Assembly (NCBI GenBank): GCA_900318955.1
Contig: ONMJ01000002.1
Coordinates: 54,923-118,922 of the forward strand
Reading direction: 5' to 3'
DNA from: an uncultured Bacteroidales bacterium
GTDB lineage: Bacteria > Bacteroidota > Bacteroidia > Bacteroidales > UBA932
DNA length: 64,000 nt
The notes under the pieces are model-generated. The model was not told the DNA's origin. It worked only from the letters and a program-made list of their open reading frames with translations, and made no database searches. Shown here in pieces: positions 1 to 64,000 of the stretch. Each line of letters starts with the position of its first letter. Position 1 is the stretch's first letter. The position numbers and the translations under genes were made by a program.

Positions 1-1
1 T

Positions 2-379
2 GTCGCAAACGGAGTTTCCGAACCGGTCGCCTGCTTTGTCATCCCTCTCTGTGCAACCATCCATCTTTCGGGAAGTACTCTTAAAATAACAGCTTGCGCC
101 GTAGCCCTGATGATGATGCTGGGGATGCCCTTCAATTTCGGCATTTTCCTCGGCTTTATCCTTATGCTCGGGATTACAATGGTCGCCGCACCGGGAGTCC
201 CTGGAGGAGCCATTATGGCGGCACTCGGAGTACTTGGAACCATCCTCGGGTTCGATGCCCAGCAGCAGGCAATGATGATAACCCTCTATATCGCCATGGA
301 TAGCTTCGGGACAGCCTGCAACGTTACGGGGGACGGCGCCATCGCCCTAATTATCGATAAAATTGCTTCTCGGAAGTAA
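2..379 (+). CDS. Dicarboxylate/amino-acid:cation symporter (SDF family), C-terminal part
   Basis: The frame is open from the window edge, so only the last 125 or so residues are present. They carry the late core of the sodium/dicarboxylate (DAACS, PF00375) fold: a FVIPLCATIHLSGST segment matching the family's serine/threonine-rich re-entrant loop, an APGVPGGAIMAALGVL hairpin segment, and DSFGTACNVTGDGAIAL, the terminal helix with the conserved D...N.TGD substrate and cation site. Members are inner-membrane importers of glutamate, aspartate or C4-dicarboxylates driven by sodium or protons; the substrate cannot be told from this part. The stop is 2 nt before the next gene, so the two are probably co-transcribed. 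Confidence 0.85.
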   Translation, partial: VANGVSEPVACFVIPLCATIHLSGSTLKITACAVALMMMLGMPFNFGIFLGFILMLGITMVAAPGVPGGAIMAALGVLGTILGFDAQQQAMMITLYIAMDSFGTACNVTGDGAIALIIDKIASRK

Positions 380-381
380 CT

Positions 382-1581
382 ATGAATCAAAAATATAGAC
401 TTTTTGCGAGTGCCCTTCTGGCTCTTTTCCTCACCATCGGCCTCAATGCCCAAGAAAAGGGGCATAATATCATGGGGTTTGCCCGATGGAGCCATGTAAT
501 CGACGGACACGGCATCTATGACGAGATTATTCAAAGCTACAACTATCCACTCGGAGGAATCCAGTTCGGCTTTGATACCCACCCGAAAGACAGCAGCTAC
601 TATGCCTCGGCATGGAACTTCCCCCATTTCGCTCTCGGGGCGTCTTTTGCCAATATGGGAAGCCTCGATTTCAAGAACGATTCCCGCCTAGGGAACATAG
701 TAAATCTCTATGGCTCAGCTCGTTTTGATATTATAAGGAACTCTATCATAGCCGTTTCTCCTGTTCTCGAATTAGGATTCGCATACTCTCCGGAGAGATA
801 TCATTTCCATTCCAACGCCCACAATCTTTTCATCGGGTCGAACGTATTTTTCGACCTTGGAGCCGGACTTGAGACGGCCTTTCATGTGACCCCACATTGG
901 GATATTGCACTGACTGCGTATCTGACCCACCATTCCAACGGAATGCTCCGCGTCCCCAACTGGGGCATAAACGAATTCTCCGCTGGAGGGGCGCTAAGAT
1001 ACAATCTCACTCCCGTTTATACCGGAAAACGAATAAGAATGAGAGAGCCCGAGTACCGAAAAGGTCTTCAATGGAACATCTACGCTGCAGGAGGTGTCCA
1101 TAGCTGCGATGTCGAACTTAAAGCGCTTAGAAAAAGCTATGAGAATGGTAAGGTCAATCCGGATGATTCATACAGAATACCGGCACGCCCTCGGCTCCTT
1201 GCAGGAGTCGAAGGAGTATGGAGATACTCTCCCCTTTTCGCAGCCGGAATGGGTCTGGAAGGTAATTACGCCTGGAATGATTACAGAAACAGCGATCTAG
1301 TCCTAAAAGGAGAAGAAGATCCTGCAGGATACTCCCCCTTCTATGCAGCAGCCTATCTCACTCATGAGTTCTACTACAACAGGCTGTCATTCCACATTAT
1401 GTGGGGACTGTATCTTTACAAGAAGACCGGTCTTACCGAAGATATGGGAAAGACCTTCCAGAGGGTCGGAGCCCGCTACCATTTCTCACAGAATGGAAAA
1501 CTCTACGCCGGGCTTGATATGAGGGCTCATTACTGCGACCGCTCATACTGTCTCGAGCTCAGCATTGGAATGACACTTTAG
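382..1581 (+). CDS. PagL-like lipid A deacylase / acyloxyacyl hydrolase family outer-membrane protein
   Basis: A 399-aa protein with a signal peptide (residues 1-23, ending LNAQ) followed by beta-strand-rich sequence. The diagnostic PagL block is present: HHSNG at 183-187 with a Glu at 198 in the NEFSAGG segment. This matches the His-Ser-Glu catalytic triad of lipid A 3-O-deacylases, which remove an ester-linked acyl chain from lipid A in the outer membrane. It is much longer than Pseudomonas PagL (about 170 aa), with a long C-terminal beta-rich extension, as in Bacteroidota acyloxyacyl hydrolase family members. The start is an ATG 2 nt after the symporter stop. Substrate and activity are inferred from the motif only. 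Confidence 0.78.
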   Translation: MNQKYRLFASALLALFLTIGLNAQEKGHNIMGFARWSHVIDGHGIYDEIIQSYNYPLGGIQFGFDTHPKDSSYYASAWNFPHFALGASFANMGSLDFKNDSRLGNIVNLYGSARFDIIRNSIIAVSPVLELGFAYSPERYHFHSNAHNLFIGSNVFFDLGAGLETAFHVTPHWDIALTAYLTHHSNGMLRVPNWGINEFSAGGALRYNLTPVYTGKRIRMREPEYRKGLQWNIYAAGGVHSCDVELKALRKSYENGKVNPDDSYRIPARPRLLAGVEGVWRYSPLFAAGMGLEGNYAWNDYRNSDLVLKGEEDPAGYSPFYAAAYLTHEFYYNRLSFHIMWGLYLYKKTGLTEDMGKTFQRVGARYHFSQNGKLYAGLDMRAHYCDRSYCLELSIGMTL

Positions 1582-1601
1582 CGGCAGGTTATTTCCGCTA
1601 A
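1578..1601. terminator. Hairpin between convergent genes
   Basis: TTAGCGG (1578-1584) pairs with CCGCTAA (1595-1601) around a 10-nt loop. The stem overlaps the stop codons of both converging genes. There is no long T-run on either side, so it is a weak candidate for a bidirectional terminator. Confidence 0.45.
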
Positions 1602-2455
1602 TAGCTCCTTGGGCCAAATATAGCCGATCCTATTCGGACTAATGTAGCTCCGTATTCGACAGCGATTCTCCAGTCAGAGGACATTCCTATCGAAAGTTCG
1701 GTAAAGTCTACAAGAGAGGGAAACTCTTCATTAATACGACGTTTCAGTCTTGCTATCCTTTCAAAATCGGCCCTGATTACTGTCTCGTCGTCGGTATTGG
1801 TCGCCATTCCCATCAATCCCCTTATTCTGACTCCGGAGTAGCTTCTTCCCGGCCTCTCATTATCGGTTTCGTAGGACTGACCACCTAAAGGACGTGCCAC
1901 CCGCGGCACGGAAGCGGGAGGGGCCCATTTATGGGAGGGGTCGGACTTGTCCGACTCCTGAAGGTGGTCAGTCCTACGAACAAAGGAGGGGCCACCTAAA
2001 GAAGGTGCCACCTGCGGCACGGAAGCACTAATCGCCCGGCAGACAGACAGAATCTCCTCTTCGGAGAGGCCTGACTTCGTCTCCTCTGCTCCAAGATGGA
2101 GCTCAAGGAGAATATTGACAGGATTGCCGCCCTCTACCGAGCGTCCGTTCTCCAGGGCCCACTTATCTATTGCATCAAGAAGATGGATCGAGTCCACTGA
2201 TTCAACCAGAGCAGCATATGGAAGAACAAGCTTCAGCTTATTGGTCTGGAGATGACCGATGAAATGCCACTCGACATCATATGGCATCTGAGGGACTTTT
2301 GACGCAAATTCCTGAGGCCGGTTCTCCCCGAAAACCCGCTGCCCTGCGGAATAGGCCTCCTCAAGAGCAGAGACAGGGTGAAATTTGGAAACTGCCACAA
2401 GGCGCACACCCTGTGGCAGTTCCGAAAGAATTGAATGAATGTTATCGGCTATCAT
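1598..2455 (-). CDS. yggS: YggS-family PLP-binding protein with an in-frame insertion
   Basis: Pyridoxal-phosphate homeostasis protein of the YggS/PROSC family (alanine-racemase N-terminal-like TIM barrel). Visible landmarks are the PLP lysine in AVSKFHP (K24), FGENRPQE, WHFIGHLQTNK and, near the end, RGLMGMAT and LSIGMSSDW. The family is normally about 220-235 aa; this one is 285 aa because roughly 65 residues (about 143-207, low-complexity GG/P/S/R-rich) have been inserted just before the RGLMGMAT strand. The DNA for the extra residues is a palindromic repeat described separately. The frame is kept, so the protein may still fold with an external loop. It is the last gene of a leftward operon, 3 nt after yidC. 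Confidence 0.9.
   Translation of the reverse strand: MIADNIHSILSELPQGVRLVAVSKFHPVSALEEAYSAGQRVFGENRPQEFASKVPQMPYDVEWHFIGHLQTNKLKLVLPYAALVESVDSIHLLDAIDKWALENGRSVEGGNPVNILLELHLGAEETKSGLSEEEILSVCRAISASVPQVAPSLGGPSFVRRTDHLQESDKSDPSHKWAPPASVPRVARPLGGQSYETDNERPGRSYSGVRIRGLMGMATNTDDETVIRADFERIARLKRRINEEFPSLVDFTELSIGMSSDWRIAVEYGATLVRIGSAIFGPRSY
1868..2026. repeat. Palindromic repeat element inserted in-frame in yggS
   Basis: A perfect 19-bp inverted repeat (1868-1886 and 1962-1980, beginning TTCGTAGGACTGACC) encloses two smaller hairpins: CGTGCC/GGCACG at 1893-1910 and GTCGGA/TCCGAC at 1940-1955. A second partial copy follows: the block around 1881-1915 (CCACCTAAAG...GGCACGGAAGC) recurs at 1993-2026 with a few changes. 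The structure resembles a small non-autonomous palindromic element and lies entirely inside the yggS reading frame without a stop. Confidence 0.8.
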
Positions 2456-2458
2456 AGC

Positions 2459-4366
2459 TTAACGCCTCTTACCGCCCTTTTGCTGCTGCTTTGCCTGCTG
2501 GGCCTGCATCTGACGCTGCATCTTCTGGGCTTCCTCAAGACGCTGCTGCCACTTTGACTTCGGAGCAGGCTTGTTCGCGGTAGCCTTCAGCTTCGCCTGA
2601 ATCTCCTCCGGATGAATGAAGAACTTCTTGATCACCCAAGTTTCACCCATCGTAATGAGGTTGGAAAGAAGGTAATAATAGCTAAGACCGGACGAGAGAT
2701 TGTTACAGATGAAGAACATCATGATAGGCATCATCCAGATGCTCATGAACTGCATCATCTTCGCATTGGGGTCGTTCCCGCTCATCTGGGAGCCCGTGAC
2801 GAACTTCGAGTAGAGGAACATGGAAACGGCCATAAGCAGCGCGAACAGGGAAATATGGTCCCCAAGAAGAGGAATCCTCGTCCCGAAATCGACGATGGAG
2901 TCGTATGCGCTAAGGTCTTCCGCCCAGAGGAACGGCTGCTGACGCAGCTCGATTGATGCCGGGAAGAAGCGGAACATTGCCCATAGTATAGGGAACTGAA
3001 GGAGCATCGGGAGACATCCTCCCATCGGGGAGATTCCGGCCCTCTTGTAGAGGTCCATCGTCGCCTGCTGCTTCTTCATTGCATCCTCCTGTTTGGGATA
3101 CTTCTCGTTGAGCTTGTCGATCTCAGGCTTGATCGCCTGCATCTTCGCAGATGAAGAATATGACTTATAGGCGAACGGGAGCACCACTATCTTGATGAAG
3201 ATTGTCATCAGGAGAATGATGATACCGAAGTTGGAGATAAACTTATGGAGCCAGTCGAAGAGAGGAATAATTACGAATCTCGTGAACCAACCGACAAGCC
3301 ATCCGCCTAGAGGGATAACCTTCTCATACTTGTGGTCATAAGTCTTTAGAGTCTTGAAGTGATTGGGGCCGAAATAGAACTCAAACGGAATCGAAATATT
3401 ATCCGATCCCGGAGTGAACTCAGTCCTCATCTTAGCGCTGCAAGCCATCAAATCATGGCTCTCATCGCCTTCAGGAACATATTCGATCTTGAAATCGCCT
3501 GAGATGAACTCCTTCGGGGCCCTCATGAAGGCGGAGAAGAACTGCTGCTGGAAAGCGAACCACTCTATCTTGCTGTCAAACCTCTTGGATCCGTTTCTGG
3601 AATTACCGATATTCTCCGGCTTCTTGTCTCCGGGGAAATAATAATTGAGGCGGGAGTACTGAGTTTCATTCTTGTAACCCTTCTCCATACGAGGCATGGT
3701 CACGTCGAAATCGACGTCCATAGAGATCACATTCCTCGGAATGAGGTCCTTCATACCGACAAAAGAGATCCTGTCGTCGACATCATACGAGCCCTCATTT
3801 AGAACATAACGCTGCTCTATGTAGCCTCCATTGGAAAAAGGAAGCCTCATCACAAGTACACTGTCGGAAGATTCCTCGGGAATATAGTTGAAATTGAACT
3901 TCCTGGTATCAACTGCTGTGGGGGCGTATACTACGAAACCGAGTTGAGCCTTACCATCCTTGAAAAGATAGAGATCACTCTTGTCGTAGTTGAGATAATC
4001 CTTGACCTGAACCGAGTATGGCTGAGCTCCTTTAGTTGTAAAGACTATCGAGAGCTTGTCATTTTCGAGCGTATGGAAAGACTCTGTCCCAGCCGCAGCC
4101 ACATTGAGAAGAGAGTCAGTATAGAAAGCAGTATTATCGCCTTCAGCGGCACCGGGAACGGCATTCTGAACGGCCAAAGTGTCGTTCGGATGCTCTTTAA
4201 GGTATGCCTGGCGGATACTGTCCTGACGGATCTGCTCAACCTGGGCGATTGAATCTATCTGCGCCTGATACTCGATCTGCTTCTTATATTCCCTAGACTG
4301 GTATCCGAAGAAACCAATCATTATAAGGCCTATGAGAATAAATCCGATTACTGAATTTCTGTCCAT
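2459..4366 (-). CDS. yidC: Membrane protein insertase YidC
   Basis: A 635-aa Oxa1/YidC/Alb3-family insertase that places inner-membrane proteins with or without SecYEG. It has an N-terminal transmembrane helix (residues 5-22), a large periplasmic beta domain (about 60-350), then the conserved insertase core with KMQAIKPEIDKLNEKYP, MKKQQATMDLYKRAGISPMGGCLPMLLQFPILWAMFRFFP and later membrane segments. The cytoplasmic tail is very basic and Gln-rich (about 600-635, ending KGGKRR), a usual ribosome-contact extension. It lies between the DUF349 gene (3 nt upstream) and yggS (3 nt downstream) in one leftward operon. Confidence 0.97.
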   Translation of the reverse strand: MDRNSVIGFILIGLIMIGFFGYQSREYKKQIEYQAQIDSIAQVEQIRQDSIRQAYLKEHPNDTLAVQNAVPGAAEGDNTAFYTDSLLNVAAAGTESFHTLENDKLSIVFTTKGAQPYSVQVKDYLNYDKSDLYLFKDGKAQLGFVVYAPTAVDTRKFNFNYIPEESSDSVLVMRLPFSNGGYIEQRYVLNEGSYDVDDRISFVGMKDLIPRNVISMDVDFDVTMPRMEKGYKNETQYSRLNYYFPGDKKPENIGNSRNGSKRFDSKIEWFAFQQQFFSAFMRAPKEFISGDFKIEYVPEGDESHDLMACSAKMRTEFTPGSDNISIPFEFYFGPNHFKTLKTYDHKYEKVIPLGGWLVGWFTRFVIIPLFDWLHKFISNFGIIILLMTIFIKIVVLPFAYKSYSSSAKMQAIKPEIDKLNEKYPKQEDAMKKQQATMDLYKRAGISPMGGCLPMLLQFPILWAMFRFFPASIELRQQPFLWAEDLSAYDSIVDFGTRIPLLGDHISLFALLMAVSMFLYSKFVTGSQMSGNDPNAKMMQFMSIWMMPIMMFFICNNLSSGLSYYYLLSNLITMGETWVIKKFFIHPEEIQAKLKATANKPAPKSKWQQRLEEAQKMQRQMQAQQAKQQQKGGKRR

Positions 4367-4369
4367 TTT

Positions 4370-6253
4370 CTACTCTTCCGAAGCCTCTTCCTCTTTCTTT
4401 TCGATCTCGCGGATCTTAGCCTCAAGCTCCTTGAGCTCTCCCTTGGCTGAATCAATCCTTTCCTGCATGAGCTTGATCATGGACTCTGCCGACTTGGAAG
4501 CGGAGAAGAATCCGATATTGTTCTCATACGTTGCGACATCCTGCTGGAGTTTGGTATACTTCTCAACAAGGATATCCTTCTCGGTCTTGGGGCCTCTCTG
4601 AGCGCGTCTGTCGCCTCTCTGAGCACCGCCGCGAGGACCACGGGCATTGAAAGAAGGGAATTTCTCCTGGAGAGCCTTGCGGTAAGCTTCATTGACAGCG
4701 TCCTTCTCCTTGAACGGGACAAATCCGATAGCGCCCCACTTCTCGGCGAAGTCGCGAGCTGCGGCATTATCGGTCTCCTCGTCGCCTGAAAGGACGTAGG
4801 CTTCGATCTCCGCGATAACGGCCTTCTTTGCCTTCAGGTTGCCATAGAAATCATTCTCCGGTTTAGCATGCTTATCCCTCTCATTGAAGAATTCATCGCA
4901 AGCGGCACGGAATCTCTTCCAAAGCTGCTCGGATTTCTTGCGAGGAACTGCACCTATCTCCTTCCACTGCTTCTGGAGTGCGATAAACTGGTCGGAGGTC
5001 TTCTTCCAATCAGTGCTGCTCTTAAGGGCCTCAGCCTGCTCGATAATGGCAAGCTTCTTTTCCATATTCTCGTTCATACTGCTCTTGAACGTAGAATAAT
5101 ACTCTCTCTTACGCTCGAAGAACTTATCGCATGCAGCGCGGAAACGATCGTAAATCTTCTGATTCTCCTTCCTTGAAGCGAACCCGATCTTACGCCACTC
5201 GGCCTGGATCTCTTCAATCTGGCGGGAGCAGTTATTCCACTCATTGGATGAGGTAATCTCCTTATCTGCAATTTCTTCCACCTTTTCGCAAAGGGCGGTC
5301 TTGGCGACAAGGTTCTCGGCCTGCTGGCTCTTCAGTCCTTCGAAATGGGCCTGATACTTTTTATTAATAACAGCGGTTGCAGCCTTGAAACGATCCCAGA
5401 TTGACTCACGGAACTCCTTAGCCACCGGTCCGAACTCCTTCCACTGCTCATGGAGCTTCTGAAGCTCCTTGAAAGCCTCGACTACATTCTCATCCTCGGC
5501 AAGCTGCTCGGCCTGCTCGCAGAACTTCTCTTTCGCCTCGAGGTTCTTCTTGAAATCGAGGTCGCGAAGCTCGCGGTTGATCTGGACCAGGTCGTAGAAC
5601 TTCTCTACATAAAGCTGATAAGTATCGTTGACATCGCGGAAGGCAGTAGCGGGAACAGGCCCGATCTCTCTCCAACGGTTCTGGATTTCACGGAACTTAG
5701 GGAAGAGATCCTTCATGTCTTCCTGGGTCTCTATAAGAGCCTTGAGGTCCTCGATAACAGCCTGCTTCTTGACTAGATTATCATCCCTTTCGGCATCAAT
5801 CTGACGATTATATTCAGCTTTCTCCTTTTTAAATTTATTATATAGCGACTTAAAACCGGCCTCAATAGCTGCGAACGGACTTTCCGGAGAATCAGCTGCC
5901 GGGGCCTCGGGAGCCTCAGCTTCGGGAGCTTCCTCTGCAGGAGCTTCGACTGCGGTTTCTTCTGCGACGGTCTCCTCGGCTGCTATCACCTCATCATCGG
6001 GGTCAACCACAGCTGCATCAAGACCGGCTTCTGCCTTTTCCTTCGAAAGCCTCTTATAGAAAGCCGCCTTTATAGCCTCGGCTTCCTTGGACCTTTTCAT
6101 CCTGTCTACACTTTCCGACAATTCCTGGAAAAGAGCCGATAGCTCTGCAAGCGTTTTCTCGGAATAATTGACTATCGTCTCCTTTACAGAGGCGGCAGCG
6201 TCCTGCGCTACATCTGGGGTTTCAAGCACCTCAGGCTTAATTTCTTCACTCAT
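4370..6253 (-). CDS. DUF349 domain-containing protein
   Basis: Acidic, alpha-helical, probably cytoplasmic protein. The N-terminal third is Ala/Glu/Pro-rich (runs such as ETVAEETAVEAPAEEAPEAEAPEAP) and probably disordered. The rest holds tandem DUF349 repeats recognised by recurring W..IG.VP or W.EFGPV followed by ..LW.RFRAACD.FF (for example WKEIGAVPRKKSEQLWKRFRAACDEFF). The C-terminus is a coiled coil ending EEEASEE. I chose the ATG at 6253 (MSEEIKPEVLE) over one 24 nt upstream because the family usually starts with a short acidic leader and the upstream one lies closer to the promoter. The molecular role of DUF349 is not established. First gene of the DUF349-yidC-yggS operon. Confidence 0.88.
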   Translation of the reverse strand: MSEEIKPEVLETPDVAQDAAASVKETIVNYSEKTLAELSALFQELSESVDRMKRSKEAEAIKAAFYKRLSKEKAEAGLDAAVVDPDDEVIAAEETVAEETAVEAPAEEAPEAEAPEAPAADSPESPFAAIEAGFKSLYNKFKKEKAEYNRQIDAERDDNLVKKQAVIEDLKALIETQEDMKDLFPKFREIQNRWREIGPVPATAFRDVNDTYQLYVEKFYDLVQINRELRDLDFKKNLEAKEKFCEQAEQLAEDENVVEAFKELQKLHEQWKEFGPVAKEFRESIWDRFKAATAVINKKYQAHFEGLKSQQAENLVAKTALCEKVEEIADKEITSSNEWNNCSRQIEEIQAEWRKIGFASRKENQKIYDRFRAACDKFFERKREYYSTFKSSMNENMEKKLAIIEQAEALKSSTDWKKTSDQFIALQKQWKEIGAVPRKKSEQLWKRFRAACDEFFNERDKHAKPENDFYGNLKAKKAVIAEIEAYVLSGDEETDNAAARDFAEKWGAIGFVPFKEKDAVNEAYRKALQEKFPSFNARGPRGGAQRGDRRAQRGPKTEKDILVEKYTKLQQDVATYENNIGFFSASKSAESMIKLMQERIDSAKGELKELEAKIREIEKKEEEASEE

Positions 6254-6293
6254 AATAACAAAACTTAAGTAGTACAAATAAATCTACAGAATG

Positions 6294-6301
6294 CAAATAT
6301 A
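6294..6301 (-). promoter_or_regulatory. Bacteroidota -7 element for the DUF349-yidC-yggS operon
   Basis: On the minus strand the sequence reads TATATTTG, an exact TAnnTTTG -7 box, about 40 nt upstream of the chosen DUF349 start. No convincing TTTG -33 box is visible. It is divergent from the trmD promoter. Confidence 0.6.
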
Positions 6302-6324
6302 ATAATTATTTGGATATAAAATGC

Positions 6325-6332
6325 TATTTTTG
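6325..6332 (+). promoter_or_regulatory. Bacteroidota -7 element for trmD
   Basis: TATTTTTG matches TAnnTTTG and lies 25 nt before the trmD ATG. A TTTGG at 6309-6313 is too close to be a standard -33 box, so support rests on the -7 element and its position in the divergent gap. Confidence 0.55.
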
Positions 6333-6357
6333 CATCGTCAAACAAAAAGAGTCTAAA

Positions 6358-7041
6358 ATGAGAATTGACATCATAACCGTAGTTCCCGGACTTCTGGACG
6401 GACCATTCAAATATTCCATCGTAGCGAGAGCAATAAAAAAGGGTCTTGTAGAGATTTACGTGCATGATCTGAGAGAATATGGCCTCGGTAGCAGAAAGAC
6501 CGTTGACGACTACAGCTACGGCGGAGACGCCGGGATGGTAATGATGTGCGAACCTATTTATAATATCGTATCGGACCTCAAGGCAGAAAGGGATTATGAC
6601 GAGGTGATTTTCATGTCTCCGGATGGCGAAATCCTCGATCAGGGCATCTCAAACGAGCTTTCTCTGAAGGAAAACATCATAATTCTATGCGGTCACTATA
6701 AAGGCATTGACGAAAGAATAAGGGAGCACTTGGTGACAAGGGAAATCTCCGTCGGAGACTTCGTTGTCAGCGGAGGTGAGATTCCGGCGGCCCTGCTTGC
6801 AGATTCTATCGTAAGACTACTCCCGGGGGCTCTTACCGACGAGACTTCCGCCCTTTCTGACAGTTTCCAGGACGGCCTTGTAGCCCCTCCGGTCTATACC
6901 AGACCTGCAGAATTTAATGGATGGAAGGTCCCCGACGTGCTACTTTCCGGTAATCCGAAGCTGATTCGGGAGTGGCAGGACTCAGAGGCCCTCAAAAGGA
7001 CCAGGGAAAGAAGGCCACATATGCTGGAGGAAGAAAAGTAA
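6358..7041 (+). CDS. trmD: tRNA (guanine-N1-)-methyltransferase
   Basis: TrmD uses S-adenosylmethionine to methylate G37 at N1 in tRNAs with G36, preventing +1 frameshifting. The SPOUT-fold landmarks are present: [12 protein letters not shown] at the N-terminus, [34 protein letters not shown], and the knot region [18 protein letters not shown]. The 227-aa length fits the family. I took the ATG at 6358 rather than one at 6310, because MRIDIITV is the conserved start and the upstream codon precedes the likely promoter. The NusG-like gene follows 3 nt after the stop. Confidence 0.96.
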
Positions 7042-7044
7042 TAG

Positions 7045-7524
7045 ATGGATAATCAGGATAATACCGTCTGGTTTGCCGCTACGACAAGGAACGGGCAATG
7101 GAAAAAAATCGCCTTGACCCTCTCCGGGCTCGGGGTAACTTTTTATATTCCAAAGGTCTACAATACTCTCCTTTTTCTCCACACGCCAAAGCAGCGAGCC
7201 CTTTCCATTGTCAACTCCGGGGAGATAAGCGCGAGATTTCTGATTGACCACTCTACTCATACCCTTCTGGAAGTACCCCAAAAGCAAATGGAAGATTTCA
7301 TGAGAGTTCTCGATGAAAATCCTGACGCAGAGTGCGTAAATGACTTTTCTTTTGCAAAAGGCGACCGCGTCATCGTGACGTCCGGATCGCTTAAGGGAGT
7401 CGAGGGTGAAGTTGTGGAGAGTCCCGAAGGGACGTTCCTCGTAGTAAGCGTATCTACCTTACTCGCCGCAAAAGTCAGAATTTCAAGGAAAAATGTAGCT
7501 CCTGCGGGCAAAAAAAGGCAATAA
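7045..7524 (+). CDS. NusG/UpxY-like transcription antitermination protein
   Basis: A 159-aa NusG paralogue. The N-terminal NGN-like domain begins TVWFAATTRNGQWKKIALTLSGLGVTFYIPKVY, and the C-terminal KOW motif is FAKGDRVIVTSGSLKGVEGEVV (about residues 102-123). In Bacteroides, UpxY proteins of this kind act at the leader of capsule operons to prevent premature termination by RNA polymerase. Here the gene follows trmD by 3 nt and is separated from the polysaccharide operon by the OmpA-like gene. Action on the 9-45 kb locus is plausible but not shown. It is too divergent to be the essential housekeeping NusG. Confidence 0.78.
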   Translation: MDNQDNTVWFAATTRNGQWKKIALTLSGLGVTFYIPKVYNTLLFLHTPKQRALSIVNSGEISARFLIDHSTHTLLEVPQKQMEDFMRVLDENPDAECVNDFSFAKGDRVIVTSGSLKGVEGEVVESPEGTFLVVSVSTLLAAKVRISRKNVAPAGKKRQ

Positions 7525-7527
7525 AGC

Positions 7528-7558
7528 TTTGCAGAAAGAATTTTTTTTTCTATGTTTG
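7528..7558 (+). promoter_or_regulatory. Strong Bacteroidota promoter of the OmpA-like gene
   Basis: TTTG at 7528-7531, 19 nt spacer, TATGTTTG at 7551-7558: an exact -33/-7 pair of the TTTG-N19-TAnnTTTG type. Start of transcription is expected near 7565. The surrounding bases (TTTGCAGAAAGA, a T-run, then TTTGCACTTTAA) are nearly the same as those of the fimbrial-switch promoter at 52848-52879. Confidence 0.8.
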
Positions 7559-7594
7559 CACTTTAAAGGTGAAAATGTTTATAAACGAATAAAA

Positions 7595-8932
7595 ATGAAA
7601 AAGCTAGTATTTCTGATCGCAACGGCTTGCCTTCTTGTCCCTGCAGCATCATTCGCGCAGGAGGTTAAGCGCACAGAAGATGACAAGACCGTGACAATCG
7701 TCGAAGAGACCGAAACCCCTGAAGGAAAGATCGTTACCACAACGACTATCCAGAAGAACTCTGTATTTACCAACGGTTTCCTCCACAATTGGGAGCTCCT
7801 GGGCGGCCTCGGCACCCAGATCTATTTCGGAGAGAATGACCGCAGGGTCAACAGCTTCGTAGAGCAGTTCTCCTTCCCGACAATCGACCTTTACCTCACC
7901 AAGTGGGCATCGCCTAGCTTCGGTGTTGGTCTCGGCGCTACCTTCAGCCAGTTCAAGGGTCTGTATCAGAATCGTGGAAATGAACTCTACAAAGTTCACT
8001 TCAAGACCAATGACGCTTACGACTTCAAGGGAGACCAGACATTCGCTTACTATAATCTCACCAACCAGAGAGGTTTCACCGGCAATGTCTTCGCTCTCGC
8101 ACACGTTGACCTCGGCAACCTTTTCTTCGGTTACAATCCTTCAAGATTCTACACAGCTGACGCTTACGCAGGTGGTGGTATCCTCTTCGGCATTACCGAC
8201 AAGGCTGTAGGCGCAAGCTTCAACGTTGGTCTCGCCAACAAGTTCCGTCTTACCGACAGGCTCAGCCTCTTGCTGAATCTCCGCGGAGCCCTCGTTTCCG
8301 ACGACTTCGACGGTGAGTCTTCGCTTTCCGAGCCTTCAGAGGAGCACTATCTCAAAAACATCAAACTCGATGGTATAGCAGGTGGTACCCTTGGTCTCGC
8401 TTGGAAGCTTGGCAAGGAAAAGAGCAAATGGGAGAGAGCAACCCGCTCCAGCTCAATCTACTACAACGACAAGGGCCTCGCAGCCAGGGATGCTCGCATA
8501 GCTGAGCTCGAGAAGCTTCTTGCTGACGCTGACGCTGACAAGAACAACCTCCTCAAGCAGCTCCAGGAGAACGAGATCCAGTACGTCAAGGACGTTCCCG
8601 ATCTTTGGTTCCACATCAACTTCATCATCGACCGCTGGGATCTTCTTAGCCGTGAGAAAGTCAACCTCCAGAGTGTTGCTGACATCATGAAGAGCACGCC
8701 TAACACAAGGTACCTCCTCTGCGGTTATGCTGATAAGCAGACTGCTACTCCTTCCCACAACCTCATGCTCTCCAAGAACCGTGTTGAGACTGTCTACAAC
8801 TTCCTCACCAAGGAACTCGGTGTTGATCCCGACCAGCTCGTTACTGACTACAAGGGTGGTGTAGACTACATGTTCTACGACGAGAAGGAACTCAGCCGCT
8901 GCTGTATGATTACCGCAATCAAGGAAGAGTAG
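7595..8932 (+). CDS. OmpA-family outer-membrane protein
   Basis: A 445-aa protein with a signal peptide (MKKLVFLIATACLLVPAASFAQ). An N-terminal beta-barrel-like region of about 280 residues follows, then a short coiled coil (ARIAELEKLLADADADKNNLLKQL), then a C-terminal OmpA-like peptidoglycan-binding region (about 335-445; YLLCGYADKQTATPSHNLMLSKNRVETVYNFL). The OmpA motif is divergent: the usual G.TD is CGYAD. The reading frame extends upstream to 7529, but that would overlap the promoter, so the ATG at 7595 is used. Likely an abundant structural porin-like protein tethering the outer membrane to peptidoglycan; codon use is biased as in highly expressed genes. Confidence 0.85.
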   Translation: MKKLVFLIATACLLVPAASFAQEVKRTEDDKTVTIVEETETPEGKIVTTTTIQKNSVFTNGFLHNWELLGGLGTQIYFGENDRRVNSFVEQFSFPTIDLYLTKWASPSFGVGLGATFSQFKGLYQNRGNELYKVHFKTNDAYDFKGDQTFAYYNLTNQRGFTGNVFALAHVDLGNLFFGYNPSRFYTADAYAGGGILFGITDKAVGASFNVGLANKFRLTDRLSLLLNLRGALVSDDFDGESSLSEPSEEHYLKNIKLDGIAGGTLGLAWKLGKEKSKWERATRSSSIYYNDKGLAARDARIAELEKLLADADADKNNLLKQLQENEIQYVKDVPDLWFHINFIIDRWDLLSREKVNLQSVADIMKSTPNTRYLLCGYADKQTATPSHNLMLSKNRVETVYNFLTKELGVDPDQLVTDYKGGVDYMFYDEKELSRCCMITAIKEE

Positions 8933-8975
8933 TTTCTTTCGAAAATTGTGAAAATCAAAAACATAGGATAAATCG

Positions 8976-9006
8976 AACGTAGCCGGGGATTATCCTCGGC
9001 TACGTT
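8976..9006. other. Strong hairpin ahead of the polysaccharide operon
   Basis: AACGTAGCCG (8976-8985) pairs perfectly with CGGCTACGTT (8997-9006), and the stem can extend inward with GGGA/TCCT. No T-run follows on either strand. It ends 19 nt before the first gene of the polysaccharide locus, so it could be a leader structure or pause site rather than a simple terminator. Confidence 0.55.
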
Positions 9007-9025
9007 GGATTACCCAAGAAAACAA

Positions 9026-9589
9026 ATGCAGGATTATTTCGTACACGAAAGCAGCTACGTCGATGACGGAGCCAAGATAGGCAAAGGCACAAAAATATGG
9101 CACTTCTGCCATATACAGTCCGGCGCTGTCATCGGGAAAAACTGCTCTTTGGGCCAAAACGTCAATGTCGCCAACAATGTCCATATCGGGGACGGTGTCC
9201 GTATCCAGAACAATGTCTCGATCTATGAAGGGGTCGAGATTGAGGACAACGTTTTCTGTGGCCCTTCCTGCGTATTTACCAATGTAACAACCCCACGAGC
9301 GCATTTTCCGGTGCACGGGGTTTACGCGCGTACGCGCGTGCGTGAGGGAGCTTCCCTCGGAGCAAATTGCACCGTAGTCTGTGGCCATACAATAGGACGA
9401 AGCGCTCTTATAGCCGCAGGGGCTGTAGTGACACGTGATGTCAAAGACTACGCTCTAATGGCAGGTGTCCCGGCAAGGAGAATAGGCTGGGTCTGCGAAT
9501 GCGGCAAACGTCTTCAGGATAGTCTTGAGTGCTCCTGCGGACGCAAGTACAGACTTTCAGGAGAAGACCTCGAGAAGATCGGGGAATGA
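9026..9589 (+). CDS. wbpD: WbpD-like N-acetyltransferase (left-handed beta helix)
   Basis: A 187-aa hexapeptide-repeat acetyltransferase: isoleucine-patch repeats (KIGKGTKIWHFCHIQSGAVIGKNCSLGQNVNVANNVHIGDGV) run through most of the protein, followed by the FTNVTTPRAHFPVHG loop, RVREGASLGANCTVVCGHTIG and AGVPARRIGW. This matches WbpD/WlbB enzymes, which acetylate the 3-amino group of UDP-GlcNAc3NA to give UDP-GlcNAc(3NAc)A. A short Cys-rich tail (CECGKRLQDSLECSCGRKY) may bind a metal. The ATG at 9026 is preferred to a TTG at 9005 that overlaps the hairpin. The partner aminotransferase is next door, supporting the assignment. Confidence 0.85.
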   Translation: MQDYFVHESSYVDDGAKIGKGTKIWHFCHIQSGAVIGKNCSLGQNVNVANNVHIGDGVRIQNNVSIYEGVEIEDNVFCGPSCVFTNVTTPRAHFPVHGVYARTRVREGASLGANCTVVCGHTIGRSALIAAGAVVTRDVKDYALMAGVPARRIGWVCECGKRLQDSLECSCGRKYRLSGEDLEKIGE

Positions 9590-9684
9590 TCCTCTAAGAT
9601 AAGTTATGCATTTGATTTTGAATGCATTACTGCACTTTTCAAAGAGAGGTGCATTGGCGAAGCTTTGAATCTAAAACAAACCAT

Positions 9685-10809
9685 ATGGAATTCCGAGACC
9701 TAAAAAGACAGTACAAAGTCCTTGAAAAGGACATGGAAAAGGCCCTTCTCGATGCCGCTGAGAGCGGAGCCTACATAATGGGGCCACAGGTCAAAACCCT
9801 CGAAAAAGAACTCGCCGAGTATGTAGGCGTAAAACATTGTCTGAGCTGCGCTAACGGGACAGACGCCCTGACGCTTGCCCTTAAAGCATGGGGAATCGGG
9901 CCGGGAGACGCAGTATTCGTTCCTGATTTTACATTCTTCTCCTCTGCTGAAGTAGTTTCCTTGGAAGGAGCCACTCCGGTCTTTGTCGACGTAAAGGAAG
10001 AGACTTTCAACATTGATCCTGAAGATCTGGAAGCAGCTGTAAAAGAGACGATTGAAAAAGGAATTTTTCGCCCGAGAGTGATTGTAGCGGTGGATCTCTT
10101 CGGCCTTCCCGCCCCCTATCCTGAAATCAGGGAGATAGCAGATCGATACGGTCTTCTGATTCTCGAAGATGGAGCCCAGGGATTTGGAGGGTCGATCGAA
10201 GGAAAGAGAGCCTGCAGTTTTGGAGACATCTCGACAACCTCTTTCTTCCCCGCAAAACCAGTCGGCTGCTACGGAGACGGAGGCGCGGTATTTACCGACA
10301 ACGATGAGTGGGCCTTCCTTATGGGCTCATACAGGGTCCATGGAAAGGGAGAGTTCAAATACGACAATGTCCGAATCGGAATGAATTCGAGGCTTGACAC
10401 CATCCAGGCTGCGGTACTTCTGGTAAAGCTAAAGGCTTTCCGGGATTATGAGCTCGAAGACGTCAATAAAGCAGCCTCAAGGTACACTTCCCTACTCGGG
10501 GACAAGGTGGCGACTCCGGTAATTCCAGAGGGATTCGGCTCGAGCTGGGCACAATATACCATACGCCTCGAAGATAAGGGTCAGAGAGACGCCCTACAGG
10601 CCTCCCTCAAGGAAAAAGGGATACCGTCAATGGTCTATTATCCGAAACCGATGCATCTTCAGACCGCATTCTCAGGAAATGACGGCAACCGTCCCTGTCC
10701 TAGGGCGACGAGCCTCTCCGAAAGAGTACTGTCTCTTCCTATACATCCGTATATAACTGAAGAAGAGATACTTGAGGTTGTAAGTGGCGTTCTCGACTCT
10801 CTTAGATGA
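9685..10809 (+). CDS. wbpE: WbpE-like DegT/DnrJ/EryC1/StrS aminotransferase
   Basis: PLP-dependent sugar aminotransferase of 374 aa. The PLP-binding lysine is K191 in SFFPAKPVGCYGDGGAVF; EDGAQGFGG (161-169) supplies the Asp and Gln that hold the cofactor; FVPDFTFFSSAEV and SRLDTIQAAVL are further family blocks. Together with WbpD-, WbpI- and WbpB-type genes in this window it most likely installs the 3-amino group on UDP-3-keto-GlcNAcA. Start chosen at the ATG 9685 (MEFRDLKRQY), the family's usual N-terminus. The 95-nt gap upstream holds a small inverted repeat (ATGCATT/AATGCAT around 9605-9626). Confidence 0.88.
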   Translation: MEFRDLKRQYKVLEKDMEKALLDAAESGAYIMGPQVKTLEKELAEYVGVKHCLSCANGTDALTLALKAWGIGPGDAVFVPDFTFFSSAEVVSLEGATPVFVDVKEETFNIDPEDLEAAVKETIEKGIFRPRVIVAVDLFGLPAPYPEIREIADRYGLLILEDGAQGFGGSIEGKRACSFGDISTTSFFPAKPVGCYGDGGAVFTDNDEWAFLMGSYRVHGKGEFKYDNVRIGMNSRLDTIQAAVLLVKLKAFRDYELEDVNKAASRYTSLLGDKVATPVIPEGFGSSWAQYTIRLEDKGQRDALQASLKEKGIPSMVYYPKPMHLQTAFSGNDGNRPCPRATSLSERVLSLPIHPYITEEEILEVVSGVLDSLR

Positions 10810-11984
10810 AACTATTCAAAAAAAGGAAACCCTGGGTAAGTCTTCAGGATGAAGTGTTCATTCCGGAGGACTATTCCGAAATCGGTGAGCCGACAGGAGC
10901 TAAGATAGAGAATGAGATTGTGGGCAACCAAGATCTCAGCCGCATCTTCAAGGATACCGAGAGTATGGGTCTTCAGGAGATACTTGACTGGTTCGATGCC
11001 CATAGTAAGGAATTCGATAAAAGCACATACGTTATCAACACCGATGACGGACATGCTCTCGAAAGCCTCTTTCACCACGATCCCCAGCTGATAATCAACA
11101 GGATGCCCCTCAATAGGATAAGACATCTCAACACCTTCCTTAACAAGGCAAACGAAGCCCTCGTGGATGACGGATACCTTTGGTGCCACTCAAGAACATC
11201 CAGACTTAAGAAAGAAATCATACTGAAAACCCACCCCGGGGCATGGGGAAAGATAATTTACTGTTTCCATTATCTTTGGCACAGAGTATTCGCTAAATTG
11301 AAGATTACCAGGTGGTTCTACATGTGGGTGACGAAAGGAAAGAACCGCACATACTCAAGGGTCGAGCTTCTTGGAAGGATGTACAGGGCAGGATTTGACG
11401 TAGTCGATGAAAGATTCCATAAGGGAGAATTCTTCATACTCGGCCGGAAATTCAGAGCCCCGATCTGGGACGACGACCCGACCTGCGGAGCCCTTGTAAA
11501 GCTCAACCGCGTAGGCTACAAAGGCAATATGATAGGAGTCTATAAGTTCAGGACAATGCACTCATATTCGGAATATCTCCAGCCATATATGCTTGAGCAT
11601 GAGGGCCTTCAGAAGGGAGGCAAATTCGCCGGCGACTATAGGGTGAATTTCCTGGGAAAGGCGCTCCGTAAAAGCTGGCTGGACGAGCTTCCAATGCTGA
11701 TTAATGTGCTCAAGGGACAAATGAAGCTCGTCGGGGTAAGGCCACTAAGCCGTCACTATTTCAGCCTTTATTCCCCCGAGATGCAGGATCTCCATGTGAG
11801 TGTCAAGCCGGGACTTCTGCCGCCTTTTTACTATGAAGATAAATCCCCCGAGACTATCGAAGATGTCCAGGCCTCGGAGAAACGATATATCGAAGCCTAC
11901 CACAAGCACCCCTTCGCAACGGACTGGCGATACTTCTGGGGCACCGTAGGCAACATACTTTTCAAACATAAACGATCCCACTAA
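10806..11984 (+). CDS. Bacterial sugar transferase (phosphoglycosyl transferase) with extra N-terminal domain
   Basis: The C-terminal half (about 215-392) is a PF02397 phosphoglycosyl transferase: VYKFRTMHSYSEYLQ, the catalytic region FLGKALRKSWLDELPMLINVLKGQMKLVGVRPLSRHYF and VKPGLLPPF. These enzymes move a sugar phosphate from UDP-sugar to undecaprenyl phosphate and start repeat-unit synthesis. The first 215 residues are unusual: RIRHLNTFLNKANEALVDDGYLWCHSRT and YSRVELLGRMYRAGFDVVDERFHKGEFFILGRK look like the second half of a class I methyltransferase fold, but no glycine-rich SAM motif is visible. The start overlaps the wbpE stop by 4 nt (ATGA). Confidence 0.85.
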   Translation: MKLFKKRKPWVSLQDEVFIPEDYSEIGEPTGAKIENEIVGNQDLSRIFKDTESMGLQEILDWFDAHSKEFDKSTYVINTDDGHALESLFHHDPQLIINRMPLNRIRHLNTFLNKANEALVDDGYLWCHSRTSRLKKEIILKTHPGAWGKIIYCFHYLWHRVFAKLKITRWFYMWVTKGKNRTYSRVELLGRMYRAGFDVVDERFHKGEFFILGRKFRAPIWDDDPTCGALVKLNRVGYKGNMIGVYKFRTMHSYSEYLQPYMLEHEGLQKGGKFAGDYRVNFLGKALRKSWLDELPMLINVLKGQMKLVGVRPLSRHYFSLYSPEMQDLHVSVKPGLLPPFYYEDKSPETIEDVQASEKRYIEAYHKHPFATDWRYFWGTVGNILFKHKRSH

Positions 11985-11988
11985 AGAT

Positions 11989-12864
11989 ATGGCAGCACAA
12001 GAGCATTGGGATACCGTCATTGAGCCGAAAGACAAGCTGCTTTCGGTAGATTTCAAGGAACTTTGGCGATACAGGGACCTCACTTCCCTATTCGTCAAAA
12101 GGAATATCATCACCCAGTACAAGCAGACTATTCTCGGTCCAGTATGGTTCGTCGTTCAGCCGGCACTGACGGTCCTCATGTACATGATCGTCTTCGGCGG
12201 CATTGCCGGGATCCCGACAGACGGCGTTCCGAGACCTCTTTTCTACCTCGCCGGTACGTGTATGTGGAACTACTTCGCAGATTGCCTTACAAAGACCTCG
12301 AACACCTTCGTCAACAACTCTTCGATATTCGGGAAAGTCTACTTTCCTAGGCTTGTAATGCCGATTGCTGACGTTGTGAGTAACCTCCTCCGCTTCGGCA
12401 TCCAGTTCGGGTTCTTCGTGCTGATTTACGTCTTCTACGCTCTTTTCGACCCGACCTACAACGCCACCCTCAACTGGTACGCCCTGCTATTCCCGGTTCT
12501 TGTTTTGATGATGGCGGGACTGGCCCTCGGATTTGGAACGATCATCTCTTCGATGACAACGAAGTACCGCGACCTCCAGGTACTTTTCTCCTTCATTGTC
12601 CAGCTTTGGATGTATGCAACTCCTATCGTATATCCTCTCAGCCAGACAAAGAGCATGCAATATTTCGGCATCCCTGTCCACAAACTGATGTGCCTCAACC
12701 CCGTCACCCCCGTCATCGAGACCTTCAAGTACGGTTTCCTCGGAGCCGGGGAATTCGTCGGCTGGCGCTGGCTCATCTACAGCTTCGTCTTCATGATTGT
12801 CCTCCTCGCCCTCGGCATAGTGGTCTTCAACAAGGTCCAGAAGAGTTTTATGGATACGGTGTAG
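11989..12864 (+). CDS. wzm: Polysaccharide ABC exporter permease (Wzm-type, ABC-2)
   Basis: A 291-aa integral membrane protein with about six hydrophobic segments and the ABC-2 polysaccharide-export signature LFVKRNIITQYKQTILGPVWFVVQPALTVLMYMIVFG near the N-terminus. With the Wzt ATPase downstream it would export a completed, lipid-linked polysaccharide across the inner membrane. It starts 4 nt after the sugar transferase. A glycosyltransferase gene separates it from wzt, which is less common than the adjacent wzm-wzt pair. Confidence 0.92.
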   Translation: MAAQEHWDTVIEPKDKLLSVDFKELWRYRDLTSLFVKRNIITQYKQTILGPVWFVVQPALTVLMYMIVFGGIAGIPTDGVPRPLFYLAGTCMWNYFADCLTKTSNTFVNNSSIFGKVYFPRLVMPIADVVSNLLRFGIQFGFFVLIYVFYALFDPTYNATLNWYALLFPVLVLMMAGLALGFGTIISSMTTKYRDLQVLFSFIVQLWMYATPIVYPLSQTKSMQYFGIPVHKLMCLNPVTPVIETFKYGFLGAGEFVGWRWLIYSFVFMIVLLALGIVVFNKVQKSFMDTV

Positions 12865-12865
12865 T

Positions 12866-13888
12866 ATGAAAGCTTTAGTCAATCCGTTCAACCATATCGC
12901 CTATTCCAGCTTCTATATATATGCGCTGGAAAAGGTGCTCGGTAAGGGGAATATACGGTATAGCAGTCGTCCCTTCAGGAATCTTTCCCCGGGAGCTCAG
13001 CAGTCAAGGGGATTACTGTTTATCCTTCGAGAAGGAGAAGTCGAGAAAAAATACTTCATTTGTGGCGCAGACAGTTGGAAGATCGATGAAGAATTATATA
13101 ATTGGTGCGATATATACGCTTCTGTCAATGCCAATTTCGAGAACACTCCAGGAAGAGATAAACTGATTTCGCTGGCACCTTCATTCGGCATCAAATGTTG
13201 GGACAAAAATGAACTTGCTATCAAGGCCATTTCAAACGGGATTCGTTATCTTCTGTCCATTCATGACGGCAAACTTAAGACCTTCGTCGGCAACTATAAA
13301 AGGCTTCTCAACCGCCCCTTCTACGAAGAAATGACATATGAGCACGGGGAAGACAATTACATCTTCTTCTGCTGCACTCTTTGGTACAATGACGAATGGA
13401 ACCAAAACGATAGCAAGGTAAATGCCCGAAGAGCAAACTTCATTCGTGCATGTAAAGACTTTAAAGGGATAGAGTTTGAAGGAGGTTTCGTCGCTCAGGA
13501 AGGGCGTTCTTCAGTTGACCTTTTCAAAGATTGTCTTGCTAAAAGGAGCTACCCCTATAGCGAATGGCTTCAAAAGACTAAACGCTCGGCAATCGTTTTC
13601 AATACTCCAGCATTTTGGGAATGCCATGGATGGAAACTTGGAGAATACCTCGCTCTCGGAAAGGCCATTATCTCCACCCCCCTTTCTAACGACCTGCCGG
13701 CTCCACTAGAACATGGGAAAAATATCCATTTCGTTGAGGACTGCAGTAGTGAGCACCTTTCAGAAGCTATCCAATACATTATTAGTCACCCAGAGTACAG
13801 AAAGCAGCTGGAACATGGCGCGAAAGAGTATTGGGAGAAATATGGAACGCCGGAAAAGAGTTTGGAATTAATTGGAATACATAACTAA
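12866..13888 (+). CDS. Probable GT-B fold glycosyltransferase
   Basis: A 340-aa soluble protein without a signal peptide. The C-terminal third has the look of a group-1-like glycosyltransferase nucleotide-sugar domain: FNTPAFWECHGWKLGEYLALGKAIISTPLSNDLPAPLEHGKNIHFVED, then a spaced helix HPEYRKQLEHGAKEYWEKYGTPEKS. The catalytic Glu usually found as E.FG/E.GS is replaced by the CHGWKLGEYLALG context, so a family cannot be named. It begins 1 nt after wzm and lies between wzm and wzt, suggesting co-regulation with export and perhaps chain completion. Confidence 0.65.
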   Translation: MKALVNPFNHIAYSSFYIYALEKVLGKGNIRYSSRPFRNLSPGAQQSRGLLFILREGEVEKKYFICGADSWKIDEELYNWCDIYASVNANFENTPGRDKLISLAPSFGIKCWDKNELAIKAISNGIRYLLSIHDGKLKTFVGNYKRLLNRPFYEEMTYEHGEDNYIFFCCTLWYNDEWNQNDSKVNARRANFIRACKDFKGIEFEGGFVAQEGRSSVDLFKDCLAKRSYPYSEWLQKTKRSAIVFNTPAFWECHGWKLGEYLALGKAIISTPLSNDLPAPLEHGKNIHFVEDCSSEHLSEAIQYIISHPEYRKQLEHGAKEYWEKYGTPEKSLELIGIHN

Positions 13889-13903
13889 GCCGAAATTACT
13901 ATT

Positions 13904-15163
13904 ATGGCTACAGCAATAGAATTCGACCACGTAGGAAAACAATACCGACTGGGACTTGTATCCACAAAGACCCTTTCGCACGATCTCCACAGATGGTGGC
14001 AGATGTCAGTCCTTGGGAAAGAAGATCCTTATCTCAAGATTGGAGAGACAAATGACAGGACCAAAGTCGGGAACAGCGAATACGTTTGGGCCCTAAGAGA
14101 TATTGATTTCAAAATCGAGCAGGGCGATGTCGTCGGCATCATCGGGAAGAATGGAGCGGGCAAAAGTACTCTTTTGAAGCTTCTCTCCAAGGTTACCGGA
14201 CCTACAGTAGGCTCGATTCGTGCCCGTGGGCGCATCGGTGCCCTTCTCGAAGTCGGAACCGGATTTCACCCAGAAATGACCGGACGCGAGAATATCTACA
14301 TGAACGGTGCAATCATGGGAATGTCTAAACAGGAGATTTCCAGGAAACTCGATGAAATCATCGATTTCTCTGGTTGTGAGAGATATATCGACACTCCTGT
14401 CAAACGCTACTCTTCCGGTATGACTGTCCGCCTGGGTTTCGCAGTAGCCGCCCATCTTGACCCTGAAATCCTCGTTGTCGATGAGGTTCTCGCTGTCGGG
14501 GACGCTGAATTCCAGAAAAAAGCAATCGGGAAAATGCAGGACGTCAGCCGCGGCGAAGGCAGGACAGTGCTTTTTGTGAGTCATAATATGGCAAGCCTAA
14601 AAGCTTTGTGTAGGAGAGGCATTTTGTTAAAAAATGGTAGTGTTGACTTTGACGGACTAATAACAGATGCCATCGACTTATACTTAAAAGGTAATGATAT
14701 ACGAGAAGAAAAAGATATCATAGCCCGAGTTCAACTTGAATCAAATGAAATAAAGTTGAACAAGATTCTGGTAAATGGTAAGCCCAACAGTACTGTTGCT
14801 CTCCCCTTCCCAAATAGATCATTATCTATAGAGATAGAAGGTGAGCTTCTTAATGATATTCCTATGGCAATTGAAGCGAGGCTATATGATCGGGAGAATT
14901 ACCTGCTGGCAAAATATGCACCGATCCTAATGAAGCGAGATGTTCCTCGTTTCAAACATGGCCAATTCTGCATTGCTGAAACTATAAATCTTCCGGAGAA
15001 CATGTCAAATGGAGAGTACTATCTACAAATTGAATTGACTCATCCAAATGTTCAGTATCTGGCTGTAATTCCAAATGCAGTAAAATTGATTTTGTCCGGA
15101 TTTATTTCGCCTACTGGGAATCCTCTCATGTATAAACAGAATGGTCTATTGCTTCTACAGTGA
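13904..15163 (+). CDS. wzt: Polysaccharide ABC exporter ATPase with C-terminal carbohydrate-binding-like domain (Wzt)
   Basis: The N-terminal ABC ATPase has Walker A GKNGAGKST (81-89), Q-loop region LLEVGTGFHPEMTGRENIYMNG, signature YSSGMTVRLGFA, Walker B EILVVDEVLAVGDAEF and the switch His in FVSHNM. Residues from about 250 to 419 form a beta-rich domain (RSLSIEIEGELLNDIPMAIEARLYD ... SNGEYYLQIELTHPNVQYLAV) like the Wzt C-terminal domain that recognises the modified non-reducing end of the polysaccharide. The DNA becomes clearly AT-richer near 14,580, close to where the ATPase domain ends. This suggests that the specificity domain was exchanged together with the genes that follow. Confidence 0.93.
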   Translation: MATAIEFDHVGKQYRLGLVSTKTLSHDLHRWWQMSVLGKEDPYLKIGETNDRTKVGNSEYVWALRDIDFKIEQGDVVGIIGKNGAGKSTLLKLLSKVTGPTVGSIRARGRIGALLEVGTGFHPEMTGRENIYMNGAIMGMSKQEISRKLDEIIDFSGCERYIDTPVKRYSSGMTVRLGFAVAAHLDPEILVVDEVLAVGDAEFQKKAIGKMQDVSRGEGRTVLFVSHNMASLKALCRRGILLKNGSVDFDGLITDAIDLYLKGNDIREEKDIIARVQLESNEIKLNKILVNGKPNSTVALPFPNRSLSIEIEGELLNDIPMAIEARLYDRENYLLAKYAPILMKRDVPRFKHGQFCIAETINLPENMSNGEYYLQIELTHPNVQYLAVIPNAVKLILSGFISPTGNPLMYKQNGLLLLQ

Positions 15164-15188
15164 TAATGCATCTATTATATCTATTCCA

Positions 15189-16004
15189 ATGAAACTGTCA
15201 ATCATAACAATTAATTACAATAATGTAGATGGATTAAGAAAAACCATCAACAGTGTAATTTCGCAGACTTTTAGAGACTTCGAATGGATTGTGATAGATG
15301 GAGGCTCCACAGATGGAAGTAAGGATCTAATTAATCAGTATGTTGAGTACTTCTCATATTCGATTAGCGAGCCTGATTCAGGTGTTTACAATGCCATGAA
15401 TAAAGGCATTAAACAATCTAAAGGAGAGTGGCTTTTGTTTTTAAATAGTGGGGATGCCCTTTACGATGCCCATGTATTAGAGAAAGTATTTATAGACACA
15501 CCGTGCGCTGATATTATCTATGGTAATTATTTAATGTCGAATGGAATCCTACGTATTCCAGAAAAGGAAGATAATATTACTCTTTTTTACTTTTTCAGGG
15601 GGACTATTCCTCACTCAGGAGGGTCTTTTATCAAGAAAGAGTTATTCAACAAATATGGGTTATATGACGAATCTTTGAAAATAATCTCTGATTGGAAGTG
15701 GTTTATGCAGGTAGTTGGCTTTGAAGGAGCACGAATAAAAAAGATTGAGCTAACACTTTCATTATTTGACACCTCTGGTATGAGCAGTACAATGATATAC
15801 GAAAAGGAAGAAGAAGGGGAGAAAGTAATTAAGAATATCATTCCTAAAAGGATTTATAAAGACTATCTTAATTATCGTCGATTTGTAGATTTAGCCATCG
15901 AAAAAGAGAATGCTATCCGCCATTCTTGGTCTTATAGAATCGGCCATTTCCTTTTGTTTCCGTCAAGATTTGCAAAAAAAATTAAATCTCTTTTGACAAA
16001 ATGA
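15189..16004 (+). CDS. GT2 family glycosyltransferase
   Basis: A 271-aa GT-A enzyme. The N-terminus MKLSIITINYNNVDGLRKTINSVISQTFRDFEWIVIDGGSTDGS is the classic nucleotide-binding half, and LLFLNSGDAL carries the divergent acidic metal site. The ending (about 244-271, SWSYRIGHFLLFPSRFAKKI) is a basic amphipathic tail shared with other glycosyltransferases of this locus. The ATG at 15189 is used rather than one at 15141, which would overlap wzt. Low GC compared with the 9-14 kb region. Sugar specificity cannot be read from sequence. Confidence 0.88.
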   Translation: MKLSIITINYNNVDGLRKTINSVISQTFRDFEWIVIDGGSTDGSKDLINQYVEYFSYSISEPDSGVYNAMNKGIKQSKGEWLLFLNSGDALYDAHVLEKVFIDTPCADIIYGNYLMSNGILRIPEKEDNITLFYFFRGTIPHSGGSFIKKELFNKYGLYDESLKIISDWKWFMQVVGFEGARIKKIELTLSLFDTSGMSSTMIYEKEEEGEKVIKNIIPKRIYKDYLNYRRFVDLAIEKENAIRHSWSYRIGHFLLFPSRFAKKIKSLLTK

Positions 16005-16996
16005 AAAAGGTCAGCATTCTTGTCCCTATTTATAACGTAGAGAGAGATATCGAGAGATGTGCTCGAAGTTTATTTAATCAAACTTATGATAATCTCGAGT
16101 TCGTTTTTGTAGATGACTATTCTCAAGATCGGAGTATCGATATCCTACATAATGTTATTAAGGATTTTCCCAATAGAAAAGATAAGATAATACTGATTCA
16201 TAATGAGAAGAATAGAGGGATCGCTGCAAGTAGAAATATCGGTATTGAAAATGCAACAGGAGAGTTTTTCTGCTTTGTCGATTCCGATGATTGGCTTGAG
16301 ACGAATGCTATAGAATTGCTAGTAAACAAACAGCAGTCAACAGAAGCGGATATCGTTTATGCTAAGGCTCTTATGCACACCTTCGAAGGTGTCACAGAAT
16401 TAAAAGAAAAAGATTATTCTGATAAACATGAAATGATGATGTGCTACAGCCGCTTTACTCCAGGATATACGATGGTAATATGGAGAAGGCTGATCAGAGC
16501 ATCACTTTTTTTGAATAATAATATTAAAGAAATCGAAGGGCTGAATTATGCGGAGGACAAACATCTACTATCCAAGTTAGCTTATTTTTCAAATGTTACA
16601 TGCTCCCTTGACTCCATTGTTTATCACTATAACCGGATGAATGAGCATTCTATGGTCCATGAATCGTCACAAAAAGCTTTCCCTCTATCAGCTCATCAAC
16701 AGGAGATAGAAAACATGCAAGCAGTAGTTGATTTTTTCCGTGATAATGATGAGACTATTTATTATGAAGAATCTTCAAAGGCAAGATTACGCTTTATTAG
16801 GACATGTCTTGACAAAGCTATATCCGCGTCTTCTAAAGAAGGTTTTGTCAAGATGGTTGAATACATCAATAACTCAGATTCTTCATTCTGGAGCGAAATC
16901 GGCTGGAACAGTTGGAAAAGATTTCTTTATGGGAATTATTACTATATGAAGTTTTTCCCTAGGATAAAATGCAAAATAAAACGCATAATAGGATAA
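16001..16996 (+). CDS. GT2 family glycosyltransferase
   Basis: A 331-aa GT-A glycosyltransferase overlapping the previous stop by 4 nt (ATGA). Residues 1-45 (VSILVPIYNVERDIERCARSLFNQTYDNLEFVFVDDYSQD) and CFVDSDDW (about 91-98, metal-binding SDD) are standard. The C-terminal part contains the acceptor-side helix region ending in a basic stretch (KCKIKRIIG). AT-rich like its neighbours. It adds one residue of the repeat unit on the cytoplasmic face; the donor is unknown. Confidence 0.88.
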   Translation: MKKVSILVPIYNVERDIERCARSLFNQTYDNLEFVFVDDYSQDRSIDILHNVIKDFPNRKDKIILIHNEKNRGIAASRNIGIENATGEFFCFVDSDDWLETNAIELLVNKQQSTEADIVYAKALMHTFEGVTELKEKDYSDKHEMMMCYSRFTPGYTMVIWRRLIRASLFLNNNIKEIEGLNYAEDKHLLSKLAYFSNVTCSLDSIVYHYNRMNEHSMVHESSQKAFPLSAHQQEIENMQAVVDFFRDNDETIYYEESSKARLRFIRTCLDKAISASSKEGFVKMVEYINNSDSSFWSEIGWNSWKRFLYGNYYYMKFFPRIKCKIKRIIG

Positions 16997-16997
16997 T

Positions 16998-17963
16998 ATG
17001 GGACTCGTAAGATTTGTTAAAAATCAGTTTCGGCATGACAGGAACATGAAACGAATTCTTGATGCACATGCAGCATCAATTGCCCGCATGTCCCATGAAT
17101 TAGAGACTGAAACAATTTCCAGAAAAACAGATTTGCTTAAAGAGAAAGTAATGACCTCTATAGATATGGGCATTACGGAAGAAAGATATGATGGCCAAGA
17201 GATTGTTGTCTCTCTAACATCTTTCGGAAAGCGAATTCACGAAGTCTATCTCGCAATTGAATCTATTATGCAGGGGACGCTAAAGCCAAATAGAATTATT
17301 CTTTGGCTATCCGAGGATGAATTCAAAGGGAAAACTCTGCCTCAAACTCTTCTGCATCAGCAAAGAAGAGGTCTTCAGATATGTTACTGTGAAGATATCA
17401 AATCATATAAGAAGATTGTTCCAACTCTGGTCAAGTATCCCGATGCCTGTATTGTCACTATCGACGATGACCTTGTATATGAATTCGATTTGCTGGAGAA
17501 CTTGATACAGGCTCATATTGAGAATCCGGAAGATATATGCGCATGCAGAATGCATAGAATCACTTTAAATGAGAATAATAGGCCTAATAGTTACCTGCTT
17601 TGGGATTTACAGATTTACCCTGAGCCAGGTAACAAATCGCCCCTTCATTTTCTGACAAGTGGTGGTGGGACTCTTTTCCCTCCACATTGCTTCACTAAGG
17701 AATTTTTCAATCAAGACATCTTCATGTCTCTCTGCCCTTATGCAGATGATGTCTGGATCAACGCTATGCTTTTGCTTTCAAGAAGAAAAATAACTAAAGC
17801 TTACACTCACTCCACTCTCGGATGTGATTATTCCCCAATTCGCCTATATCAAGATGATGCTTTATCAATTAAAAATACTGATGAGAAAGAATGCAAGAAC
17901 GATCTCCAGATAAAGTCAGTATTTGATCATTATAATTTGTACCAATACCTTTCTAAAGATTAA
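16998..17963 (+). CDS. Glycosyltransferase of the TSFGKRI / IDDD type
   Basis: A 321-aa protein. After a charged N-terminal 70 residues it has EIVVSLTSFGKRIHEVYLAIESIMQGTLKPNRIILWLSEDEF, then YKKIVPTLVKYPDACIVTIDDDLVYEFDLLENLI with an IDDD metal site, and LTSGGGTLFPP (a likely acceptor loop). The gene at 18903 is a paralogue with the same three blocks (VTMTSYGRRI, YKKLIPTLKKY, SIDDDFLYP). The layout resembles a GT-A fold, but the family is distinct from ordinary GT2. It starts 1 nt after the preceding stop. Confidence 0.75.
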   Translation: MGLVRFVKNQFRHDRNMKRILDAHAASIARMSHELETETISRKTDLLKEKVMTSIDMGITEERYDGQEIVVSLTSFGKRIHEVYLAIESIMQGTLKPNRIILWLSEDEFKGKTLPQTLLHQQRRGLQICYCEDIKSYKKIVPTLVKYPDACIVTIDDDLVYEFDLLENLIQAHIENPEDICACRMHRITLNENNRPNSYLLWDLQIYPEPGNKSPLHFLTSGGGTLFPPHCFTKEFFNQDIFMSLCPYADDVWINAMLLLSRRKITKAYTHSTLGCDYSPIRLYQDDALSIKNTDEKECKNDLQIKSVFDHYNLYQYLSKD

Positions 17964-18005
17964 CATTCTCACCTTATCATTATTTCAAGGTTATATTCCT
18001 TATTT

Positions 18006-18902
18006 ATGGAAAAAACACCTTTATTTTCCGTACTAATAGCCAACTACAACAACGGCAAATATCTTCAGGAAGCAGTCGACAGCGTCTTGGCTCAAACATA
18101 TACTAATTGGGAAATCATCATTGTAGATGATAAATCAACCGACAATTCTGCCGAAGTGTATAATCAATACAAGGATGATTCCCGCTTCCATATATACTTT
18201 AACGATAAGAATGAAGGATGCGGATATACAAAAAGACGTTGTGCAGAACTAGCTCAAGGTGACATCTGTGGATTTTTGGACCCAGATGATACACTAATGC
18301 CTAATGCATTAGAAACAATGGTCAAGGCTCATATTGACAATAGAAATGTTTCTCTTATCTACTCAAGATATAACATTATTACTGCAGATGGCTCTGTAAT
18401 AGGGATTTCCCAGCAACAGGAAGATATGCCTGAAGGAGGGTCATTTCTTGAAGGGCAAGGAGGGATTTCACATTTCGTTTCATATAAAAGAAATTACTAC
18501 TTAAAAACGCCCGGTATTGACCCTGATTACAAGAGAGCCGTAGACCATGATTTATACTTATTGCTAGAAGAGGTTGGGAAAGTATTGTTTCTTGATCTGG
18601 TTCTTTATAACTACAGAACTGAAACTGGAGATAATATCTCATTAGGGCAAAATGGAGACAAAGCATTCTTATGGCACTTGGTCGGAATGGTTGATGCTTG
18701 TCGAAGAAGAGGCCTTCCAATCGAGGATGTTGTGTCAAAGGATTTGGATAATTATCTGACATGGAATAGAAACGAAGCTAGAATCGATGGGATCGAATCA
18801 ATCAAGAAATCATTGTCATACAGAATCGGGAATATATTGATAAAACCCTTTAAATGTTTTTCCAATATCAATAGTTTTCTGAAACACAAACTTAATAGAT
18901 AA
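18006..18902 (+). CDS. GT2 family glycosyltransferase
   Basis: A 298-aa GT-A enzyme: FSVLIANYNNGKYLQEAVDSVLAQTYTNWEIIIVDDKSTDNS at the N-terminus and GFLDPDDTLMP as the acidic metal site. The last 30 residues (KKSLSYRIGNILIKPFKCF...) repeat the S-x-SYRIG tail seen in several neighbours. A 42-nt gap separates it from the upstream gene. AT-rich. Donor and linkage are unknown. Confidence 0.88.
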   Translation: MEKTPLFSVLIANYNNGKYLQEAVDSVLAQTYTNWEIIIVDDKSTDNSAEVYNQYKDDSRFHIYFNDKNEGCGYTKRRCAELAQGDICGFLDPDDTLMPNALETMVKAHIDNRNVSLIYSRYNIITADGSVIGISQQQEDMPEGGSFLEGQGGISHFVSYKRNYYLKTPGIDPDYKRAVDHDLYLLLEEVGKVLFLDLVLYNYRTETGDNISLGQNGDKAFLWHLVGMVDACRRRGLPIEDVVSKDLDNYLTWNRNEARIDGIESIKKSLSYRIGNILIKPFKCFSNINSFLKHKLNR

Positions 18903-19727
18903 ATGCAAGAGAGGGTTATAGTAACGATGACTTCCTATGGAAGGAGAATTAATAATCTTCCTAAAGTTATCGATTCTATTTTCAATCAGACAGTACAACC
19001 AAATCTAATCGTACTTAATCTCGCCTACGACGAGATAATACCCAGAGATGTGGAGTCGTACCTAAAAAAACAAGGTATCGAAATCAATCGTGTTCCCGAT
19101 ACAAAAGTGTATAAAAAGCTCATTCCGACATTAAAGAAGTATACAGAAGCACTAGTAATAAGCATTGATGACGATTTTTTGTATCCGCCTGAGATGATCG
19201 AAGAATTCATGAGGATTCATATTAAATACCCTAACTTTCCCATTTCAGGGAACAAAGTGGTTTACAAGGGTATGCAATGCCACTGCGGGTGCGCATCTTT
19301 AACATGCGCTAAATTCTTTGGTGATTATCTCAGTATTATTGATGATGCAATGATTAAAGAGTGTCCAAGTGACGACGTGGTATACACATATCTATCTTCT
19401 AAAGCAGGCCATCCATATATTTGTACAGAAAATGATTATTTTATTAACATGGAGAGTTATGGAGAAGATGCTGAGACAGGATACTCTGAAACAATTAACG
19501 GAGATATTGGTATAATTAGGACATTTGATTATCTCTCAAAAAAGTTTGGGCCGATTGATAATATCGTGGATTCCTATATAAATGATAGCTATATCGCTAA
19601 CATTATCAAGAACATTCACTGCAATAATCTTTGGGAGCAGGAACACATAATTCGTTCTTCTCGTTCGTATCGAATCGGTAAAAAGATACTCAAGCCATTA
19701 TTATGGCTAAAAAAATATAAGGGATGA
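18903..19727 (+). CDS. Glycosyltransferase of the TSYGRRI / IDDD type (paralogue)
   Basis: A 274-aa protein starting at the ATG directly after the preceding stop. RVIVTMTSYGRRINNLPKVIDSIFNQTVQPNLIVLNLAYDEI, YKKLIPTLKKYTEALVISIDDDFLYPPEMI and SDDVVYTYLSSKAGHPYICTENDYF define the same unusual family as the gene at 16998. It ends with the S-x-SYRIG tail (SSRSYRIGKKILKPLLWLKKYK). The AT-rich composition matches the surrounding module. Assignment as a glycosyltransferase rests on the DDD motif and the context. Confidence 0.72.
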   Translation: MQERVIVTMTSYGRRINNLPKVIDSIFNQTVQPNLIVLNLAYDEIIPRDVESYLKKQGIEINRVPDTKVYKKLIPTLKKYTEALVISIDDDFLYPPEMIEEFMRIHIKYPNFPISGNKVVYKGMQCHCGCASLTCAKFFGDYLSIIDDAMIKECPSDDVVYTYLSSKAGHPYICTENDYFINMESYGEDAETGYSETINGDIGIIRTFDYLSKKFGPIDNIVDSYINDSYIANIIKNIHCNNLWEQEHIIRSSRSYRIGKKILKPLLWLKKYKG

Positions 19728-20548
19728 TCTCTATAATCATTTGTTCTCGTAATAGTAATATTTCATCCGAGTTGCGTCAGAATATCGCAGAGACTATCGG
19801 CTGCGAGCATGAGCTAGTTATTATTGATAATTCGACTAATAACTATTCAATTTTCAATGCCTACAATGAAGGAGTAAAGCGCTCGAAAGGGGAAATTCTC
19901 TGTTTCTGCCACGATGATATATTATTCCGATCTTCACACTGGGGGAATGCTGTGACAGCATTATTCAAAGATGATTTGATTGGTGTTATTGGCGTTGGCG
20001 GATCACATTTTATGTCTTCTTCTCCGATATATTGGTCATTTTTGCCGTTTATCTCACAGTTTGGTTTAACTACGGACAAAGGAGTAGTAACAAGAGACGA
20101 TTATAGGCAATTTTTTCTTGGACACCTTGCTGATGTAGTGGCTGTTGATGGAGTTTGTTTTTTCATTCCAAAAGTTCTCTTTGAGTCAATCAGATTCGAC
20201 GATAAGACTTATTCTGGCTTCCATGCCTACGATATGGACATTAGCATGCAGGTTCAATCTCTTGGCAAAAGAGTGTGTGTAACCGATGTTTTAACTGTTG
20301 AACATTTCTGGTCAGAGGATTCTATGAAAAATCCGTCATATGCCAAAATGCTGGATAATAATATGAATTTGTTCTGCCAGAAATGGAGAAACAGACTTCC
20401 TATAGTACGCGGGATTAACGAGCCAGAAACGGTTATAAAAAGGCTCAACAACCTCTGCATCCAGGCCTATGACGCGACTAAAGTTCGCAAGTCAAAGGCG
20501 TACCGATTGGGACATTTGCTACTAAAGCCATTCAAGATCTTCAAGTAA
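19724..20548 (+). CDS. GT2-like glycosyltransferase (StrF-domain type)
   Basis: A 274-aa protein overlapping the previous stop by 4 nt. MISIIICSRNSNISSELRQNIAETIGCEHELVIIDNSTNNYSIFNAYNEGVKRSKGEILCFCHDDILF fits the glycosyltransferase-2-like family PF13712: conserved N, YN.G and HDD. GFHAYDMDISMQVQSLGKRVCVTDVLTVEHFW is the usual downstream block. The last 22 residues (VRKSKAYRLGHLLLKPFK) form a variant of the shared tail. It closes the AT-rich run of glycosyltransferases. Confidence 0.82.
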   Translation: MISIIICSRNSNISSELRQNIAETIGCEHELVIIDNSTNNYSIFNAYNEGVKRSKGEILCFCHDDILFRSSHWGNAVTALFKDDLIGVIGVGGSHFMSSSPIYWSFLPFISQFGLTTDKGVVTRDDYRQFFLGHLADVVAVDGVCFFIPKVLFESIRFDDKTYSGFHAYDMDISMQVQSLGKRVCVTDVLTVEHFWSEDSMKNPSYAKMLDNNMNLFCQKWRNRLPIVRGINEPETVIKRLNNLCIQAYDATKVRKSKAYRLGHLLLKPFKIFK

Positions 20549-20559
20549 TATATAACAAA

Positions 20560-22167
20560 ATGATTCCTAAAATCATACATTACTGCTGGTTCGGAAAAGG
20601 GCTGATGCCTCAGTCCCAAAAAAAGTGCATAGAGGGCTGGAAAAAATTGATGCCTGACTATGAGATTAAAAGGTGGGATGAGTCAACTTTTGATCTTGAT
20701 AAGTATCCGCTCGCCAAGTATGCCTGCGAAGTCAAAAAGTACGCGCTGGCATCAGATGTTTGCCGATACAACGTTCTAACCGAGTATGGTGGGATTTATC
20801 TGGATACAGACGTTGAGCTATTCAAACGTTTCGATGAATTTCTCGATTGCAATTTCTTTTCAGGGATAGAGCTCTATAATGAGTTCTTTACAGAAGCCAT
20901 TCACGAGAATTATCTCAACGAGGACGGGACAGCCAAAGATCCATCACATGACGTCCCCAGACTTGAGATTCTTACATCTTCGATGGCATGTTGCCCTGAT
21001 CACCCTATGATTCGGGATATAAGGGACTACTATAACTCGGCAGAAGCTTCCCCTGAAAGAGCTCTTCACTATCGTGACTGGGTCAATAACGACCGCCTTG
21101 TCGCACGCTATCTGACGAAATATGGTTTCCGATATAAGGATGAAACTCAGCATTTTGGTGACGGGATGGTTGTTTATGGGACAGGCACTTTCGGATATGC
21201 TTTTTCGCCCAACCCTAAATATACGGTTTCTTATCATCATAACGCAGCAACATGGGAGAGTGAAAGGTGGAACAGAACTCAGAAGCTGAGCTTCTTCTTC
21301 GACAAAATCGGCCTTCTGCCAGTCTACAACCTTTACAGAAGGTTCAAAAAAGGAGTTAAACGGAAACTCAATCACTTGCTTCACCCAGTCCAAGGTGAAA
21401 TTTGGTGCCTCCACCGAGTTGTCAAGGATAGAAGCCTATATCCGAGTAACAGGGAACTGGAAATAACCCCTGATTTCCTCGAAGCTGAGATTCTTCGCTA
21501 CCGAAAGGCTGGATATACCTTCGTCTCGATTGATGAGGTCCTTTCGAAACAAAGCACCCTTATCCCTCAAAAAAGAGTCAACATTTCCTTTGATGATGGA
21601 TTCAAGGATGTATATGAAAATGCCTTCCCAATCTTCAGGAATTACAATATCCCGTTTACTCTTTATTTGACAACCGGTTTCCCCGATCATACTGCCGACA
21701 TTTGGTGGATACAGATGGAAAAGTCATTTGACGAGGAAGGATTCGAAAAGGCCACGAAATGTATATATGAGAGCCATTCTCAGATGAGGGATAAGATGCA
21801 TGAACTGACAAAGACAATTGCAGATCTCTCCATTTGCGAGCAGCTTTCATTAAGTTGGGAAGAGATCAGGGAGATGGTTAAAAGCGGTCTATGTACTATC
21901 GGCTCCCATTCAGTTTCTCACCCTGGTCTGACAAGGGCTGATAATGAAGAAGCCAAGCAGGAACTGATAGCTTCTAAAGCCAGGATTGAAGAGATGCTCG
22001 GAACCACAGTCAAGCATTTCTCATATCCCCACAGCATGCAGGATCCGAAGATTCAGAAGCTAGTTGAAGAAGCCGGATATATCTCGGGCACATTAGGTTA
22101 TGGAGGAAGAATTCGAAAGGGAGACAACAGGTTCTGTCTCAATCGGAAACACTTGATCCAGCCATAA
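20560..22167 (+). CDS. Fusion of GT32 glycosyltransferase and NodB-type polysaccharide deacetylase
   Basis: A 535-aa two-domain protein. Residues 1-250: GT32 (capsular polysaccharide synthesis, Gly_transf_sug) with MIPKIIHYCWFGKG, ASDVCRYNVLTEYGGIYLDTDVELF (DXD at 82-84) and YHHNAATWES. Residues about 278-535: CE4 deacetylase, starting EIWCLHRVV, with FDDG (344-347) and GSHSVSHP (zinc ligands H450 and H454). The join is a short basic linker (YRRFKKGVKRKLNH). The fusion would add a sugar and perhaps N-deacetylate the same or a neighbouring amino sugar. There is no signal peptide, so the deacetylase would act in the cytoplasm. Both domains look complete. Confidence 0.87.
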   Translation: MIPKIIHYCWFGKGLMPQSQKKCIEGWKKLMPDYEIKRWDESTFDLDKYPLAKYACEVKKYALASDVCRYNVLTEYGGIYLDTDVELFKRFDEFLDCNFFSGIELYNEFFTEAIHENYLNEDGTAKDPSHDVPRLEILTSSMACCPDHPMIRDIRDYYNSAEASPERALHYRDWVNNDRLVARYLTKYGFRYKDETQHFGDGMVVYGTGTFGYAFSPNPKYTVSYHHNAATWESERWNRTQKLSFFFDKIGLLPVYNLYRRFKKGVKRKLNHLLHPVQGEIWCLHRVVKDRSLYPSNRELEITPDFLEAEILRYRKAGYTFVSIDEVLSKQSTLIPQKRVNISFDDGFKDVYENAFPIFRNYNIPFTLYLTTGFPDHTADIWWIQMEKSFDEEGFEKATKCIYESHSQMRDKMHELTKTIADLSICEQLSLSWEEIREMVKSGLCTIGSHSVSHPGLTRADNEEAKQELIASKARIEEMLGTTVKHFSYPHSMQDPKIQKLVEEAGYISGTLGYGGRIRKGDNRFCLNRKHLIQP

Positions 22168-22169
22168 TT

Positions 22170-22727
22170 ATGACTACCAATAAAATCATATATGCTGATC
22201 TTTATCGCTGCAATGGTGGAAAAGGATTTCTTAAGCTGATTGATACAGCAATCAGAAAAAGAAACTTCCGGTATATCTGCTATCTGAGGTGGTATCAGAG
22301 TAAAAAGCTCCGTTTCTTCTCGCGGTTATTTCTCCGCCATATTTGCAGCAAAACAGGCATTGAGATTGGATGGAAAACGCCCATCGGCCCGGGATTGCAA
22401 TTAGTCCATTCTGGGAATATTGCCGTCAATAACGCAGCCACTATAGGAGACAATTGCACAATTTACCCTGGAGTAATAATTGGGATGGAATTTCGAGGGA
22501 AAAGAAGAGGAAATCCTACTATAGGAAACAATGTCTGGATAGGTTCAAATGCCGTTATCGTAGGTGATGTCACTATCGGAGATGATGTGCTTATTGCTCC
22601 CCTAACATTTGTCAATTTTGACGTACCCTCACACTCAATAGTCATTGGGAATCCAGGAGTTATTAAACACCGGGAAAACGCGACAGAAGGGTATATTTTA
22701 AGGACTGATTATCAGATTGTTCCATGA
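22170..22727 (+). CDS. Serine-acetyltransferase-like hexapeptide acyltransferase
   Basis: A 185-aa left-handed beta-helix enzyme: helical N-terminus with basic residues, then IGWKTPIGPGLQLVHSGNIAVNNAATIGDNCTIYPGVIIGMEFRGKRRGNPTIGNNVWIGSNAVIVGDVTIGDDVLIAPLTFVNFDVPSHSIVIGNPG. The catalytic His is probably in LVHSGNI. It resembles CysE-family enzymes in polysaccharide loci that O- or N-acetylate sugars. It starts 2 nt after the fusion gene and overlaps the next gene by 4 nt. Confidence 0.83.
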   Translation: MTTNKIIYADLYRCNGGKGFLKLIDTAIRKRNFRYICYLRWYQSKKLRFFSRLFLRHICSKTGIEIGWKTPIGPGLQLVHSGNIAVNNAATIGDNCTIYPGVIIGMEFRGKRRGNPTIGNNVWIGSNAVIVGDVTIGDDVLIAPLTFVNFDVPSHSIVIGNPGVIKHRENATEGYILRTDYQIVP

Positions 22728-23701
22728 GTCAGAGAGACCAAACGTTTGACATAGCTAAAGGAATCGGCATTCTGCTGGTTCTGACATGCCATTTCTTTGG
22801 TTGGAATCATCCATGGCTCAACCGAACTATCAGTTCATTCCATATGCCTCTATTCTTCATAATTGCAGGCTATTTCTCAAAATCATATGTTGATCGAGAG
22901 ACAACTCGCTCTTCGATAAAAAAGTACTTCAATAGGTTATACTGGCCGTTCTTATTTACGCAGTGCATGATAGTACTCTGGCTCATACTGATGGTATTTG
23001 CAAAGCATGACAGCTGGAATCCCGTTATCACCAGTGCCTTATCAATAGGATGGGCCGATGTTTATGGACCATCAACCCCTTGGGGAAATCTCAGTATCGG
23101 AGTAATCTGGTTTTTAATAGCGCTGCTCATTGCGAAGATTCTTTTGATCCCTTTGTCCCGTACCGGGGTTTGGGCTATACCAATCTCATTAATCGTGGCA
23201 TTCGGAGTCTTACTTCTTCACAATGTCTTCTCATATTCAATTTGGTGCATTTCGCTCGGACTGATGGCTCTACCTTTTGTCACCATTGGATGGTGGGTAA
23301 AGAATCACAAACTGCCATGGTGGGCATACGGAATAGCCGTTTTGGGATGGATAGCAGCTATTGCATTCTCTGAAATGGATATGTATAATTTCACATGGAA
23401 ATGCTATCCTCTTGATGTACTTGGAGCGTGCGGGGGTACTTTCTGCATATATATGTTGAGTAAGTTCATTGCAAGTAAAACAAAGATTACAAGCAAAGTG
23501 CTCTCGCAACTCGGAATATGGTCGTTGGCAATAATGTGCGTCCACTGTTTTGAAATAGCCTCTCATCTCAACAATCATGTGCTTGCGGTTATCCCAGCAG
23601 TCTTGCCTTCTTGGTTCAGTTATGTATTCCGTTACCTCCTGACTATAGGTCTAGCAATTGCTATCGTCCATACTCCAAGAGTGAAAAAACTATTTGTATA
23701 G
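22724..23701 (+). CDS. Membrane acyltransferase family 3 (OafA/WecH-like)
   Basis: A 325-aa protein with about ten predicted membrane helices. The N-terminal signature is QTFDIAKGIGILLVLTCHFFGW followed by ISSFHMPLFFIIAGYF; the first-helix His is the usual catalytic residue. Such enzymes O-acetylate surface polysaccharides or their lipid-linked intermediates. The gene overlaps its upstream neighbour by 4 nt, so two different acetyltransferases may be translated together. Confidence 0.88.
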   Translation: MSQRDQTFDIAKGIGILLVLTCHFFGWNHPWLNRTISSFHMPLFFIIAGYFSKSYVDRETTRSSIKKYFNRLYWPFLFTQCMIVLWLILMVFAKHDSWNPVITSALSIGWADVYGPSTPWGNLSIGVIWFLIALLIAKILLIPLSRTGVWAIPISLIVAFGVLLLHNVFSYSIWCISLGLMALPFVTIGWWVKNHKLPWWAYGIAVLGWIAAIAFSEMDMYNFTWKCYPLDVLGACGGTFCIYMLSKFIASKTKITSKVLSQLGIWSLAIMCVHCFEIASHLNNHVLAVIPAVLPSWFSYVFRYLLTIGLAIAIVHTPRVKKLFV

Positions 23702-23703
23702 TT

Positions 23704-24537
23704 ATGATGTCTCCTCTCGTTTCCATCTTGATGCCCGTCTATAACACCGCACCCTACCTAAAGGAGGCTATGGACAGCATACTTTCTCAGACATTCAAGG
23801 ACTTCGAGTTGATAGTTCTAAACGACTGCTCACCAGACAACGCCGACGAGATTCTTGACACGTACAATGACACAAGAATCGTAAGGTACAAGGGAGAGAG
23901 GAATATGGGGCTGTCTAATGTCCTCAATGCGGGAATGGATATGGCAAGGGGAAAGTACATCGCAAGAATGGACAGCGATGACATCTCTCTTCCGAACCGT
24001 CTTGAAGTGCAGGTCAAGTACATGGAAGAGCATCCGGATATCGACCTCTGCTCATGCGGGATGAAGATGTTCGGAGCGAAAGACGATGTGTGGGTCAGGG
24101 ATTCTGATCCTGAAAAAGTCAAAGTCACCGCTCTCTTCTTCTCCCCTATTCTCCATGCGTCCAGCATTTGGAAAAAAGAGTCTTTCGACAAGTATGGCCT
24201 TCGTTTCCGTCAAGAAATGGTCCCGGCAGAAGACTATGACATGTGGTGCCGGGCGCTTTCGAAAGGGCTGAAATTGGTCAACCTGCCAAATGTATTATAC
24301 AGATACCGCATTCACCCAAGCCAAGCCACTACTCAGACAGAGAAAAGTCGTCTCAAATGTAGGGAAATCCAACAGGAGTACATGAAGGACGTCCTCCCTA
24401 CTCTTTCTAAAAAAAATAGAGAAGCTTTCCCAAAAAAGAAATTGCCCATATTCATCGCTAACCTAAAAGACGGTTATTTTGATAAGATAATTCTAGCAAA
24501 AAGACTTGTTAAGATGTCCTTAGCGAAAAAAGGATAA
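23704..24537 (+). CDS. GT2 family glycosyltransferase
   Basis: A 277-aa GT-A enzyme. SPLVSILMPVYNTAPYLKEAMDSILSQTFKDFELIVLNDCSPDN begins the fold; RMDSDDISLPNRL is the metal site; AEDYDMWCRAL is the catalytic-base block. The frame opens upstream inside the acyltransferase gene; the ATG at 23704, 2 nt after that gene's stop, gives the normal N-terminus. GC content is higher again here than in the 14.6-20.5 kb module. Confidence 0.9.
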   Translation: MMSPLVSILMPVYNTAPYLKEAMDSILSQTFKDFELIVLNDCSPDNADEILDTYNDTRIVRYKGERNMGLSNVLNAGMDMARGKYIARMDSDDISLPNRLEVQVKYMEEHPDIDLCSCGMKMFGAKDDVWVRDSDPEKVKVTALFFSPILHASSIWKKESFDKYGLRFRQEMVPAEDYDMWCRALSKGLKLVNLPNVLYRYRIHPSQATTQTEKSRLKCREIQQEYMKDVLPTLSKKNREAFPKKKLPIFIANLKDGYFDKIILAKRLVKMSLAKKG

Positions 24538-24543
24538 TAGTCA

Positions 24544-25479
24544 ATGATGTTTTCACTTATCATACCTGTCTACAATGTAGAGAAGTATCTCAAAGAGTGC
24601 CTGGAAAGTGTTCTCTGCCAGACTTATGAGGACTGGGAAGCTATCTGCATAAATGACGGATCGACGGACGGCTCTGCTACGATTCTAGAAGAATATGCTG
24701 CCAAAGATAGCCGTTTCAAGGTCATTTCGCAGTCTAACGGAGGCCTTTCCGTCGCTCGTAATTCCGGTTTAGAGGCGGCTTCAGGAGATTATGTCCTTTT
24801 CCTTGACAGCGACGACTATCTCGAGAAGGATGCTCTCCGGATTATCGCCGATAACCTTTCTGACGAAGATATTCTCTGCTTTAGCGGAAGACGTTTTTTC
24901 GATGAATCTGGAGAATATGAGAAAGCTGATGACTTGCCGAAAGAATCTTTTGAGACAGGATGGGAGTATTATTCCAAGCACGCCCTAGATAAGAGGAACT
25001 TCGCCTTTGTCTGCGTCGTTCTCCGTTGTTACAGAAGAGCTTACCTTCTTGAGAATCGGCTCCGATTCAAACCGGGGATATACCATGAAGACAACATGTT
25101 CACTCCCCTTGCCTGCTACTATGCAAAGAAGGTAAAAATCATACCTGATGTTCTTTATGACTATCGGGTACGAGGAAGCAGCATAATGACGACACGAAGC
25201 CTCAAGCACAAGGAAGATATCCTTACTATAGCGAACTCTTTGGCGGCGTTCTTCGTTCCGCAGGCAGGAATTGAGAAAACGACTGTTTATAAAGCACTTA
25301 CCCATCACTACCAGAGCGTTTTTATTGACAAAGTCTCTCGAAAAGAAGAAAGGCATCTACTCTCAATGGTAGATTGGAAACTATACAAGACCGTTTCAAG
25401 GACAAAGGCAAGGCATCGAGTACAGTATCTCGCATTGAGAATCAGTCCCAGTCTATTCCGGCTTATAGCCAAAATATAG
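24544..25479 (+). CDS. GT2 family glycosyltransferase
   Basis: A 311-aa enzyme (MMFSLIIPVYNVEKYLKECLESVLCQTYEDWEAICINDGSTDGS; VLFLDSDDYLEKDAL with SDD metal site; FKPGIYHEDNMFTPLAC as the acceptor/base block). It starts 6 nt after the previous gene; two tandem ATGs are possible (24544 or 24547). The acceptor and donor are not predictable. The basic C-terminus is compatible with membrane-surface association. Confidence 0.9.
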   Translation: MMFSLIIPVYNVEKYLKECLESVLCQTYEDWEAICINDGSTDGSATILEEYAAKDSRFKVISQSNGGLSVARNSGLEAASGDYVLFLDSDDYLEKDALRIIADNLSDEDILCFSGRRFFDESGEYEKADDLPKESFETGWEYYSKHALDKRNFAFVCVVLRCYRRAYLLENRLRFKPGIYHEDNMFTPLACYYAKKVKIIPDVLYDYRVRGSSIMTTRSLKHKEDILTIANSLAAFFVPQAGIEKTTVYKALTHHYQSVFIDKVSRKEERHLLSMVDWKLYKTVSRTKARHRVQYLALRISPSLFRLIAKI

Positions 25480-25482
25480 ATA

Positions 25483-26511
25483 ATGAGATTCTTTGAACTT
25501 ATGAGTAAAAAAACAAACATTGTCGTTTTAACCCCCGTCAGGAATGAAGCATGGGTTTTGGATGCTTTCCTTACTTGCACCAGTTCCTGGGCTGATTATA
25601 TCATTTTGGCCGACCAGCACAGTAACGATGGAACACGGGAGATTGCACAAAAATACGAAAAAGTAATTCTTATTGATAATCCCACAGACGAGTGGTATGA
25701 GTATATTTGCAGAACTCGACTATTAGAAGAAGCTGCGAAAATTCCTGGAGATAAAATTATATTCGGATTGGATGCAGACGAGTTCCTTTCTGAAGGATTC
25801 GAAAAGTCTGAAAGCTGGCAACGCATTATTAACTCACAAAAGAATGAAATTTTCTGCTTTAACTGGCTAAATCTATTCGATAATTTCTTTACTGCCGAAT
25901 ATACAAACATGCATTTTGAGTGGGCTGCGCACTACGATGCGTCTATAGATTTCGTCGACGAATACAAGGTCAGAGAACGTCATGCAGTCCATTGTTCCAG
26001 AATTCCTTGCTTAGAAACTAGTCGTTGTAATTACATAAACGTCGACGATTTTTGGGTCATTCATCTAGCTAAGTTAAATCATGAAAAGATGCGTCAGAAA
26101 TTCGATTTCTATCAGGTTACATGGGTAGATAAAAACGAGGATAGAGCAAATCCTATAAGAATGTACAGAGGATATAACAAATTCTATTCTAATAACATAT
26201 CAAACTTAAGTAATCCTATTAAATTATGCTGCAAAGATTCTACAAAAGACTATTCTTATTTGGTAAAAACTTCTGATTATGGGAAGCATTACATAGACGA
26301 AATTAAGCAGGTTTTTAATAGAGAGGGGTTAGAAAAGTTTTATAAACTTTGTATATGGGACAATCCATACTTAAAAGAAGCGGGATTTAATCCCAAAATT
26401 CCTATTAAATACAGATTACTACACAATTACTTACGAAAAACCCAAGAAAAATCAGAGAGTAAGATTATTAACTACTTAGATAAATTACTGAAACGACTAT
26501 ACCGATTTTAA
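25483..26511 (+). CDS. GT2 family glycosyltransferase
   Basis: A 342-aa protein. TNIVVLTPVRNEAWVLDAFLTCTSSWADYIILADQHSNDGTREIAQKYEKV and IFGLDADEFLSEGF (DAD metal site) identify the GT-A fold of the sort found in lipopolysaccharide-modifying GT2 enzymes. The first codon is ATG 25483; an alternative ATG at 25504 (MSKKTNIVV) would fit better with the usual family start. The second half is AT-rich compared with flanking genes. Confidence 0.82.
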   Translation: MRFFELMSKKTNIVVLTPVRNEAWVLDAFLTCTSSWADYIILADQHSNDGTREIAQKYEKVILIDNPTDEWYEYICRTRLLEEAAKIPGDKIIFGLDADEFLSEGFEKSESWQRIINSQKNEIFCFNWLNLFDNFFTAEYTNMHFEWAAHYDASIDFVDEYKVRERHAVHCSRIPCLETSRCNYINVDDFWVIHLAKLNHEKMRQKFDFYQVTWVDKNEDRANPIRMYRGYNKFYSNNISNLSNPIKLCCKDSTKDYSYLVKTSDYGKHYIDEIKQVFNREGLEKFYKLCIWDNPYLKEAGFNPKIPIKYRLLHNYLRKTQEKSESKIINYLDKLLKRLYRF

Positions 26512-26524
26512 TGGTTTATTTTAA

Positions 26525-27469
26525 ATGAGATTCTCTGTCATCATCCCACTTTACAACAAGGCTCCCTACATAGAAAAGGCGCTCCAATCTGTGTTGGAAC
26601 AGACCTTCGATGATTTCGAGGTAATAGTTGTTGATGACGGAAGTACAGATAATTCATATTCAACAGCCCGATCAGTGTTGGAAGTCTCTGAGAGGCCATT
26701 CAAGCTTATTCATCAAGAGAATGCCGGGGTAAGCACGGCCCGGAATAACGGCGTTGCCGCATCACATGGTGAGTTTATATGTTTCCTCGACGGCGACGAT
26801 TGGTGGGCTCCTACCTTCCTTGAAAAGATAGACGAACTGATTCGGGAATATCCCGAGGCAGGCATCTATGGGACCAATTATTACTATGTTAAAAATGGCC
26901 GACAGAGAGTATGCGTCACAACCGCTGAAACTGGATATATTAATTACTGCAAGGCCTACTCTGAGAAACTTCAGATGCCTCTTTGGACAGGAGCTGTAGC
27001 CATTCCACGTATTATTTTTGATAAAATGGAAGGTTTTAGATCTAATCTTTCCTTGGGTGAAGATTTTGATCTTTGGATTAAAATAGCATTACAATACCGG
27101 GTTGCTTTTCTTAATAATCCACAATCATATTACAACCAAGATGCTGACGTGAGGTGGAGACTCGTCAGCAAGCTTCATGATCCATCATCTCACATGCTCT
27201 GGAATCTTGACTATCTTGCTGATGAAGAAGCCAGAAACCCGGATTTCAAGCATCTTGTTGACAACATCCGTGTTTATTCATTACTCCCCTATTATCTTTC
27301 GAAAAAGTATAGAGAAACGGCGAAAAAAGAACTCAACAAGGTAGATTGGACTTTGCAGGATACGAAAACCCGCCGACAATACAGTCAGCCGATAGCACTA
27401 CTTAAGGCAAAGATGGCCTTCCGGAAATGCGGCTCTGCTGTCAAACAATGGATACTAAGACACATATGA
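26525..27469 (+). CDS. GT2 family glycosyltransferase
   Basis: A 314-aa GT-A enzyme: MRFSVIIPLYNKAPYIEKALQSVLEQTFDDFEVIVVDDGSTDNS; CFLDGDDWWAP as metal site; SLGEDFDLWIKIALQY as the base-containing block. It begins 13 nt after the previous stop, and its stop overlaps the next start by 4 nt (ATGA), which suggests translational coupling. Confidence 0.9.
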   Translation: MRFSVIIPLYNKAPYIEKALQSVLEQTFDDFEVIVVDDGSTDNSYSTARSVLEVSERPFKLIHQENAGVSTARNNGVAASHGEFICFLDGDDWWAPTFLEKIDELIREYPEAGIYGTNYYYVKNGRQRVCVTTAETGYINYCKAYSEKLQMPLWTGAVAIPRIIFDKMEGFRSNLSLGEDFDLWIKIALQYRVAFLNNPQSYYNQDADVRWRLVSKLHDPSSHMLWNLDYLADEEARNPDFKHLVDNIRVYSLLPYYLSKKYRETAKKELNKVDWTLQDTKTRRQYSQPIALLKAKMAFRKCGSAVKQWILRHI

Positions 27470-28179
27470 TACCCAAAATCATCCACTACTGCTGGTTCGG
27501 CCGCGGCCAGATGCCGGAGCTTGCCATCAGGTGCATAGAGTCATGGCACAAATACATGCCGGACTATGAGTACAAGCTCTGGAACGAGGACAACTTCGAT
27601 GTCAACAGCACTCCCTATACAAAGGAGGCCTACGAGGCGAGGAAGTTTGCCTTTGTGACAGATTATGTAAGACTTTACGCCCTATACACTGAAGGCGGAA
27701 TCTACATGGATACGGACGTAGAGGTCCTGAAACCATATGATGACCTTCTTAGTCTTTCCGGATTTACAGGATATGAAGGGAGCAAATACCAGCCCCCTGT
27801 CACTGGAACTATGGCAAGCGAAGCTGGCGGAGAGTGGGTCAAAGAACAACTTGATTCTTATACCGATTCTCATTTCATTCTGCCAGATGGAAGCTATGAC
27901 ATTACGACGAATACAGTGAGAATTTCCCGGATTATGAGAGAAGGAGGATTCATTCAGAATGGGGAAAAACAAGTTTTCAAAGGCATGCATATTTTTCCAG
28001 TAGAGTATTTTTGCCCCAGACAGACAACCGGAGAGTTCTTTCTGTCTGAGAATACGTACTGCGATCACCATTTTATGGGTTCCTGGGACGATAGAAAGAA
28101 AAACAACTTACTACTACGTCTAATTGGGAACAAAAACATGATTAGGCTGATAAAATTAAAACGAAAAATTATAGGATAG
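27466..28179 (+). CDS. GT32 capsular polysaccharide glycosyltransferase
   Basis: A 237-aa GT32 protein: MIPKIIHYCWFGRGQMPELAIRCIESWHKYMPDYEYKLWNEDNFD, FVTDYVRLYALYTEGGIYMDTDVEVLKPYD (DXD in MDTDV) and YCDHHFMGSW. It is a stand-alone relative of the N-terminal domain of the fusion at 20560. The ATG at 27466 is inside the ATGA overlap; the frame extends 39 nt further upstream but conservation starts at MIPKIIHY. Confidence 0.9.
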   Translation: MIPKIIHYCWFGRGQMPELAIRCIESWHKYMPDYEYKLWNEDNFDVNSTPYTKEAYEARKFAFVTDYVRLYALYTEGGIYMDTDVEVLKPYDDLLSLSGFTGYEGSKYQPPVTGTMASEAGGEWVKEQLDSYTDSHFILPDGSYDITTNTVRISRIMREGGFIQNGEKQVFKGMHIFPVEYFCPRQTTGEFFLSENTYCDHHFMGSWDDRKKNNLLLRLIGNKNMIRLIKLKRKIIG

Positions 28180-28185
28180 CATCCA

Positions 28186-29592
28186 ATGATTCCATATTTT
28201 CCGAAACAGATTTCATACAGAGCAATCATAGTATACCTGGCTGCTCTTATATCTATTAGCATTTTTTACTCCGATTACGCTATGAGTTTCGGCTACATGG
28301 CAGCTGGTCTGCTATGCGTTGCTGGATTCTTCCTAGCCACGACGGAGTGGACCAGAAGTGCAAGGGTGCTTCCAGAGAAACAGTTTCTGACGCATGTCTT
28401 TATTGTCGCCTTCATTCTCAGGCTAATCTGGGTTGTCTTTTCATATTTCTATTACTCTAGGGTTACTGGAACCCCTTTTGAATTCGCCGCTGTAGACTCT
28501 ATCGGATATCACGAAGACGCAGAATGGATGGCCTCGGAAAGTTGGGCAACGACCAAATACTACTTATTTGAATCCCATTTAATTGGTTTGTCTGATACTG
28601 GTTACTATTTGTATCTGACCACGATTTATCGTATTTTTGGTCCGCACATTATTATTCCACGTATCATTAAGGCTCTTCTTAGTGCATACATGTGCATATT
28701 GATATACAAAATATGCATGCGCACCTTTGACGAATCTGTCGCAAGGATGGCAGCAATTATGTGCTGCCTGATGCCGAACATAATCATCTACTGCGGTTAT
28801 CACCTCAAGGAGACGGAGATGATTTTTATAGCAGTTGCTTTCTTGGAGCGCACAGACTACCTCCTTAGAGCAAATAAATGGAATTTCGTAAATATCTTGA
28901 TTCCAATGCTTCTTGCTGGAAGCTTGTTCTTCTTTCGAACGGTCATGGGAGCGGCTGCTGTCTTCTCGTTCTTGACATCTGTCCTCATTATCAATACGCC
29001 CAGCATGAAGAAAGGATGGAAACGCACGGCAATTATAGGATGGGGCCTTGCTGCAGTACTCGTCGCTGGTGGAGGCACAATAATGACTGAGGTTGAGGGA
29101 CTATGGGAAGAAAAGGAAGATCAGGTCACCAGTAAACGATTACAACAAACTCTTCGTGGCAACCAATGGGCTCAATATGCCACCGGCACCGTCATGGCGC
29201 CTATGGTCTTTGTCCTCCCCTTTTCAACAATGATTGACGTTGACGAGCAGTATGGCCAGCAGGAAAAGCACGGAGGCAACTTTGTCAGAAACTTCATGGG
29301 TATATTCGCTCTGCTTGCCATCTACGAAGCTTTCAGAAGAAAACAATGGAGGAATTTCGCACTTATCGGATCCTTCGTAATTGCCTATCTTGGAGTTATT
29401 TCCCTCAGTGGATTCAGTAATGCGGAACGCTTCCTCCTCCCAGGTCTACCGGGGCTGATAATGATGTGGGCATACGGAGTATCGACACTAAGAGAGAAGA
29501 CTTGGAAACTGGTAACTCCCTGGTGCGTAATTGTTTTCGCAATGGAATTCGCCTGGGCATTCTTCAAGCTCGGCAGCCGCGGACTGTTCTAA
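28186..29592 (+). CDS. Multi-pass membrane protein, GT-C glycosyltransferase-like (GT39/ArnT style)
   Basis: A 468-aa protein with about eleven hydrophobic segments. After the third segment a loop contains FAAVDSIGYHEDAEWMA, acidic residues placed as in GT-C enzymes that use polyprenyl-phosphate sugars. SLFFFRTVMGAAAVFSFL and FSNAERFLLPGLPGLIMMW lie further on. It is the only obvious polytopic protein of the locus besides Wzm and the acyltransferase, so a Wzy-like polymerase is an alternative; the HEDAEWMA loop favours GT-C. It starts 6 nt after the GT32 gene. Confidence 0.6.
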   Translation: MIPYFPKQISYRAIIVYLAALISISIFYSDYAMSFGYMAAGLLCVAGFFLATTEWTRSARVLPEKQFLTHVFIVAFILRLIWVVFSYFYYSRVTGTPFEFAAVDSIGYHEDAEWMASESWATTKYYLFESHLIGLSDTGYYLYLTTIYRIFGPHIIIPRIIKALLSAYMCILIYKICMRTFDESVARMAAIMCCLMPNIIIYCGYHLKETEMIFIAVAFLERTDYLLRANKWNFVNILIPMLLAGSLFFFRTVMGAAAVFSFLTSVLIINTPSMKKGWKRTAIIGWGLAAVLVAGGGTIMTEVEGLWEEKEDQVTSKRLQQTLRGNQWAQYATGTVMAPMVFVLPFSTMIDVDEQYGQQEKHGGNFVRNFMGIFALLAIYEAFRRKQWRNFALIGSFVIAYLGVISLSGFSNAERFLLPGLPGLIMMWAYGVSTLREKTWKLVTPWCVIVFAMEFAWAFFKLGSRGLF

Positions 29593-29605
29593 TTGACCAG
29601 CAACA

Positions 29606-30751
29606 ATGATAAAACTTTTGACAATAATCGGAGCAAGGCCGCAGATAATTAAGGCTGCGGCGATCTCCAGAGCTATCAAGAATCATTTCTCTGATAGAAT
29701 TGAGGAGAAGATTCTCCATACGGGACAGCATTATGACGACAATATGTCGAAGGTTTTCTTCGATGAACTCGGGATACCGGCACCGGACTATAACCTTGGG
29801 GTCGGCTCCGGCAAGCATGGAGAACAGACTGCCAAAATCATCGTAGGAGTAGAGGAAGTACTTCTATCTGAGCACTTTGACGGTGTCATAGTCTATGGAG
29901 ACACCAACTCCACCCTCGCCGCCGCCGTTGCAGCATCAAAGCTCCATATACCTCTTTTCCATATCGAAGCCGGCCTCCGTTCATTCAACATGACCATGCC
30001 GGAAGAGATCAACAGAATCGTCTGCGATCAGCTCTCGTCAATCCTTTTCGCTCCTACAGAAACAGCCATCGACAACCTCCGAAAGGAGGGCTTCATGACT
30101 AGCCCTGCAAAATTCGCCGGCGGAAAAGGCCGTCTCGTCGTAAACTCCGGTGATGTGATGTACGATAATAGCATGTACTTCGCTGCCATCGCCGAGGAAA
30201 AGTCCAGCATCCTGAAAGAGAACAATCTGAGAGCCGGAAAGTATATACTGACAACCATCCACCGGCCCGCCAATACCGATTCTCCGGAGAGATTGACATC
30301 GATTATTGCCGCCCTCATCTCAATCGCCGAAGCGAACGGTGAGGGCCTTGTATTCCCCCTTCATCCTAGGACAAGGAACCTCCTCGCTAAAAACCTCCGC
30401 CCCGATGTCTACGAGAAATTGAACTCCTCTCCAAAGGTCAAAATTCTCCCCCCGGCATCATTCTTTGACATCATTGTGCTTGAAAAGAACGCCCACATTA
30501 TAATGACCGATAGCGGCGGAGTCCAAAAAGAATCCTTCTTCTTCGAAAGGCCCTGCGTCATCCTCCGCGGAGAGACAGAGTGGGTGGAGATAGTCACCCA
30601 TGGAGCTGGGATTATAGCCGATGCTGACGGAGATACAATCAAGGAAGCATACAACAAGCTCTCCGGCCAAAGTGTTTCCTTCCCGAGGCTCTTTGGAGAC
30701 GGGAATGCCGCCACCAAGATACTTGATACAATCCTCGAGTACCTAGCATGA
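29606..30751 (+). CDS. wbpI: UDP-GlcNAc(3NAc)A / UDP-GlcNAc 2-epimerase, non-hydrolysing (WbpI-like)
   Basis: A 381-aa GT-B-fold epimerase: MIKLLTIIGARPQIIKAAAISRAI, LHTGQHYDDNMSKVFFDELGI, VIVYGDTNSTLAAAVAASKLHIPLFHIEAGLRSFNMTMPEEINRI and IIMTDSGGVQKESFFFERPCVILR. The GARPQIIK variant and MPEEINR are more like WbpI, which epimerises UDP-GlcNAc(3NAc)A at C2, than like classic WecB (GTRPEAIK, present at 37800). The combination with WbpD, WbpE and WbpB relatives supports this. The stop overlaps the next start by 4 nt. Confidence 0.83.
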   Translation: MIKLLTIIGARPQIIKAAAISRAIKNHFSDRIEEKILHTGQHYDDNMSKVFFDELGIPAPDYNLGVGSGKHGEQTAKIIVGVEEVLLSEHFDGVIVYGDTNSTLAAAVAASKLHIPLFHIEAGLRSFNMTMPEEINRIVCDQLSSILFAPTETAIDNLRKEGFMTSPAKFAGGKGRLVVNSGDVMYDNSMYFAAIAEEKSSILKENNLRAGKYILTTIHRPANTDSPERLTSIIAALISIAEANGEGLVFPLHPRTRNLLAKNLRPDVYEKLNSSPKVKILPPASFFDIIVLEKNAHIIMTDSGGVQKESFFFERPCVILRGETEWVEIVTHGAGIIADADGDTIKEAYNKLSGQSVSFPRLFGDGNAATKILDTILEYLA

Positions 30752-31662
30752 AAGTCCTGATTGTAGCTCGATGCAAACAAGGCAGATATGCTCCATTCAT
30801 AGTGGAGCAGGTCAATGCTTTGCAAAAGCAAGGAGTTGATTTTGAATTCTTTCCGGTGACAAAAAGAGGGCTCGCTGGGTACTTAAGCCAAGTCCGGGGC
30901 TTAAAAAGAGCCCTAAAAGTGTACCATCCCGACCTCATCCATGCCCACTACGGTCTATGCGGACTTCTTGCTAACCTTCAAAGGAGAATCCCGGTAGTTA
31001 CAACCTATCATGGAAGCGATATCAACGATCCTCGAATCCTGAAACTTTCGAAGATTGCTATAAGACTATCCAAATTCAATATCTTTGTCTCCCAAAAGAA
31101 TATCGATACTGCAAAAGTCCGGAAGAACTATGCTCTGATCCCATGCGGAATCAATCTCGAAGACTATCCTGAGATGGATAAAGCTAAGGCGAGAAAGCTT
31201 ATGGGCCTTGACCCCGATAAGAAATACGTCCTTTTTGCCGGAGCCTTTGACAACGCGGTGAAAAATGCTCCTCTGGCTATTTCGGCAATGGCTCTGGTTC
31301 CAGAAGCGGAACTTCTTGAGCTAAAGGGATATACTCGATCCGAGGTCGCTACTCTAATGAACGCTGTCGACTGCTTTCTGATGACATCCCACACAGAGGG
31401 TTCCCCCCAAGTCATAAAAGAAGCCCTCGCCTGCGGCTGCCCAATAGTCAGTGTGGACGTAGGAGATGTTAAAGAACAAATCAAAGGCGTTGACGGATGC
31501 TGTATCGCCGAAAGGGAAAAAGAGGACATTGCAAGCAGGGTGAAAAATGCCTTCGCATTCGTAAATAGGACTGCCGGGAGGAAGTCGATACTAACTAAAG
31601 GCCTCGACAATACCAGCATTGCCGTCAGAGTCAAAGAACTATATTACAATATTTATCGATGA
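30748..31662 (+). CDS. GT4 family glycosyltransferase
   Basis: A 304-aa GT-B retaining-type enzyme. PDLIHAHYGLCGLLANLQRRIPVVTTYHGSDIND is the acceptor-domain block; IPCGINLEDYPEMDK, YVLFAGAFDNAVKNAPLAI and FLMTSHTEGSPQVIKEALACGCPIVSVDVGDVKEQI (E.S...EAL with the catalytic EX7E-like arrangement) define the nucleotide-sugar domain. It is short for GT4 but all core blocks are there. Coupled by ATGA overlaps to genes on both sides. Confidence 0.9.
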   Translation: MKVLIVARCKQGRYAPFIVEQVNALQKQGVDFEFFPVTKRGLAGYLSQVRGLKRALKVYHPDLIHAHYGLCGLLANLQRRIPVVTTYHGSDINDPRILKLSKIAIRLSKFNIFVSQKNIDTAKVRKNYALIPCGINLEDYPEMDKAKARKLMGLDPDKKYVLFAGAFDNAVKNAPLAISAMALVPEAELLELKGYTRSEVATLMNAVDCFLMTSHTEGSPQVIKEALACGCPIVSVDVGDVKEQIKGVDGCCIAEREKEDIASRVKNAFAFVNRTAGRKSILTKGLDNTSIAVRVKELYYNIYR

Positions 31663-32717
31663 AAATACTTGTATATCTAGGACATCCAGCTCACTTCCAT
31701 AACTACAAGAATACAATAGCCGCTCTTAAAGAGCATGGCCATGAAGTCGAAGTACTCATAAAAAAGAAGGATATACTCGAAGACCTTCTAAAGAATGCAG
31801 GTATTCCCTACCATAATATACTCAAAGAGGGCCGCAAGAATTCTAAAATTGGAATTGCTATAGGTACTATTAAACGTGCACTGAGAGTCAATAGTTTCTG
31901 TCGTTCATTCCATCCCGACATCCTTACTGGTTCAAGCGTAGAAAACTCTCTCATCGGACCGCTTAGGCATATCCCTGTAATCAATATAGGGGAAGATGAT
32001 GCCAGTATCGTACCTTTATATGCGAAATTGACTTATCCAGGAGCCAGCGTTATTCTTTGCCCTGAGTCTTGCAGCTGTGGAAAATGGGACTATAAAGCGG
32101 TCAAATACCCTGGTTTCCAGGAGCTAGGTTATCTACATCCTGAGAACTTTACTCCCGATAAAAACGTTGTAAAAAAGTATTTCAATCCGGATGAGCCGTA
32201 TTTCATCATGAGATTTTCCGGACTGAAGGCCCATCACGACACTGGGGTCCGAGGAATAAATAATGCCATCGCAGGCCGTCTTATTGAGATACTCAAACCT
32301 CACGGCCGTGTTTTTATCACATCGGAAAGACCTCTGAGCGATGATCTTGAGCCATATCGTATTGCTATAAATCCTCTGGATATTCATCATATTCTAGCCT
32401 TTGGTGAGATCTATATTGGAGATAGTCAGACAATGGCAATAGAATCCGGAGTTCTCGGTGTGCCTTTTATCAGATTCAACGACTTTGTCGGACAGATCGG
32501 TTGCCTTGCTCAACTCGAGGATTATTTCAAACTTGGTTTTGGGATTAAACCAGACAACGAGGACAAACTCTATGAGACTGTCAAGGGGCTTCTAGCGATG
32601 CCCGACCGTAAGGAAGTCTATCAGCAGAGGAGACAGAAAATGCTCTCAGAGACTATCAACTTCGCCGACTTCCTTACTAACTATATTGAGAGTTATCCAA
32701 TCAAGAAAAGGTCATGA
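31659..32717 (+). CDS. DUF354 family protein, GT-B-like
   Basis: A 352-aa protein starting MKILVYLGHPAHFHNYKNTIAALKEHGHEVEVLIKKKDIL, with a GSSVENSLIGPLRHIPVINIGEDDAS block and IYIGDSQTMAIESGVLGVPFIRFND near the C-terminus. This is the DUF354 family (PF04007), distantly like UDP-sugar epimerases and GT-B transferases, and often found in archaeal and bacterial polysaccharide clusters. No biochemical role is known to me. It overlaps both neighbours by 4 nt, so it belongs to the same translational block as the epimerase and the GT4 gene. Confidence 0.78.
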   Translation: MKILVYLGHPAHFHNYKNTIAALKEHGHEVEVLIKKKDILEDLLKNAGIPYHNILKEGRKNSKIGIAIGTIKRALRVNSFCRSFHPDILTGSSVENSLIGPLRHIPVINIGEDDASIVPLYAKLTYPGASVILCPESCSCGKWDYKAVKYPGFQELGYLHPENFTPDKNVVKKYFNPDEPYFIMRFSGLKAHHDTGVRGINNAIAGRLIEILKPHGRVFITSERPLSDDLEPYRIAINPLDIHHILAFGEIYIGDSQTMAIESGVLGVPFIRFNDFVGQIGCLAQLEDYFKLGFGIKPDNEDKLYETVKGLLAMPDRKEVYQQRRQKMLSETINFADFLTNYIESYPIKKRS

Positions 32718-33337
32718 AAGATTATCTTCCGCTCGAATGGCAGGAATTGCCAAGATACGAATCAGCAGGCCTTCTTAAGTCAACCCGCCGTTCTGCAAAA
32801 GAACATGGTTACAAGTCCGCTCTCTGGTTTGGTATAATCCGCCTCAAGGACCATTGGCTCAACAATTGGTCAACACATTGTCCATGGGGCGGACTAAGGA
32901 AATGGATGCAGCGCTGCAGAGGAGTCAAAATCGGAAAGAATGTCCATTGGGGAACAAACATCATAGTTGATTATCCATATCCCAATTTCGTGATTGTAGA
33001 GGATGGGGCCTCGCTCTCCGGAAACGACTACATACTAACGCATTCCAAGCCTCTTAAATACCATCAGGCTTGCTCAGAGTCATATGTCGCTCCTGTAATT
33101 ATTCATAAGCACGCCTGGATTGCCCTCAATGTAACTATCCTTCCTGGAGTAGAAATTGGAGAAGGCTCGATTGTCTCAGCCGGTAGCGTAGTCAGCAAAG
33201 ATGTACCTCCTTTTACTGTCGCGAGCGGAAATCCAGCCAAAGTTGTAGCAGATATCGCACCTCTTATAAAAGACAATTATTCATCGGAAGAATTCGAGCA
33301 TCTCCTCGCTGAAAGAAAAAAGAAATACAAAATCTGA
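32714..33337 (+). CDS. Hexapeptide-repeat acyltransferase (WbbJ-like)
   Basis: A 207-aa protein with an extended N-terminus containing WGGLRKWMQRCRGVKIGKNVHWGTNIIVDYPYPNFVIVEDGASLSGNDYILTHSKP, then HKHAWIALNVTILPGVEIGEGSIVSAGSVVSKDVPPFTVASGNPAKVV, typical of the maltose/galactoside O-acetyltransferase fold with catalytic His in LTHS. Its position directly before an acyl carrier protein suggests it might transfer an ACP-bound acyl group rather than acetyl-CoA; that is inference. Confidence 0.85.
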   Translation: MKDYLPLEWQELPRYESAGLLKSTRRSAKEHGYKSALWFGIIRLKDHWLNNWSTHCPWGGLRKWMQRCRGVKIGKNVHWGTNIIVDYPYPNFVIVEDGASLSGNDYILTHSKPLKYHQACSESYVAPVIIHKHAWIALNVTILPGVEIGEGSIVSAGSVVSKDVPPFTVASGNPAKVVADIAPLIKDNYSSEEFEHLLAERKKKYKI

Positions 33338-33341
33338 TTAT

Positions 33342-33569
33342 ATGGAACTAAATGAATTCATAACAAAATTTGCGGATCAGTTCGAAGATACCGATCCGGC
33401 CGATATCACTGCCTCAACCACCTACAAAGACCTTGATGAGTGGAGTTCTCTGATAGCTTTTTCTGTGATAGCCATGGTAAAAGTTGAGTACGGTAAGACC
33501 CTTACAGGAGCTGAAATTCGCCATTGCAGCACCGTAGAAGACCTATTCAATACTATTGCAGCAAAATAA
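33342..33569 (+). CDS. Acyl carrier protein
   Basis: A 75-aa acidic helical protein with the phosphopantetheine site in LDEWSSL (S36 precedes Leu as in the DSL motif) and the following helix IAFSVIAMVKVEYG. It is more divergent than housekeeping AcpP, as expected for a dedicated carrier. Its stop overlaps the start of the SDR gene by 1 nt. With the SDR and KAS III genes it makes a compact cassette that could build a short acyl group for sugar decoration. Confidence 0.87.
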   Translation: MELNEFITKFADQFEDTDPADITASTTYKDLDEWSSLIAFSVIAMVKVEYGKTLTGAEIRHCSTVEDLFNTIAAK

Positions 33570-34315
33570 TGGAGAAGAATCCTTTCTCATTATCCGGGAA
33601 GACTGTTCTCGTCACTGGTGCCTCTTCGGGGATCGGCCGTGCGACTGCAATTCTCTGCTCCGAGATGGGGGCGAAAGTCATCATTACAGGAAGAAATGCC
33701 GAGCGGCTTGAAGACACCTTCAAGGCACTCGAGGGAGATGGACACTCAAAGATAATTGCAGATCTATGCAAAGCCGATCAAAGAGAATCCATAGTCGGAC
33801 AGATTCCCCTTCTCGACGGTATCGTCCACTGTGCCGGAATTGGGCATAGGAAACCAGCCAAAAGTCTGACAGAAGATGATATAGTCTCAGTAATGGGGGC
33901 TAATTTTAATTCTGCCGTCCTCTTTCAAGCATCACTTCTGAACGGAAGGAAGATCAATAAAGGAGCGTCCATAGTTTTCCTTTCATCAAGAACAGCGGAA
34001 GTCCCGACCATCGCGAATGCTCTCTACAGTGCATCGAAGGGGGCTATTCAATCCTATGCAAGAAGTCTGTCCCTCGAGCTTGCTCCTCGCCAAATCAGAG
34101 TCAACTGCATCTGCCCTGCAATGGTATGGACTCCCCTTGTTCTCGGAGAGGGAGTGACAGAAGAAGAGTTGAAAGAGCAGGAAGCACTATATCCGCTCAA
34201 AAGGTATGGAAAACCTGAAGACATTGCAAACCTCGCCGTTTTCCTCCTCTCCAGCGCATCATCCTGGATGACTGGTACTTCCATAGATATTACAGGAGGG
34301 GCAACAGGAGTATGA
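33569..34315 (+). CDS. SDR-family oxidoreductase (FabG-like)
   Basis: A 248-aa short-chain dehydrogenase: TGASSGIGRAT for NAD(P) binding, HCAGIGH, catalytic Ser in VFLSSRTA, Tyr and Lys in ALYSASKGAIQSYARSLSLELA, and WMTGTSIDITGGATGV at the end. In this setting it most likely reduces a 3-ketoacyl-ACP to the hydroxyacyl-ACP. Start at the ATG overlapping the ACP stop (33569); its own stop overlaps the KAS III start by 4 nt. Confidence 0.9.
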   Translation: MEKNPFSLSGKTVLVTGASSGIGRATAILCSEMGAKVIITGRNAERLEDTFKALEGDGHSKIIADLCKADQRESIVGQIPLLDGIVHCAGIGHRKPAKSLTEDDIVSVMGANFNSAVLFQASLLNGRKINKGASIVFLSSRTAEVPTIANALYSASKGAIQSYARSLSLELAPRQIRVNCICPAMVWTPLVLGEGVTEEELKEQEALYPLKRYGKPEDIANLAVFLLSSASSWMTGTSIDITGGATGV

Positions 34316-35310
34316 AAGCTTTCATAAAGGGTATTTCGTACTACCTGCCGGAGAAGGTTGTCACCAACGAGGAACTCGTAAAAGAGTTCCCCGAATGGGA
34401 CGTAGACAAAGTATACGCCAAGGTCGGTGTCAAAGAAAGGCATATTGCAGCCGAAAATGAGACCGCCGGGGATCTTGCCGAAAAGGCGGCGAAGAAACTC
34501 TTCGAAGAATACAATATCGATCCTTCCAGTATCGATTTCCTCATTCTGTGCACCCAGAGCGCAGATTATCTCCTTCCCTCCACCTCATGCATCCTTCAGC
34601 ATCGCCTAGGGATTCCTACATCCTCAGGTGCGCTCGACATTGATCTCGGTTGCTCCGGTTGCATATACGGAATGGCTTTGGCAAAAGGACTGATTTCTGC
34701 AGGGATAGCTGGCAATATCCTTCTTCTCACAGCAGAGACATACACCAAATACCTTCATCCGGACGACAAAAGTAATAGGACAATATTCGGGGACGGGGCG
34801 GCAGCATGCCTGATTGGGAAAGAACAAGGCATTGCAGAAATCGGAGAATTTGTGCTTGGCACGGACGGATCTGGAGCAGAAAATTTGATAATCAAGAGCT
34901 ACGGTGCTCGTCAAAGATCTGCTTCGGGGGTAGAAACTACCGACGATGACGGACACACCAATCGCGAGGACTACCTATATATGAACGGAAGCGCAATCTT
35001 CAATTTCACTCTGGAGAAGGTGCCGCCGATGATGAAGGAACTACTGGCAAAATCCGGCACTCAAGATGTAGACTACTATGTTTTCCATCAGGCGAACAAA
35101 TTTATGCTCAGTACTCTCCGTAAGGTTTGCGGCATTCCTAAAGATAAGTTTTACATCGACTTGGAGCACACCGGAAACACCGTTTCCTCAACCATTCTGA
35201 TCGGACTCAAAGATTGTCTTGAAGCAGGAACGATCTCCTCAGGAATGAAGGTCATGACCTGCGGCTTCGGTGTAGGTCTTTCATATGGGGCAACAATTCT
35301 TTTGTTCTAA
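34312..35310 (+). CDS. 3-oxoacyl-ACP synthase III family protein (KAS III)
   Basis: A 332-aa thiolase-fold enzyme. KGISYYLPEKVVTNEEL, RHIAAENETAGDLAEKAAKKLF, the active-site Cys in DIDLGCSGCIYGMALAKG (C114), HQANKFM with the catalytic His, and EHTGNTVSSTI with the catalytic Asn are all visible. It would condense acetyl-CoA with malonyl-ACP (or a similar pair) to start a short acyl chain. Its stop codon lies inside the inverted repeat that precedes hipB. Confidence 0.92.
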   Translation: MKAFIKGISYYLPEKVVTNEELVKEFPEWDVDKVYAKVGVKERHIAAENETAGDLAEKAAKKLFEEYNIDPSSIDFLILCTQSADYLLPSTSCILQHRLGIPTSSGALDIDLGCSGCIYGMALAKGLISAGIAGNILLLTAETYTKYLHPDDKSNRTIFGDGAAACLIGKEQGIAEIGEFVLGTDGSGAENLIIKSYGARQRSASGVETTDDDGHTNREDYLYMNGSAIFNFTLEKVPPMMKELLAKSGTQDVDYYVFHQANKFMLSTLRKVCGIPKDKFYIDLEHTGNTVSSTILIGLKDCLEAGTISSGMKVMTCGFGVGLSYGATILLF

Positions 35311-35331
35311 TAGTTTTAAATTAAACTATTA
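35308..35331. promoter_or_regulatory. Inverted-repeat operator candidate for hipBA
   Basis: TAATAGTTT (35308-35316) and AAACTATTA (35323-35331) form a perfect 9-bp inverted repeat with a 6-nt spacer. It lies just upstream of the -7 box at 35336, across the expected -33 region. HipB-type repressors bind such palindromes, so this is a good candidate autoregulatory site. Confidence 0.6.
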
Positions 35332-35335
35332 TTTG

Positions 35336-35343
35336 TATATTTG
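35336..35343 (+). promoter_or_regulatory. -7 promoter element of hipBA
   Basis: TATATTTG, an exact TAnnTTTG box, 28 nt before the hipB ATG. It indicates that the toxin-antitoxin pair has its own promoter inside the polysaccharide locus. Confidence 0.65.
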
Positions 35344-35371
35344 TACCGTAAAGGTTTAAAACGAAGCCGTT

Positions 35372-35719
35372 ATGGACAACATCTATACACTAACAGATTC
35401 CATGATTCTCACAAAAATAGGGAATCGTCTTAAAGAAACGAGACTTAAGCAGAACATAACTCAGCAGAGTCTCGCAGAGGCTGCGGATATCTCTCTTTCT
35501 ACTATCAAGAAGATTGAGAAAGGAGAAATCAAATCGGCGGATGCTCTCATACGAACACTAAGAACTTTAGGACTATTAGAAACGTTACTTCCCCTCATTG
35601 AAGAGGAACAAATTAGTCCAAACGAATATTACAAGATGGTCCACTCTGTCTCAGCACATCAGCGTAAACGGGCAGCTGGAAAAATCAATAACCGAAAAGA
35701 AGAGAGACAGGAATGGTAG
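35372..35719 (+). CDS. hipB: HipB-like XRE-family antitoxin / repressor
   Basis: A 115-aa protein with a Cro/C1-type helix-turn-helix: IGNRLKETRLKQNITQQSLAEAADISLSTIKKIEKGEIKSADALIRTLRTLGLLETL (about residues 14-71). The tail (AHQRKRAAGKINNRKEERQEW) is basic. In HipBA systems this protein binds the operator and neutralises HipA. The hipA start overlaps its end by 7 nt, the usual coupled arrangement. Confidence 0.88.
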   Translation: MDNIYTLTDSMILTKIGNRLKETRLKQNITQQSLAEAADISLSTIKKIEKGEIKSADALIRTLRTLGLLETLLPLIEEEQISPNEYYKMVHSVSAHQRKRAAGKINNRKEERQEW

Positions 35720-36984
35720 ATGTTGCTCGAGTAAATCTTTTCGGCCGTACAATAGGGACATTTCGTTGGGACGAGCGCTACGACTTGGCTCAATTCGAAT
35801 ACGACCGCGGCTTCGTTGGTAAAGGGATAGAGCCATCGCCTCTCATGATGCCTGTCCGAGAAGGACGTGTATACTCGTTTGCCGGACTTAATAGAGAAAC
35901 TTTCATGGGACTTCCTGGAATGCTGGCAGATTCGTTACCTGATTCCTATGGAAAGGCACTATTCGATCGCTGGCTCTCTCTTTCCGGGCGAACAAGCGCC
36001 AGTCCATTGGAAACTCTTTGCTTCCAAGGGAAGCGGTGCATGGGAGCGCTGGAGTTTGAACCGGTTATAGATCCAGGATTCAATTCTCAGCAACTTATCG
36101 AGATAGATTCATTAGTAAAGGTTGCCCAAGATGCTCTTGACAAAAAGTCTTCATTCGAGACAAACTTGACAGAAGACAAGAAACTCGCAATTGCAGAGAT
36201 CCTTCGGCTTGGGACATCTGCAGGAGGACAGAGGGCGAAAGCCATTATCGCATACAATAAAGCGACGGGCGAAGTACGCAGCGGACAAGTAGAAGCGCCA
36301 GAGGGATTTGATTATTATCTTATTAAACTAGATGGCGTGTCTGCAAATGCTGGATTCCGAGAGACCAACAATTTTGGTCGATTGGAATATTCATTTTACC
36401 TGTTAGCAAAAGCCTGCGGCATAGAAATGACGGAATGTTCTTTATTAGAAGAGAATGGCAGGGCACATTTTATGACCAAGCGATTTGACCGTGAAGGGAA
36501 GCGCAAAATTCATATGCAGACCTTATGCGGTTTGGCACATTACGATTTCCGCCTGCTTAGAGGTTATTCTTATGAACAGGCGTTCAATGTAATGAGGGCT
36601 CTTCGATTGTCATATTCTGAAGCGAAAGAAATGTTCCGAAGAATGGTATTCAATGTCGCAATCCGTAATCAAGATGACCACACTAAAAACATCTCCTTCC
36701 TAATGGATGAAAACGGCAAATGGAGTTTATCTCCAGCATACGACATGTGCTTTGCATACAATCCCGAAGGCAGTTGGACATCTCAGCATCAAATGTCTAT
36801 AAACGGCAAATTTGATGGGATTACTCGCTCGGATCTCCTCACCTTTGCTTCTGTAAATGGGATAAAAGATGCTGCCTGCATCATAGATGAGGTTTTCGAT
36901 ACTGTTCAAAAATGGCCAAATTTTGCAAGAAACTGCGGTATCCCTGAGAAAATGATTCTTGGAATTGTAAGAACTTGGGCATAA
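35713..36984 (+). CDS. hipA: HipA-family serine/threonine kinase toxin
   Basis: A 423-aa HipA: N-terminal HipA_N-like barrel (VNLFGRTIGTFRWDERYDLAQFEYD), GLPGMLADSLPDSYG, a P-loop-like autophosphorylation segment LGTSAGGQRAK (167-176), catalytic loop NQDDHTKN (319-326) and SPAYDM (Asp344, metal binding). All catalytic positions I can recognise are intact, so it should be active. HipA kinases phosphorylate an aminoacyl-tRNA synthetase (GltX in E. coli) and induce growth arrest. The placement within a polysaccharide locus may help keep a variable region in the population. Confidence 0.92.
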   Translation: MVDVARVNLFGRTIGTFRWDERYDLAQFEYDRGFVGKGIEPSPLMMPVREGRVYSFAGLNRETFMGLPGMLADSLPDSYGKALFDRWLSLSGRTSASPLETLCFQGKRCMGALEFEPVIDPGFNSQQLIEIDSLVKVAQDALDKKSSFETNLTEDKKLAIAEILRLGTSAGGQRAKAIIAYNKATGEVRSGQVEAPEGFDYYLIKLDGVSANAGFRETNNFGRLEYSFYLLAKACGIEMTECSLLEENGRAHFMTKRFDREGKRKIHMQTLCGLAHYDFRLLRGYSYEQAFNVMRALRLSYSEAKEMFRRMVFNVAIRNQDDHTKNISFLMDENGKWSLSPAYDMCFAYNPEGSWTSQHQMSINGKFDGITRSDLLTFASVNGIKDAACIIDEVFDTVQKWPNFARNCGIPEKMILGIVRTWA

Positions 36985-36988
36985 TATT

Positions 36989-37735
36989 ATGGACTTCACT
37001 CTTGATAAATACTCCGCCCTTCTAGATGCGCTGAAAGCCTATCCTTTCGAGTCGCTGACGTTTCGGCACGATGTCGATTTGAAGCCGCAGAATTCGCTTC
37101 GGACGGCAAAGATGGAAGCGGGAAAAGGCCTTTATGGTATCTACTATTTCCGGGCGGTGCCTGAAAGCTGGGATGAGACCATTATAAAAGAAATCGCAGC
37201 CCTCGGACACGAGATCGGCTATCATTACGAGTCGCTGACTACATGCAAAGGGGATGTGGACAAGGCTTATGAGGATTTTTGCAAGAATCTTGAAGCGCTC
37301 AGAAGGATTGTTCCTGTCAGAAGCATCTCTATGCATGGAAGTCCGCGTTCACCCTTCGACAGCAGGGATATATGGAAAAAATACGACTACCATACCCTCG
37401 GAATAGAAATAGAGCCTTATCTTGATACAGATTTTTCAAAGACCTTCTACCTCACCGACACCGGCCGGAGATGGGACGGATACAAGGTAAGCGTGAGGGA
37501 TAAAATCCCAGGGTATCAGGATAAGTGGATATCAAAAGGTCTAGTTTTCCACTCGACAGACGATGTGATTGAAGGTCTCCGCTCCAGCCGAATCCCGAGA
37601 AATCTCATGATTACAGTCCATCCTCAACGCTGGAACCCTTTCTGCCCCGCATGGTGCAAGGAACTATTTCTGCAGAATGCAAAAAACATCTTAAAAAGAG
37701 CCATCGCTTCTCGTTTTGTTTCCAATAATCACTGA
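36989..37735 (+). CDS. Polysaccharide-deacetylase-like protein (WbmS-like)
   Basis: A 248-aa protein with FESLTFRHDVDLKPQNSLRTAKMEAGKGLYGIYYFR, LGHEIGYHYESLTTC, SMHGSPRSPFDSRDIW and LMITVHPQRW. The HDVD and H.Y motifs resemble the NodB/CE4-like TIM-barrel proteins annotated as WbmS polysaccharide deacetylases. It has no signal peptide. It starts 4 nt after hipA, so its transcription may depend on the hipBA promoter. The 64 nt after it hold nothing I recognise. Confidence 0.7.
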   Translation: MDFTLDKYSALLDALKAYPFESLTFRHDVDLKPQNSLRTAKMEAGKGLYGIYYFRAVPESWDETIIKEIAALGHEIGYHYESLTTCKGDVDKAYEDFCKNLEALRRIVPVRSISMHGSPRSPFDSRDIWKKYDYHTLGIEIEPYLDTDFSKTFYLTDTGRRWDGYKVSVRDKIPGYQDKWISKGLVFHSTDDVIEGLRSSRIPRNLMITVHPQRWNPFCPAWCKELFLQNAKNILKRAIASRFVSNNH

Positions 37736-37799
37736 ATTTATAGACTTTTAGGAACAAAATCTGTTTTAAAAAACTCAACTCAAAATATCTGTCCTTCAA

Positions 37800-38936
37800 A
37801 TGAAAAAAATAATGCTCGTTTTCGGGACGCGGCCGGAGGCCATCAAGATGTGCCCGTTAGTAAGGGAGTTTAAGAAGCATCCCGCTGATTTTAAGACGGT
37901 TGTCTGCGTCACCGGACAGCACCGCGAGATGCTCCATCAGGTCCTTGATATATTCGATGTCAAGCCCGATTATGACCTAGCAATAATGAAGGAAGGGCAG
38001 GACCTGTACGATGTCACATCGAGGGTCCTTACCGGGATGAGGGATGTTCTCGACAAGGAGAAGCCGGATGTCGTCCTCGTCCATGGAGATACCACCACCT
38101 CCATGGCCGCGGCCCTTGCCGCCTTCTATCGCCAGATTCCCGTCGGCCATGTCGAGGCCGGTCTACGGACTAACAACATCTATAGCCCATGGCCGGAGGA
38201 AATGAACCGTCAGATTACCGGTAGGATAGCAACATACGATTTCTCCCCTACTCTTCTCAGTAGAGACAATCTCCTTCGGGAAGGAGTTGACCCTCAGAAG
38301 ATTACAGTTACAGGAAATACCGTTATCGATGCCCTTCAGCAGGTCGTTTTGAGGATTAAGAATGATCCTGAGCTTCAAGAAAAACTTGCCGCTGATCTTG
38401 TAGAGCACGGATACGACACTTCCCGTAGCAGAAGGCTCGTACTCATAACCGGCCACCGCAGGGAGAACTTCGGAGAGGGTTTCCTGAATATATGCATGGG
38501 TATCAAAGTCCTTTCCGAGAAATACCCGGAGGTCGATTTTGTCTACCCGATGCACCTCAACCCCAATGTCAGAAGACCGATTAAAGAGGTTTTCGGAGAG
38601 GAACAGAAAGATAACCTCTTTTTCATAGAACCACTTGACTATCTGGACTTTGTCTTCCTTATGGAGAATAGTCACCTCGTTCTTACCGACTCCGGCGGAA
38701 TACAGGAAGAGGCTCCGGGACTCGGAAAACCGGTCCTTGTAATGAGGGACACAACTGAAAGGCCGGAGGCCCTGGAAGCAGGGACTGTAAGGCTCGTAGG
38801 GACCGACAGAGACCTCATTGTAGGGGAAGTTTCAGCCCTTCTGGACGACGAGAACCACTATCTTTCGATGAGTAAAGCTGTAAATCCGTATGGTGACGGC
38901 CAAGCGTGCGAAAGAATAGTGGAAATATTAAAATAA
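37800..38936 (+). CDS. wecB: UDP-N-acetylglucosamine 2-epimerase (non-hydrolysing)
   Basis: A 378-aa epimerase converting UDP-GlcNAc to UDP-ManNAc. Motifs: MLVFGTRPEAIKMCPLV, VCVTGQHREMLHQVLDIF, VLVHGDTTTSMAAALAAFYRQIPVGHVEAGLRTNNIYSPWPEEMNR, ITGHRRENFGEGF and VLTDSGGIQEEAPGLGKPVLVMRDTTERPEA. This is the canonical WecB/MnaA sequence and a clear contrast to the WbpI-like copy at 29606. No UDP-ManNAc dehydrogenase is seen in this window. Confidence 0.95.
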   Translation: MKKIMLVFGTRPEAIKMCPLVREFKKHPADFKTVVCVTGQHREMLHQVLDIFDVKPDYDLAIMKEGQDLYDVTSRVLTGMRDVLDKEKPDVVLVHGDTTTSMAAALAAFYRQIPVGHVEAGLRTNNIYSPWPEEMNRQITGRIATYDFSPTLLSRDNLLREGVDPQKITVTGNTVIDALQQVVLRIKNDPELQEKLAADLVEHGYDTSRSRRLVLITGHRRENFGEGFLNICMGIKVLSEKYPEVDFVYPMHLNPNVRRPIKEVFGEEQKDNLFFIEPLDYLDFVFLMENSHLVLTDSGGIQEEAPGLGKPVLVMRDTTERPEALEAGTVRLVGTDRDLIVGEVSALLDDENHYLSMSKAVNPYGDGQACERIVEILK

Positions 38937-38943
38937 AAAAAAC

Positions 38944-38951
38944 TATATTTG
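38944..38951 (+). promoter_or_regulatory. -7 promoter element for wza-wzc
   Basis: TATATTTG (TAnnTTTG) just after the wecB stop and 27 nt before the wza ATG, within an A-rich stretch. No clear -33 TTTG. It suggests that the export genes can be transcribed separately. Confidence 0.55.
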
Positions 38952-38977
38952 TAGGTTGAAAATAATATTCATTTGGT

Positions 38978-39775
38978 ATGAAAATCAAGAGCAGAATCAA
39001 TTCGTTAGCTATTCTGGCCGCGACAGCACTCATGGCGGCATCTTGTGTCACCAACAAGCAGATAGCCTACCTCCAGGACATGACTCACAATACGCAGATC
39101 GAGCTTGAGAACAAGTTCGAGGCTGTCGTAAGCCCATATGACGAGCTTGATATAGTGGTAACCTGCTTTGACAACGAGCTTGCGAAGCCTTTCAATATTG
39201 GAGGGAACTCACAGGCCACTGCCGGCAACTACACTGCAAGAAACCTTTCCTACCTTGTCGACCAGTACGGCAATATCGAGATGCCCGTGCTTGGTACCAT
39301 CCATGCAGCCGGCATGACCCGCTTGAAGCTCCAGGAAAAAGTCCGTCAGATGCTCATCGACGGCGGCTATATCAGCGATCCTTTCGTAATGGTCCGCTTC
39401 CGCGACTATAAGATTTTCTTCCTCGGATCCAATGGTGGAAAGGCCATTACCATCCCTAACGAGCGCTGCACCTTCCTCGAGGCTCTTGCACTCTCCGGCG
39501 ACCTCAACCAGTACACCAACCGCCGCAAGATCGCTGTAATGAGGGAAGTCAACGGCAGGATGGTCATGAGATATCTCGACCCGAGATCTTCGAAGATTTT
39601 CCAAGACCCATACTACATGCTCCAGCAGAATGATTTCATCATCACCCAGGATGTCCGCTACAAGAACTTCCTCGATTCGTTCAAGAACTGGACGCCTATC
39701 TTCTCGATAGCATCGACTGCGATCGGCCTGTTCTCCGCTTTTATGACCTACAGATTATACAGTCAAACTCAATAA
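38978..39775 (+). CDS. wza: Polysaccharide export outer-membrane lipoprotein (Wza-type)
   Basis: A 265-aa lipoprotein: signal peptide with lipobox AASC (Cys23), then YLQDM, the poly_export domain (VSPYDELDIVVTCFDNELAKPFNIGG ... YLVDQYGNIEMPVLGTIHAAGMTRLKLQEKVRQMLIDGGYISDPFVMVRF), a SLBB-like region (IPNERCTFLEALALSGDL) and a C-terminal hydrophobic helix (WTPIFSIASTAIGLFSAFMTYRLY). In Wza-type channels the C-terminal helix forms the outer-membrane pore. It precedes the wzc-type gene by 17 nt. Confidence 0.93.
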   Translation: MKIKSRINSLAILAATALMAASCVTNKQIAYLQDMTHNTQIELENKFEAVVSPYDELDIVVTCFDNELAKPFNIGGNSQATAGNYTARNLSYLVDQYGNIEMPVLGTIHAAGMTRLKLQEKVRQMLIDGGYISDPFVMVRFRDYKIFFLGSNGGKAITIPNERCTFLEALALSGDLNQYTNRRKIAVMREVNGRMVMRYLDPRSSKIFQDPYYMLQQNDFIITQDVRYKNFLDSFKNWTPIFSIASTAIGLFSAFMTYRLYSQTQ

Positions 39776-39792
39776 GTTCCTCCAACAAGAAA

Positions 39793-42264
39793 ATGACCAA
39801 CAATTCCCAAGAGAACGATCTCTCCTTCCTCGAGAAGAAAGACGCCAACGCCCTTTCGGGGAAAGACATATTCTACACAATAGTACGTAATCTCCACTGG
39901 CTTCTCCTCTTCGGAGCCATCGGTGCGGCCATCGCCTTCTATAAGAGCGACCGCGCCGATCGCATTTATGAGAGCCACGCGAAGATAATGATCAAGTCCA
40001 TCACCCGCAACCGCCTTGACAATGGTGCCTCGATGCTCGAGAACATCACCAACCGAAGGGTTGCGACCACGATGAACGCCATCAATGACGAGATCATTGT
40101 CCTCAAGTCGGAGACCCCGATGATTGAGGTTGCCAAAAACCTCAATCTGGGGACGACCTATAAATATAAGACAAGACTCGTCAAAAGGACCAAGGACCTC
40201 TACAAGGAATCCCCTATCACTGTGGAGTTTCCGGATCTCAAGGAGACCGATTACGCCACTATTTCGGTGACTGTCAGCAGGGATTCTTCCATCCAGATCG
40301 GGATTGGCGAGCTTGAGCCTGTGAAAGGACGCCTCGGAGACACACTCTCAACCCAGATAGGACGCGTCGCAGTCCACCCCACATGGGCGCTCAGGGAGCT
40401 CTTCTATGACAACCCGATCACGGTATCCCACCTCAATATCTACGATGTTGCCAACAGCTACCGCAACCGTGTCAATATCGCCCGCAACAGCACCTCTGAC
40501 GGAATTATCAACTTCTCTCTCCATGATACCTCCCCTATCCGAGCTGCCGACATCCTCAACGAGATGATCCGCGTCTACAACGACAACACCGTTCTCGAGA
40601 AAAAGGATATTATCAACCAGACTTCCGAATATATCAATTCCCGTATCGCCCAGCTCAACTCCGAGCTCGGTGCCAAGGAATCCCAGATAGCTTCGTTCAA
40701 AAAGGACAACCAGCTCCTCAATCTGAAGGATTACGGTCAGGCATACATGCAGCAGAGCATCCAGAGTTCCGAGGAGCTCGAGAGGCTACAGGCGCAGATA
40801 TCCCATGCACAGTACCTTCTCCAGTTTACCAACTCAAACTCTGAAAACAAGCTCTTCCCGATGACAATCAACATCGAGGATGAGAATATCAAAAAGACCA
40901 TTGCCCGCTTCAACGAACTGGTCCTAAAGCTCGACAAATACAAAGAGTCCGGTACCACCAACAACCCGATTGTCCAGGACATGAGGCTTGAACAGGCTAC
41001 TTTGAAGAGCAATCTGAATCAGCTACTGAGCTCATATATCGGCGCTATTTCACAGAGAATGGCAACAGCCCAGGGAATCAACCAGATGGCAGCTGCCAAA
41101 ATCAGCCAAGTGCCTACAGGTCAGCTCTATATCGACAATATTTCCAGAGTCCAGGGCATCAAGGAGCAGCTCTATCTTACCCTTCTCAGCAAGAGAGAGG
41201 AGCTTCTTATCAGCCAGCCTTCAATAGAAGGCAATGCCAAGATCATCGACAAGGCCCGCATCAACCGCTCACCTGTCGCTCCGAACACCAAGAAGAATAT
41301 GCTCATAGGCCTTCTTATCGGCCTTCTCATTCCGCTTCTGTTCTTCGTAATCCGCAGGATAATGGACACCAAGATCCGCTATCGCAAGGATGTCGAGGGA
41401 TATGTCAATATCCCGATTCTCGGAGAGATTCCTTCGAAGGAAAAGGGCGATACCCGCGATATTGTCATCGTTGATAAGAAGCGAGACGCTATCTCGGAGG
41501 CATTCAGAATCCTCAGGAGCAACATCGACTTCACCCGCAACACCGAAGGCGGAGCAACCTCATATCTGTTCATCTCGCTGATGGAGTCTTCCGGTAAGAC
41601 CTTCATCACATCGAACCTCGCGGCCTCTCTGGCCCTTGTCGAGAAGAAGGTCATTCTCCTTGACCTCGACCTCAGAAAGGGTACCCTTACCCATAAATTC
41701 GCCCACAGAAGCCAGGTCGGATTCTCCAACTATCTCTCGGGAAAGACCAACGACATCGAAGAGATAATAAGGCATGACATTATCGCTCCCGGAGTCGACA
41801 CAATCCTTTCCGGTCCTATTCCGCCGAACCCTGCCGAGCTCCTCAGCAGCAGGCGTTTGGACGAACTCTTCAAAGTTCTCCGCGAGCGCTACGACTACAT
41901 AATCATCGATGCCGTTCCTGCCGGAATGATTGCTGACGCCAACGTCATCAAGCGTTTTGCCGACAATACAATATTCATCCTCCGTTCCAACAAAGTCGAC
42001 AAGCGAATGCTGCCTGACATCCAGGAGCTCAAGGACAACAAGATCTTCCCCAACATGTCCATCATCCTCAACGATGTCCAGTACAAGAAGCACCGCGGCT
42101 ATGGATACGGTTACGGATATGGCTACGGATATGGCTATGGTTACGGCTACGGCTATGGTTACGGCTACGGCAGCGGATATGGCTATGGCGAAGACGAAGA
42201 CGGCAAGAAGAAGCGCAAGCACAGAGGCAAGAAGAAGACAGAATCAGTAGAGAAAGAAGACTAA
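39793..42264 (+). CDS. wzc: Wzc-type polysaccharide co-polymerase with tyrosine autokinase
   Basis: An 823-aa protein. Wzz-like N-terminus with a first membrane helix (NLHWLLLFGAIGAAIAFY, about 34-51), a long periplasmic coiled-coil region, a second helix (MLIGLLIGLLIPLLFFVI, about 503-520), then a BY-kinase domain: Walker A MESSGKTFITSNLA (from 597), Walker A' VILLDLDLRKG, Walker B YIIIDAVPAG. The C-terminal tail is remarkable: (GY)12-GS-(GY)2 at about 769-796, then an acidic patch and a Lys/Arg-rich end (KKKRKHRGKKK). Tyr-rich tails are the autophosphorylated part in Wzc; 14 alternating tyrosines is an extreme version. Confidence 0.95.
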   Translation: MTNNSQENDLSFLEKKDANALSGKDIFYTIVRNLHWLLLFGAIGAAIAFYKSDRADRIYESHAKIMIKSITRNRLDNGASMLENITNRRVATTMNAINDEIIVLKSETPMIEVAKNLNLGTTYKYKTRLVKRTKDLYKESPITVEFPDLKETDYATISVTVSRDSSIQIGIGELEPVKGRLGDTLSTQIGRVAVHPTWALRELFYDNPITVSHLNIYDVANSYRNRVNIARNSTSDGIINFSLHDTSPIRAADILNEMIRVYNDNTVLEKKDIINQTSEYINSRIAQLNSELGAKESQIASFKKDNQLLNLKDYGQAYMQQSIQSSEELERLQAQISHAQYLLQFTNSNSENKLFPMTINIEDENIKKTIARFNELVLKLDKYKESGTTNNPIVQDMRLEQATLKSNLNQLLSSYIGAISQRMATAQGINQMAAAKISQVPTGQLYIDNISRVQGIKEQLYLTLLSKREELLISQPSIEGNAKIIDKARINRSPVAPNTKKNMLIGLLIGLLIPLLFFVIRRIMDTKIRYRKDVEGYVNIPILGEIPSKEKGDTRDIVIVDKKRDAISEAFRILRSNIDFTRNTEGGATSYLFISLMESSGKTFITSNLAASLALVEKKVILLDLDLRKGTLTHKFAHRSQVGFSNYLSGKTNDIEEIIRHDIIAPGVDTILSGPIPPNPAELLSSRRLDELFKVLRERYDYIIIDAVPAGMIADANVIKRFADNTIFILRSNKVDKRMLPDIQELKDNKIFPNMSIILNDVQYKKHRGYGYGYGYGYGYGYGYGYGYGYGYGSGYGYGEDEDGKKKRKHRGKKKTESVEKED
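42097..42186 (+). repeat. 6-bp tandem repeat (GGNTAY) encoding the Gly-Tyr tail
   Basis: Fourteen Gly-Tyr codon pairs, interrupted once by Gly-Ser (42169-42174). Units are GGC/GGA/GGT followed by TAT or TAC, so the copies have drifted at wobble positions. Because the unit is 6 bp, gain or loss of copies keeps the wzc frame. Confidence 0.9.
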
Positions 42265-42265
42265 A

Positions 42266-43243
42266 ATGGCAAATTTCGCACTCGTCGGTGCCGCCGGATA
42301 TATCGCTCCAAGGCATCTCAAGGCAATAAAAGATACAGGCAATACACTTCTTGCCGCATACGATAAATTCGACAGCGTAGGACGTCTGGACAGCTTTTTC
42401 CCGGACTGCTCATTCTTTACCGAGCACGAGCTTTTCGACCGCTTCTGCTCGAAAAGAATGCAAAGCGGAGATCCGCTGCATTGGATGAGCATCTGCACCC
42501 CGAACTATACCCACGATGCATTCATCCGTTATGGCCTTCGCCTCGGATGCGATGTGATCTGCGAGAAGCCGGTAGTGCTCAATCCCTACAATATCGACGC
42601 CCTGATGAAGGTCGAGGAAGAAACTGGCCACAAGGCTTACAACATCCTCCAACTTCGTCTTCACGACCGTATCCAGGCCCTCAAGAAGAAGGTCGACGAG
42701 GGCCCGAAGGACAAGGTCTACGACGTCGACCTGACCTATATCACCTCCCGCGGAAAGTGGTACTACACGTCCTGGAAGGGCGATATCCATAAGAGCGGCG
42801 GTGTTGCGACCAACATCGGAGTCCATTTCTACGATATGCTTCAGTGGATCTTCGGCCCCGTCAAGGAGAATATCGTCCATGTGATGAGCTTCGACCGTGT
42901 TGCAGGCTATCTGGAGCTCGAAAAAGCCCGCGTACGCTATTTTCTCAGCATCAATGCAGACTGCCTCCCCCCGAATGCCGTAGAGGGCGAGAAAAGGACT
43001 TACAGGTCCCTCAGCATCGACGGCGACGAGTTCGAATTCAGCCAGGGATTCACGGAGCTCCATACTGTGAGCTACCAGAAAATCCTCTCCGGAGAAGGCT
43101 TCCGCATCAGCGAAGCCCGTCCCTGCATAGAGATTGTCAGCCAGATCCGAACCGCAACCCCTATCGGCCTCAAGGGCGAGTACCATCCCCTTGCAAAGCT
43201 TCCTCAGGGGCCCCATCCTTTCGGGTGGCCGGACAACCGCTAA
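42266..43243 (+). CDS. wbpB: Gfo/Idh/MocA-type UDP-GlcNAcA 3-dehydrogenase (WbpB/WlbA-like)
   Basis: A 325-aa NAD-dependent sugar dehydrogenase. The Rossmann start is FALVGAAGYIAPRHLKAI; CEKPVVLNPYNIDAL contains the catalytic EKP; YYTSWKGDIHKSGGVATNIGVHFYDMLQWIFG carries the conserved GG..NIG.H..D substrate block. The last two blocks resemble WbpB/WlbA, which oxidise C3 of UDP-GlcNAcA before transamination by WbpE. It starts 1 nt after the wzc stop, 33 kb from wbpD and wbpE. Within the window the set WbpB, WbpE, WbpD, WbpI is present and only the first dehydrogenase (WbpA) is missing. Confidence 0.85.
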   Translation: MANFALVGAAGYIAPRHLKAIKDTGNTLLAAYDKFDSVGRLDSFFPDCSFFTEHELFDRFCSKRMQSGDPLHWMSICTPNYTHDAFIRYGLRLGCDVICEKPVVLNPYNIDALMKVEEETGHKAYNILQLRLHDRIQALKKKVDEGPKDKVYDVDLTYITSRGKWYYTSWKGDIHKSGGVATNIGVHFYDMLQWIFGPVKENIVHVMSFDRVAGYLELEKARVRYFLSINADCLPPNAVEGEKRTYRSLSIDGDEFEFSQGFTELHTVSYQKILSGEGFRISEARPCIEIVSQIRTATPIGLKGEYHPLAKLPQGPHPFGWPDNR

Positions 43244-43249
43244 GATTCA

Positions 43250-44305
43250 ATGCACCCTTTCAGAAATCTGCTTCTAATCTCATTGGGCCGGGCCTCTTCC
43301 TTCGAGAAAGACCCGACTCCGAAGAATTGGGAGCTGGTTTTCTATATGGCAAAGATGCAGTCCCTCCTCGGGGTTCTCTACGAAGGTATCATGAGGCTTC
43401 CAGAGAAGCAGATGCCTCCGAAGGAGATTCTCGAAAGATGGAGCTCGCTTAAAGATGAGATTGCAAGAATCCATGCGACTCATGAAGCCCATGTCGCTGA
43501 GCTCGAAGAGATTATGGGACGCCTCGGTCTAAGCGGCTGCATCCTCAAAGGCACCGGGCTGTCGCACCTCTACCCCAAGCCGGAAAGGCGCATCTGCGGC
43601 GACATCGACCTATGGGTGAAAGGGAACAGGGACAAGGTCATAGCTACCTTCCGGGAAGGAGGTTATCCGGTCCACGACATTATCTACCAAGAGAGCAAAG
43701 CTGATATCTTCGACGACACTGTAGTCGAAGTCCATTTCCATCCTTGCAAGATGTACAATCCCTTTACCAATGCGAAGATGCAGAGATGGTTTGAGAAAGA
43801 ATCTCCTATTGCTGACGGCACTCCCCTTACCTACCCTGAAGCCCGCTTCAACGCTGTCTTCTGCATGGCCCATATGTATCGCCACTACCTCGAAGGAGGT
43901 CTTGGGATGAGACAGCTGCTGGACTACTACTACATTCTACTGAATCTCGCCCCCTCTGATAGAGGCCCCGCCATGAAAACGCTTAAACGCCTAGGAATGA
44001 AGCGTTTCACCGCAAGCGTAATGGCAGCGGTCAAGTACAATTTCGGCATCGGGGACGAGTTCCTTCTCTGCCCTCCCGACAATGTCCACGGAAAGACTCT
44101 CGTCCAAGACATGATAAGGATGGGTAACTTCGGAGTCATGGACTCAAGAAACTATGAAAAAGAAGGAGAGACTCCCTTGAAACGGTTCATGAGAAAGAAC
44201 CGCCGCGTCTTCTCCAACTTCAAAGACTATCCCCGCGAGGTATTCTGGTCGCCTTTTGCAAGGCTGTCCCAGTTTGTCTGGCGGAGGGTCAAAGGTTATA
44301 TTTAA
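43250..44305 (+). CDS. Nucleotidyltransferase-fold family protein (NTP_transf_5)
   Basis: A 351-aa protein with the PF14907 pattern: LSGCILKGTGLSHLYPKPERRICGDIDLWVKGNRDKVIATFREGGYPV, where GDIDLWV supplies the paired acids of a nucleotidyltransferase site, then VVEVHFHPCKMYNPF and MAHMYRHYLEGGLGMRQLLDYYYIL. Such genes are frequent at the ends of Bacteroidota polysaccharide loci, but the reaction is unknown. It starts 6 nt after wbpB. Confidence 0.82.
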   Translation: MHPFRNLLLISLGRASSFEKDPTPKNWELVFYMAKMQSLLGVLYEGIMRLPEKQMPPKEILERWSSLKDEIARIHATHEAHVAELEEIMGRLGLSGCILKGTGLSHLYPKPERRICGDIDLWVKGNRDKVIATFREGGYPVHDIIYQESKADIFDDTVVEVHFHPCKMYNPFTNAKMQRWFEKESPIADGTPLTYPEARFNAVFCMAHMYRHYLEGGLGMRQLLDYYYILLNLAPSDRGPAMKTLKRLGMKRFTASVMAAVKYNFGIGDEFLLCPPDNVHGKTLVQDMIRMGNFGVMDSRNYEKEGETPLKRFMRKNRRVFSNFKDYPREVFWSPFARLSQFVWRRVKGYI

Positions 44306-44315
44306 TTATTTGAAA

Positions 44316-44957
44316 ATGAAAGTAAGAACTATTCTTCTCGTCGCCCTTGGTGCGGCTGTTATTCTAACTTCAGCAAGGCCGAAACCTAAACACATTGCAG
44401 GCTATGACGGCATCGTTATCTCCGGTGCCCTTGAAAACGTACTCGACTGGGAGTCAATTTCTTCCGACAAAAAAATCAAGTATGTCTACTTCGATATCCA
44501 GGTAGACTCCGCGTCCCTTGCCGACACTTCGGCTATCATCAAGAACGTCTCACTTGCAAGGGAAAAGGGGCTGAAAACCGGCATGAGTTTCGTCTTCAAT
44601 GACGCTGTGAAGAGCGTCTACTGGATCAAAGAATACCTGACAACCATCTCTCCGAAAAACAGCGACATTACACCTATCGTCGCTATTCCTGAGGAGAGCG
44701 GATACGACCGTAAGGTTGTCCATCGCTACGCCCAGGTCTGGGCAAACGTCCTCAAAAAATTCTATGGCGAAGACCCTATTCTAAGGGCCTCCCGCGACGA
44801 TTGCCGCGCTTATCTCGCCCCCGTTCTTACGACCCACTACCGCATCTGCCTCCTGAGCGACGAACCGTTCGGCTACATGATCCAGCACACAAAGCCCTAC
44901 GCCCGCACCCTCGGCACCGGCATCCAGGCCTTCCCTACTTTCTTGACAGGGGAATAA
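44316..44957 (+). CDS. Exported GH25-like protein, catalytic residues apparently lost
   Basis: A 213-aa protein with a signal peptide (MKVRTILLVALGAAVILTSA). The rest follows the GH25 muramidase layout: DGIVISGALENVLDWESISSDKKIKYVYFDIQVDSASLADTSAIIKNVSLAREKGLKTGMSFVFN aligns by eye with the family's GIDVS..QG.IDW..V...I.FVYIKATEG.....F..N...A..AGL..G.YHF. The acidic residue of KATEG is replaced (DIQVDSA), and the first Asp sits in DGIV. It is probably a non-catalytic relative that may bind cell-wall or surface glycan. Start is the ATG at 44316, 10 nt after the preceding gene. Confidence 0.5.
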   Translation: MKVRTILLVALGAAVILTSARPKPKHIAGYDGIVISGALENVLDWESISSDKKIKYVYFDIQVDSASLADTSAIIKNVSLAREKGLKTGMSFVFNDAVKSVYWIKEYLTTISPKNSDITPIVAIPEESGYDRKVVHRYAQVWANVLKKFYGEDPILRASRDDCRAYLAPVLTTHYRICLLSDEPFGYMIQHTKPYARTLGTGIQAFPTFLTGE

Positions 44958-45027
44958 GGTTTTCCCCTTAAGTCATGATGAGTTTCCCGGGATTTGTAAC
45001 CCGGGGACCAGCAGAATCTTCATTACT

Positions 45028-45062
45028 GTTCCAGGTCCCTTTTCAGGTTGGGGACCTGGAAC
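45028..45062. repeat. 12-bp perfect inverted repeat
   Basis: GTTCCAGGTCCC (45028-45039) and GGGACCTGGAAC (45051-45062) with an 11-nt loop. No T-run follows, so it is not an evident terminator. It resembles the palindromic elements elsewhere in the window in size but not in sequence. Confidence 0.65.
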
Positions 45063-45097
45063 ATGCACTCCTGAAAGAGTCCTGATATCAATCCCCG

Positions 45098-45131
45098 TTT
45101 TCACACGAAAACAGGCGAATTCGTGTGAAAA
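45098..45131. repeat. Left hairpin repeat flanking the Rpn-family gene
   Basis: TTTTCACACGAA (45098-45109) pairs with TTCGTGTGAAAA (45120-45131) over a 10-nt loop. The whole 34 bp recurs in direct orientation at 46257-46290 with about four changes; the 17-bp core CAGGCGAATTCGTGTGA is identical in the two (45112-45128, 46271-46287). Confidence 0.75.
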
Positions 45132-45244
45132 TAGCTGCCGCCGATAATGGCTTGAAGAGTTCGAACAAGAAAAAAAAGATAAAATATTCGTCAAAAAACC
45201 TTAAGACAACACCATGGGGGCTGGTTTTGAAGGGAAGGAGACGT

Positions 45245-45252
45245 TATATTTG
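45245..45252 (+). promoter_or_regulatory. -7 promoter element of the Rpn-family gene
   Basis: TATATTTG (exact TAnnTTTG), 50 nt before the ATG at 45302 and only 4 nt before the start of a terminator-like hairpin. Confidence 0.6.
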
Positions 45253-45256
45253 TCGG

Positions 45257-45288
45257 TGCCGGAAGAGGGTCTTCCGGCATTGTTTTTT
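45257..45288 (+). terminator. Attenuator-like hairpin in the leader of the Rpn-family gene
   Basis: TGCCGGAAG (45257-45265) and CTTCCGGCA (45271-45279) make a 9-bp stem with a 5-nt loop, followed by TTGTTTTTT (45280-45288). It lies between the -7 box and the start codon, so most transcripts should end there unless something prevents hairpin formation or termination. Confidence 0.7.
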
Positions 45289-45301
45289 AAAACTTAGATT
45301 T

Positions 45302-46165
45302 ATGAACGACTTACCTATTATCGGGCGATATGCCCGAATCATCATGGACCATTGGTTCAAAAGGACATTCGGCACGGAACCGAACAAGGATCTTCTCATT
45401 ATGCTTCTGAAAGAACTTATTCCCGAGCATGACATCAAGGATCTTACCTATGTTCAGCAGGAGCATATCAATCCATTTCCGGGGAAGAAGAATGCTCTGA
45501 TCGATGTGGAATGCGTTGATTCCGACGGGACCAGATTCATTGTCGAGATGCAGGTTGCAAGGCAAGACTATTTCTTTGAGCGAGCAATTTTTTATTCGAC
45601 CTTCGGTGTCCAGCAGCAGGTTGAAAGGAGCAGTTCGTCGGACTATGCTTTTCCTGCGGTATATTTTATCGGACTCATGGATTTTTCCCTTCATGAAGGC
45701 TCGGACAAGGTACTGTATCGATACTATTTTCGTGAGTGGGAGACCGGAGAAATAATGACGAAACGCCTTCAATTCGTGTTTCTGGAGCTTCCGAACTGCA
45801 AGAAGGCTCTGACACCCGAAGCGACTCTGCTCGACAATTTCTGCTATGCCATGCACAACATGGAGCATCTGACTGACCGTCCGAAGGAACTGAAAGAAGA
45901 GATTTTCAAACGCTTGTTCAAAACGGCGGAAATTGCTACCTTTACACCCGAAGAACGGATCAAATACGAAAATGACATGACAACGGAGCGTGACATAAAG
46001 AATTATATCTCCTATGCTGAGAGGAAAGGACGAGAAGAAGGACGAGAAGAAGGACTTTTAGAGGCCGCAAAGAAGATGCTTGCCGAGGGTCTAAGCGTTG
46101 AGATTGTTGCGAAGTGCACAGGACTATCAGAAGAGCAGATTGAGGACCTGAAAGTCATAAAATAG
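45302..46165 (+). CDS. Rpn-family recombination-promoting nuclease / PD-(D/E)XK transposase-family protein
   Basis: A 287-aa protein of the PD-(D/E)XK nuclease family transposase group (PF12784). NALIDVECVDSDGTRFIVEMQV contains the core acids D68 and E82-x-Q84; RAIFYSTFGVQQQVERSSSSDYAFPAVYFIGLMDFSL is the next family block; the C-terminus has a REEGREEGLLEAAKKMLAEGLSVEIVAKCTGLSEEQI helix typical of Rpn proteins. Rpn proteins nick DNA and promote recA-independent recombination. The open frame extends upstream to 45125, but that region holds the promoter and attenuator, so ATG 45302 is the start. A relative ends the window (63421). Confidence 0.88.
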   Translation: MNDLPIIGRYARIIMDHWFKRTFGTEPNKDLLIMLLKELIPEHDIKDLTYVQQEHINPFPGKKNALIDVECVDSDGTRFIVEMQVARQDYFFERAIFYSTFGVQQQVERSSSSDYAFPAVYFIGLMDFSLHEGSDKVLYRYYFREWETGEIMTKRLQFVFLELPNCKKALTPEATLLDNFCYAMHNMEHLTDRPKELKEEIFKRLFKTAEIATFTPEERIKYENDMTTERDIKNYISYAERKGREEGREEGLLEAAKKMLAEGLSVEIVAKCTGLSEEQIEDLKVIK

Positions 46166-46184
46166 AGTAGAGCTGGTAGACCAT

Positions 46185-46225
46185 AAAAAAGTACGGCCTA
46201 ATTGATTTAGACCGTACCTTTTTTA
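46185..46225. terminator. Terminator after the Rpn-family gene
   Basis: GTACGG (46191-46196) and CCGTAC (46212-46217) form the core of a stem flanked by an A-run (46185-46190) and a T-run (46219-46224), the layout of a bidirectional intrinsic terminator. Confidence 0.75.
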
Positions 46226-46256
46226 TTATGTCAGAACTCTAGTATTCATAGCCCTT

Positions 46257-46290
46257 CTTTCACACCGAAACAGGCGAATTCGTGTGAGAA
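46257..46290. repeat. Right hairpin repeat flanking the Rpn-family gene
   Basis: A direct repeat of 45098-45131 with about four changes; it can still form an imperfect hairpin (TTTCACAC...GTGTGAGAAA). A third, looser hairpin with the same TCACACG/CGTGTGA arms follows at 46312-46339. Together they bracket a unit of roughly 1.2 kb. Confidence 0.7.
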
Positions 46291-46353
46291 AAAGACAGCG
46301 GTTGCGAAAACTCACACGATTTAACGGCAAAACGTGTGAAAAAGTCAATAAAA

Positions 46354-46385
46354 AAGTCCTGTGCTAAAGTCGTGGCACAGGACTT
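46354..46385 (-). terminator. Intrinsic terminator of the left fimbrial operon
   Basis: AAGTCCTGTGC (46354-46364) and GCACAGGACTT (46375-46385) form a perfect 11-bp stem with a 10-nt loop. Read leftwards it is followed by TTTTTTATT, so it ends transcription coming from the fimbrial genes at 46422 and beyond. Confidence 0.85.
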
Positions 46386-46421
46386 AAAGTATTCAGCCTC
46401 GAAACGAAAGAGGTAATCCTC

Positions 46422-48533
46422 CTATGATCCTACTTCGAGATCAAGTTCTGTCTGATTGAAGTACTCGTTGTTGAGGTCATTGATACGAATCTTAGTAGTG
46501 TTGCTGCCTGCAGCTAGACGGGTCTTGAACTTGCAAGGGAAGGCTGTCGTGTACTCGTATGTAAGACCGTTCAGCGTAGCATAGTCATCATAAGTGATGG
46601 TCTTCAAGAAGTAGTAGCTGTTCTTACCCGTTGTAAATGCTGAAGGGCCGCTCTTTACAGGAAGTGCAGAGACTTCATGCTCGACATTCTCGGAATCCGT
46701 ATATGTATACGGAACACTGTAAATACCATTGTTCTGAGCTTCAATCTTTATCTGGAGCGGGAACATATCACGAGGAAGAGCTTCGGGGAGCTGAATGGTG
46801 ACAGTCACATCCTGTCCCATTGCGTCAGCTGTCATCTTGGTAACCGAAGAAGCGGTAGATCCTGTTTCGAATTCCTGCTTCTCCATGACAGTGAAGATAA
46901 CGTCACGATAGAGAGCCGTCATACCGGCTACCTGACCGAGGACCCTCACTTTTCCTTTCAGTACCTTGCCGGTAACAGAAGGCTTGACAGTAACAGTGAC
47001 AGTTGCATGATCGTCTTTGTTGTTAACTTGATAGACAACAGGAGTACCAACAGAGGCGATAGCCTGCTCATAATTACCTTCAGTCATCATAGTAGCAGAG
47101 ATAGTGACGGTCTTACCGCCGGCAGCAGCAGATGTTGCTCCATTTGTAACAACGACTTCTGAATTGCCTGCAATCGGATAGAAATAGAAATCAATATCGA
47201 ATGACTTGCTGGCTCCGATTGATGTATTTGACATCGGGCTCACCTTAATGTTGGACTTTCCGTTACCGATCTCGTCAAGCATTGCTGTCGCGACATTTGC
47301 GGAGACATCACCGAGCCAAGGTCCTGCATAAGCAGCAGCAGGGGTAGCATAATGCTGTTCCGAGACAATGTCTTCCAACTCAAAGTTATATTGGATATTC
47401 CTCAAGATAGGCATATAACCATCTTTACCCTTGAACACGACCTTGTAGAATTTAGTCTGACCGCGAAGGGCCTCATCAACCGTCGCAATATTCTTCCATT
47501 TCACCTCGAGCATTGCTCCAGACTCAGCAAAGCCAGTCGAATAGCTAGGGACAGTCCTCTCATACATATAATCAAAGTCACCGGGTTCCAATTTCTTATT
47601 ATCCCAATCTACACCGGAGGAGAGAACCTGTGAATTGACATATCCCTCATAAGCCGCAGTAACTGCTCCTGCACCGGTAGCAGTAGTATAGACAGTATTA
47701 TAACCTGCAGTAGTAGAATAGGGAGCTACAGATCCTGAAATCGGAGTATCAACAAGGCAGAAATTCTCAAGCGTAAACGGAGCGTCTTCATTGGCGGTGA
47801 AGGTCACCTTAGCAAAGTTACGAATAAGCTGGACATTATCAAGAGCCGGAATATCCTCGGCGACATAGTCCTGGTCAGCATCCGGCAGCATTGCTCCTTG
47901 GTCATCCTCATAGTCCGTCATTACATATTCACCATTTACTACTTTCGGATGCACCCCACTCACGCGAATCCTCTGCCAGTAGGCAGCATACCCATCGCGC
48001 GAGTAAAGGGTAGGCATGAGCTCAGCCTCATATTTGACAGGGAGAGGATTCTCAAGAGTATAGAGATTCCCGTCCTTATCGCAGGCACCTACCATGAATT
48101 CTAGAACAAGGGGATCATTCGAGAGCGGGAGGAGAACCTCATACACATATGTATATGTCTTGGTAATAGTTGCTCCCGTTTCTTCATCAATAGCAGGGCC
48201 GGTGTAGTCATGCTCGATCGTCTCGGCGAGTTTCGCCTTAAGATAATGCTGAAGCTGACCTCCAATAGTCTCGTCATCACCGCCACCGAAGACAGCGACA
48301 AAGAGATCTCCGTTTTCAATATTGGGCTGCTCGCCAATCTGATGCTGCGCACGGGTAGGGGTAGCATATAGGGAAGCCTCGGGGACATTCACCTTGAAGG
48401 TTACGAGAGCCATGTCTCCTTCGCTCGGAGCTACTGTAGTTGTCGGACGAACAGACTGCTCATGAGTCATTTCCTTGGTGCAGGCCGCAGCAAAAATGAC
48501 GGCTACAGAAAGTATGTAAAATATCTTTTTCAT
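46422..48533 (-). CDS. Fimbria-associated surface lipoprotein (paralogue of the 59389 gene)
   Basis: About 703 aa, with a lipoprotein signal (KKIFYILSVAVIFAAAC; Cys18 from this start). A PTRA motif about 43 residues after the Cys is a possible protease-processing site as in type V pilins. VQLIRNFAKVTFTANEDAPFTLENFCLVDTPISGSVAPY, a YLPILRNIQYNFEL-like block (YMPILRNIQYNFELEDI) and VTVTIQLPEALPRDMFPLQIKIEAQ are shared with the 59389 gene of the opposite operon. It is the last gene of the left operon, followed by a terminator. The start is the second ATG (MKKIF), giving a normal signal peptide. The exact structural role (minor subunit or accessory adhesin) is not evident. Confidence 0.75.
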   Translation of the reverse strand: MKKIFYILSVAVIFAAACTKEMTHEQSVRPTTTVAPSEGDMALVTFKVNVPEASLYATPTRAQHQIGEQPNIENGDLFVAVFGGGDDETIGGQLQHYLKAKLAETIEHDYTGPAIDEETGATITKTYTYVYEVLLPLSNDPLVLEFMVGACDKDGNLYTLENPLPVKYEAELMPTLYSRDGYAAYWQRIRVSGVHPKVVNGEYVMTDYEDDQGAMLPDADQDYVAEDIPALDNVQLIRNFAKVTFTANEDAPFTLENFCLVDTPISGSVAPYSTTAGYNTVYTTATGAGAVTAAYEGYVNSQVLSSGVDWDNKKLEPGDFDYMYERTVPSYSTGFAESGAMLEVKWKNIATVDEALRGQTKFYKVVFKGKDGYMPILRNIQYNFELEDIVSEQHYATPAAAYAGPWLGDVSANVATAMLDEIGNGKSNIKVSPMSNTSIGASKSFDIDFYFYPIAGNSEVVVTNGATSAAAGGKTVTISATMMTEGNYEQAIASVGTPVVYQVNNKDDHATVTVTVKPSVTGKVLKGKVRVLGQVAGMTALYRDVIFTVMEKQEFETGSTASSVTKMTADAMGQDVTVTIQLPEALPRDMFPLQIKIEAQNNGIYSVPYTYTDSENVEHEVSALPVKSGPSAFTTGKNSYYFLKTITYDDYATLNGLTYEYTTAFPCKFKTRLAAGSNTTKIRINDLNNEYFNQTELDLEVGS

Positions 48534-48557
48534 AATCAATTCAATCTATTCGTTTTA

Positions 48558-50882
48558 TTAGAAAATATAACCAAGCCACTGGGTTGCAGCAGTTCCTGTC
48601 GGCTGACCGTTATTGCCATACTTAGTAGATCCCCAGTACCACTCGTCGTAGACGCAGCGCATATAAGTTTGGAATCTCTCGCCATTAATAACTAACCTAC
48701 TATTGTTTTCAGTAGCATCTGATAGATTAATAGCAGCATTTGAATGATTTCTATCAGTATAAGGCTTTCCACCATAGCCGTAGTGACCACCAGCCCAATA
48801 TACGTCATAATAAGCTTGTCCGCCTGCGTGATACTCTGGCGAGAATAATTCAGGAATATGCTGGTAATCGGAAAGATTGATCAAGAAGTCTATTTCAGCT
48901 ACAGTAGGTATTCTCCAACGCCCTGCAGGATAGCCGTTTTCCTGATAACTTGCACAGCGTTCTTCCGCTCTGTCATAATTGCGAATAGGGTCGGTCGCTC
49001 CCCAAGAAGAAGCAATACGAATTACAGGAGCAATAATATTCTGAGATGTAGAGGAAACGGCTTTATAATTTGTCTGAACCGTATTATCTCTACCACCATT
49101 AGTACCTGCTTGATATCCAAGATAATTATACCGTAAGGTTCCTCCTCGTGGATCACCAATTATAATATTTTCGGAGACACCCGCAACGCTGTAGCCAACC
49201 GGCAGAACGCTTACAGAAACTACATATTGATTGTAATTGCTATTAGCAGCATTTCCCGTATTGATTGTCCCTAACTGGTTAGCAGTATTAGTCCCTTGAT
49301 TATTATATGCGTTCCCGCTATTATATCTTCCTCCGCGATAGTTGTAGCCTTGCCATTGGCTGCCAGTACGATATGTATAGCTATTTACATACGCATACCC
49401 ATTACTTGGATCCCTCTGAGCATAGATCGGAGGATACTGAGTAATTGTTACAGTGACAGTCTTTGAAAGGCCGCCTTCAGTATGCTTGATAACCACAGTA
49501 TAATTGATTGGAGTACAATCAAAGTTGGGATTTCTGACTCTATTGTTTCCTGACATAGTATACATATTATTGTCAAGCACATGTGTCAGCCTGAAACTGG
49601 ACTTGCCGTCCGCTCCTACTGTAACTGTAGGTGTAACAGTGACATCATAGGGAACGCCGTTGCCATTAGTCCCGTAAAGATTCTGCTTGGTACCAGTGGA
49701 GCTGACAATCTGGATATTGTTGCTTGAAACAACCGGGACATCGACATAATCAATTCCGTAGATATCATAGTGCTTCACAGGGACATCGAGATACATAGCG
49801 CCTTCGACGCTGGACTCGATCTTCTCGGGAGCCCACCAGTCAGCCACATAGATGTGGTCGGTAACGAGAGCCCAGTCATCCTCAGTGCCGCCGATAACGG
49901 AGACATCGACTGTCAGCTTATAGATCTTATTCCTCTTGAAAGATCCGAGCTCCGGAAGAATAATCTTGTAATAGAAGTTATTCTGGCCCTTCTTCTCGCA
50001 TACCCAGGGGATAAAGATTTTATAATACGGAGCAGTCACGTCAGAGGTCTGATACTGCTGAGGATAAGTGTAGACAGAGGGAATCGTCCAGGAAGTGTAC
50101 CCTTCCTTTGCAGCAGGGGTAACCTTCGTCGGAGCATACTGAGCTGTGCTGAAGTAGTTTGTCTTCTCATCGAAGGCAACAGGCTTGGCTGCGACCTTCC
50201 CGACCTTCCTGGCATTGAGGAAATTGACCCACATAGGACCGAAGACCGGAGTCCAAACATTCTCCGCAGCGTCTTTGAATTCGTTAATTACATTGAAATT
50301 GAGCTCGAGCTTTGCAGCAGCGCGCTTAAGACCGATTGTGAATGTCTTGCTATCTGCTGTCTTGGAAGGAGAGAGATAGGTAAGGCTGCCATCCGCATAG
50401 GAATCCATCACAAAGGCAGTGAGAGTTCCGCTTAGATCGATGTTGATATCAAGATCGAGAATATCAGCAAGAGTCGTCTTTGTGATTTCCGAAGGATAAT
50501 TGGCTATGACATAGACATAGGATGCATTCTGAAGAGGATTTCCTTCGTCAGAAACATCGAACTTATGCTCATAGATATTGGTTCCTGCCGAGACAAGACC
50601 GCTTGCATCTGTGCCGACCTCGAGGCGCTCATGACTAATGAGCGTCGTGCCCTCAGCGTCCGAGAAGAAGAAGAAATCCGCATGGGTAAGAGTATTCTCA
50701 ACCCCAACTCCGGGGATGACATTACCGGTCTCAGTAACCGTAGCCCTGGTTTCCATCTCAGAGGTCTGAAGACGGAGGGTAACGGTAGCATCGGAATTGT
50801 CAACACCGACTTGTTCTTCAGCGCAGGATGCTGCAAAGGCCATCGCTGCAGCTATAATTATATAGGTAAAGTATTTTTTCAT
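48558..50882 (-). CDS. Fimbrial tip-like lipoprotein with C-terminal lectin/FGE-like region (paralogue of the 56815 gene)
   Basis: A 774-aa lipoprotein (AASC, Cys20; METRA with Arg46). The N-terminal 330 residues look like a fimbrillin-type beta domain (KRAAAKLELNFNV, IPSVYTYPQQ, YYKIILPEL). A Tyr/Asn/Gly-rich segment follows (about 505-590). The last 170 residues (IRIASSWGATDPIRNYDRAEERCASYQENGYPAGRWRIPTVAEIDFLI ... RFQTYMRCVYDEWYWG) resemble lectin-like or formylglycine-enzyme-like folds in Bacteroidota surface proteins. The same three-part design is present at 56815. It is likely the pilus tip adhesin of the left operon. Confidence 0.75.
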   Translation of the reverse strand: MKKYFTYIIIAAAMAFAASCAEEQVGVDNSDATVTLRLQTSEMETRATVTETGNVIPGVGVENTLTHADFFFFSDAEGTTLISHERLEVGTDASGLVSAGTNIYEHKFDVSDEGNPLQNASYVYVIANYPSEITKTTLADILDLDINIDLSGTLTAFVMDSYADGSLTYLSPSKTADSKTFTIGLKRAAAKLELNFNVINEFKDAAENVWTPVFGPMWVNFLNARKVGKVAAKPVAFDEKTNYFSTAQYAPTKVTPAAKEGYTSWTIPSVYTYPQQYQTSDVTAPYYKIFIPWVCEKKGQNNFYYKIILPELGSFKRNKIYKLTVDVSVIGGTEDDWALVTDHIYVADWWAPEKIESSVEGAMYLDVPVKHYDIYGIDYVDVPVVSSNNIQIVSSTGTKQNLYGTNGNGVPYDVTVTPTVTVGADGKSSFRLTHVLDNNMYTMSGNNRVRNPNFDCTPINYTVVIKHTEGGLSKTVTVTITQYPPIYAQRDPSNGYAYVNSYTYRTGSQWQGYNYRGGRYNSGNAYNNQGTNTANQLGTINTGNAANSNYNQYVVSVSVLPVGYSVAGVSENIIIGDPRGGTLRYNYLGYQAGTNGGRDNTVQTNYKAVSSTSQNIIAPVIRIASSWGATDPIRNYDRAEERCASYQENGYPAGRWRIPTVAEIDFLINLSDYQHIPELFSPEYHAGGQAYYDVYWAGGHYGYGGKPYTDRNHSNAAINLSDATENNSRLVINGERFQTYMRCVYDEWYWGSTKYGNNGQPTGTAATQWLGYIF

Positions 50883-50894
50883 GGCTATTCCTGC

Positions 50895-52517
50895 TTATTC
50901 GGTGGGATATAAAGAACTGTTAACGATAAAGGTGTGGTATCCACGGCCGCGGTCATAGAGCTGGGTCTCGGAGTCCACATTGAACTTGGTCCCGGTCCTA
51001 TTGGCACCGCTATATACATAGGTGTGGAAATAGAACTGAGCCGTACCCGTTCCGGTGTAAGTAATCTCGAGCTGGACATCAGTACTTCCCTTGACATTCA
51101 CGGGTCCCCAAAGCTGATCGGGGTCAACCGTTGTATCGTCTGTAAGGGCTGGAGAGACATTCTTGATGACAAAGCCTTCAGGAAGCTCCACGGGCTCAAC
51201 CTCCCAGCTTCCGCCGGCAGGGAGCATGACCTTGAAGAAGACTGTCACAGTATGTTCGTTCTTGAAATACCACTGCTGACGATAGGGATCCTTCTGACGA
51301 TTGTCATCAGTTATAGGACCTCCGAGATGAAGATCTGTGTCGCCATTGAGAACACCCTCTCCGCTAACAGAGAACTGGGTGACCTGGGGGAATTCAGCAG
51401 CGCTTCCCGCGATTGTCACCTCATCCCAGCCGAGAACCTCGAGCTTGAGGGTGAAATCGTTGAAATAAGCACTGGTCGGGATAATAAGTCCGTTGATAAC
51501 ATACTTCTTGCAAGGAGCGAATTTCATGACCTCATATGCCGAACCATTCTTCTTCTTGAGGGTCGCACTCTTGACGATCTCGGAAGTAACTCCACCGACA
51601 GTGGACTCAATGACGAAGGTTGCGACGATACCGGTCTCGATTGGAGCTGTCAGAACGGTAAAGGTCACATCGTCGGTATTGGAGACCGTTGGGTTGCTGT
51701 CAAAAGTCGCTACAACAGAAGTGCTTCCCTCTGAAATTGCGGCGAATGTGCTAGCTCCGCCGGCAGCGATTGTAGCTGCAACCTTACCTGCAATCTTTGT
51801 GGTATTGTCTGCGGAAGCGAGGGTGACCTTCTTGAGAGTATAGTTTCCGGCGGACTCAGTCTTGATATTGAACTGGAAAGCTGTGAATGCAGCGTAGAAG
51901 TCCATCCTGTTGGTCTCGCCTGAGCTGAGAGGCTTCGCGCCTTCAAGGTAAGAGAGCATAACGGCATTCGACATGTCGGGAGTTGCTACCTTGCCGCTGA
52001 CGGTGCTCTCCTGAGAGTCCGAGATAGAGTAAGTTACAGCTGAAGCTGTCGGCTGCTTGCCTTCTCCTTTCTCTACTGCGCTGGCAGGATAGATGCCCCA
52101 GAAATTGGCAGGATTCTTATCTACGAAGACAAGACCGTTTCCGGCATCATCTCCAAGATTGGCTTTACTCTCGGTATCGCTGGCCTTCTGAGGGTTCTCT
52201 ATAGTATAGGTAGCGATATTCTTCGCAGCAGCACCGAATTCCGGATGACTTCCTCCGGCACGGACAGTTGCGGTGTTACTCCAGATGAGCACCTCATCGC
52301 CTGCCTTCCAATCGATTCTCTCCCATACGAGCTTGCCATCCTGAAGGGTGCCTTCTCCCGTATAAGAAGTCTTGGTGTCGATTCTTGTCGAAGCAGACCT
52401 TGCGGTGAATTTGATAGTGCCATTACCATTATCAATGGTAGAGGGGTCCTTCTTGCAGCCTGCAAGTGCGAGGAGGATTCCCATGCCGCAGAGGGCGATG
52501 CGTAAATAATTCTTCAT
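50895..52517 (-). CDS. Fimbrillin-like lipoprotein, probable major subunit of the left operon
   Basis: About 540 aa with lipobox LAGC (Cys21 from this start) and a TR motif at Arg45 (SASTRIDT), arranged like type V pilin precursors. LVWERIDWKAGDEVLIWSNTA and MDFYAAFTAFQFNI match the right-operon subunit at 54150 (WERIDWKIGDIFRVYSS; FYPYFTAFEFEV). The C-terminal 160 residues (ending in NVDSETQLYDRGRG) recall the end of the separate right-operon gene at 55255, so this looks like a fusion of the two. Three ATGs are available (52535, 52523, 52517); an AAGGAGG sequence sits 8 nt before the third, which is therefore preferred. Confidence 0.8.
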   Translation of the reverse strand: MKNYLRIALCGMGILLALAGCKKDPSTIDNGNGTIKFTARSASTRIDTKTSYTGEGTLQDGKLVWERIDWKAGDEVLIWSNTATVRAGGSHPEFGAAAKNIATYTIENPQKASDTESKANLGDDAGNGLVFVDKNPANFWGIYPASAVEKGEGKQPTASAVTYSISDSQESTVSGKVATPDMSNAVMLSYLEGAKPLSSGETNRMDFYAAFTAFQFNIKTESAGNYTLKKVTLASADNTTKIAGKVAATIAAGGASTFAAISEGSTSVVATFDSNPTVSNTDDVTFTVLTAPIETGIVATFVIESTVGGVTSEIVKSATLKKKNGSAYEVMKFAPCKKYVINGLIIPTSAYFNDFTLKLEVLGWDEVTIAGSAAEFPQVTQFSVSGEGVLNGDTDLHLGGPITDDNRQKDPYRQQWYFKNEHTVTVFFKVMLPAGGSWEVEPVELPEGFVIKNVSPALTDDTTVDPDQLWGPVNVKGSTDVQLEITYTGTGTAQFYFHTYVYSGANRTGTKFNVDSETQLYDRGRGYHTFIVNSSLYPTE

Positions 52518-52535
52518 TTTCATTTCCTCCTTCAT

Positions 52536-52721
52536 TTAATTCCATTCAGCTGTGTAGTCCCCGCTCTCACCATCATTGGTAAACTCAAGGGTCTCAACTC
52601 CTTGACCCATTGTGTAGACCCCGGAGTTCTTATTGAACGACTCCTGCAGGATGTCTCTTTCGAGGCAGACCTCCACATTCTGCAAGATTTTAGGGCTTGT
52701 GAATTGTTTTTTCTTGTTCAT
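52536..52721 (-). CDS. Short peptide at the head of the left fimbrial operon (twin A)
   Basis: A 61-aa peptide, MNKKKQFTSPKILQNVEVCL then ERDIL, a variable middle, MGQGV, and an acidic Trp-containing end (YTAEWN). The first 26 residues differ from twin B (53963-54130) at only two positions. It has no signal peptide; it has a single Cys (C19) before ERDIL. Its ATG lies within the perfect part of the inverted repeat that brackets the recombinase, and its stop abuts the ATG of the next gene. Function is unknown: it may be a leader, a regulator or a small precursor. Similar short genes near fimbrial genes exist in Bacteroidales as I recall, but I cannot confirm the family. Confidence 0.8.
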   Translation of the reverse strand: MNKKKQFTSPKILQNVEVCLERDILQESFNKNSGVYTMGQGVETLEFTNDGESGDYTAEWN

Positions 52722-52738
52722 ACGTATGATTGTTAGTA
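52643..52738. repeat. Left inverted repeat of the putative invertible segment
   Basis: Pairs in inverted orientation with 53946-54041: 91 of 96 positions agree without gaps. The inner 39 bp (52700-52738) are perfect and include the 12-bp palindrome TCATACGTATGA that contains the peptide start codon; the outer part lies in the peptide coding sequence, with a perfect 41-bp stretch at its far end. Confidence 0.9.
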
Positions 52739-52779
52739 TTTTTGTCTATTACCTATTACAAAATAATCTATTGTTATAA

Positions 52780-52794
52780 TTCCGATTATCGGAA
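52780..52794. promoter_or_regulatory. 15-bp palindrome, left copy
   Basis: TTCCGATTATCGGAA, a perfect 7-1-7 palindrome 58 nt upstream of the left peptide ATG. The same site occurs at 53894-53908, 54 nt from the right peptide ATG. It is a candidate binding site for a dimeric regulator or for the recombinase or an accessory factor. Confidence 0.7.
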
Positions 52795-52814
52795 CAATTT
52801 TCAATAAAGTTGTT

Positions 52815-52832
52815 TTAGGTGCTCTTACCTAA
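52815..52832. other. Small hairpin in the left-operon leader
   Basis: TTAGGT (52815-52820) and ACCTAA (52827-52832) with a 6-nt loop, just downstream of the predicted leftward transcription start near 52841. No T-run follows. It has no counterpart on the right side. Confidence 0.4.
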
Positions 52833-52847
52833 TATACCATTAAAGTG

Positions 52848-52879
52848 CAAAATTATATCAAAAAAACTCTTTCTGCAAA
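52848..52879 (-). promoter_or_regulatory. Leftward promoter inside the putative invertible segment
   Basis: On the minus strand: TTTG (52879-52876), 20-nt spacer, TAATTTTG (52855-52848), a good TTTG-N20-TAnnTTTG promoter. Transcription should start near 52841 and read leftwards through a 120-nt leader into the left peptide and fimbrial genes. I searched 53780-53962 by eye for a rightward equivalent and found none. Confidence 0.8.
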
Positions 52880-52972
52880 CATTTTTGGAAATTTTCTCTC
52901 CTTTTTTATGCACTTTTTTCATGTGTTGTTTTAATGTTTTTTTATTCTGACACTAGTTTTTAATTTTTTTTA

Positions 52973-53779
52973 TTACCAGGTTATAACTTTCTCAACTATT
53001 TGATGTTGCTCCTCGCTTGTCTTGCGTAAATAGATCCGAGTTGTCTCGATGCTGGAGTGACCGAGTAGATCCGCAAGCAGGGCCACATCACCGGTTTTTT
53101 CCAAGAACTTTCTGGCAAAAAGATGCCGAAAGGCATGGGGATGAACCTTCGCAGGGTCGACGCCGTATTTCATGGCAAGCCTCTGAAGCTGAGCGGAAAC
53201 TCCGCGGGTGCTTATCTGATCCCCGAACTTATTTCTAAATAGCGGTCCTTTGCACCTTTTTATCAATTCCATCCACATCAGCAGCTCATTTCGAAGCGAA
53301 TCGGTCAAAAACACTCTTCTACATTTACCGCCCTTGCCAATCACGTCAATGTATCCGAGAATGACTTGCTCAGCCTTTATCCTGACGAGTTCTCCTATTC
53401 TCACCCCGGTTGTAGCAAGAACCGATACTATGAAATACCATTGAAGGTTGGATTCTCCCTTCAGGCAGCTTTTAAAAATCTCATAAGTATTGTCATCGAG
53501 TGTGTCCCCGAGAAATGAAACCTGCTGAATTTTGACTCCGTGGAGGGCCAATTTCCCCTTACCTATAAACCTAAGGTAACGATTTATCGCTCTTATCCTG
53601 ACATTTGCTGTGCTCGGGCTGTATTTCCCGAGGAGATATCTCTTATATTTTAGCAGATTAGATGTACTTACAATTTGAAACATACTATTGTATTCGTCAA
53701 CGGCAAAGCAATAGGAGCGAATAGTATTTTGGGACATTTGGCTTTTCGTAAGGTACCGAATAAAACTTTGATTGGTCAT
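52973..53779 (-). CDS. Tyrosine recombinase, probable DNA invertase
   Basis: A 268-aa tyrosine recombinase. The SAM-like N-terminal domain (about 1-88) is followed by the catalytic domain with Arg127 (TTGVRIGEL), Lys149 (IGKGGKCRRVFL), His215-x-x-Arg218 (HPHAFRHLFA), His241 (LLGHSSIETTR) and Tyr250 (IYLRKT). The short length and the IVEKVITW ending fit small invertase-type enzymes rather than phage integrases. It lies between two long inverted repeats, at the centre of two divergent fimbrial operons, so it most likely inverts the segment that contains it. Its own promoter is not obvious in the AT-rich 180 nt upstream. Confidence 0.9.
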   Translation of the reverse strand: MTNQSFIRYLTKSQMSQNTIRSYCFAVDEYNSMFQIVSTSNLLKYKRYLLGKYSPSTANVRIRAINRYLRFIGKGKLALHGVKIQQVSFLGDTLDDNTYEIFKSCLKGESNLQWYFIVSVLATTGVRIGELVRIKAEQVILGYIDVIGKGGKCRRVFLTDSLRNELLMWMELIKRCKGPLFRNKFGDQISTRGVSAQLQRLAMKYGVDPAKVHPHAFRHLFARKFLEKTGDVALLADLLGHSSIETTRIYLRKTSEEQHQIVEKVITW

Positions 53780-53893
53780 GATTTAGCGTATAATTAGGAG
53801 TCATTAAGACTATTTAATAAATAATTCTTAAAATTTATAACTAATAGTTTTTTAGTATTTCAGACTATTGTACTGGCGATTTTCAGTCTAAAC
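53780..53893. other. AT-rich spacer upstream of the recombinase, no rightward promoter seen
   Basis: The stretch is very AT-rich. I see no TAnnTTTG box on the plus strand and no convincing one on the minus strand. This asymmetry with 52739-52972 is the basis for predicting that the right operon is silent in this orientation. Confidence 0.5.
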
Positions 53894-53908
53894 TTCCGAT
53901 AATCGGAA
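53894..53908. promoter_or_regulatory. 15-bp palindrome, right copy
   Basis: TTCCGATAATCGGAA, matching the left copy at 52780-52794 (which reads the same when viewed from the other strand). The following bases ATTA are also shared in operon sense; after that the two leaders diverge until the long inverted repeat. Confidence 0.7.
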
Positions 53909-53945
53909 TTAGCAGAACAACAGTTTATTAAAGAAAAGACTAAAT

Positions 53946-54041
53946 TACTAACAATCATACGTATGAACAAGAAAAAACAATTCAAAAGCCCGACAATTCT
54001 GCAGAATGTGGAGGTCTGCCTCGAAAGAGACATCCTGCAGG
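53946..54041. repeat. Right inverted repeat of the putative invertible segment
   Basis: Inverted partner of 52643-52738 (91/96 identical). The perfect inner part is 53946-53984 and covers the ATG of the right short peptide at 53963. The 1.2 kb between the repeats contains the recombinase, both 15-bp palindromes and the only clear outward promoter. Confidence 0.9.
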
Positions 54042-54130
54042 GCTCCGTTGGACCAGACATGCGGGTGAACTCCATGGGACAGGGGGTCAACTACTTCGAA
54101 AGCGAAGACGTCTCTGACGAATGGTATTAA
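53963..54130 (+). CDS. Short peptide at the head of the right fimbrial operon (twin B)
   Basis: A 55-aa peptide, easily missed because of its size: MNKKKQFKSPTILQNVEVCL, ERDILQGS, then a divergent middle, SMGQGV and an acidic end SDEWY. It differs from twin A at residues 8 and 11 only over the first 26 residues, and shares MGQGV and the terminal EW. Its stop is 1 nt before the first ATG of the next gene. Position and sequence identical in design to twin A argue that it is a real, translated gene rather than a chance frame. Confidence 0.78.
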   Translation: MNKKKQFKSPTILQNVEVCLERDILQGSVGPDMRVNSMGQGVNYFESEDVSDEWY

Positions 54131-54149
54131 AATGAAGGAGGAAATGAAA

Positions 54150-55247
54150 ATGAGAAACACAGTTAAAGCATTCCTGCTCGCAGCAGGCGTCCTCCTTTCC
54201 CTGACAGGATGTCAGAAAGGATCCTTCGGCAAGGTTGGACAGGAAGTCAGGTTCGGAGCCATATCCGGCCAGCCTGAGACCCGTACTTCGTACAGCAACA
54301 GCAACGAGGGAGAGAAACCCGAGACTACCGATTGGGAGCGTATCGACTGGAAAATAGGCGATATCTTCCGCGTCTACAGCAGTGTCGCTGCAAGAAGCAA
54401 TGGCAGCCACTTCTCTGATTATTATGTAAACTCAGCGACCGCAGTCGGCCAGATCAGCAAGGCCGGTATCGAGAACAATGAGGCCGGCGGTCTTGTCTGG
54501 GGTGAAGGAGAGAATGATTTCTACGCTCTCTTCCCTTACAACGGATTCACAGTTGCCGAGGCGAATGGGGAAGTCTCTTCTGCGACAGCCGAGATCCCTG
54601 CAGAGCAGACTCTCACCAAGGCCAATGACGGAGAGTACTATCCGGATATGAAATATGCTTACATGCTTGCTGTCGCCAGCGCAAAAGCGAAGAGCACAGT
54701 CGAGCTCAACTTCTATCCGTATTTCACGGCGTTCGAGTTCGAGGTCTGCTCTGACAAGACTATGGATATTACTGGGTTCAAAATGATCTCCAATGACAAG
54801 GTCTCCGGTGATTCCGCAACTCCCCTCTCCGGAGAGTTCACCGCTACTCCCGCTGGAACAAAATGGACCGTAAACGATGCTCCGGAAATCTCCGACGAGA
54901 ACAGGAGCGTTACTGCTACCTTCGCTCCGATCAAGCTCACCCTTGATACTGGAGAGACTAAGACCAACACTGTCCATTTCACAGTCTTTGCCGCTCCGAG
55001 GGACCTTACTTCGATTACCGTCGAATTCACCGTAGAAGTAGACGGTGCCAAGGAGACCCGCAGCCTCTTCCTTTCCTATGCTGAAGGCAATAAGCAGGGC
55101 AAGACAGCTGGAACTCCTATCGAGTTCGCAGCTTGCAAGAAGCACTATTTCAAGGGCATGCTCGTTCCCGGATCGCTCTGGAAATATACCTTCAATCCTA
55201 CTCTCGACGAGTGGATCAATGTTGAAGGAGTTACACTTTATATATAA
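54150..55247 (+). CDS. Fimbrillin-like lipoprotein, right operon subunit 1
   Basis: About 365 aa. Lipobox LTGC (Cys21 from this start) and PETRT with Arg45 mark a type V pilin-like precursor; the distance between Cys and Arg is the same as in the left-operon subunit. Shared blocks: WERIDWKIGDIFRVYSSVAARSNGSHF and FYPYFTAFEFEV; the end (FAACKKHYFKGMLVPGSLW) matches FAPCKKYVINGLIIPTSAYF in the middle of the left protein. Start choice: ATGs at 54132, 54144 and 54150; AAGGAGG is 8 nt before the last. The first 21 nt of this region are identical in both operons. Confidence 0.8.
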   Translation: MRNTVKAFLLAAGVLLSLTGCQKGSFGKVGQEVRFGAISGQPETRTSYSNSNEGEKPETTDWERIDWKIGDIFRVYSSVAARSNGSHFSDYYVNSATAVGQISKAGIENNEAGGLVWGEGENDFYALFPYNGFTVAEANGEVSSATAEIPAEQTLTKANDGEYYPDMKYAYMLAVASAKAKSTVELNFYPYFTAFEFEVCSDKTMDITGFKMISNDKVSGDSATPLSGEFTATPAGTKWTVNDAPEISDENRSVTATFAPIKLTLDTGETKTNTVHFTVFAAPRDLTSITVEFTVEVDGAKETRSLFLSYAEGNKQGKTAGTPIEFAACKKHYFKGMLVPGSLWKYTFNPTLDEWINVEGVTLYI

Positions 55248-55254
55248 ATAAGCG

Positions 55255-56808
55255 ATGAAGATTATGAAAAAGACAATAATATATATTGCGACAGCCGTCG
55301 CCCTCCTCTGCTCTTGCAACAAGAACGAGGAGCCTGCAGCAGTATCGCAGGACAATCTCATCCGCTTCAACGCTTCCGTCGAGACAAGGGCGCTCATCAC
55401 TGATGCAGCAGGCCTTCAGACTTCGACTTTCGTTATCAAGGATATCCTTGGGACCGAAACCTATATCGACGACGAGTTGACTTATGATGGCGCTTGGAAG
55501 ACCGCTAAGGATTATCCGTGGAAGGCCGGCACCCATGTTTTCGCTTCCTGGCTGAAAACCGACGGGACCATCGCCGCTAAAGACTTCTTTGGAACTGAGC
55601 CTGCTCTCGACGCAGATAAGAAGATCACTCTTTCAAAGGAAATGACTTCTGAGACTCCTCAGTTCGACTTCCTCTATAGCGGAGTAGCTCTGACACAGAC
55701 TGCAGAAGAGCCCGTCAAATACCCCGAGTACACCCTCGACCTCCCTATGCACCACCTCTTCTCCAACGTCACATTCGTTGTCAAGAATGAGATGGAGTAC
55801 GCGGTCAATCTTAAGAGTCTCGTAGTAAGCGGCGTAAGCACCAATAAAACAGCTACAATCACCTATGCCGCTCCAGCAGCTCCCGAAGAGAACCCTACTT
55901 CTACAGGCGTTGCTACTCTTGATTACCCCTATGCAACTACCGGCAACTTCATCAATAAAGTCGGTCAGCAGACTACTACCGGTGAGGGTGTTACAACTAC
56001 CGCTCCCTTTACCACTGTCGCGAACGACGCCGCCTCTGACGCTTTCGGCGGACTAATCTGGGCTCAGACAGCAGATGAGCTTAAGGCTGTCAAGATCAAA
56101 GTCGCATACTCCTACGAAAATCCTACAGTAGTAGAGAATGAGGCATCAGTTTCTCTTCCTACCGGAACCACCTGGGAATCTGGAAAGAGATACGTTTATA
56201 CTCTATCTGTCAAGGGCAAGCTCATCGAGATCAAGCTCCAGGTCATTCCTTGGAATTTTAAGCCTGGCACAGAGACCTACGGCGAAGGCGCTATTGCAAC
56301 CGCCAATGCACTTGAATATACTTCTGGTGCAGGCAACCCCGACACAGACAAAACAAAACCGCGTCGTCAGATCAACTGGTTTGCAGATCCTGCCAATCCT
56401 ATCCTAGCTTACTTCTCGGCCTATTCTCCTGTAACCACTTATGATGAAAATAACAATCCTAAGATTGAGTGCATCTGGAGAATAAAAGTAACGGGCAATA
56501 CCGACAAGATCGATGTCAATGCATATTGCGTTGCTGATGACGGCAGAAGCAACGGACAAGAAGCTACTAAGACAAAGACAACTGACGGTTACACTCTTTC
56601 CGGCCCTGTCGGAGGTCCTACCGGTAAGCTCGGAAGAGTCAATCTGAAATTCCGCACCCTCGAAGGTGCTGCTGCAGGCAACAAAGTCCAGCTCGATTTC
56701 GAGGTAGTCATGATTGACCATACTCAGACTCCTGCTGTCGAGACCGAAATCAACATCGATTCCGAGGTCACCCGTGGCGGCCTTCTCACTATCAATTATT
56801 CCGAATAA
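55255..56808 (+). CDS. Fimbrillin family lipoprotein, right operon subunit 2
   Basis: A 517-aa lipoprotein (lipobox LCSC, Cys21; VETRA with Arg45). It has the Mfa/FimA-like pattern: DNLIRFNASVETRALITD, YTLDLPMHHLFSNVTFVVKNEM (the conserved core strand H..S.V.F.V), GKRYVYTLSVKGKLIEIKLQVIPW at the end of the pilin domain. The C-terminal 150 residues (from about 370, QINWFADP...) form an extra beta-rich domain ending INIDSEVTRGG, recalling the end of the left-operon 50895 protein. No separate counterpart exists in the left operon. It starts 7 nt after subunit 1; a second ATG at 55264 is possible. Confidence 0.8.
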   Translation: MKIMKKTIIYIATAVALLCSCNKNEEPAAVSQDNLIRFNASVETRALITDAAGLQTSTFVIKDILGTETYIDDELTYDGAWKTAKDYPWKAGTHVFASWLKTDGTIAAKDFFGTEPALDADKKITLSKEMTSETPQFDFLYSGVALTQTAEEPVKYPEYTLDLPMHHLFSNVTFVVKNEMEYAVNLKSLVVSGVSTNKTATITYAAPAAPEENPTSTGVATLDYPYATTGNFINKVGQQTTTGEGVTTTAPFTTVANDAASDAFGGLIWAQTADELKAVKIKVAYSYENPTVVENEASVSLPTGTTWESGKRYVYTLSVKGKLIEIKLQVIPWNFKPGTETYGEGAIATANALEYTSGAGNPDTDKTKPRRQINWFADPANPILAYFSAYSPVTTYDENNNPKIECIWRIKVTGNTDKIDVNAYCVADDGRSNGQEATKTKTTDGYTLSGPVGGPTGKLGRVNLKFRTLEGAAAGNKVQLDFEVVMIDHTQTPAVETEINIDSEVTRGGLLTINYSE

Positions 56809-56814
56809 GCAGAG

Positions 56815-59376
56815 ATGAAGATGATGAAAAAGATATTTACATACGCAGCTGCAGCTGCAGCACTCATGATCGCAGCGTCCTGCTCCGAGGAGACTTCCTA
56901 CAACAAGGGAGTATACGAAGGCGGGGATGCAATAGCCCTCAAGCTCCACATGGACAATGGCATTGAGACCAAGTCTGACTACTCTGACGGAGTTGGACTG
57001 GAGAATGCTGTCAACTCTGTACAGTACTTCTTCTATACAGATACTACAAAAGCTCCTGTCTACGCATCAGAAAGGATTGTGAAACCGACTATGACGAATG
57101 ATAATGCCTATATCATCAGCGGCATTGCCGGACAGGACTTCCCAAGTCTCAATGTTCTCTTCCCTACAAACGGATCGAAAGTTGTCGTATTCGGTGTATT
57201 CAACTATCCCGAGACTCTCGAGGGCGACGCTCTCCAGACAATAAAAGCTAAGACTGTTGAGCAGCACTTTGCATACAATTATACTGATCCTACCTATAAA
57301 GAGAGGAGCGGATATGTGGTAATTCCAGACAGTATGGTTGGAGCAGATCCTTCAAATCCTGTCGAGAAGTATTTCGTAATGACCGGCCAGAAAGAAATCG
57401 AACTCAAAGGTATCGGTAACTACGCAGTCAACGATGTCGTGGAGATGAGAAGGCTTGAGGCCAAGTTCACCTTCATCGTCAATATTGAGGACGAGATCGT
57501 CAACACAACAAGTACGACTGAAGGAGAAGGCGAATCTGCCGTTACAACTGTGGTCACCGAGACCTGGACTCCGATTCTCAACGAGAAAAACGTCCGTATC
57601 TACCTCTGCAACGCAGACAATACCGCAGTTCTCGGCTCCCCGGATGCGTCCCCGAAATATTCTTATAAGAAGCCGTTTAATAAGCCGTCTCGCTTCAATT
57701 ATGCTCCGGTAATTATTGCTCCCGAATCAGCGACTTCTTATACTATCAACAGCCCCGAGTTCTACTCCTATCCGATGACATGGGCCAAGGGAGAAAGCAC
57801 AGAGCCCTTCGTGAAGCTCATCATCCCTTGGAAGATGGAGCAGACTACACAAGTTGGTGATGCAGACCCCGTTATTACGTACTCGACTGAAAGGGAACTT
57901 TACTACAAGGTCATGTTCCCGGAGACTGTAATCAACTCCAACAACCATTACGAGTTTACTATCACCGTCTCCCTCCTCGGTTCCGAGTTCGCTGATCCCA
58001 CTGTTACTATTCCTTCTCAGGCTCAGGTACTTCCTTGGAACAGCAACAAGAAGGTCAACCCCGTCATCTCCGATGCCAAGTACCTCTCTCTCGAGAAGGC
58101 TGAGGTCAACGATGACTTCTCTGAGACCGTTTACGAAGGCAACCCGAAAGATTTCGAGACAATCTATACAACTGGAACTACTGTTGGCTTCGCTGCCAGT
58201 GATGTTGTCACTCTCAAGCTTATCAATGTCTATCAACGGAATCTCTCCACAGGAAATACAGAGTACTTTGTACAGGAAGGAAACATAAACAATTCAGCGA
58301 TAACAACTTACAACAACCGTAATGCAAGTCCGATGAAAGGTACTGAGACTGAGTATGATGCAGGCGTTATCAACGGTTGGTTTACGGTTAACAACACAAA
58401 CCAAGTTATTGAACTCAAGCATATCCTCAACAGCGATATGACATCCCGTAACTTCGATGTCACTCCTTATACCTATGAGGTCGAGGTTCACCTTGGCGCA
58501 GTTGGGTCCGCTACCTACAGCGATGAGACCTATACCAAGTATATCAAGATCATCCAGTATCCGCAGGTGTATGTAGTTGAAAACCCGAACAGCAATACTC
58601 CCAGTGGAACAACACCTGGTAATTACGGAAAAGACGGTATTTACATTAACGGTTCCAACAGCAATAATACTACGTGGGGAGGCTATAATTTGGGCGGAGC
58701 TAATGGTATTACAAGAAATTCTGGCAATAAAAATCCTAACATGTACGTTTTGACAATTTCCGTCAGCGATAAATACATCATCGGAGATCCTAGAACAGCT
58801 TCTGTTTCAGTACCTTCTTTTGAAGGATACGATTGGTGGGAAGAAGAATACTATTCTTATTATGAAGAGGCTCCTTCTACTTATAACGATAGTGAAAAAA
58901 ATATTTTAACAAACTATCATCCTGCTAGTTCCTCCAATACAAGTAATATGATTGCTCCCAAAATAAGGGTCGCGTCTTCTTACGGTGTATGCTCAGTTGG
59001 AAACGGTGGATTAAATGGAGAAGATAGCGCTATATTAAGGTGTGCAACTTATCAAGAAGATGGCATTCCTGCCGGTCGTTGGAGATTACCAACCTTTGCT
59101 GAGGTAGAATTTATTTCTACTTTATCATCACTTGGCCGCATCCCGTATTTGTTTGGATACAATCAAGAAAGCTCATACTGGGGTCGCAATGCGTACTATT
59201 ATACGGCTAATGGAACAATTGTCGTGGAGAATAAAAGTAAGACAGTTAAACCATACTCAAACGCTCCGGTTAACTCAACATCTGTCCGCTGCGTCTATGA
59301 CGAGTGGTTCTGGGGCGATGCTACAACAAGACCAGTTGGTAAGGATACTTTCACTTGGGGTGACGAAAACTATTAA
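56815..59376 (+). CDS. Fimbrial tip-like lipoprotein, right operon (paralogue of the 48558 gene)
   Basis: An 853-aa lipoprotein (AASC, Cys23). The processing-like motif is ETKS (Lys53) instead of ETRA. It shares with the left-operon protein a fimbrillin-like front, the SYPMTW/YKVMFPE-type blocks, a DNS-rich linker (SNTPSGTTPGNYG...), YIIGDPRTASV and a C-terminal module IRVASSYG ... RCATYQEDGIPAGRWRLPTFAEVEFISTLSSL ... TSVRCVYDEWFWG. The C-terminal third is more AT-rich than the rest and differs most from the paralogue, as expected of a variable ligand-binding end. Probable tip adhesin. Confidence 0.77.
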   Translation: MKMMKKIFTYAAAAAALMIAASCSEETSYNKGVYEGGDAIALKLHMDNGIETKSDYSDGVGLENAVNSVQYFFYTDTTKAPVYASERIVKPTMTNDNAYIISGIAGQDFPSLNVLFPTNGSKVVVFGVFNYPETLEGDALQTIKAKTVEQHFAYNYTDPTYKERSGYVVIPDSMVGADPSNPVEKYFVMTGQKEIELKGIGNYAVNDVVEMRRLEAKFTFIVNIEDEIVNTTSTTEGEGESAVTTVVTETWTPILNEKNVRIYLCNADNTAVLGSPDASPKYSYKKPFNKPSRFNYAPVIIAPESATSYTINSPEFYSYPMTWAKGESTEPFVKLIIPWKMEQTTQVGDADPVITYSTERELYYKVMFPETVINSNNHYEFTITVSLLGSEFADPTVTIPSQAQVLPWNSNKKVNPVISDAKYLSLEKAEVNDDFSETVYEGNPKDFETIYTTGTTVGFAASDVVTLKLINVYQRNLSTGNTEYFVQEGNINNSAITTYNNRNASPMKGTETEYDAGVINGWFTVNNTNQVIELKHILNSDMTSRNFDVTPYTYEVEVHLGAVGSATYSDETYTKYIKIIQYPQVYVVENPNSNTPSGTTPGNYGKDGIYINGSNSNNTTWGGYNLGGANGITRNSGNKNPNMYVLTISVSDKYIIGDPRTASVSVPSFEGYDWWEEEYYSYYEEAPSTYNDSEKNILTNYHPASSSNTSNMIAPKIRVASSYGVCSVGNGGLNGEDSAILRCATYQEDGIPAGRWRLPTFAEVEFISTLSSLGRIPYLFGYNQESSYWGRNAYYYTANGTIVVENKSKTVKPYSNAPVNSTSVRCVYDEWFWGDATTRPVGKDTFTWGDENY

Positions 59377-59388
59377 TAGGCAAAGAAT

Positions 59389-61365
59389 ATGAAAAAATAT
59401 ATTTACATACTTTCTGCACTTCTGCTCTCAGCCATAGCCTGCACAGCAGAAAAAGAGTCTGTGACCCCAGAGGAAGCAAACATGGAGGGAAAGGTGACCT
59501 ACATAATGAAGGTCACCCTCCCGGAATCGATCGTCGCTACTCGCGCTACCTGGATTAGTGCCGACGAGGATGCGAACAAGCCTGTGCTTCGTAACATCTA
59601 TGTCGCGACCTTCGGTACCTCCCACTATCTCAATGACTATACCCGCGCTGTCCGCTGCGATAAGGATGGAAAGAACCTCTCTCAGGATTGGAGCGGTATC
59701 GAAAACGGCAAGACCTTCTATTTCAAGGTCACCCTTGTCGCTACCCAGAGTAAGAGAACAGTCCATGTCATCGGAAACGGTCCTGACCAGATAGACTTCA
59801 ACGCCTACGAGAGCGAGATCATGACTAAGCTCACGACTAATGACAAGGTCGGCGGCTACTGGCAGTACTTCGAGCTTTCAAACGGTACGGCAAATGCTGA
59901 CGGCTCTACTACTGATGAAGCTACAGCTGCTTTCAGCAACGTCCGCCTGATTAGAAACTTTGCTAAAGTCAATCTCACCGTTGATCCAAAAGTACAGAAC
60001 TTCACACTCACCGGATTCAATGTCTACAATACCCCTAATAGTGGTTCTTATGCTATCTGGAAGAAATCTGACAAGACATTCGTCACCGACTATGCAAGCA
60101 AGAGTTTCGATGCTCTTCTCATAGACCCTGAACTTAGAAATGGATCTGTTTCAGAAACTACAACGATGGACATGACAAAGCCTACTACTGATACTGATGA
60201 TACTGAGGAGTCGGAGTACAGTCCTTCCATCAAGTATCTCTATGAGCGTCCCGACCAAGAGAGCGACCGTCCTTATATTATTATTAAAGGAAAATATAAG
60301 GAAGAAGGTAAGGACTTCGATACAGCTGATACTTATTACAGGCTTGACTTTGTAGACCGCGATGGTAACTACCTCCCTATTCTTAGGAACTTCGAGTATA
60401 CTATAAAATTGACCTCTGTTGCAAAGAGGGGCAAAACCAATCCTCAAGAATGCGTTGCATCCAATTCCAATGTATCATCTCTTACAGAGACAGAGAGCCT
60501 TACAGACCTTGCTGACGGAGTCTCCCGTATCTATGTACAGTGGCTTAACAAAGCATATCTTGAGTCTGCTACAAGAGTTGCATTCAAATATAAGTATCTC
60601 AAAGACGCTGCTAATGATTCTGATTCATCCCCCGCTACTTTCAAGATACTAACGGGAGACGATCCTACTAACCCTGCATCATGGACTGATGTAAAAGCGG
60701 ATTCATTCACTGACGGGTCTTATGCCCTTGAAGCAATCACTATCAAGAACGGCACTGGCAACAATAATTATGGATGGGTTGACGGCGGAGAAACAGGTGA
60801 CGATGGTTGGAAAACAATCCTTTTCGATTTGAATACTCCTTCCACCACTGATCAGCTTTCTACAACTTTCCGTGTGATTGGAACGACCGCAGACGGACAG
60901 AAACTCTATAGGCAGATAACAATATTCCTTCTCCCCCAGCAGAAGTTCAAGAGCGTCAGCTGGAAAACATACGGCAGTTTCAGTGCTACCAATGAAGAAC
61001 AGAACAAAGTTGATGTCACAATAGAGCTTCCGGCTGGACTCCCTTCATCAGTATTCCCTCTAAACATTATTTTTGAGGACACAAAAAGAAAACTCAATCC
61101 AGAAGGTACAGACATGCCTGTAACATCTATTGTAGCTGGAGAGTCTATAATCGGTTCTGTGACAAGCGCAACGTACCAGTTTGAAAAGACGATATTCTAT
61201 TCAGAATATACTGAGAATAAAAAGGTAGAGTGCAAATTTAAGAGAATCTCTGACGGAAATACCGAACTTTATTTAACAACAAAACCAAAAGGAAAATATT
61301 TCCATACCGTCAATTTTACTATTCCGGAAGGTGCCGATTCAGGAGAAGTTCTTCTTAATAACTAA
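59389..61365 (+). CDS. Fimbria-associated surface lipoprotein, right operon (paralogue of the 46422 gene)
   Basis: A 658-aa lipoprotein (AIAC, Cys18; VATRA with Arg52). NVRLIRNFAKVNLTVDPKVQNFTLTGFNVYNTPNSGSYAIW, NYLPILRNFEYTIKLTSV and VDVTIELPAGLPSSVFPLNIIFED are shared with the left-operon protein, in the same order. It starts 12 nt after the tip-like gene and is followed by a strong terminator hairpin. Secreted outer-surface protein; accessory subunit or adhesin. Confidence 0.76.
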   Translation: MKKYIYILSALLLSAIACTAEKESVTPEEANMEGKVTYIMKVTLPESIVATRATWISADEDANKPVLRNIYVATFGTSHYLNDYTRAVRCDKDGKNLSQDWSGIENGKTFYFKVTLVATQSKRTVHVIGNGPDQIDFNAYESEIMTKLTTNDKVGGYWQYFELSNGTANADGSTTDEATAAFSNVRLIRNFAKVNLTVDPKVQNFTLTGFNVYNTPNSGSYAIWKKSDKTFVTDYASKSFDALLIDPELRNGSVSETTTMDMTKPTTDTDDTEESEYSPSIKYLYERPDQESDRPYIIIKGKYKEEGKDFDTADTYYRLDFVDRDGNYLPILRNFEYTIKLTSVAKRGKTNPQECVASNSNVSSLTETESLTDLADGVSRIYVQWLNKAYLESATRVAFKYKYLKDAANDSDSSPATFKILTGDDPTNPASWTDVKADSFTDGSYALEAITIKNGTGNNNYGWVDGGETGDDGWKTILFDLNTPSTTDQLSTTFRVIGTTADGQKLYRQITIFLLPQQKFKSVSWKTYGSFSATNEEQNKVDVTIELPAGLPSSVFPLNIIFEDTKRKLNPEGTDMPVTSIVAGESIIGSVTSATYQFEKTIFYSEYTENKKVECKFKRISDGNTELYLTTKPKGKYFHTVNFTIPEGADSGEVLLNN

Positions 61366-61389
61366 TCCGTCGAAGTATAACCCTTATTT

Positions 61390-61420
61390 ACAGGCCGGCC
61401 GAAAGGCCGGTCTGTTTTTA
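61390..61420 (+). terminator. Intrinsic terminator directly before the BspA-like gene
   Basis: ACAGGCCGGCC (61390-61400) and GGCCGGTCTGT (61405-61415) pair fully with one G-T wobble across a GAAA tetraloop, then TTTTT. It ends about 8 nt before the next ATG, so the following gene is either expressed only by read-through or from a promoter that overlaps this hairpin. Confidence 0.85.
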
Positions 61421-61427
61421 TTTGAAA

Positions 61428-63254
61428 ATGAGAAAGAACAGATATTTGGTATTCCTTGCCACAGTAGTTCTTGCGGCTCTCTTTATAAACGCCTGTACTC
61501 CTCGCTCTACCGAGCCCGAGAAGCCGGAAGGCGGACCCGTGAAGGTGCAGTCTGTTACCCTCTCAAGGAGCGAAGTGACTCTCACAGAAGGAGAAGAACT
61601 TACTCTGTCCGCTGAGGTGAAGCCCTCAGATGCTGCCGATAAGACAATTTCATGGAGCACTTCCGCTCCGGAGGTGGCTTCGGTAGATGGAGGCAAGGTA
61701 AAGGCGCTAAAGGAAGGTTCCGCCACAATAACTGCGACATCGAAGGACGGAGATCACAAGGCATATTGCCGCATAACAGTCGAAAAGCTCATAATATCAG
61801 TTACTTCCCTTTCACTCTCCCCTACCGAGATTACCCTCGAAGTAGGAGAGACGGCAGAGCTTTCCGCAAGCGTCCTTCCTGAAAATGCCTCTGACAAAAG
61901 AGTCGGCTGGATAAGCAGCCATCCCGCTGTCGCAACTGTGAGTGAAGGGAAAGTCACCGCCGTCAGCGTCGGTACTTCGACTGTAACGGCGACCTCTATG
62001 AGCGGATCGAAAAAGGCCACCTGTACCGTTACCGTCGTTCCCAAGACCTATCCTGTAACTGGGGTTTCACTCGACAAGGCAAGCGCGGAAATGATTGTAG
62101 GAGAAGACATTACCCTTGTTGCCAGCGTTTCCCCAGAGAATGCTGACAACCCCTCGGTCAGATGGAGCTCATCTGCGCCTTCTGTCGCTTCGGTAGAAGG
62201 AGGGAAAGTCATAGCTTGCGGAGTTGGTTCTTCTATGATTACCGTCACCACAGAGGACGGAGGATTCAGCGCTTCTTGCTCGGTTTCCGTCACCATTCCC
62301 GACTCTGTGATCCTCTATACGACAAGCGATGGCTCCCCTATCGTTTCGAATTTTGCCGGAATTGTCAAAAACGAGTATTCCAATGGTTGGGGCCGCCTTT
62401 ACTTTGCTTCGGCAGTAACAGAGGTCCCCGAAATGGGCTTTATGGCCTGCTCCAAACTCGTTTCAGTAGCTCTCCCTCCGACCGTGACCTCATTTGGAAG
62501 ATCTGCATTCACAGACTGCTCTTCCCTCGAAGAAATCGCCCTTCCTGACGGACTGAGGTCGATAGAAGCAGGCTGCTTCGCGGGATGCACTTCCCTTAAG
62601 CGATTTACCGGAAAGATGGCTGGAGAAGACGGCAGAAGCATCGTAATCGCAGGCGAATTCATTGCACTTGCTCCCTCCGGGCTCACTGAATACACTGTTC
62701 CCCAGTCGGTCACTACAATTGGCCGCGCCGCCTTCGCAGGATGCTCCTCTCTCACTTCGATTACTCTTCCCTCGGGGTTGATCTCACTCGGAAACGGTTC
62801 ATTCTCAGACTGTTCTTCCCTCCGATCGATCGTTATCCCATCGGGAGTCGACCGCCTTCCTTTTGGGGCTTTCTCAGGATGCTCCCGCCTCGCTTCGATC
62901 TCCCTCCCGGAGGGACTCATCGCCATCGATCGCTACGCTTTCTCGCATTGCCGCAGCCTTTCAACATTCTCACTCCCGGAGGGACTTCACACCTTGGCCG
63001 CCTATGCATTCACCGGTTGCACTGGGCTCAGGAGTGTCTCATTCGGCTCAGCGATTGAATCCATTGGTAGTTATGCCTTCGAGAACTGTGACACCCTAGA
63101 CGAAGTGACCCTCAAAGCTACGACTCCCCCGTCCCTCGGCAGCTCTGCCTTCAAGGGCACACCAGGCTTCTGTCGCATCATGGTCCCTTCCGCGTCACTG
63201 GAGGCATACAAGGCCGCCTGGCCCGCCTACGCATCAAGGATTCAGGGATTATAA
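61428..63254 (+). CDS. BspA-like leucine-rich-repeat lipoprotein with three Ig-like (BIG_2) domains
   Basis: A 608-aa lipoprotein (lipobox INAC, Cys23). Three bacterial Ig-like group 2 domains follow, each with the pattern V..S...L..GE...L.A.V.P..A....WSSS.P.VA.V..GKV.A...G...I.AT: about residues 35-122, 123-205 and 206-288. The rest (about 300-600) is BspA/LRR_5 repeats (VPEMGFMACSKLVSVALPPTVTSFGRSAFTDCSSLEEIALPDGL and similar). BspA-type proteins in oral and gut Bacteroidales bind host matrix proteins or other bacteria. The ATG at 61428 is chosen over a TTG at 61422 inside the terminator T-tract. Confidence 0.88.
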   Translation: MRKNRYLVFLATVVLAALFINACTPRSTEPEKPEGGPVKVQSVTLSRSEVTLTEGEELTLSAEVKPSDAADKTISWSTSAPEVASVDGGKVKALKEGSATITATSKDGDHKAYCRITVEKLIISVTSLSLSPTEITLEVGETAELSASVLPENASDKRVGWISSHPAVATVSEGKVTAVSVGTSTVTATSMSGSKKATCTVTVVPKTYPVTGVSLDKASAEMIVGEDITLVASVSPENADNPSVRWSSSAPSVASVEGGKVIACGVGSSMITVTTEDGGFSASCSVSVTIPDSVILYTTSDGSPIVSNFAGIVKNEYSNGWGRLYFASAVTEVPEMGFMACSKLVSVALPPTVTSFGRSAFTDCSSLEEIALPDGLRSIEAGCFAGCTSLKRFTGKMAGEDGRSIVIAGEFIALAPSGLTEYTVPQSVTTIGRAAFAGCSSLTSITLPSGLISLGNGSFSDCSSLRSIVIPSGVDRLPFGAFSGCSRLASISLPEGLIAIDRYAFSHCRSLSTFSLPEGLHTLAAYAFTGCTGLRSVSFGSAIESIGSYAFENCDTLDEVTLKATTPPSLGSSAFKGTPGFCRIMVPSASLEAYKAAWPAYASRIQGL

Positions 63255-63266
63255 CACTACGAACTT

Positions 63267-63401
63267 GGCGCAGGTGGCGTGGCGCAGGTGCGAAAAAATG
63301 CTCGGGACCTGCGCCGCGATAGAAATGCAAATATCTGATTATGCGGTATTTATAATAAATGTATGGCGCAGGTCGGCTTGAGAAAACCGCACCTGCGCCA
63401 T
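63267..63401. repeat. Cluster of GGCGCAGGT palindromic repeats
   Basis: The 9-mer GGCGCAGGT occurs at 63267, 63281 and 63365, and its complement ACCTGCGCC at 63307 and 63391. They form at least two hairpins; the second is an 11-bp perfect stem (63363-63373 with 63391-63401). No gene is present between 63255 and 63420. Confidence 0.75.
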
Positions 63402-63420
63402 GCTTCTTGCAGAAATTATT

Positions 63421-64000
63421 CTATAGTTTAAGTTCTTTAACCTGTTCTACGGAAAGCCCAGTGCACTTAACCACAAGGTCAATACTAAACCCTTCCGCCA
63501 GCATATTCTTAGCTGCTTCTAAAAGCCCTTTCTCCATTCCTTTCTCCATTCCTTTCTCCATCCCTTTCTCCATCCCTTCCTCAAGACCCTTCTCCCGCGC
63601 GTAGGAAATATAGTTCTGTATGTCTCGCTCCGTTGTCATGTCATTTTCGTATTTAATCCGTTCTTCGGGTGTAAAGGTAGCAATTTCCGCCGTCTTGAAC
63701 AAGCGTTTGAAAATCTCCTCCTTCAACTCCTCGGGACGGTCGGTGAGGTGTTCCATGTTGTGGAGGGCATAGCAGAAGTTGTCGAGAAGCGTCGCATCCG
63801 GTGTCAGGGCTTTCCGACAATTAGTCAGTTCGAGGAAGACGAACTGGAGACTCCCCGTCATCTCTTCTCCTGTTTCTTTTTCCCGCAGCGAGTATCGGTA
63901 AAGGACTCTGTCCGATCCTTCATGAAGGGAAAAGTCCATGAAACCGACGAAATAGACCGGCGGGAACCCATAGTCCATCGAGCTGCTCTTCTCCACCTGC
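63421..64000 (-). CDS. Rpn-family PD-(D/E)XK transposase-family protein, C-terminal part
   Basis: The frame runs off the right edge, so the N-terminus with the nuclease core is not visible. The 193 residues seen match the complete member at 45302 closely: SSSMDYGFPPVYFVGFMDFSLHEGSDRVLYRY, FVFLELTNCRKALTPDATLLDNFCYALHNMEHLTDRPEELKEEIFKRLFKTAEIATFTPEERIKYENDMTTERDI. The C-terminus has a fourfold MEKG repeat where the other copy has REEG, then LLEAAKNMLAEGFSIDLVVKCTGLSVEQV. Two related copies within 20 kb indicate a family that spreads in this genome. Confidence 0.85.
   Translation of the reverse strand, partial: QVEKSSSMDYGFPPVYFVGFMDFSLHEGSDRVLYRYSLREKETGEEMTGSLQFVFLELTNCRKALTPDATLLDNFCYALHNMEHLTDRPEELKEEIFKRLFKTAEIATFTPEERIKYENDMTTERDIQNYISYAREKGLEEGMEKGMEKGMEKGMEKGLLEAAKNMLAEGFSIDLVVKCTGLSVEQVKELKL
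63526..63573 (-). repeat. Four tandem 12-bp repeats inside the Rpn-family gene
   Basis: Plus-strand units YCCTTTCTCCAT at 63526, 63538, 63550 and 63562, which on the coding strand encode repeated MEKG. The unit length keeps the frame if copies are gained or lost. Confidence 0.9.

Follow-up and report, generated by a model that had tools for sequence, protein, structure and literature searches.

The stretch of DNA analysed here, 64,000 nt long and called the window throughout, probably carries an either/or, self-contained inversion switch in which a recombinase of the hsdS-inversion lineage selects one of two fimbrial operons. The sequence itself shows the sites, their orientation, one promoter match, two colinear operons and the kinship of the recombinase. 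Inside the segment lie the recombinase and one outward promoter match, and outside it two divergent, colinear fimbrial operons, in this order:

46422..48539, minus strand: left operon gene 3, 705 aa, 24% identical to right gene 4
48558..50882, minus strand: left operon FimD-like tip adhesin, 774 aa (NF052322, E=1e-81)
50895..52535, minus strand: left operon gene 1, lipoprotein-like, 546 aa, 30% identical to right gene 1
52536..52721, minus strand: left leader ORF, 61 aa, no Pfam or NCBIfam match
52643..52750, minus strand: left arm, 108-nt inverted repeat, covering the leader ORF start and 5' UTR
52771..52794, minus strand: left dif-like crossover site (putative), TTCCGATAA-TCGGAA-TTATAACAA, hexamer 52785-52780
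52786..53902, strand not applicable: predicted invertible segment, 1117 bp, between the two central hexamers, from the dif-like sites and comparison with related loci
52848..52879, minus strand: outward promoter match TTTG-N20-TAATTTTG(C), facing the left operon, between the recombinase stop and the left site
52973..53779, minus strand: tyrosine recombinase, 268 aa, putative invertase (Pfam Phage_integrase, PF00589, E=9.5e-25)
53894..53917, plus strand: right dif-like crossover site (putative), TTCCGATAA-TCGGAA-TTAGCAGAA, hexamer 53903-53908
53934..54041, plus strand: right arm, 108-nt inverted repeat
53963..54130, plus strand: right leader ORF, 55 aa, no Pfam or NCBIfam match
54132..55247, plus strand: right operon gene 1, lipoprotein-like, 371 aa
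55255..56808, plus strand: right operon gene 2, fimbrillin-like (Mfa_like_1), 517 aa (PF13149, E=8e-9)
56815..59376, plus strand: right operon FimD-like tip adhesin, 853 aa (NF052322, E=1e-68)
59389..61365, plus strand: right operon gene 4, 658 aa
61422..63254, plus strand: BspA-type leucine-rich repeat and Big_2 protein, 610 aa, at the end of the right gene set, operon membership uncertain

The two arms are spaced 1183 nt apart and are 93% complementary, with 100 of 108 positions identical. Without their innermost 12 nt they agree at 91 of 96 positions, including a 39-nt perfect block and an outer 42-nt perfect block. An earlier note on this DNA had described repeats of 96 bp, 91 of them identical and the inner 39 bp perfect, which agrees exactly with the mismatch map. 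It had also set the repeats on the heads of two outward-pointing operons, and so they are; more exactly, each sits on a small leader ORF. The arms are far above chance: no exact inverted match in 200 shuffles exceeded 13 nt, against 42 nt for the longest one here. Overlooked by that note were the position of the single promoter match and a second inverted pair between the arms and the recombinase, 18 nt long and perfect (52777-52794 and 53894-53911). Read outward, both copies are TTCCGATAA-TCGGAA-TTA, in inverted orientation just inside each arm.

The dif layout, as given in the quoted part of PMC2731167, consists of a central hexamer and, on either side of it, an 11-nt half-site, the two being related by dyad symmetry and their inner letters being ATAA and TTAT. 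The window sites fit this layout and these inner letters, except that the right copy reads TTAG; their outer half-sites differ (TTATAACAA and TTAGCAGAA). By its letters, then, the window site appears dif-like in form; identity with the chromosomal dif is not claimed. GATAA-N6-TTA occurs at three places in the window (18839, 52790 and 53898), the last two forming the inverted pair, and a pattern scan of the whole 64 kb places none in the 108-nt arms. Crossover most likely occurs at the dif-like site just inside each arm and not in the arms themselves; it is put at hexamers 52785-52780 and 53903-53908 because the same site form recurs at related recombinases and hsdS loci. With crossover there, approximately 52786-53902 would flip, and the arms, with leader ORF and 5' UTR, would stay with their operons. 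The earlier proposal of a flip of about 1.3 kb between the repeats is thus supported in having the recombinase and promoter inside; its crossover in the arms is probably wrong, and the predicted segment is 1117 bp. The palindromic site, searched as TTCCGATNATCGGAA, has exact copies in its own genome only at these two places, with one more place at one mismatch and none for the reversed control. The action of the recombinase would therefore be local, and an invertase acting at many sites was rejected.

How would such a switch operate? The 268-aa recombinase would join the two inverted dif-like sites (GATAA / TCGGAA / TTA) that flank its own gene, and the 1117-bp segment 52786-53902 would turn around, carrying the recombinase gene and the single outward promoter with it. 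The promoter, beside the 3' end of the recombinase gene, would in the sequenced orientation read the left operon (leader, gene 1, FimD, gene 3). Once the segment has turned, the right operon (leader, gene 1, fimbrillin, FimD, gene 4) would be read instead, with a near-equal 5' UTR: reckoned from coordinates, the distance from -7 box to leader start is 126 nt on the left in the sequenced orientation and 122 nt on the right after inversion. The arms, outside the crossover, would provide the two operons with a common leader start and with the greater part of their 5' UTR. We infer all three of inversion, promoter activity and expression of one operon at a time from this arrangement.

The Bacteroides -33 element is TTTG. 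For the -7 element, a consensus of TANNTTTGY is quoted from PMC12632263. The window promoter, which can also be written TTTG-N20-TAATTTTGC (52879-52848), is of this Bacteroidota type, as a consensus match only, and, as in an inverton, it points outward and is flanked by inverted sites. Such a match was contained in 15 of 3000 dinucleotide shuffles of the left interval, and the whole window has three on both strands together. A pattern scan of the right interval, from the recombinase to the right site, gave zero matches of this kind.

Outside the segment, three left/right protein pairs match in order, at 30%, 26% and 24% identity, and the operons are colinear paralogs. Matches to NF052322 on both sides and to PF13149 on the right assign them to Bacteroidota type V (FimA/Mfa) fimbriae; the remaining genes of the left operon have no family match in Pfam or NCBIfam. 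A PDB sequence search with three fimbrial proteins returned no match, two chance antibody matches and no match, respectively, and Rfam at gathering scores gave zero matches in the window. The genome to which the window belongs is 98.9% complete and has two FimD matches, one on each side of the segment; at E 1e-20, at least one FimD match was present in 120 of the 250 genus genomes searched. The twin-operon island is bracketed by two inverted PD-(D/E)XK transposase-type genes (45125-46165, plus strand, and 63421-63996, minus strand), 80% identical over 402 nt; the Pfam basis is the first copy, and the contig ends with the second. Further out, at 39793-42264, lies a protein that by eye is Wzc-like, with a long glycine-tyrosine repeat near its end.

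The tyrosine recombinase with all its catalytic residues that the earlier note had seen between the repeats is borne out by the Phage_integrase match and by R127, K149/K152, H215, R218, H241 and Y250, which we take to be the catalytic residues. All are invariant among 11 aligned sequences, and the reading frame is intact. By sequence, XerA and a XerC-like protein are the closest solved structures; in the NCBIfam search the recombinase falls below every curated cut-off. Its own genome holds no close sister, the other matches being partial and 34% and 28% identical. Single-protein searches of genome_contigs and viral_contigs did not find relatives. Among candidate stretches from genome_contigs, at least 534 of at least 591 encode relatives of the recombinase, and the best 80 were kept, in fetched stretches of up to 8 kb per side that are often cut by contig ends. 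Of these best 80 of at least 534, 63 have hsdS in the fetched stretch, 64 have hsdS, hsdM or hsdR, and 16 have neither, hsdS being called at each locus by BLAST from two seeds that were both Pfam-confirmed as Methylase_S. The window recombinase is 47-51% identical to relatives at hsdS loci (among the same best 80). Kinship with the hsdS-invertase lineage is thus found; hsdS itself is not found at the window locus, where the flanks are fimbrial operons.

A looser site pattern, [CG]ATAA-N6-TTA[TG], chosen after a scan of inverted pairs at related loci, occurs within 300 nt of hsdS at 57 of the 63 hsdS loci among the best 80 of at least 534 relatives, with 256 matches near hsdS at these loci versus 31 for the reversed pattern, both strands counted. 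The strict site pattern is present in four of 20 fetched loci scanned (L020, L021, L023 and L212) and absent from 16, hsdS loci included; these four matches are no independent test, because the pattern was written after viewing those sites. A quick tree of 96 rows puts five rows from hsd loci nearest to the window recombinase, whose own branch is the longest in the tree and whose place is therefore unsure. The surface-locus rows (the window, L020, L021, L023 and L221) do not form one clade: five changes are needed, at least three of them forced by starred branches, against a shuffled mean of 4.9, in a tree where long branches meet (the window recombinase with L093, and L021 with L221). On the simplest reading, surface-locus recombinases may have been recruited repeatedly from the hsdS lineage.

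Is the arrangement repeated elsewhere? One locus of the genus, L020 in genome G003, has the full anatomy of the window with other surface genes, namely fimbrillin-like and VWA proteins and no FimD. Its site, CATAA-CAGGCA-TTAT, occurs in two copies, inverted around the recombinase, and both arm and site letters differ from those of the window. Its promoter match, TTG-N20-TAATTTTGT, is confined to one side of the recombinase, which is also the promoter side in the window. The anatomy of L021 (genome G126) is partial, with three copies of the site [GA]ATAA-CGGACA-TTAT and a promoter match, TTG-N20-TAAATTTGC, on one side only; its contig begins inside one arm, and its recombinase match starts only at residue 81. 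Shuffled intervals contained such promoter matches in 24 of 2000 cases for L020 and 19 of 2000 for L021. By eye, a leader start runs into the recombinase at L021 1-1400, which may be an assembly chimera or what is left of a selector with three operons. L023 has one copy of the site GATAA-TAGGCA-TTAT, and its recombinase stands beside its operons, not between them. L023 5100-12267, together with L213 17951-19000, shows two inward-facing lipoprotein and VWA operons with a recombinase at one end; this arrangement adjoins genes that by eye resemble those at window 43250-44957, a similar neighbourhood with a different switch layout. At L221 the recombinase is downstream of an operon and the strict site pattern is absent. 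Short ORFs that by eye resemble the window leaders precede the lipoprotein genes of L020, L021 and L225.

Exact inverted pairs of at least 14 nt within 700 nt of the recombinase were present at 12 of the loci scanned (L020-L187 and L212-L222), including L020 and L021; several of the others share the form GATAA-TTCTCA-TTATGAGA and have hsdS-type flanks. Among the 20 family loci L228-L247, L234 has inverted pairs of at least 40 nt across the recombinase and L232, which overlaps L221, a 13-nt pair; the other 18 have no inverted pair of at least 13 nt there, and several of the 20 hold single dif-like cores. A separate case is L225 (genome G130), where at 3501-17087 twin divergent FimD operons surround a different tyrosine recombinase of 454 aa. 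FimD is above cut-off on both sides, and the recombinase matches Phage_integrase, with Phage_int_SAM_5 below cut-off; tblastn with the window and L020 recombinases did not recover it at E 1e-3. Its single outward promoter match, TTG-N20-TAAATTTG, stands to the right. The locus may be locked or work otherwise, because it lacks a left leader start and showed no pair of short inverted sites; a convergent selector is possible. Twin FimD genes 24 kb apart in genome G184 were set aside, no related recombinase being present in the stretches read (L226 and L227).

The opposite orientation was not found in a DNA search of 400 genus genomes, three of which had a match, the window's own included; the matches in the other two were short (158 and 171 nt) and to the recombinase gene. 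Nor did it turn up in searches with the L020 recombinase, matched in 21 of 400 genus genomes, or with the window recombinase, matched in 11 of 200 genus genomes and 27 of 398 family genomes. Closest to the L020 recombinase is that of L212 (genome G134), 93% identical over 105 aa, where the contig ends inside the gene. This short contig carries one strict-pattern site and a lipoprotein about equally distant from the two L020 operons (31.5% and 30.5%). Its DNA is 84% identical to the right side of L020 over 760 nt and 75% identical to the left arm over 251 nt; since the right side fits better, L212 has, if anything, the same orientation as L020.

Could the switch be decayed or locked, the twin operons and repeats being a remnant and the left operon permanently on? 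The opposite orientation missing from the genus and family genomes searched would suit such a history, as would a fast-evolving recombinase, the differing outer half-sites, and the twin FimD operons of L225 with their other recombinase and missing left leader start. It is nonetheless unlikely, given the intact frame and conserved residues of the recombinase and 18-nt cores that still match perfectly between operons only 24-30% alike. A live switch with its crossover within the 108-nt arms, by the recombinase or by homologous recombination, would move the leader starts as well and have the same outcome for the promoter. The arms are long and their perfect blocks, of 39 and 42 nt, would serve for this; still, the dif-like core inside them is what relatives and hsdS loci have in common, and with GATAA-N6-TTA missing from the arms such a crossover is decidedly improbable.

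A fimbrial operon duplicated in inverted orientation and then frozen, beside a recombinase that is only a passing mobile gene, would account for the two operons being paralogous, and tyrosine recombinases are frequent in mobile elements. This reading was rejected as hardly credible, because arms that are 93% identical stand beside operon proteins that are 24-30% identical, which does not fit one neutral age. Against it, too, are the same layout at L020 with different letters in arms and sites, and the relatives (best 80 of at least 534), which are mostly at hsdS loci, where inversion is known. For the inversion switch between two operons, anatomy and comparison support the either/or choice that the earlier note proposed, with the recombinase inside, one promoter match and two colinear operons; the crossover point is the part to be corrected. 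A wider proposal can be put forward tentatively, the balance tipping slightly against it: in this genus, hsdS-lineage recombinases at dif-like sites may have been recruited more than once as either/or, perhaps multi-way, selectors among whole surface-fibre operons. The conserved leader ORFs, situated immediately beyond the crossover, would offer the promoter a common landing platform wherever it moves.

If true, Bacteroidota fimbriae gain a compact, self-contained selector of the either/or kind, and promoter inversion becomes linked with a recombinase lineage known from restriction-specificity switching. With the likely crossover hexamer named, orientation can be counted in existing metagenomes, and the presence of one tip adhesin at a time per single cell becomes testable. 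Among the matches listed, no title or abstract start of an open-licence paper describes either/or promoter inversion between two Bacteroidota fimbrial operons. The parts are each in print; their combination, and the link between the hsdS lineage and the dif-like site, were not found in the open-licence literature among those matches.

Hin is a serine recombinase, and the enzyme of pilin inversion in Moraxella bovis belongs to another class than the tyrosine recombinases. The window enzyme matches Phage_integrase and is of the tyrosine family, not of the Hin type. The earlier analogy with Hin thus holds in its logic but not in enzyme class, the relatives of the window enzyme (best 80 of at least 534) being mostly at hsdS loci. 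As far as the quoted parts of the papers go, Hin of Salmonella, like the window recombinase, lies within its own segment and chooses a surface filament by inversion (PMC5903667), and pilin inversion in M. bovis is also a surface-filament choice (PMC11868660). A putative fimbrial inverton of Providencia stuartii similarly encloses its recombinase in an 844-bp segment at a fimbrial locus, but in another phylum, and two operons are not described in the quoted text (PMC5903667). At the mba locus of Ureaplasma parvum, XerC inverts DNA at short inverted repeats and so switches between two surface-protein genes that point in opposite directions; there, gene heads are exchanged and the recombinase gene, as described, is outside the locus (PMC3599477).

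Within the Bacteroidota, tyrosine recombinases act on surface genes of B. fragilis (Weinacht et al. 2004, as cited in PMC12632263), and invertons near fimbrillin and other surface genes invert promoters. The window resembles the latter in promoter inversion beside fimbrillin-family genes; those promoters serve neighbouring genes, and no choice between two fimbrial operons is described in the quoted part (PMC11892184). In Streptococcus pneumoniae, PsrA, the tyrosine recombinase of an hsdS locus, uses a 15-bp repeat for inversion, both in vivo and in vitro (PMC4948785, PMC7096588, in the parts quoted). At such loci parts of hsdS are exchanged, whereas in the window a promoter is predicted to turn. 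What the hsdS loci and the window share is a local tyrosine recombinase, inverted repeats and the dif-like core common to the relatives of the window enzyme.
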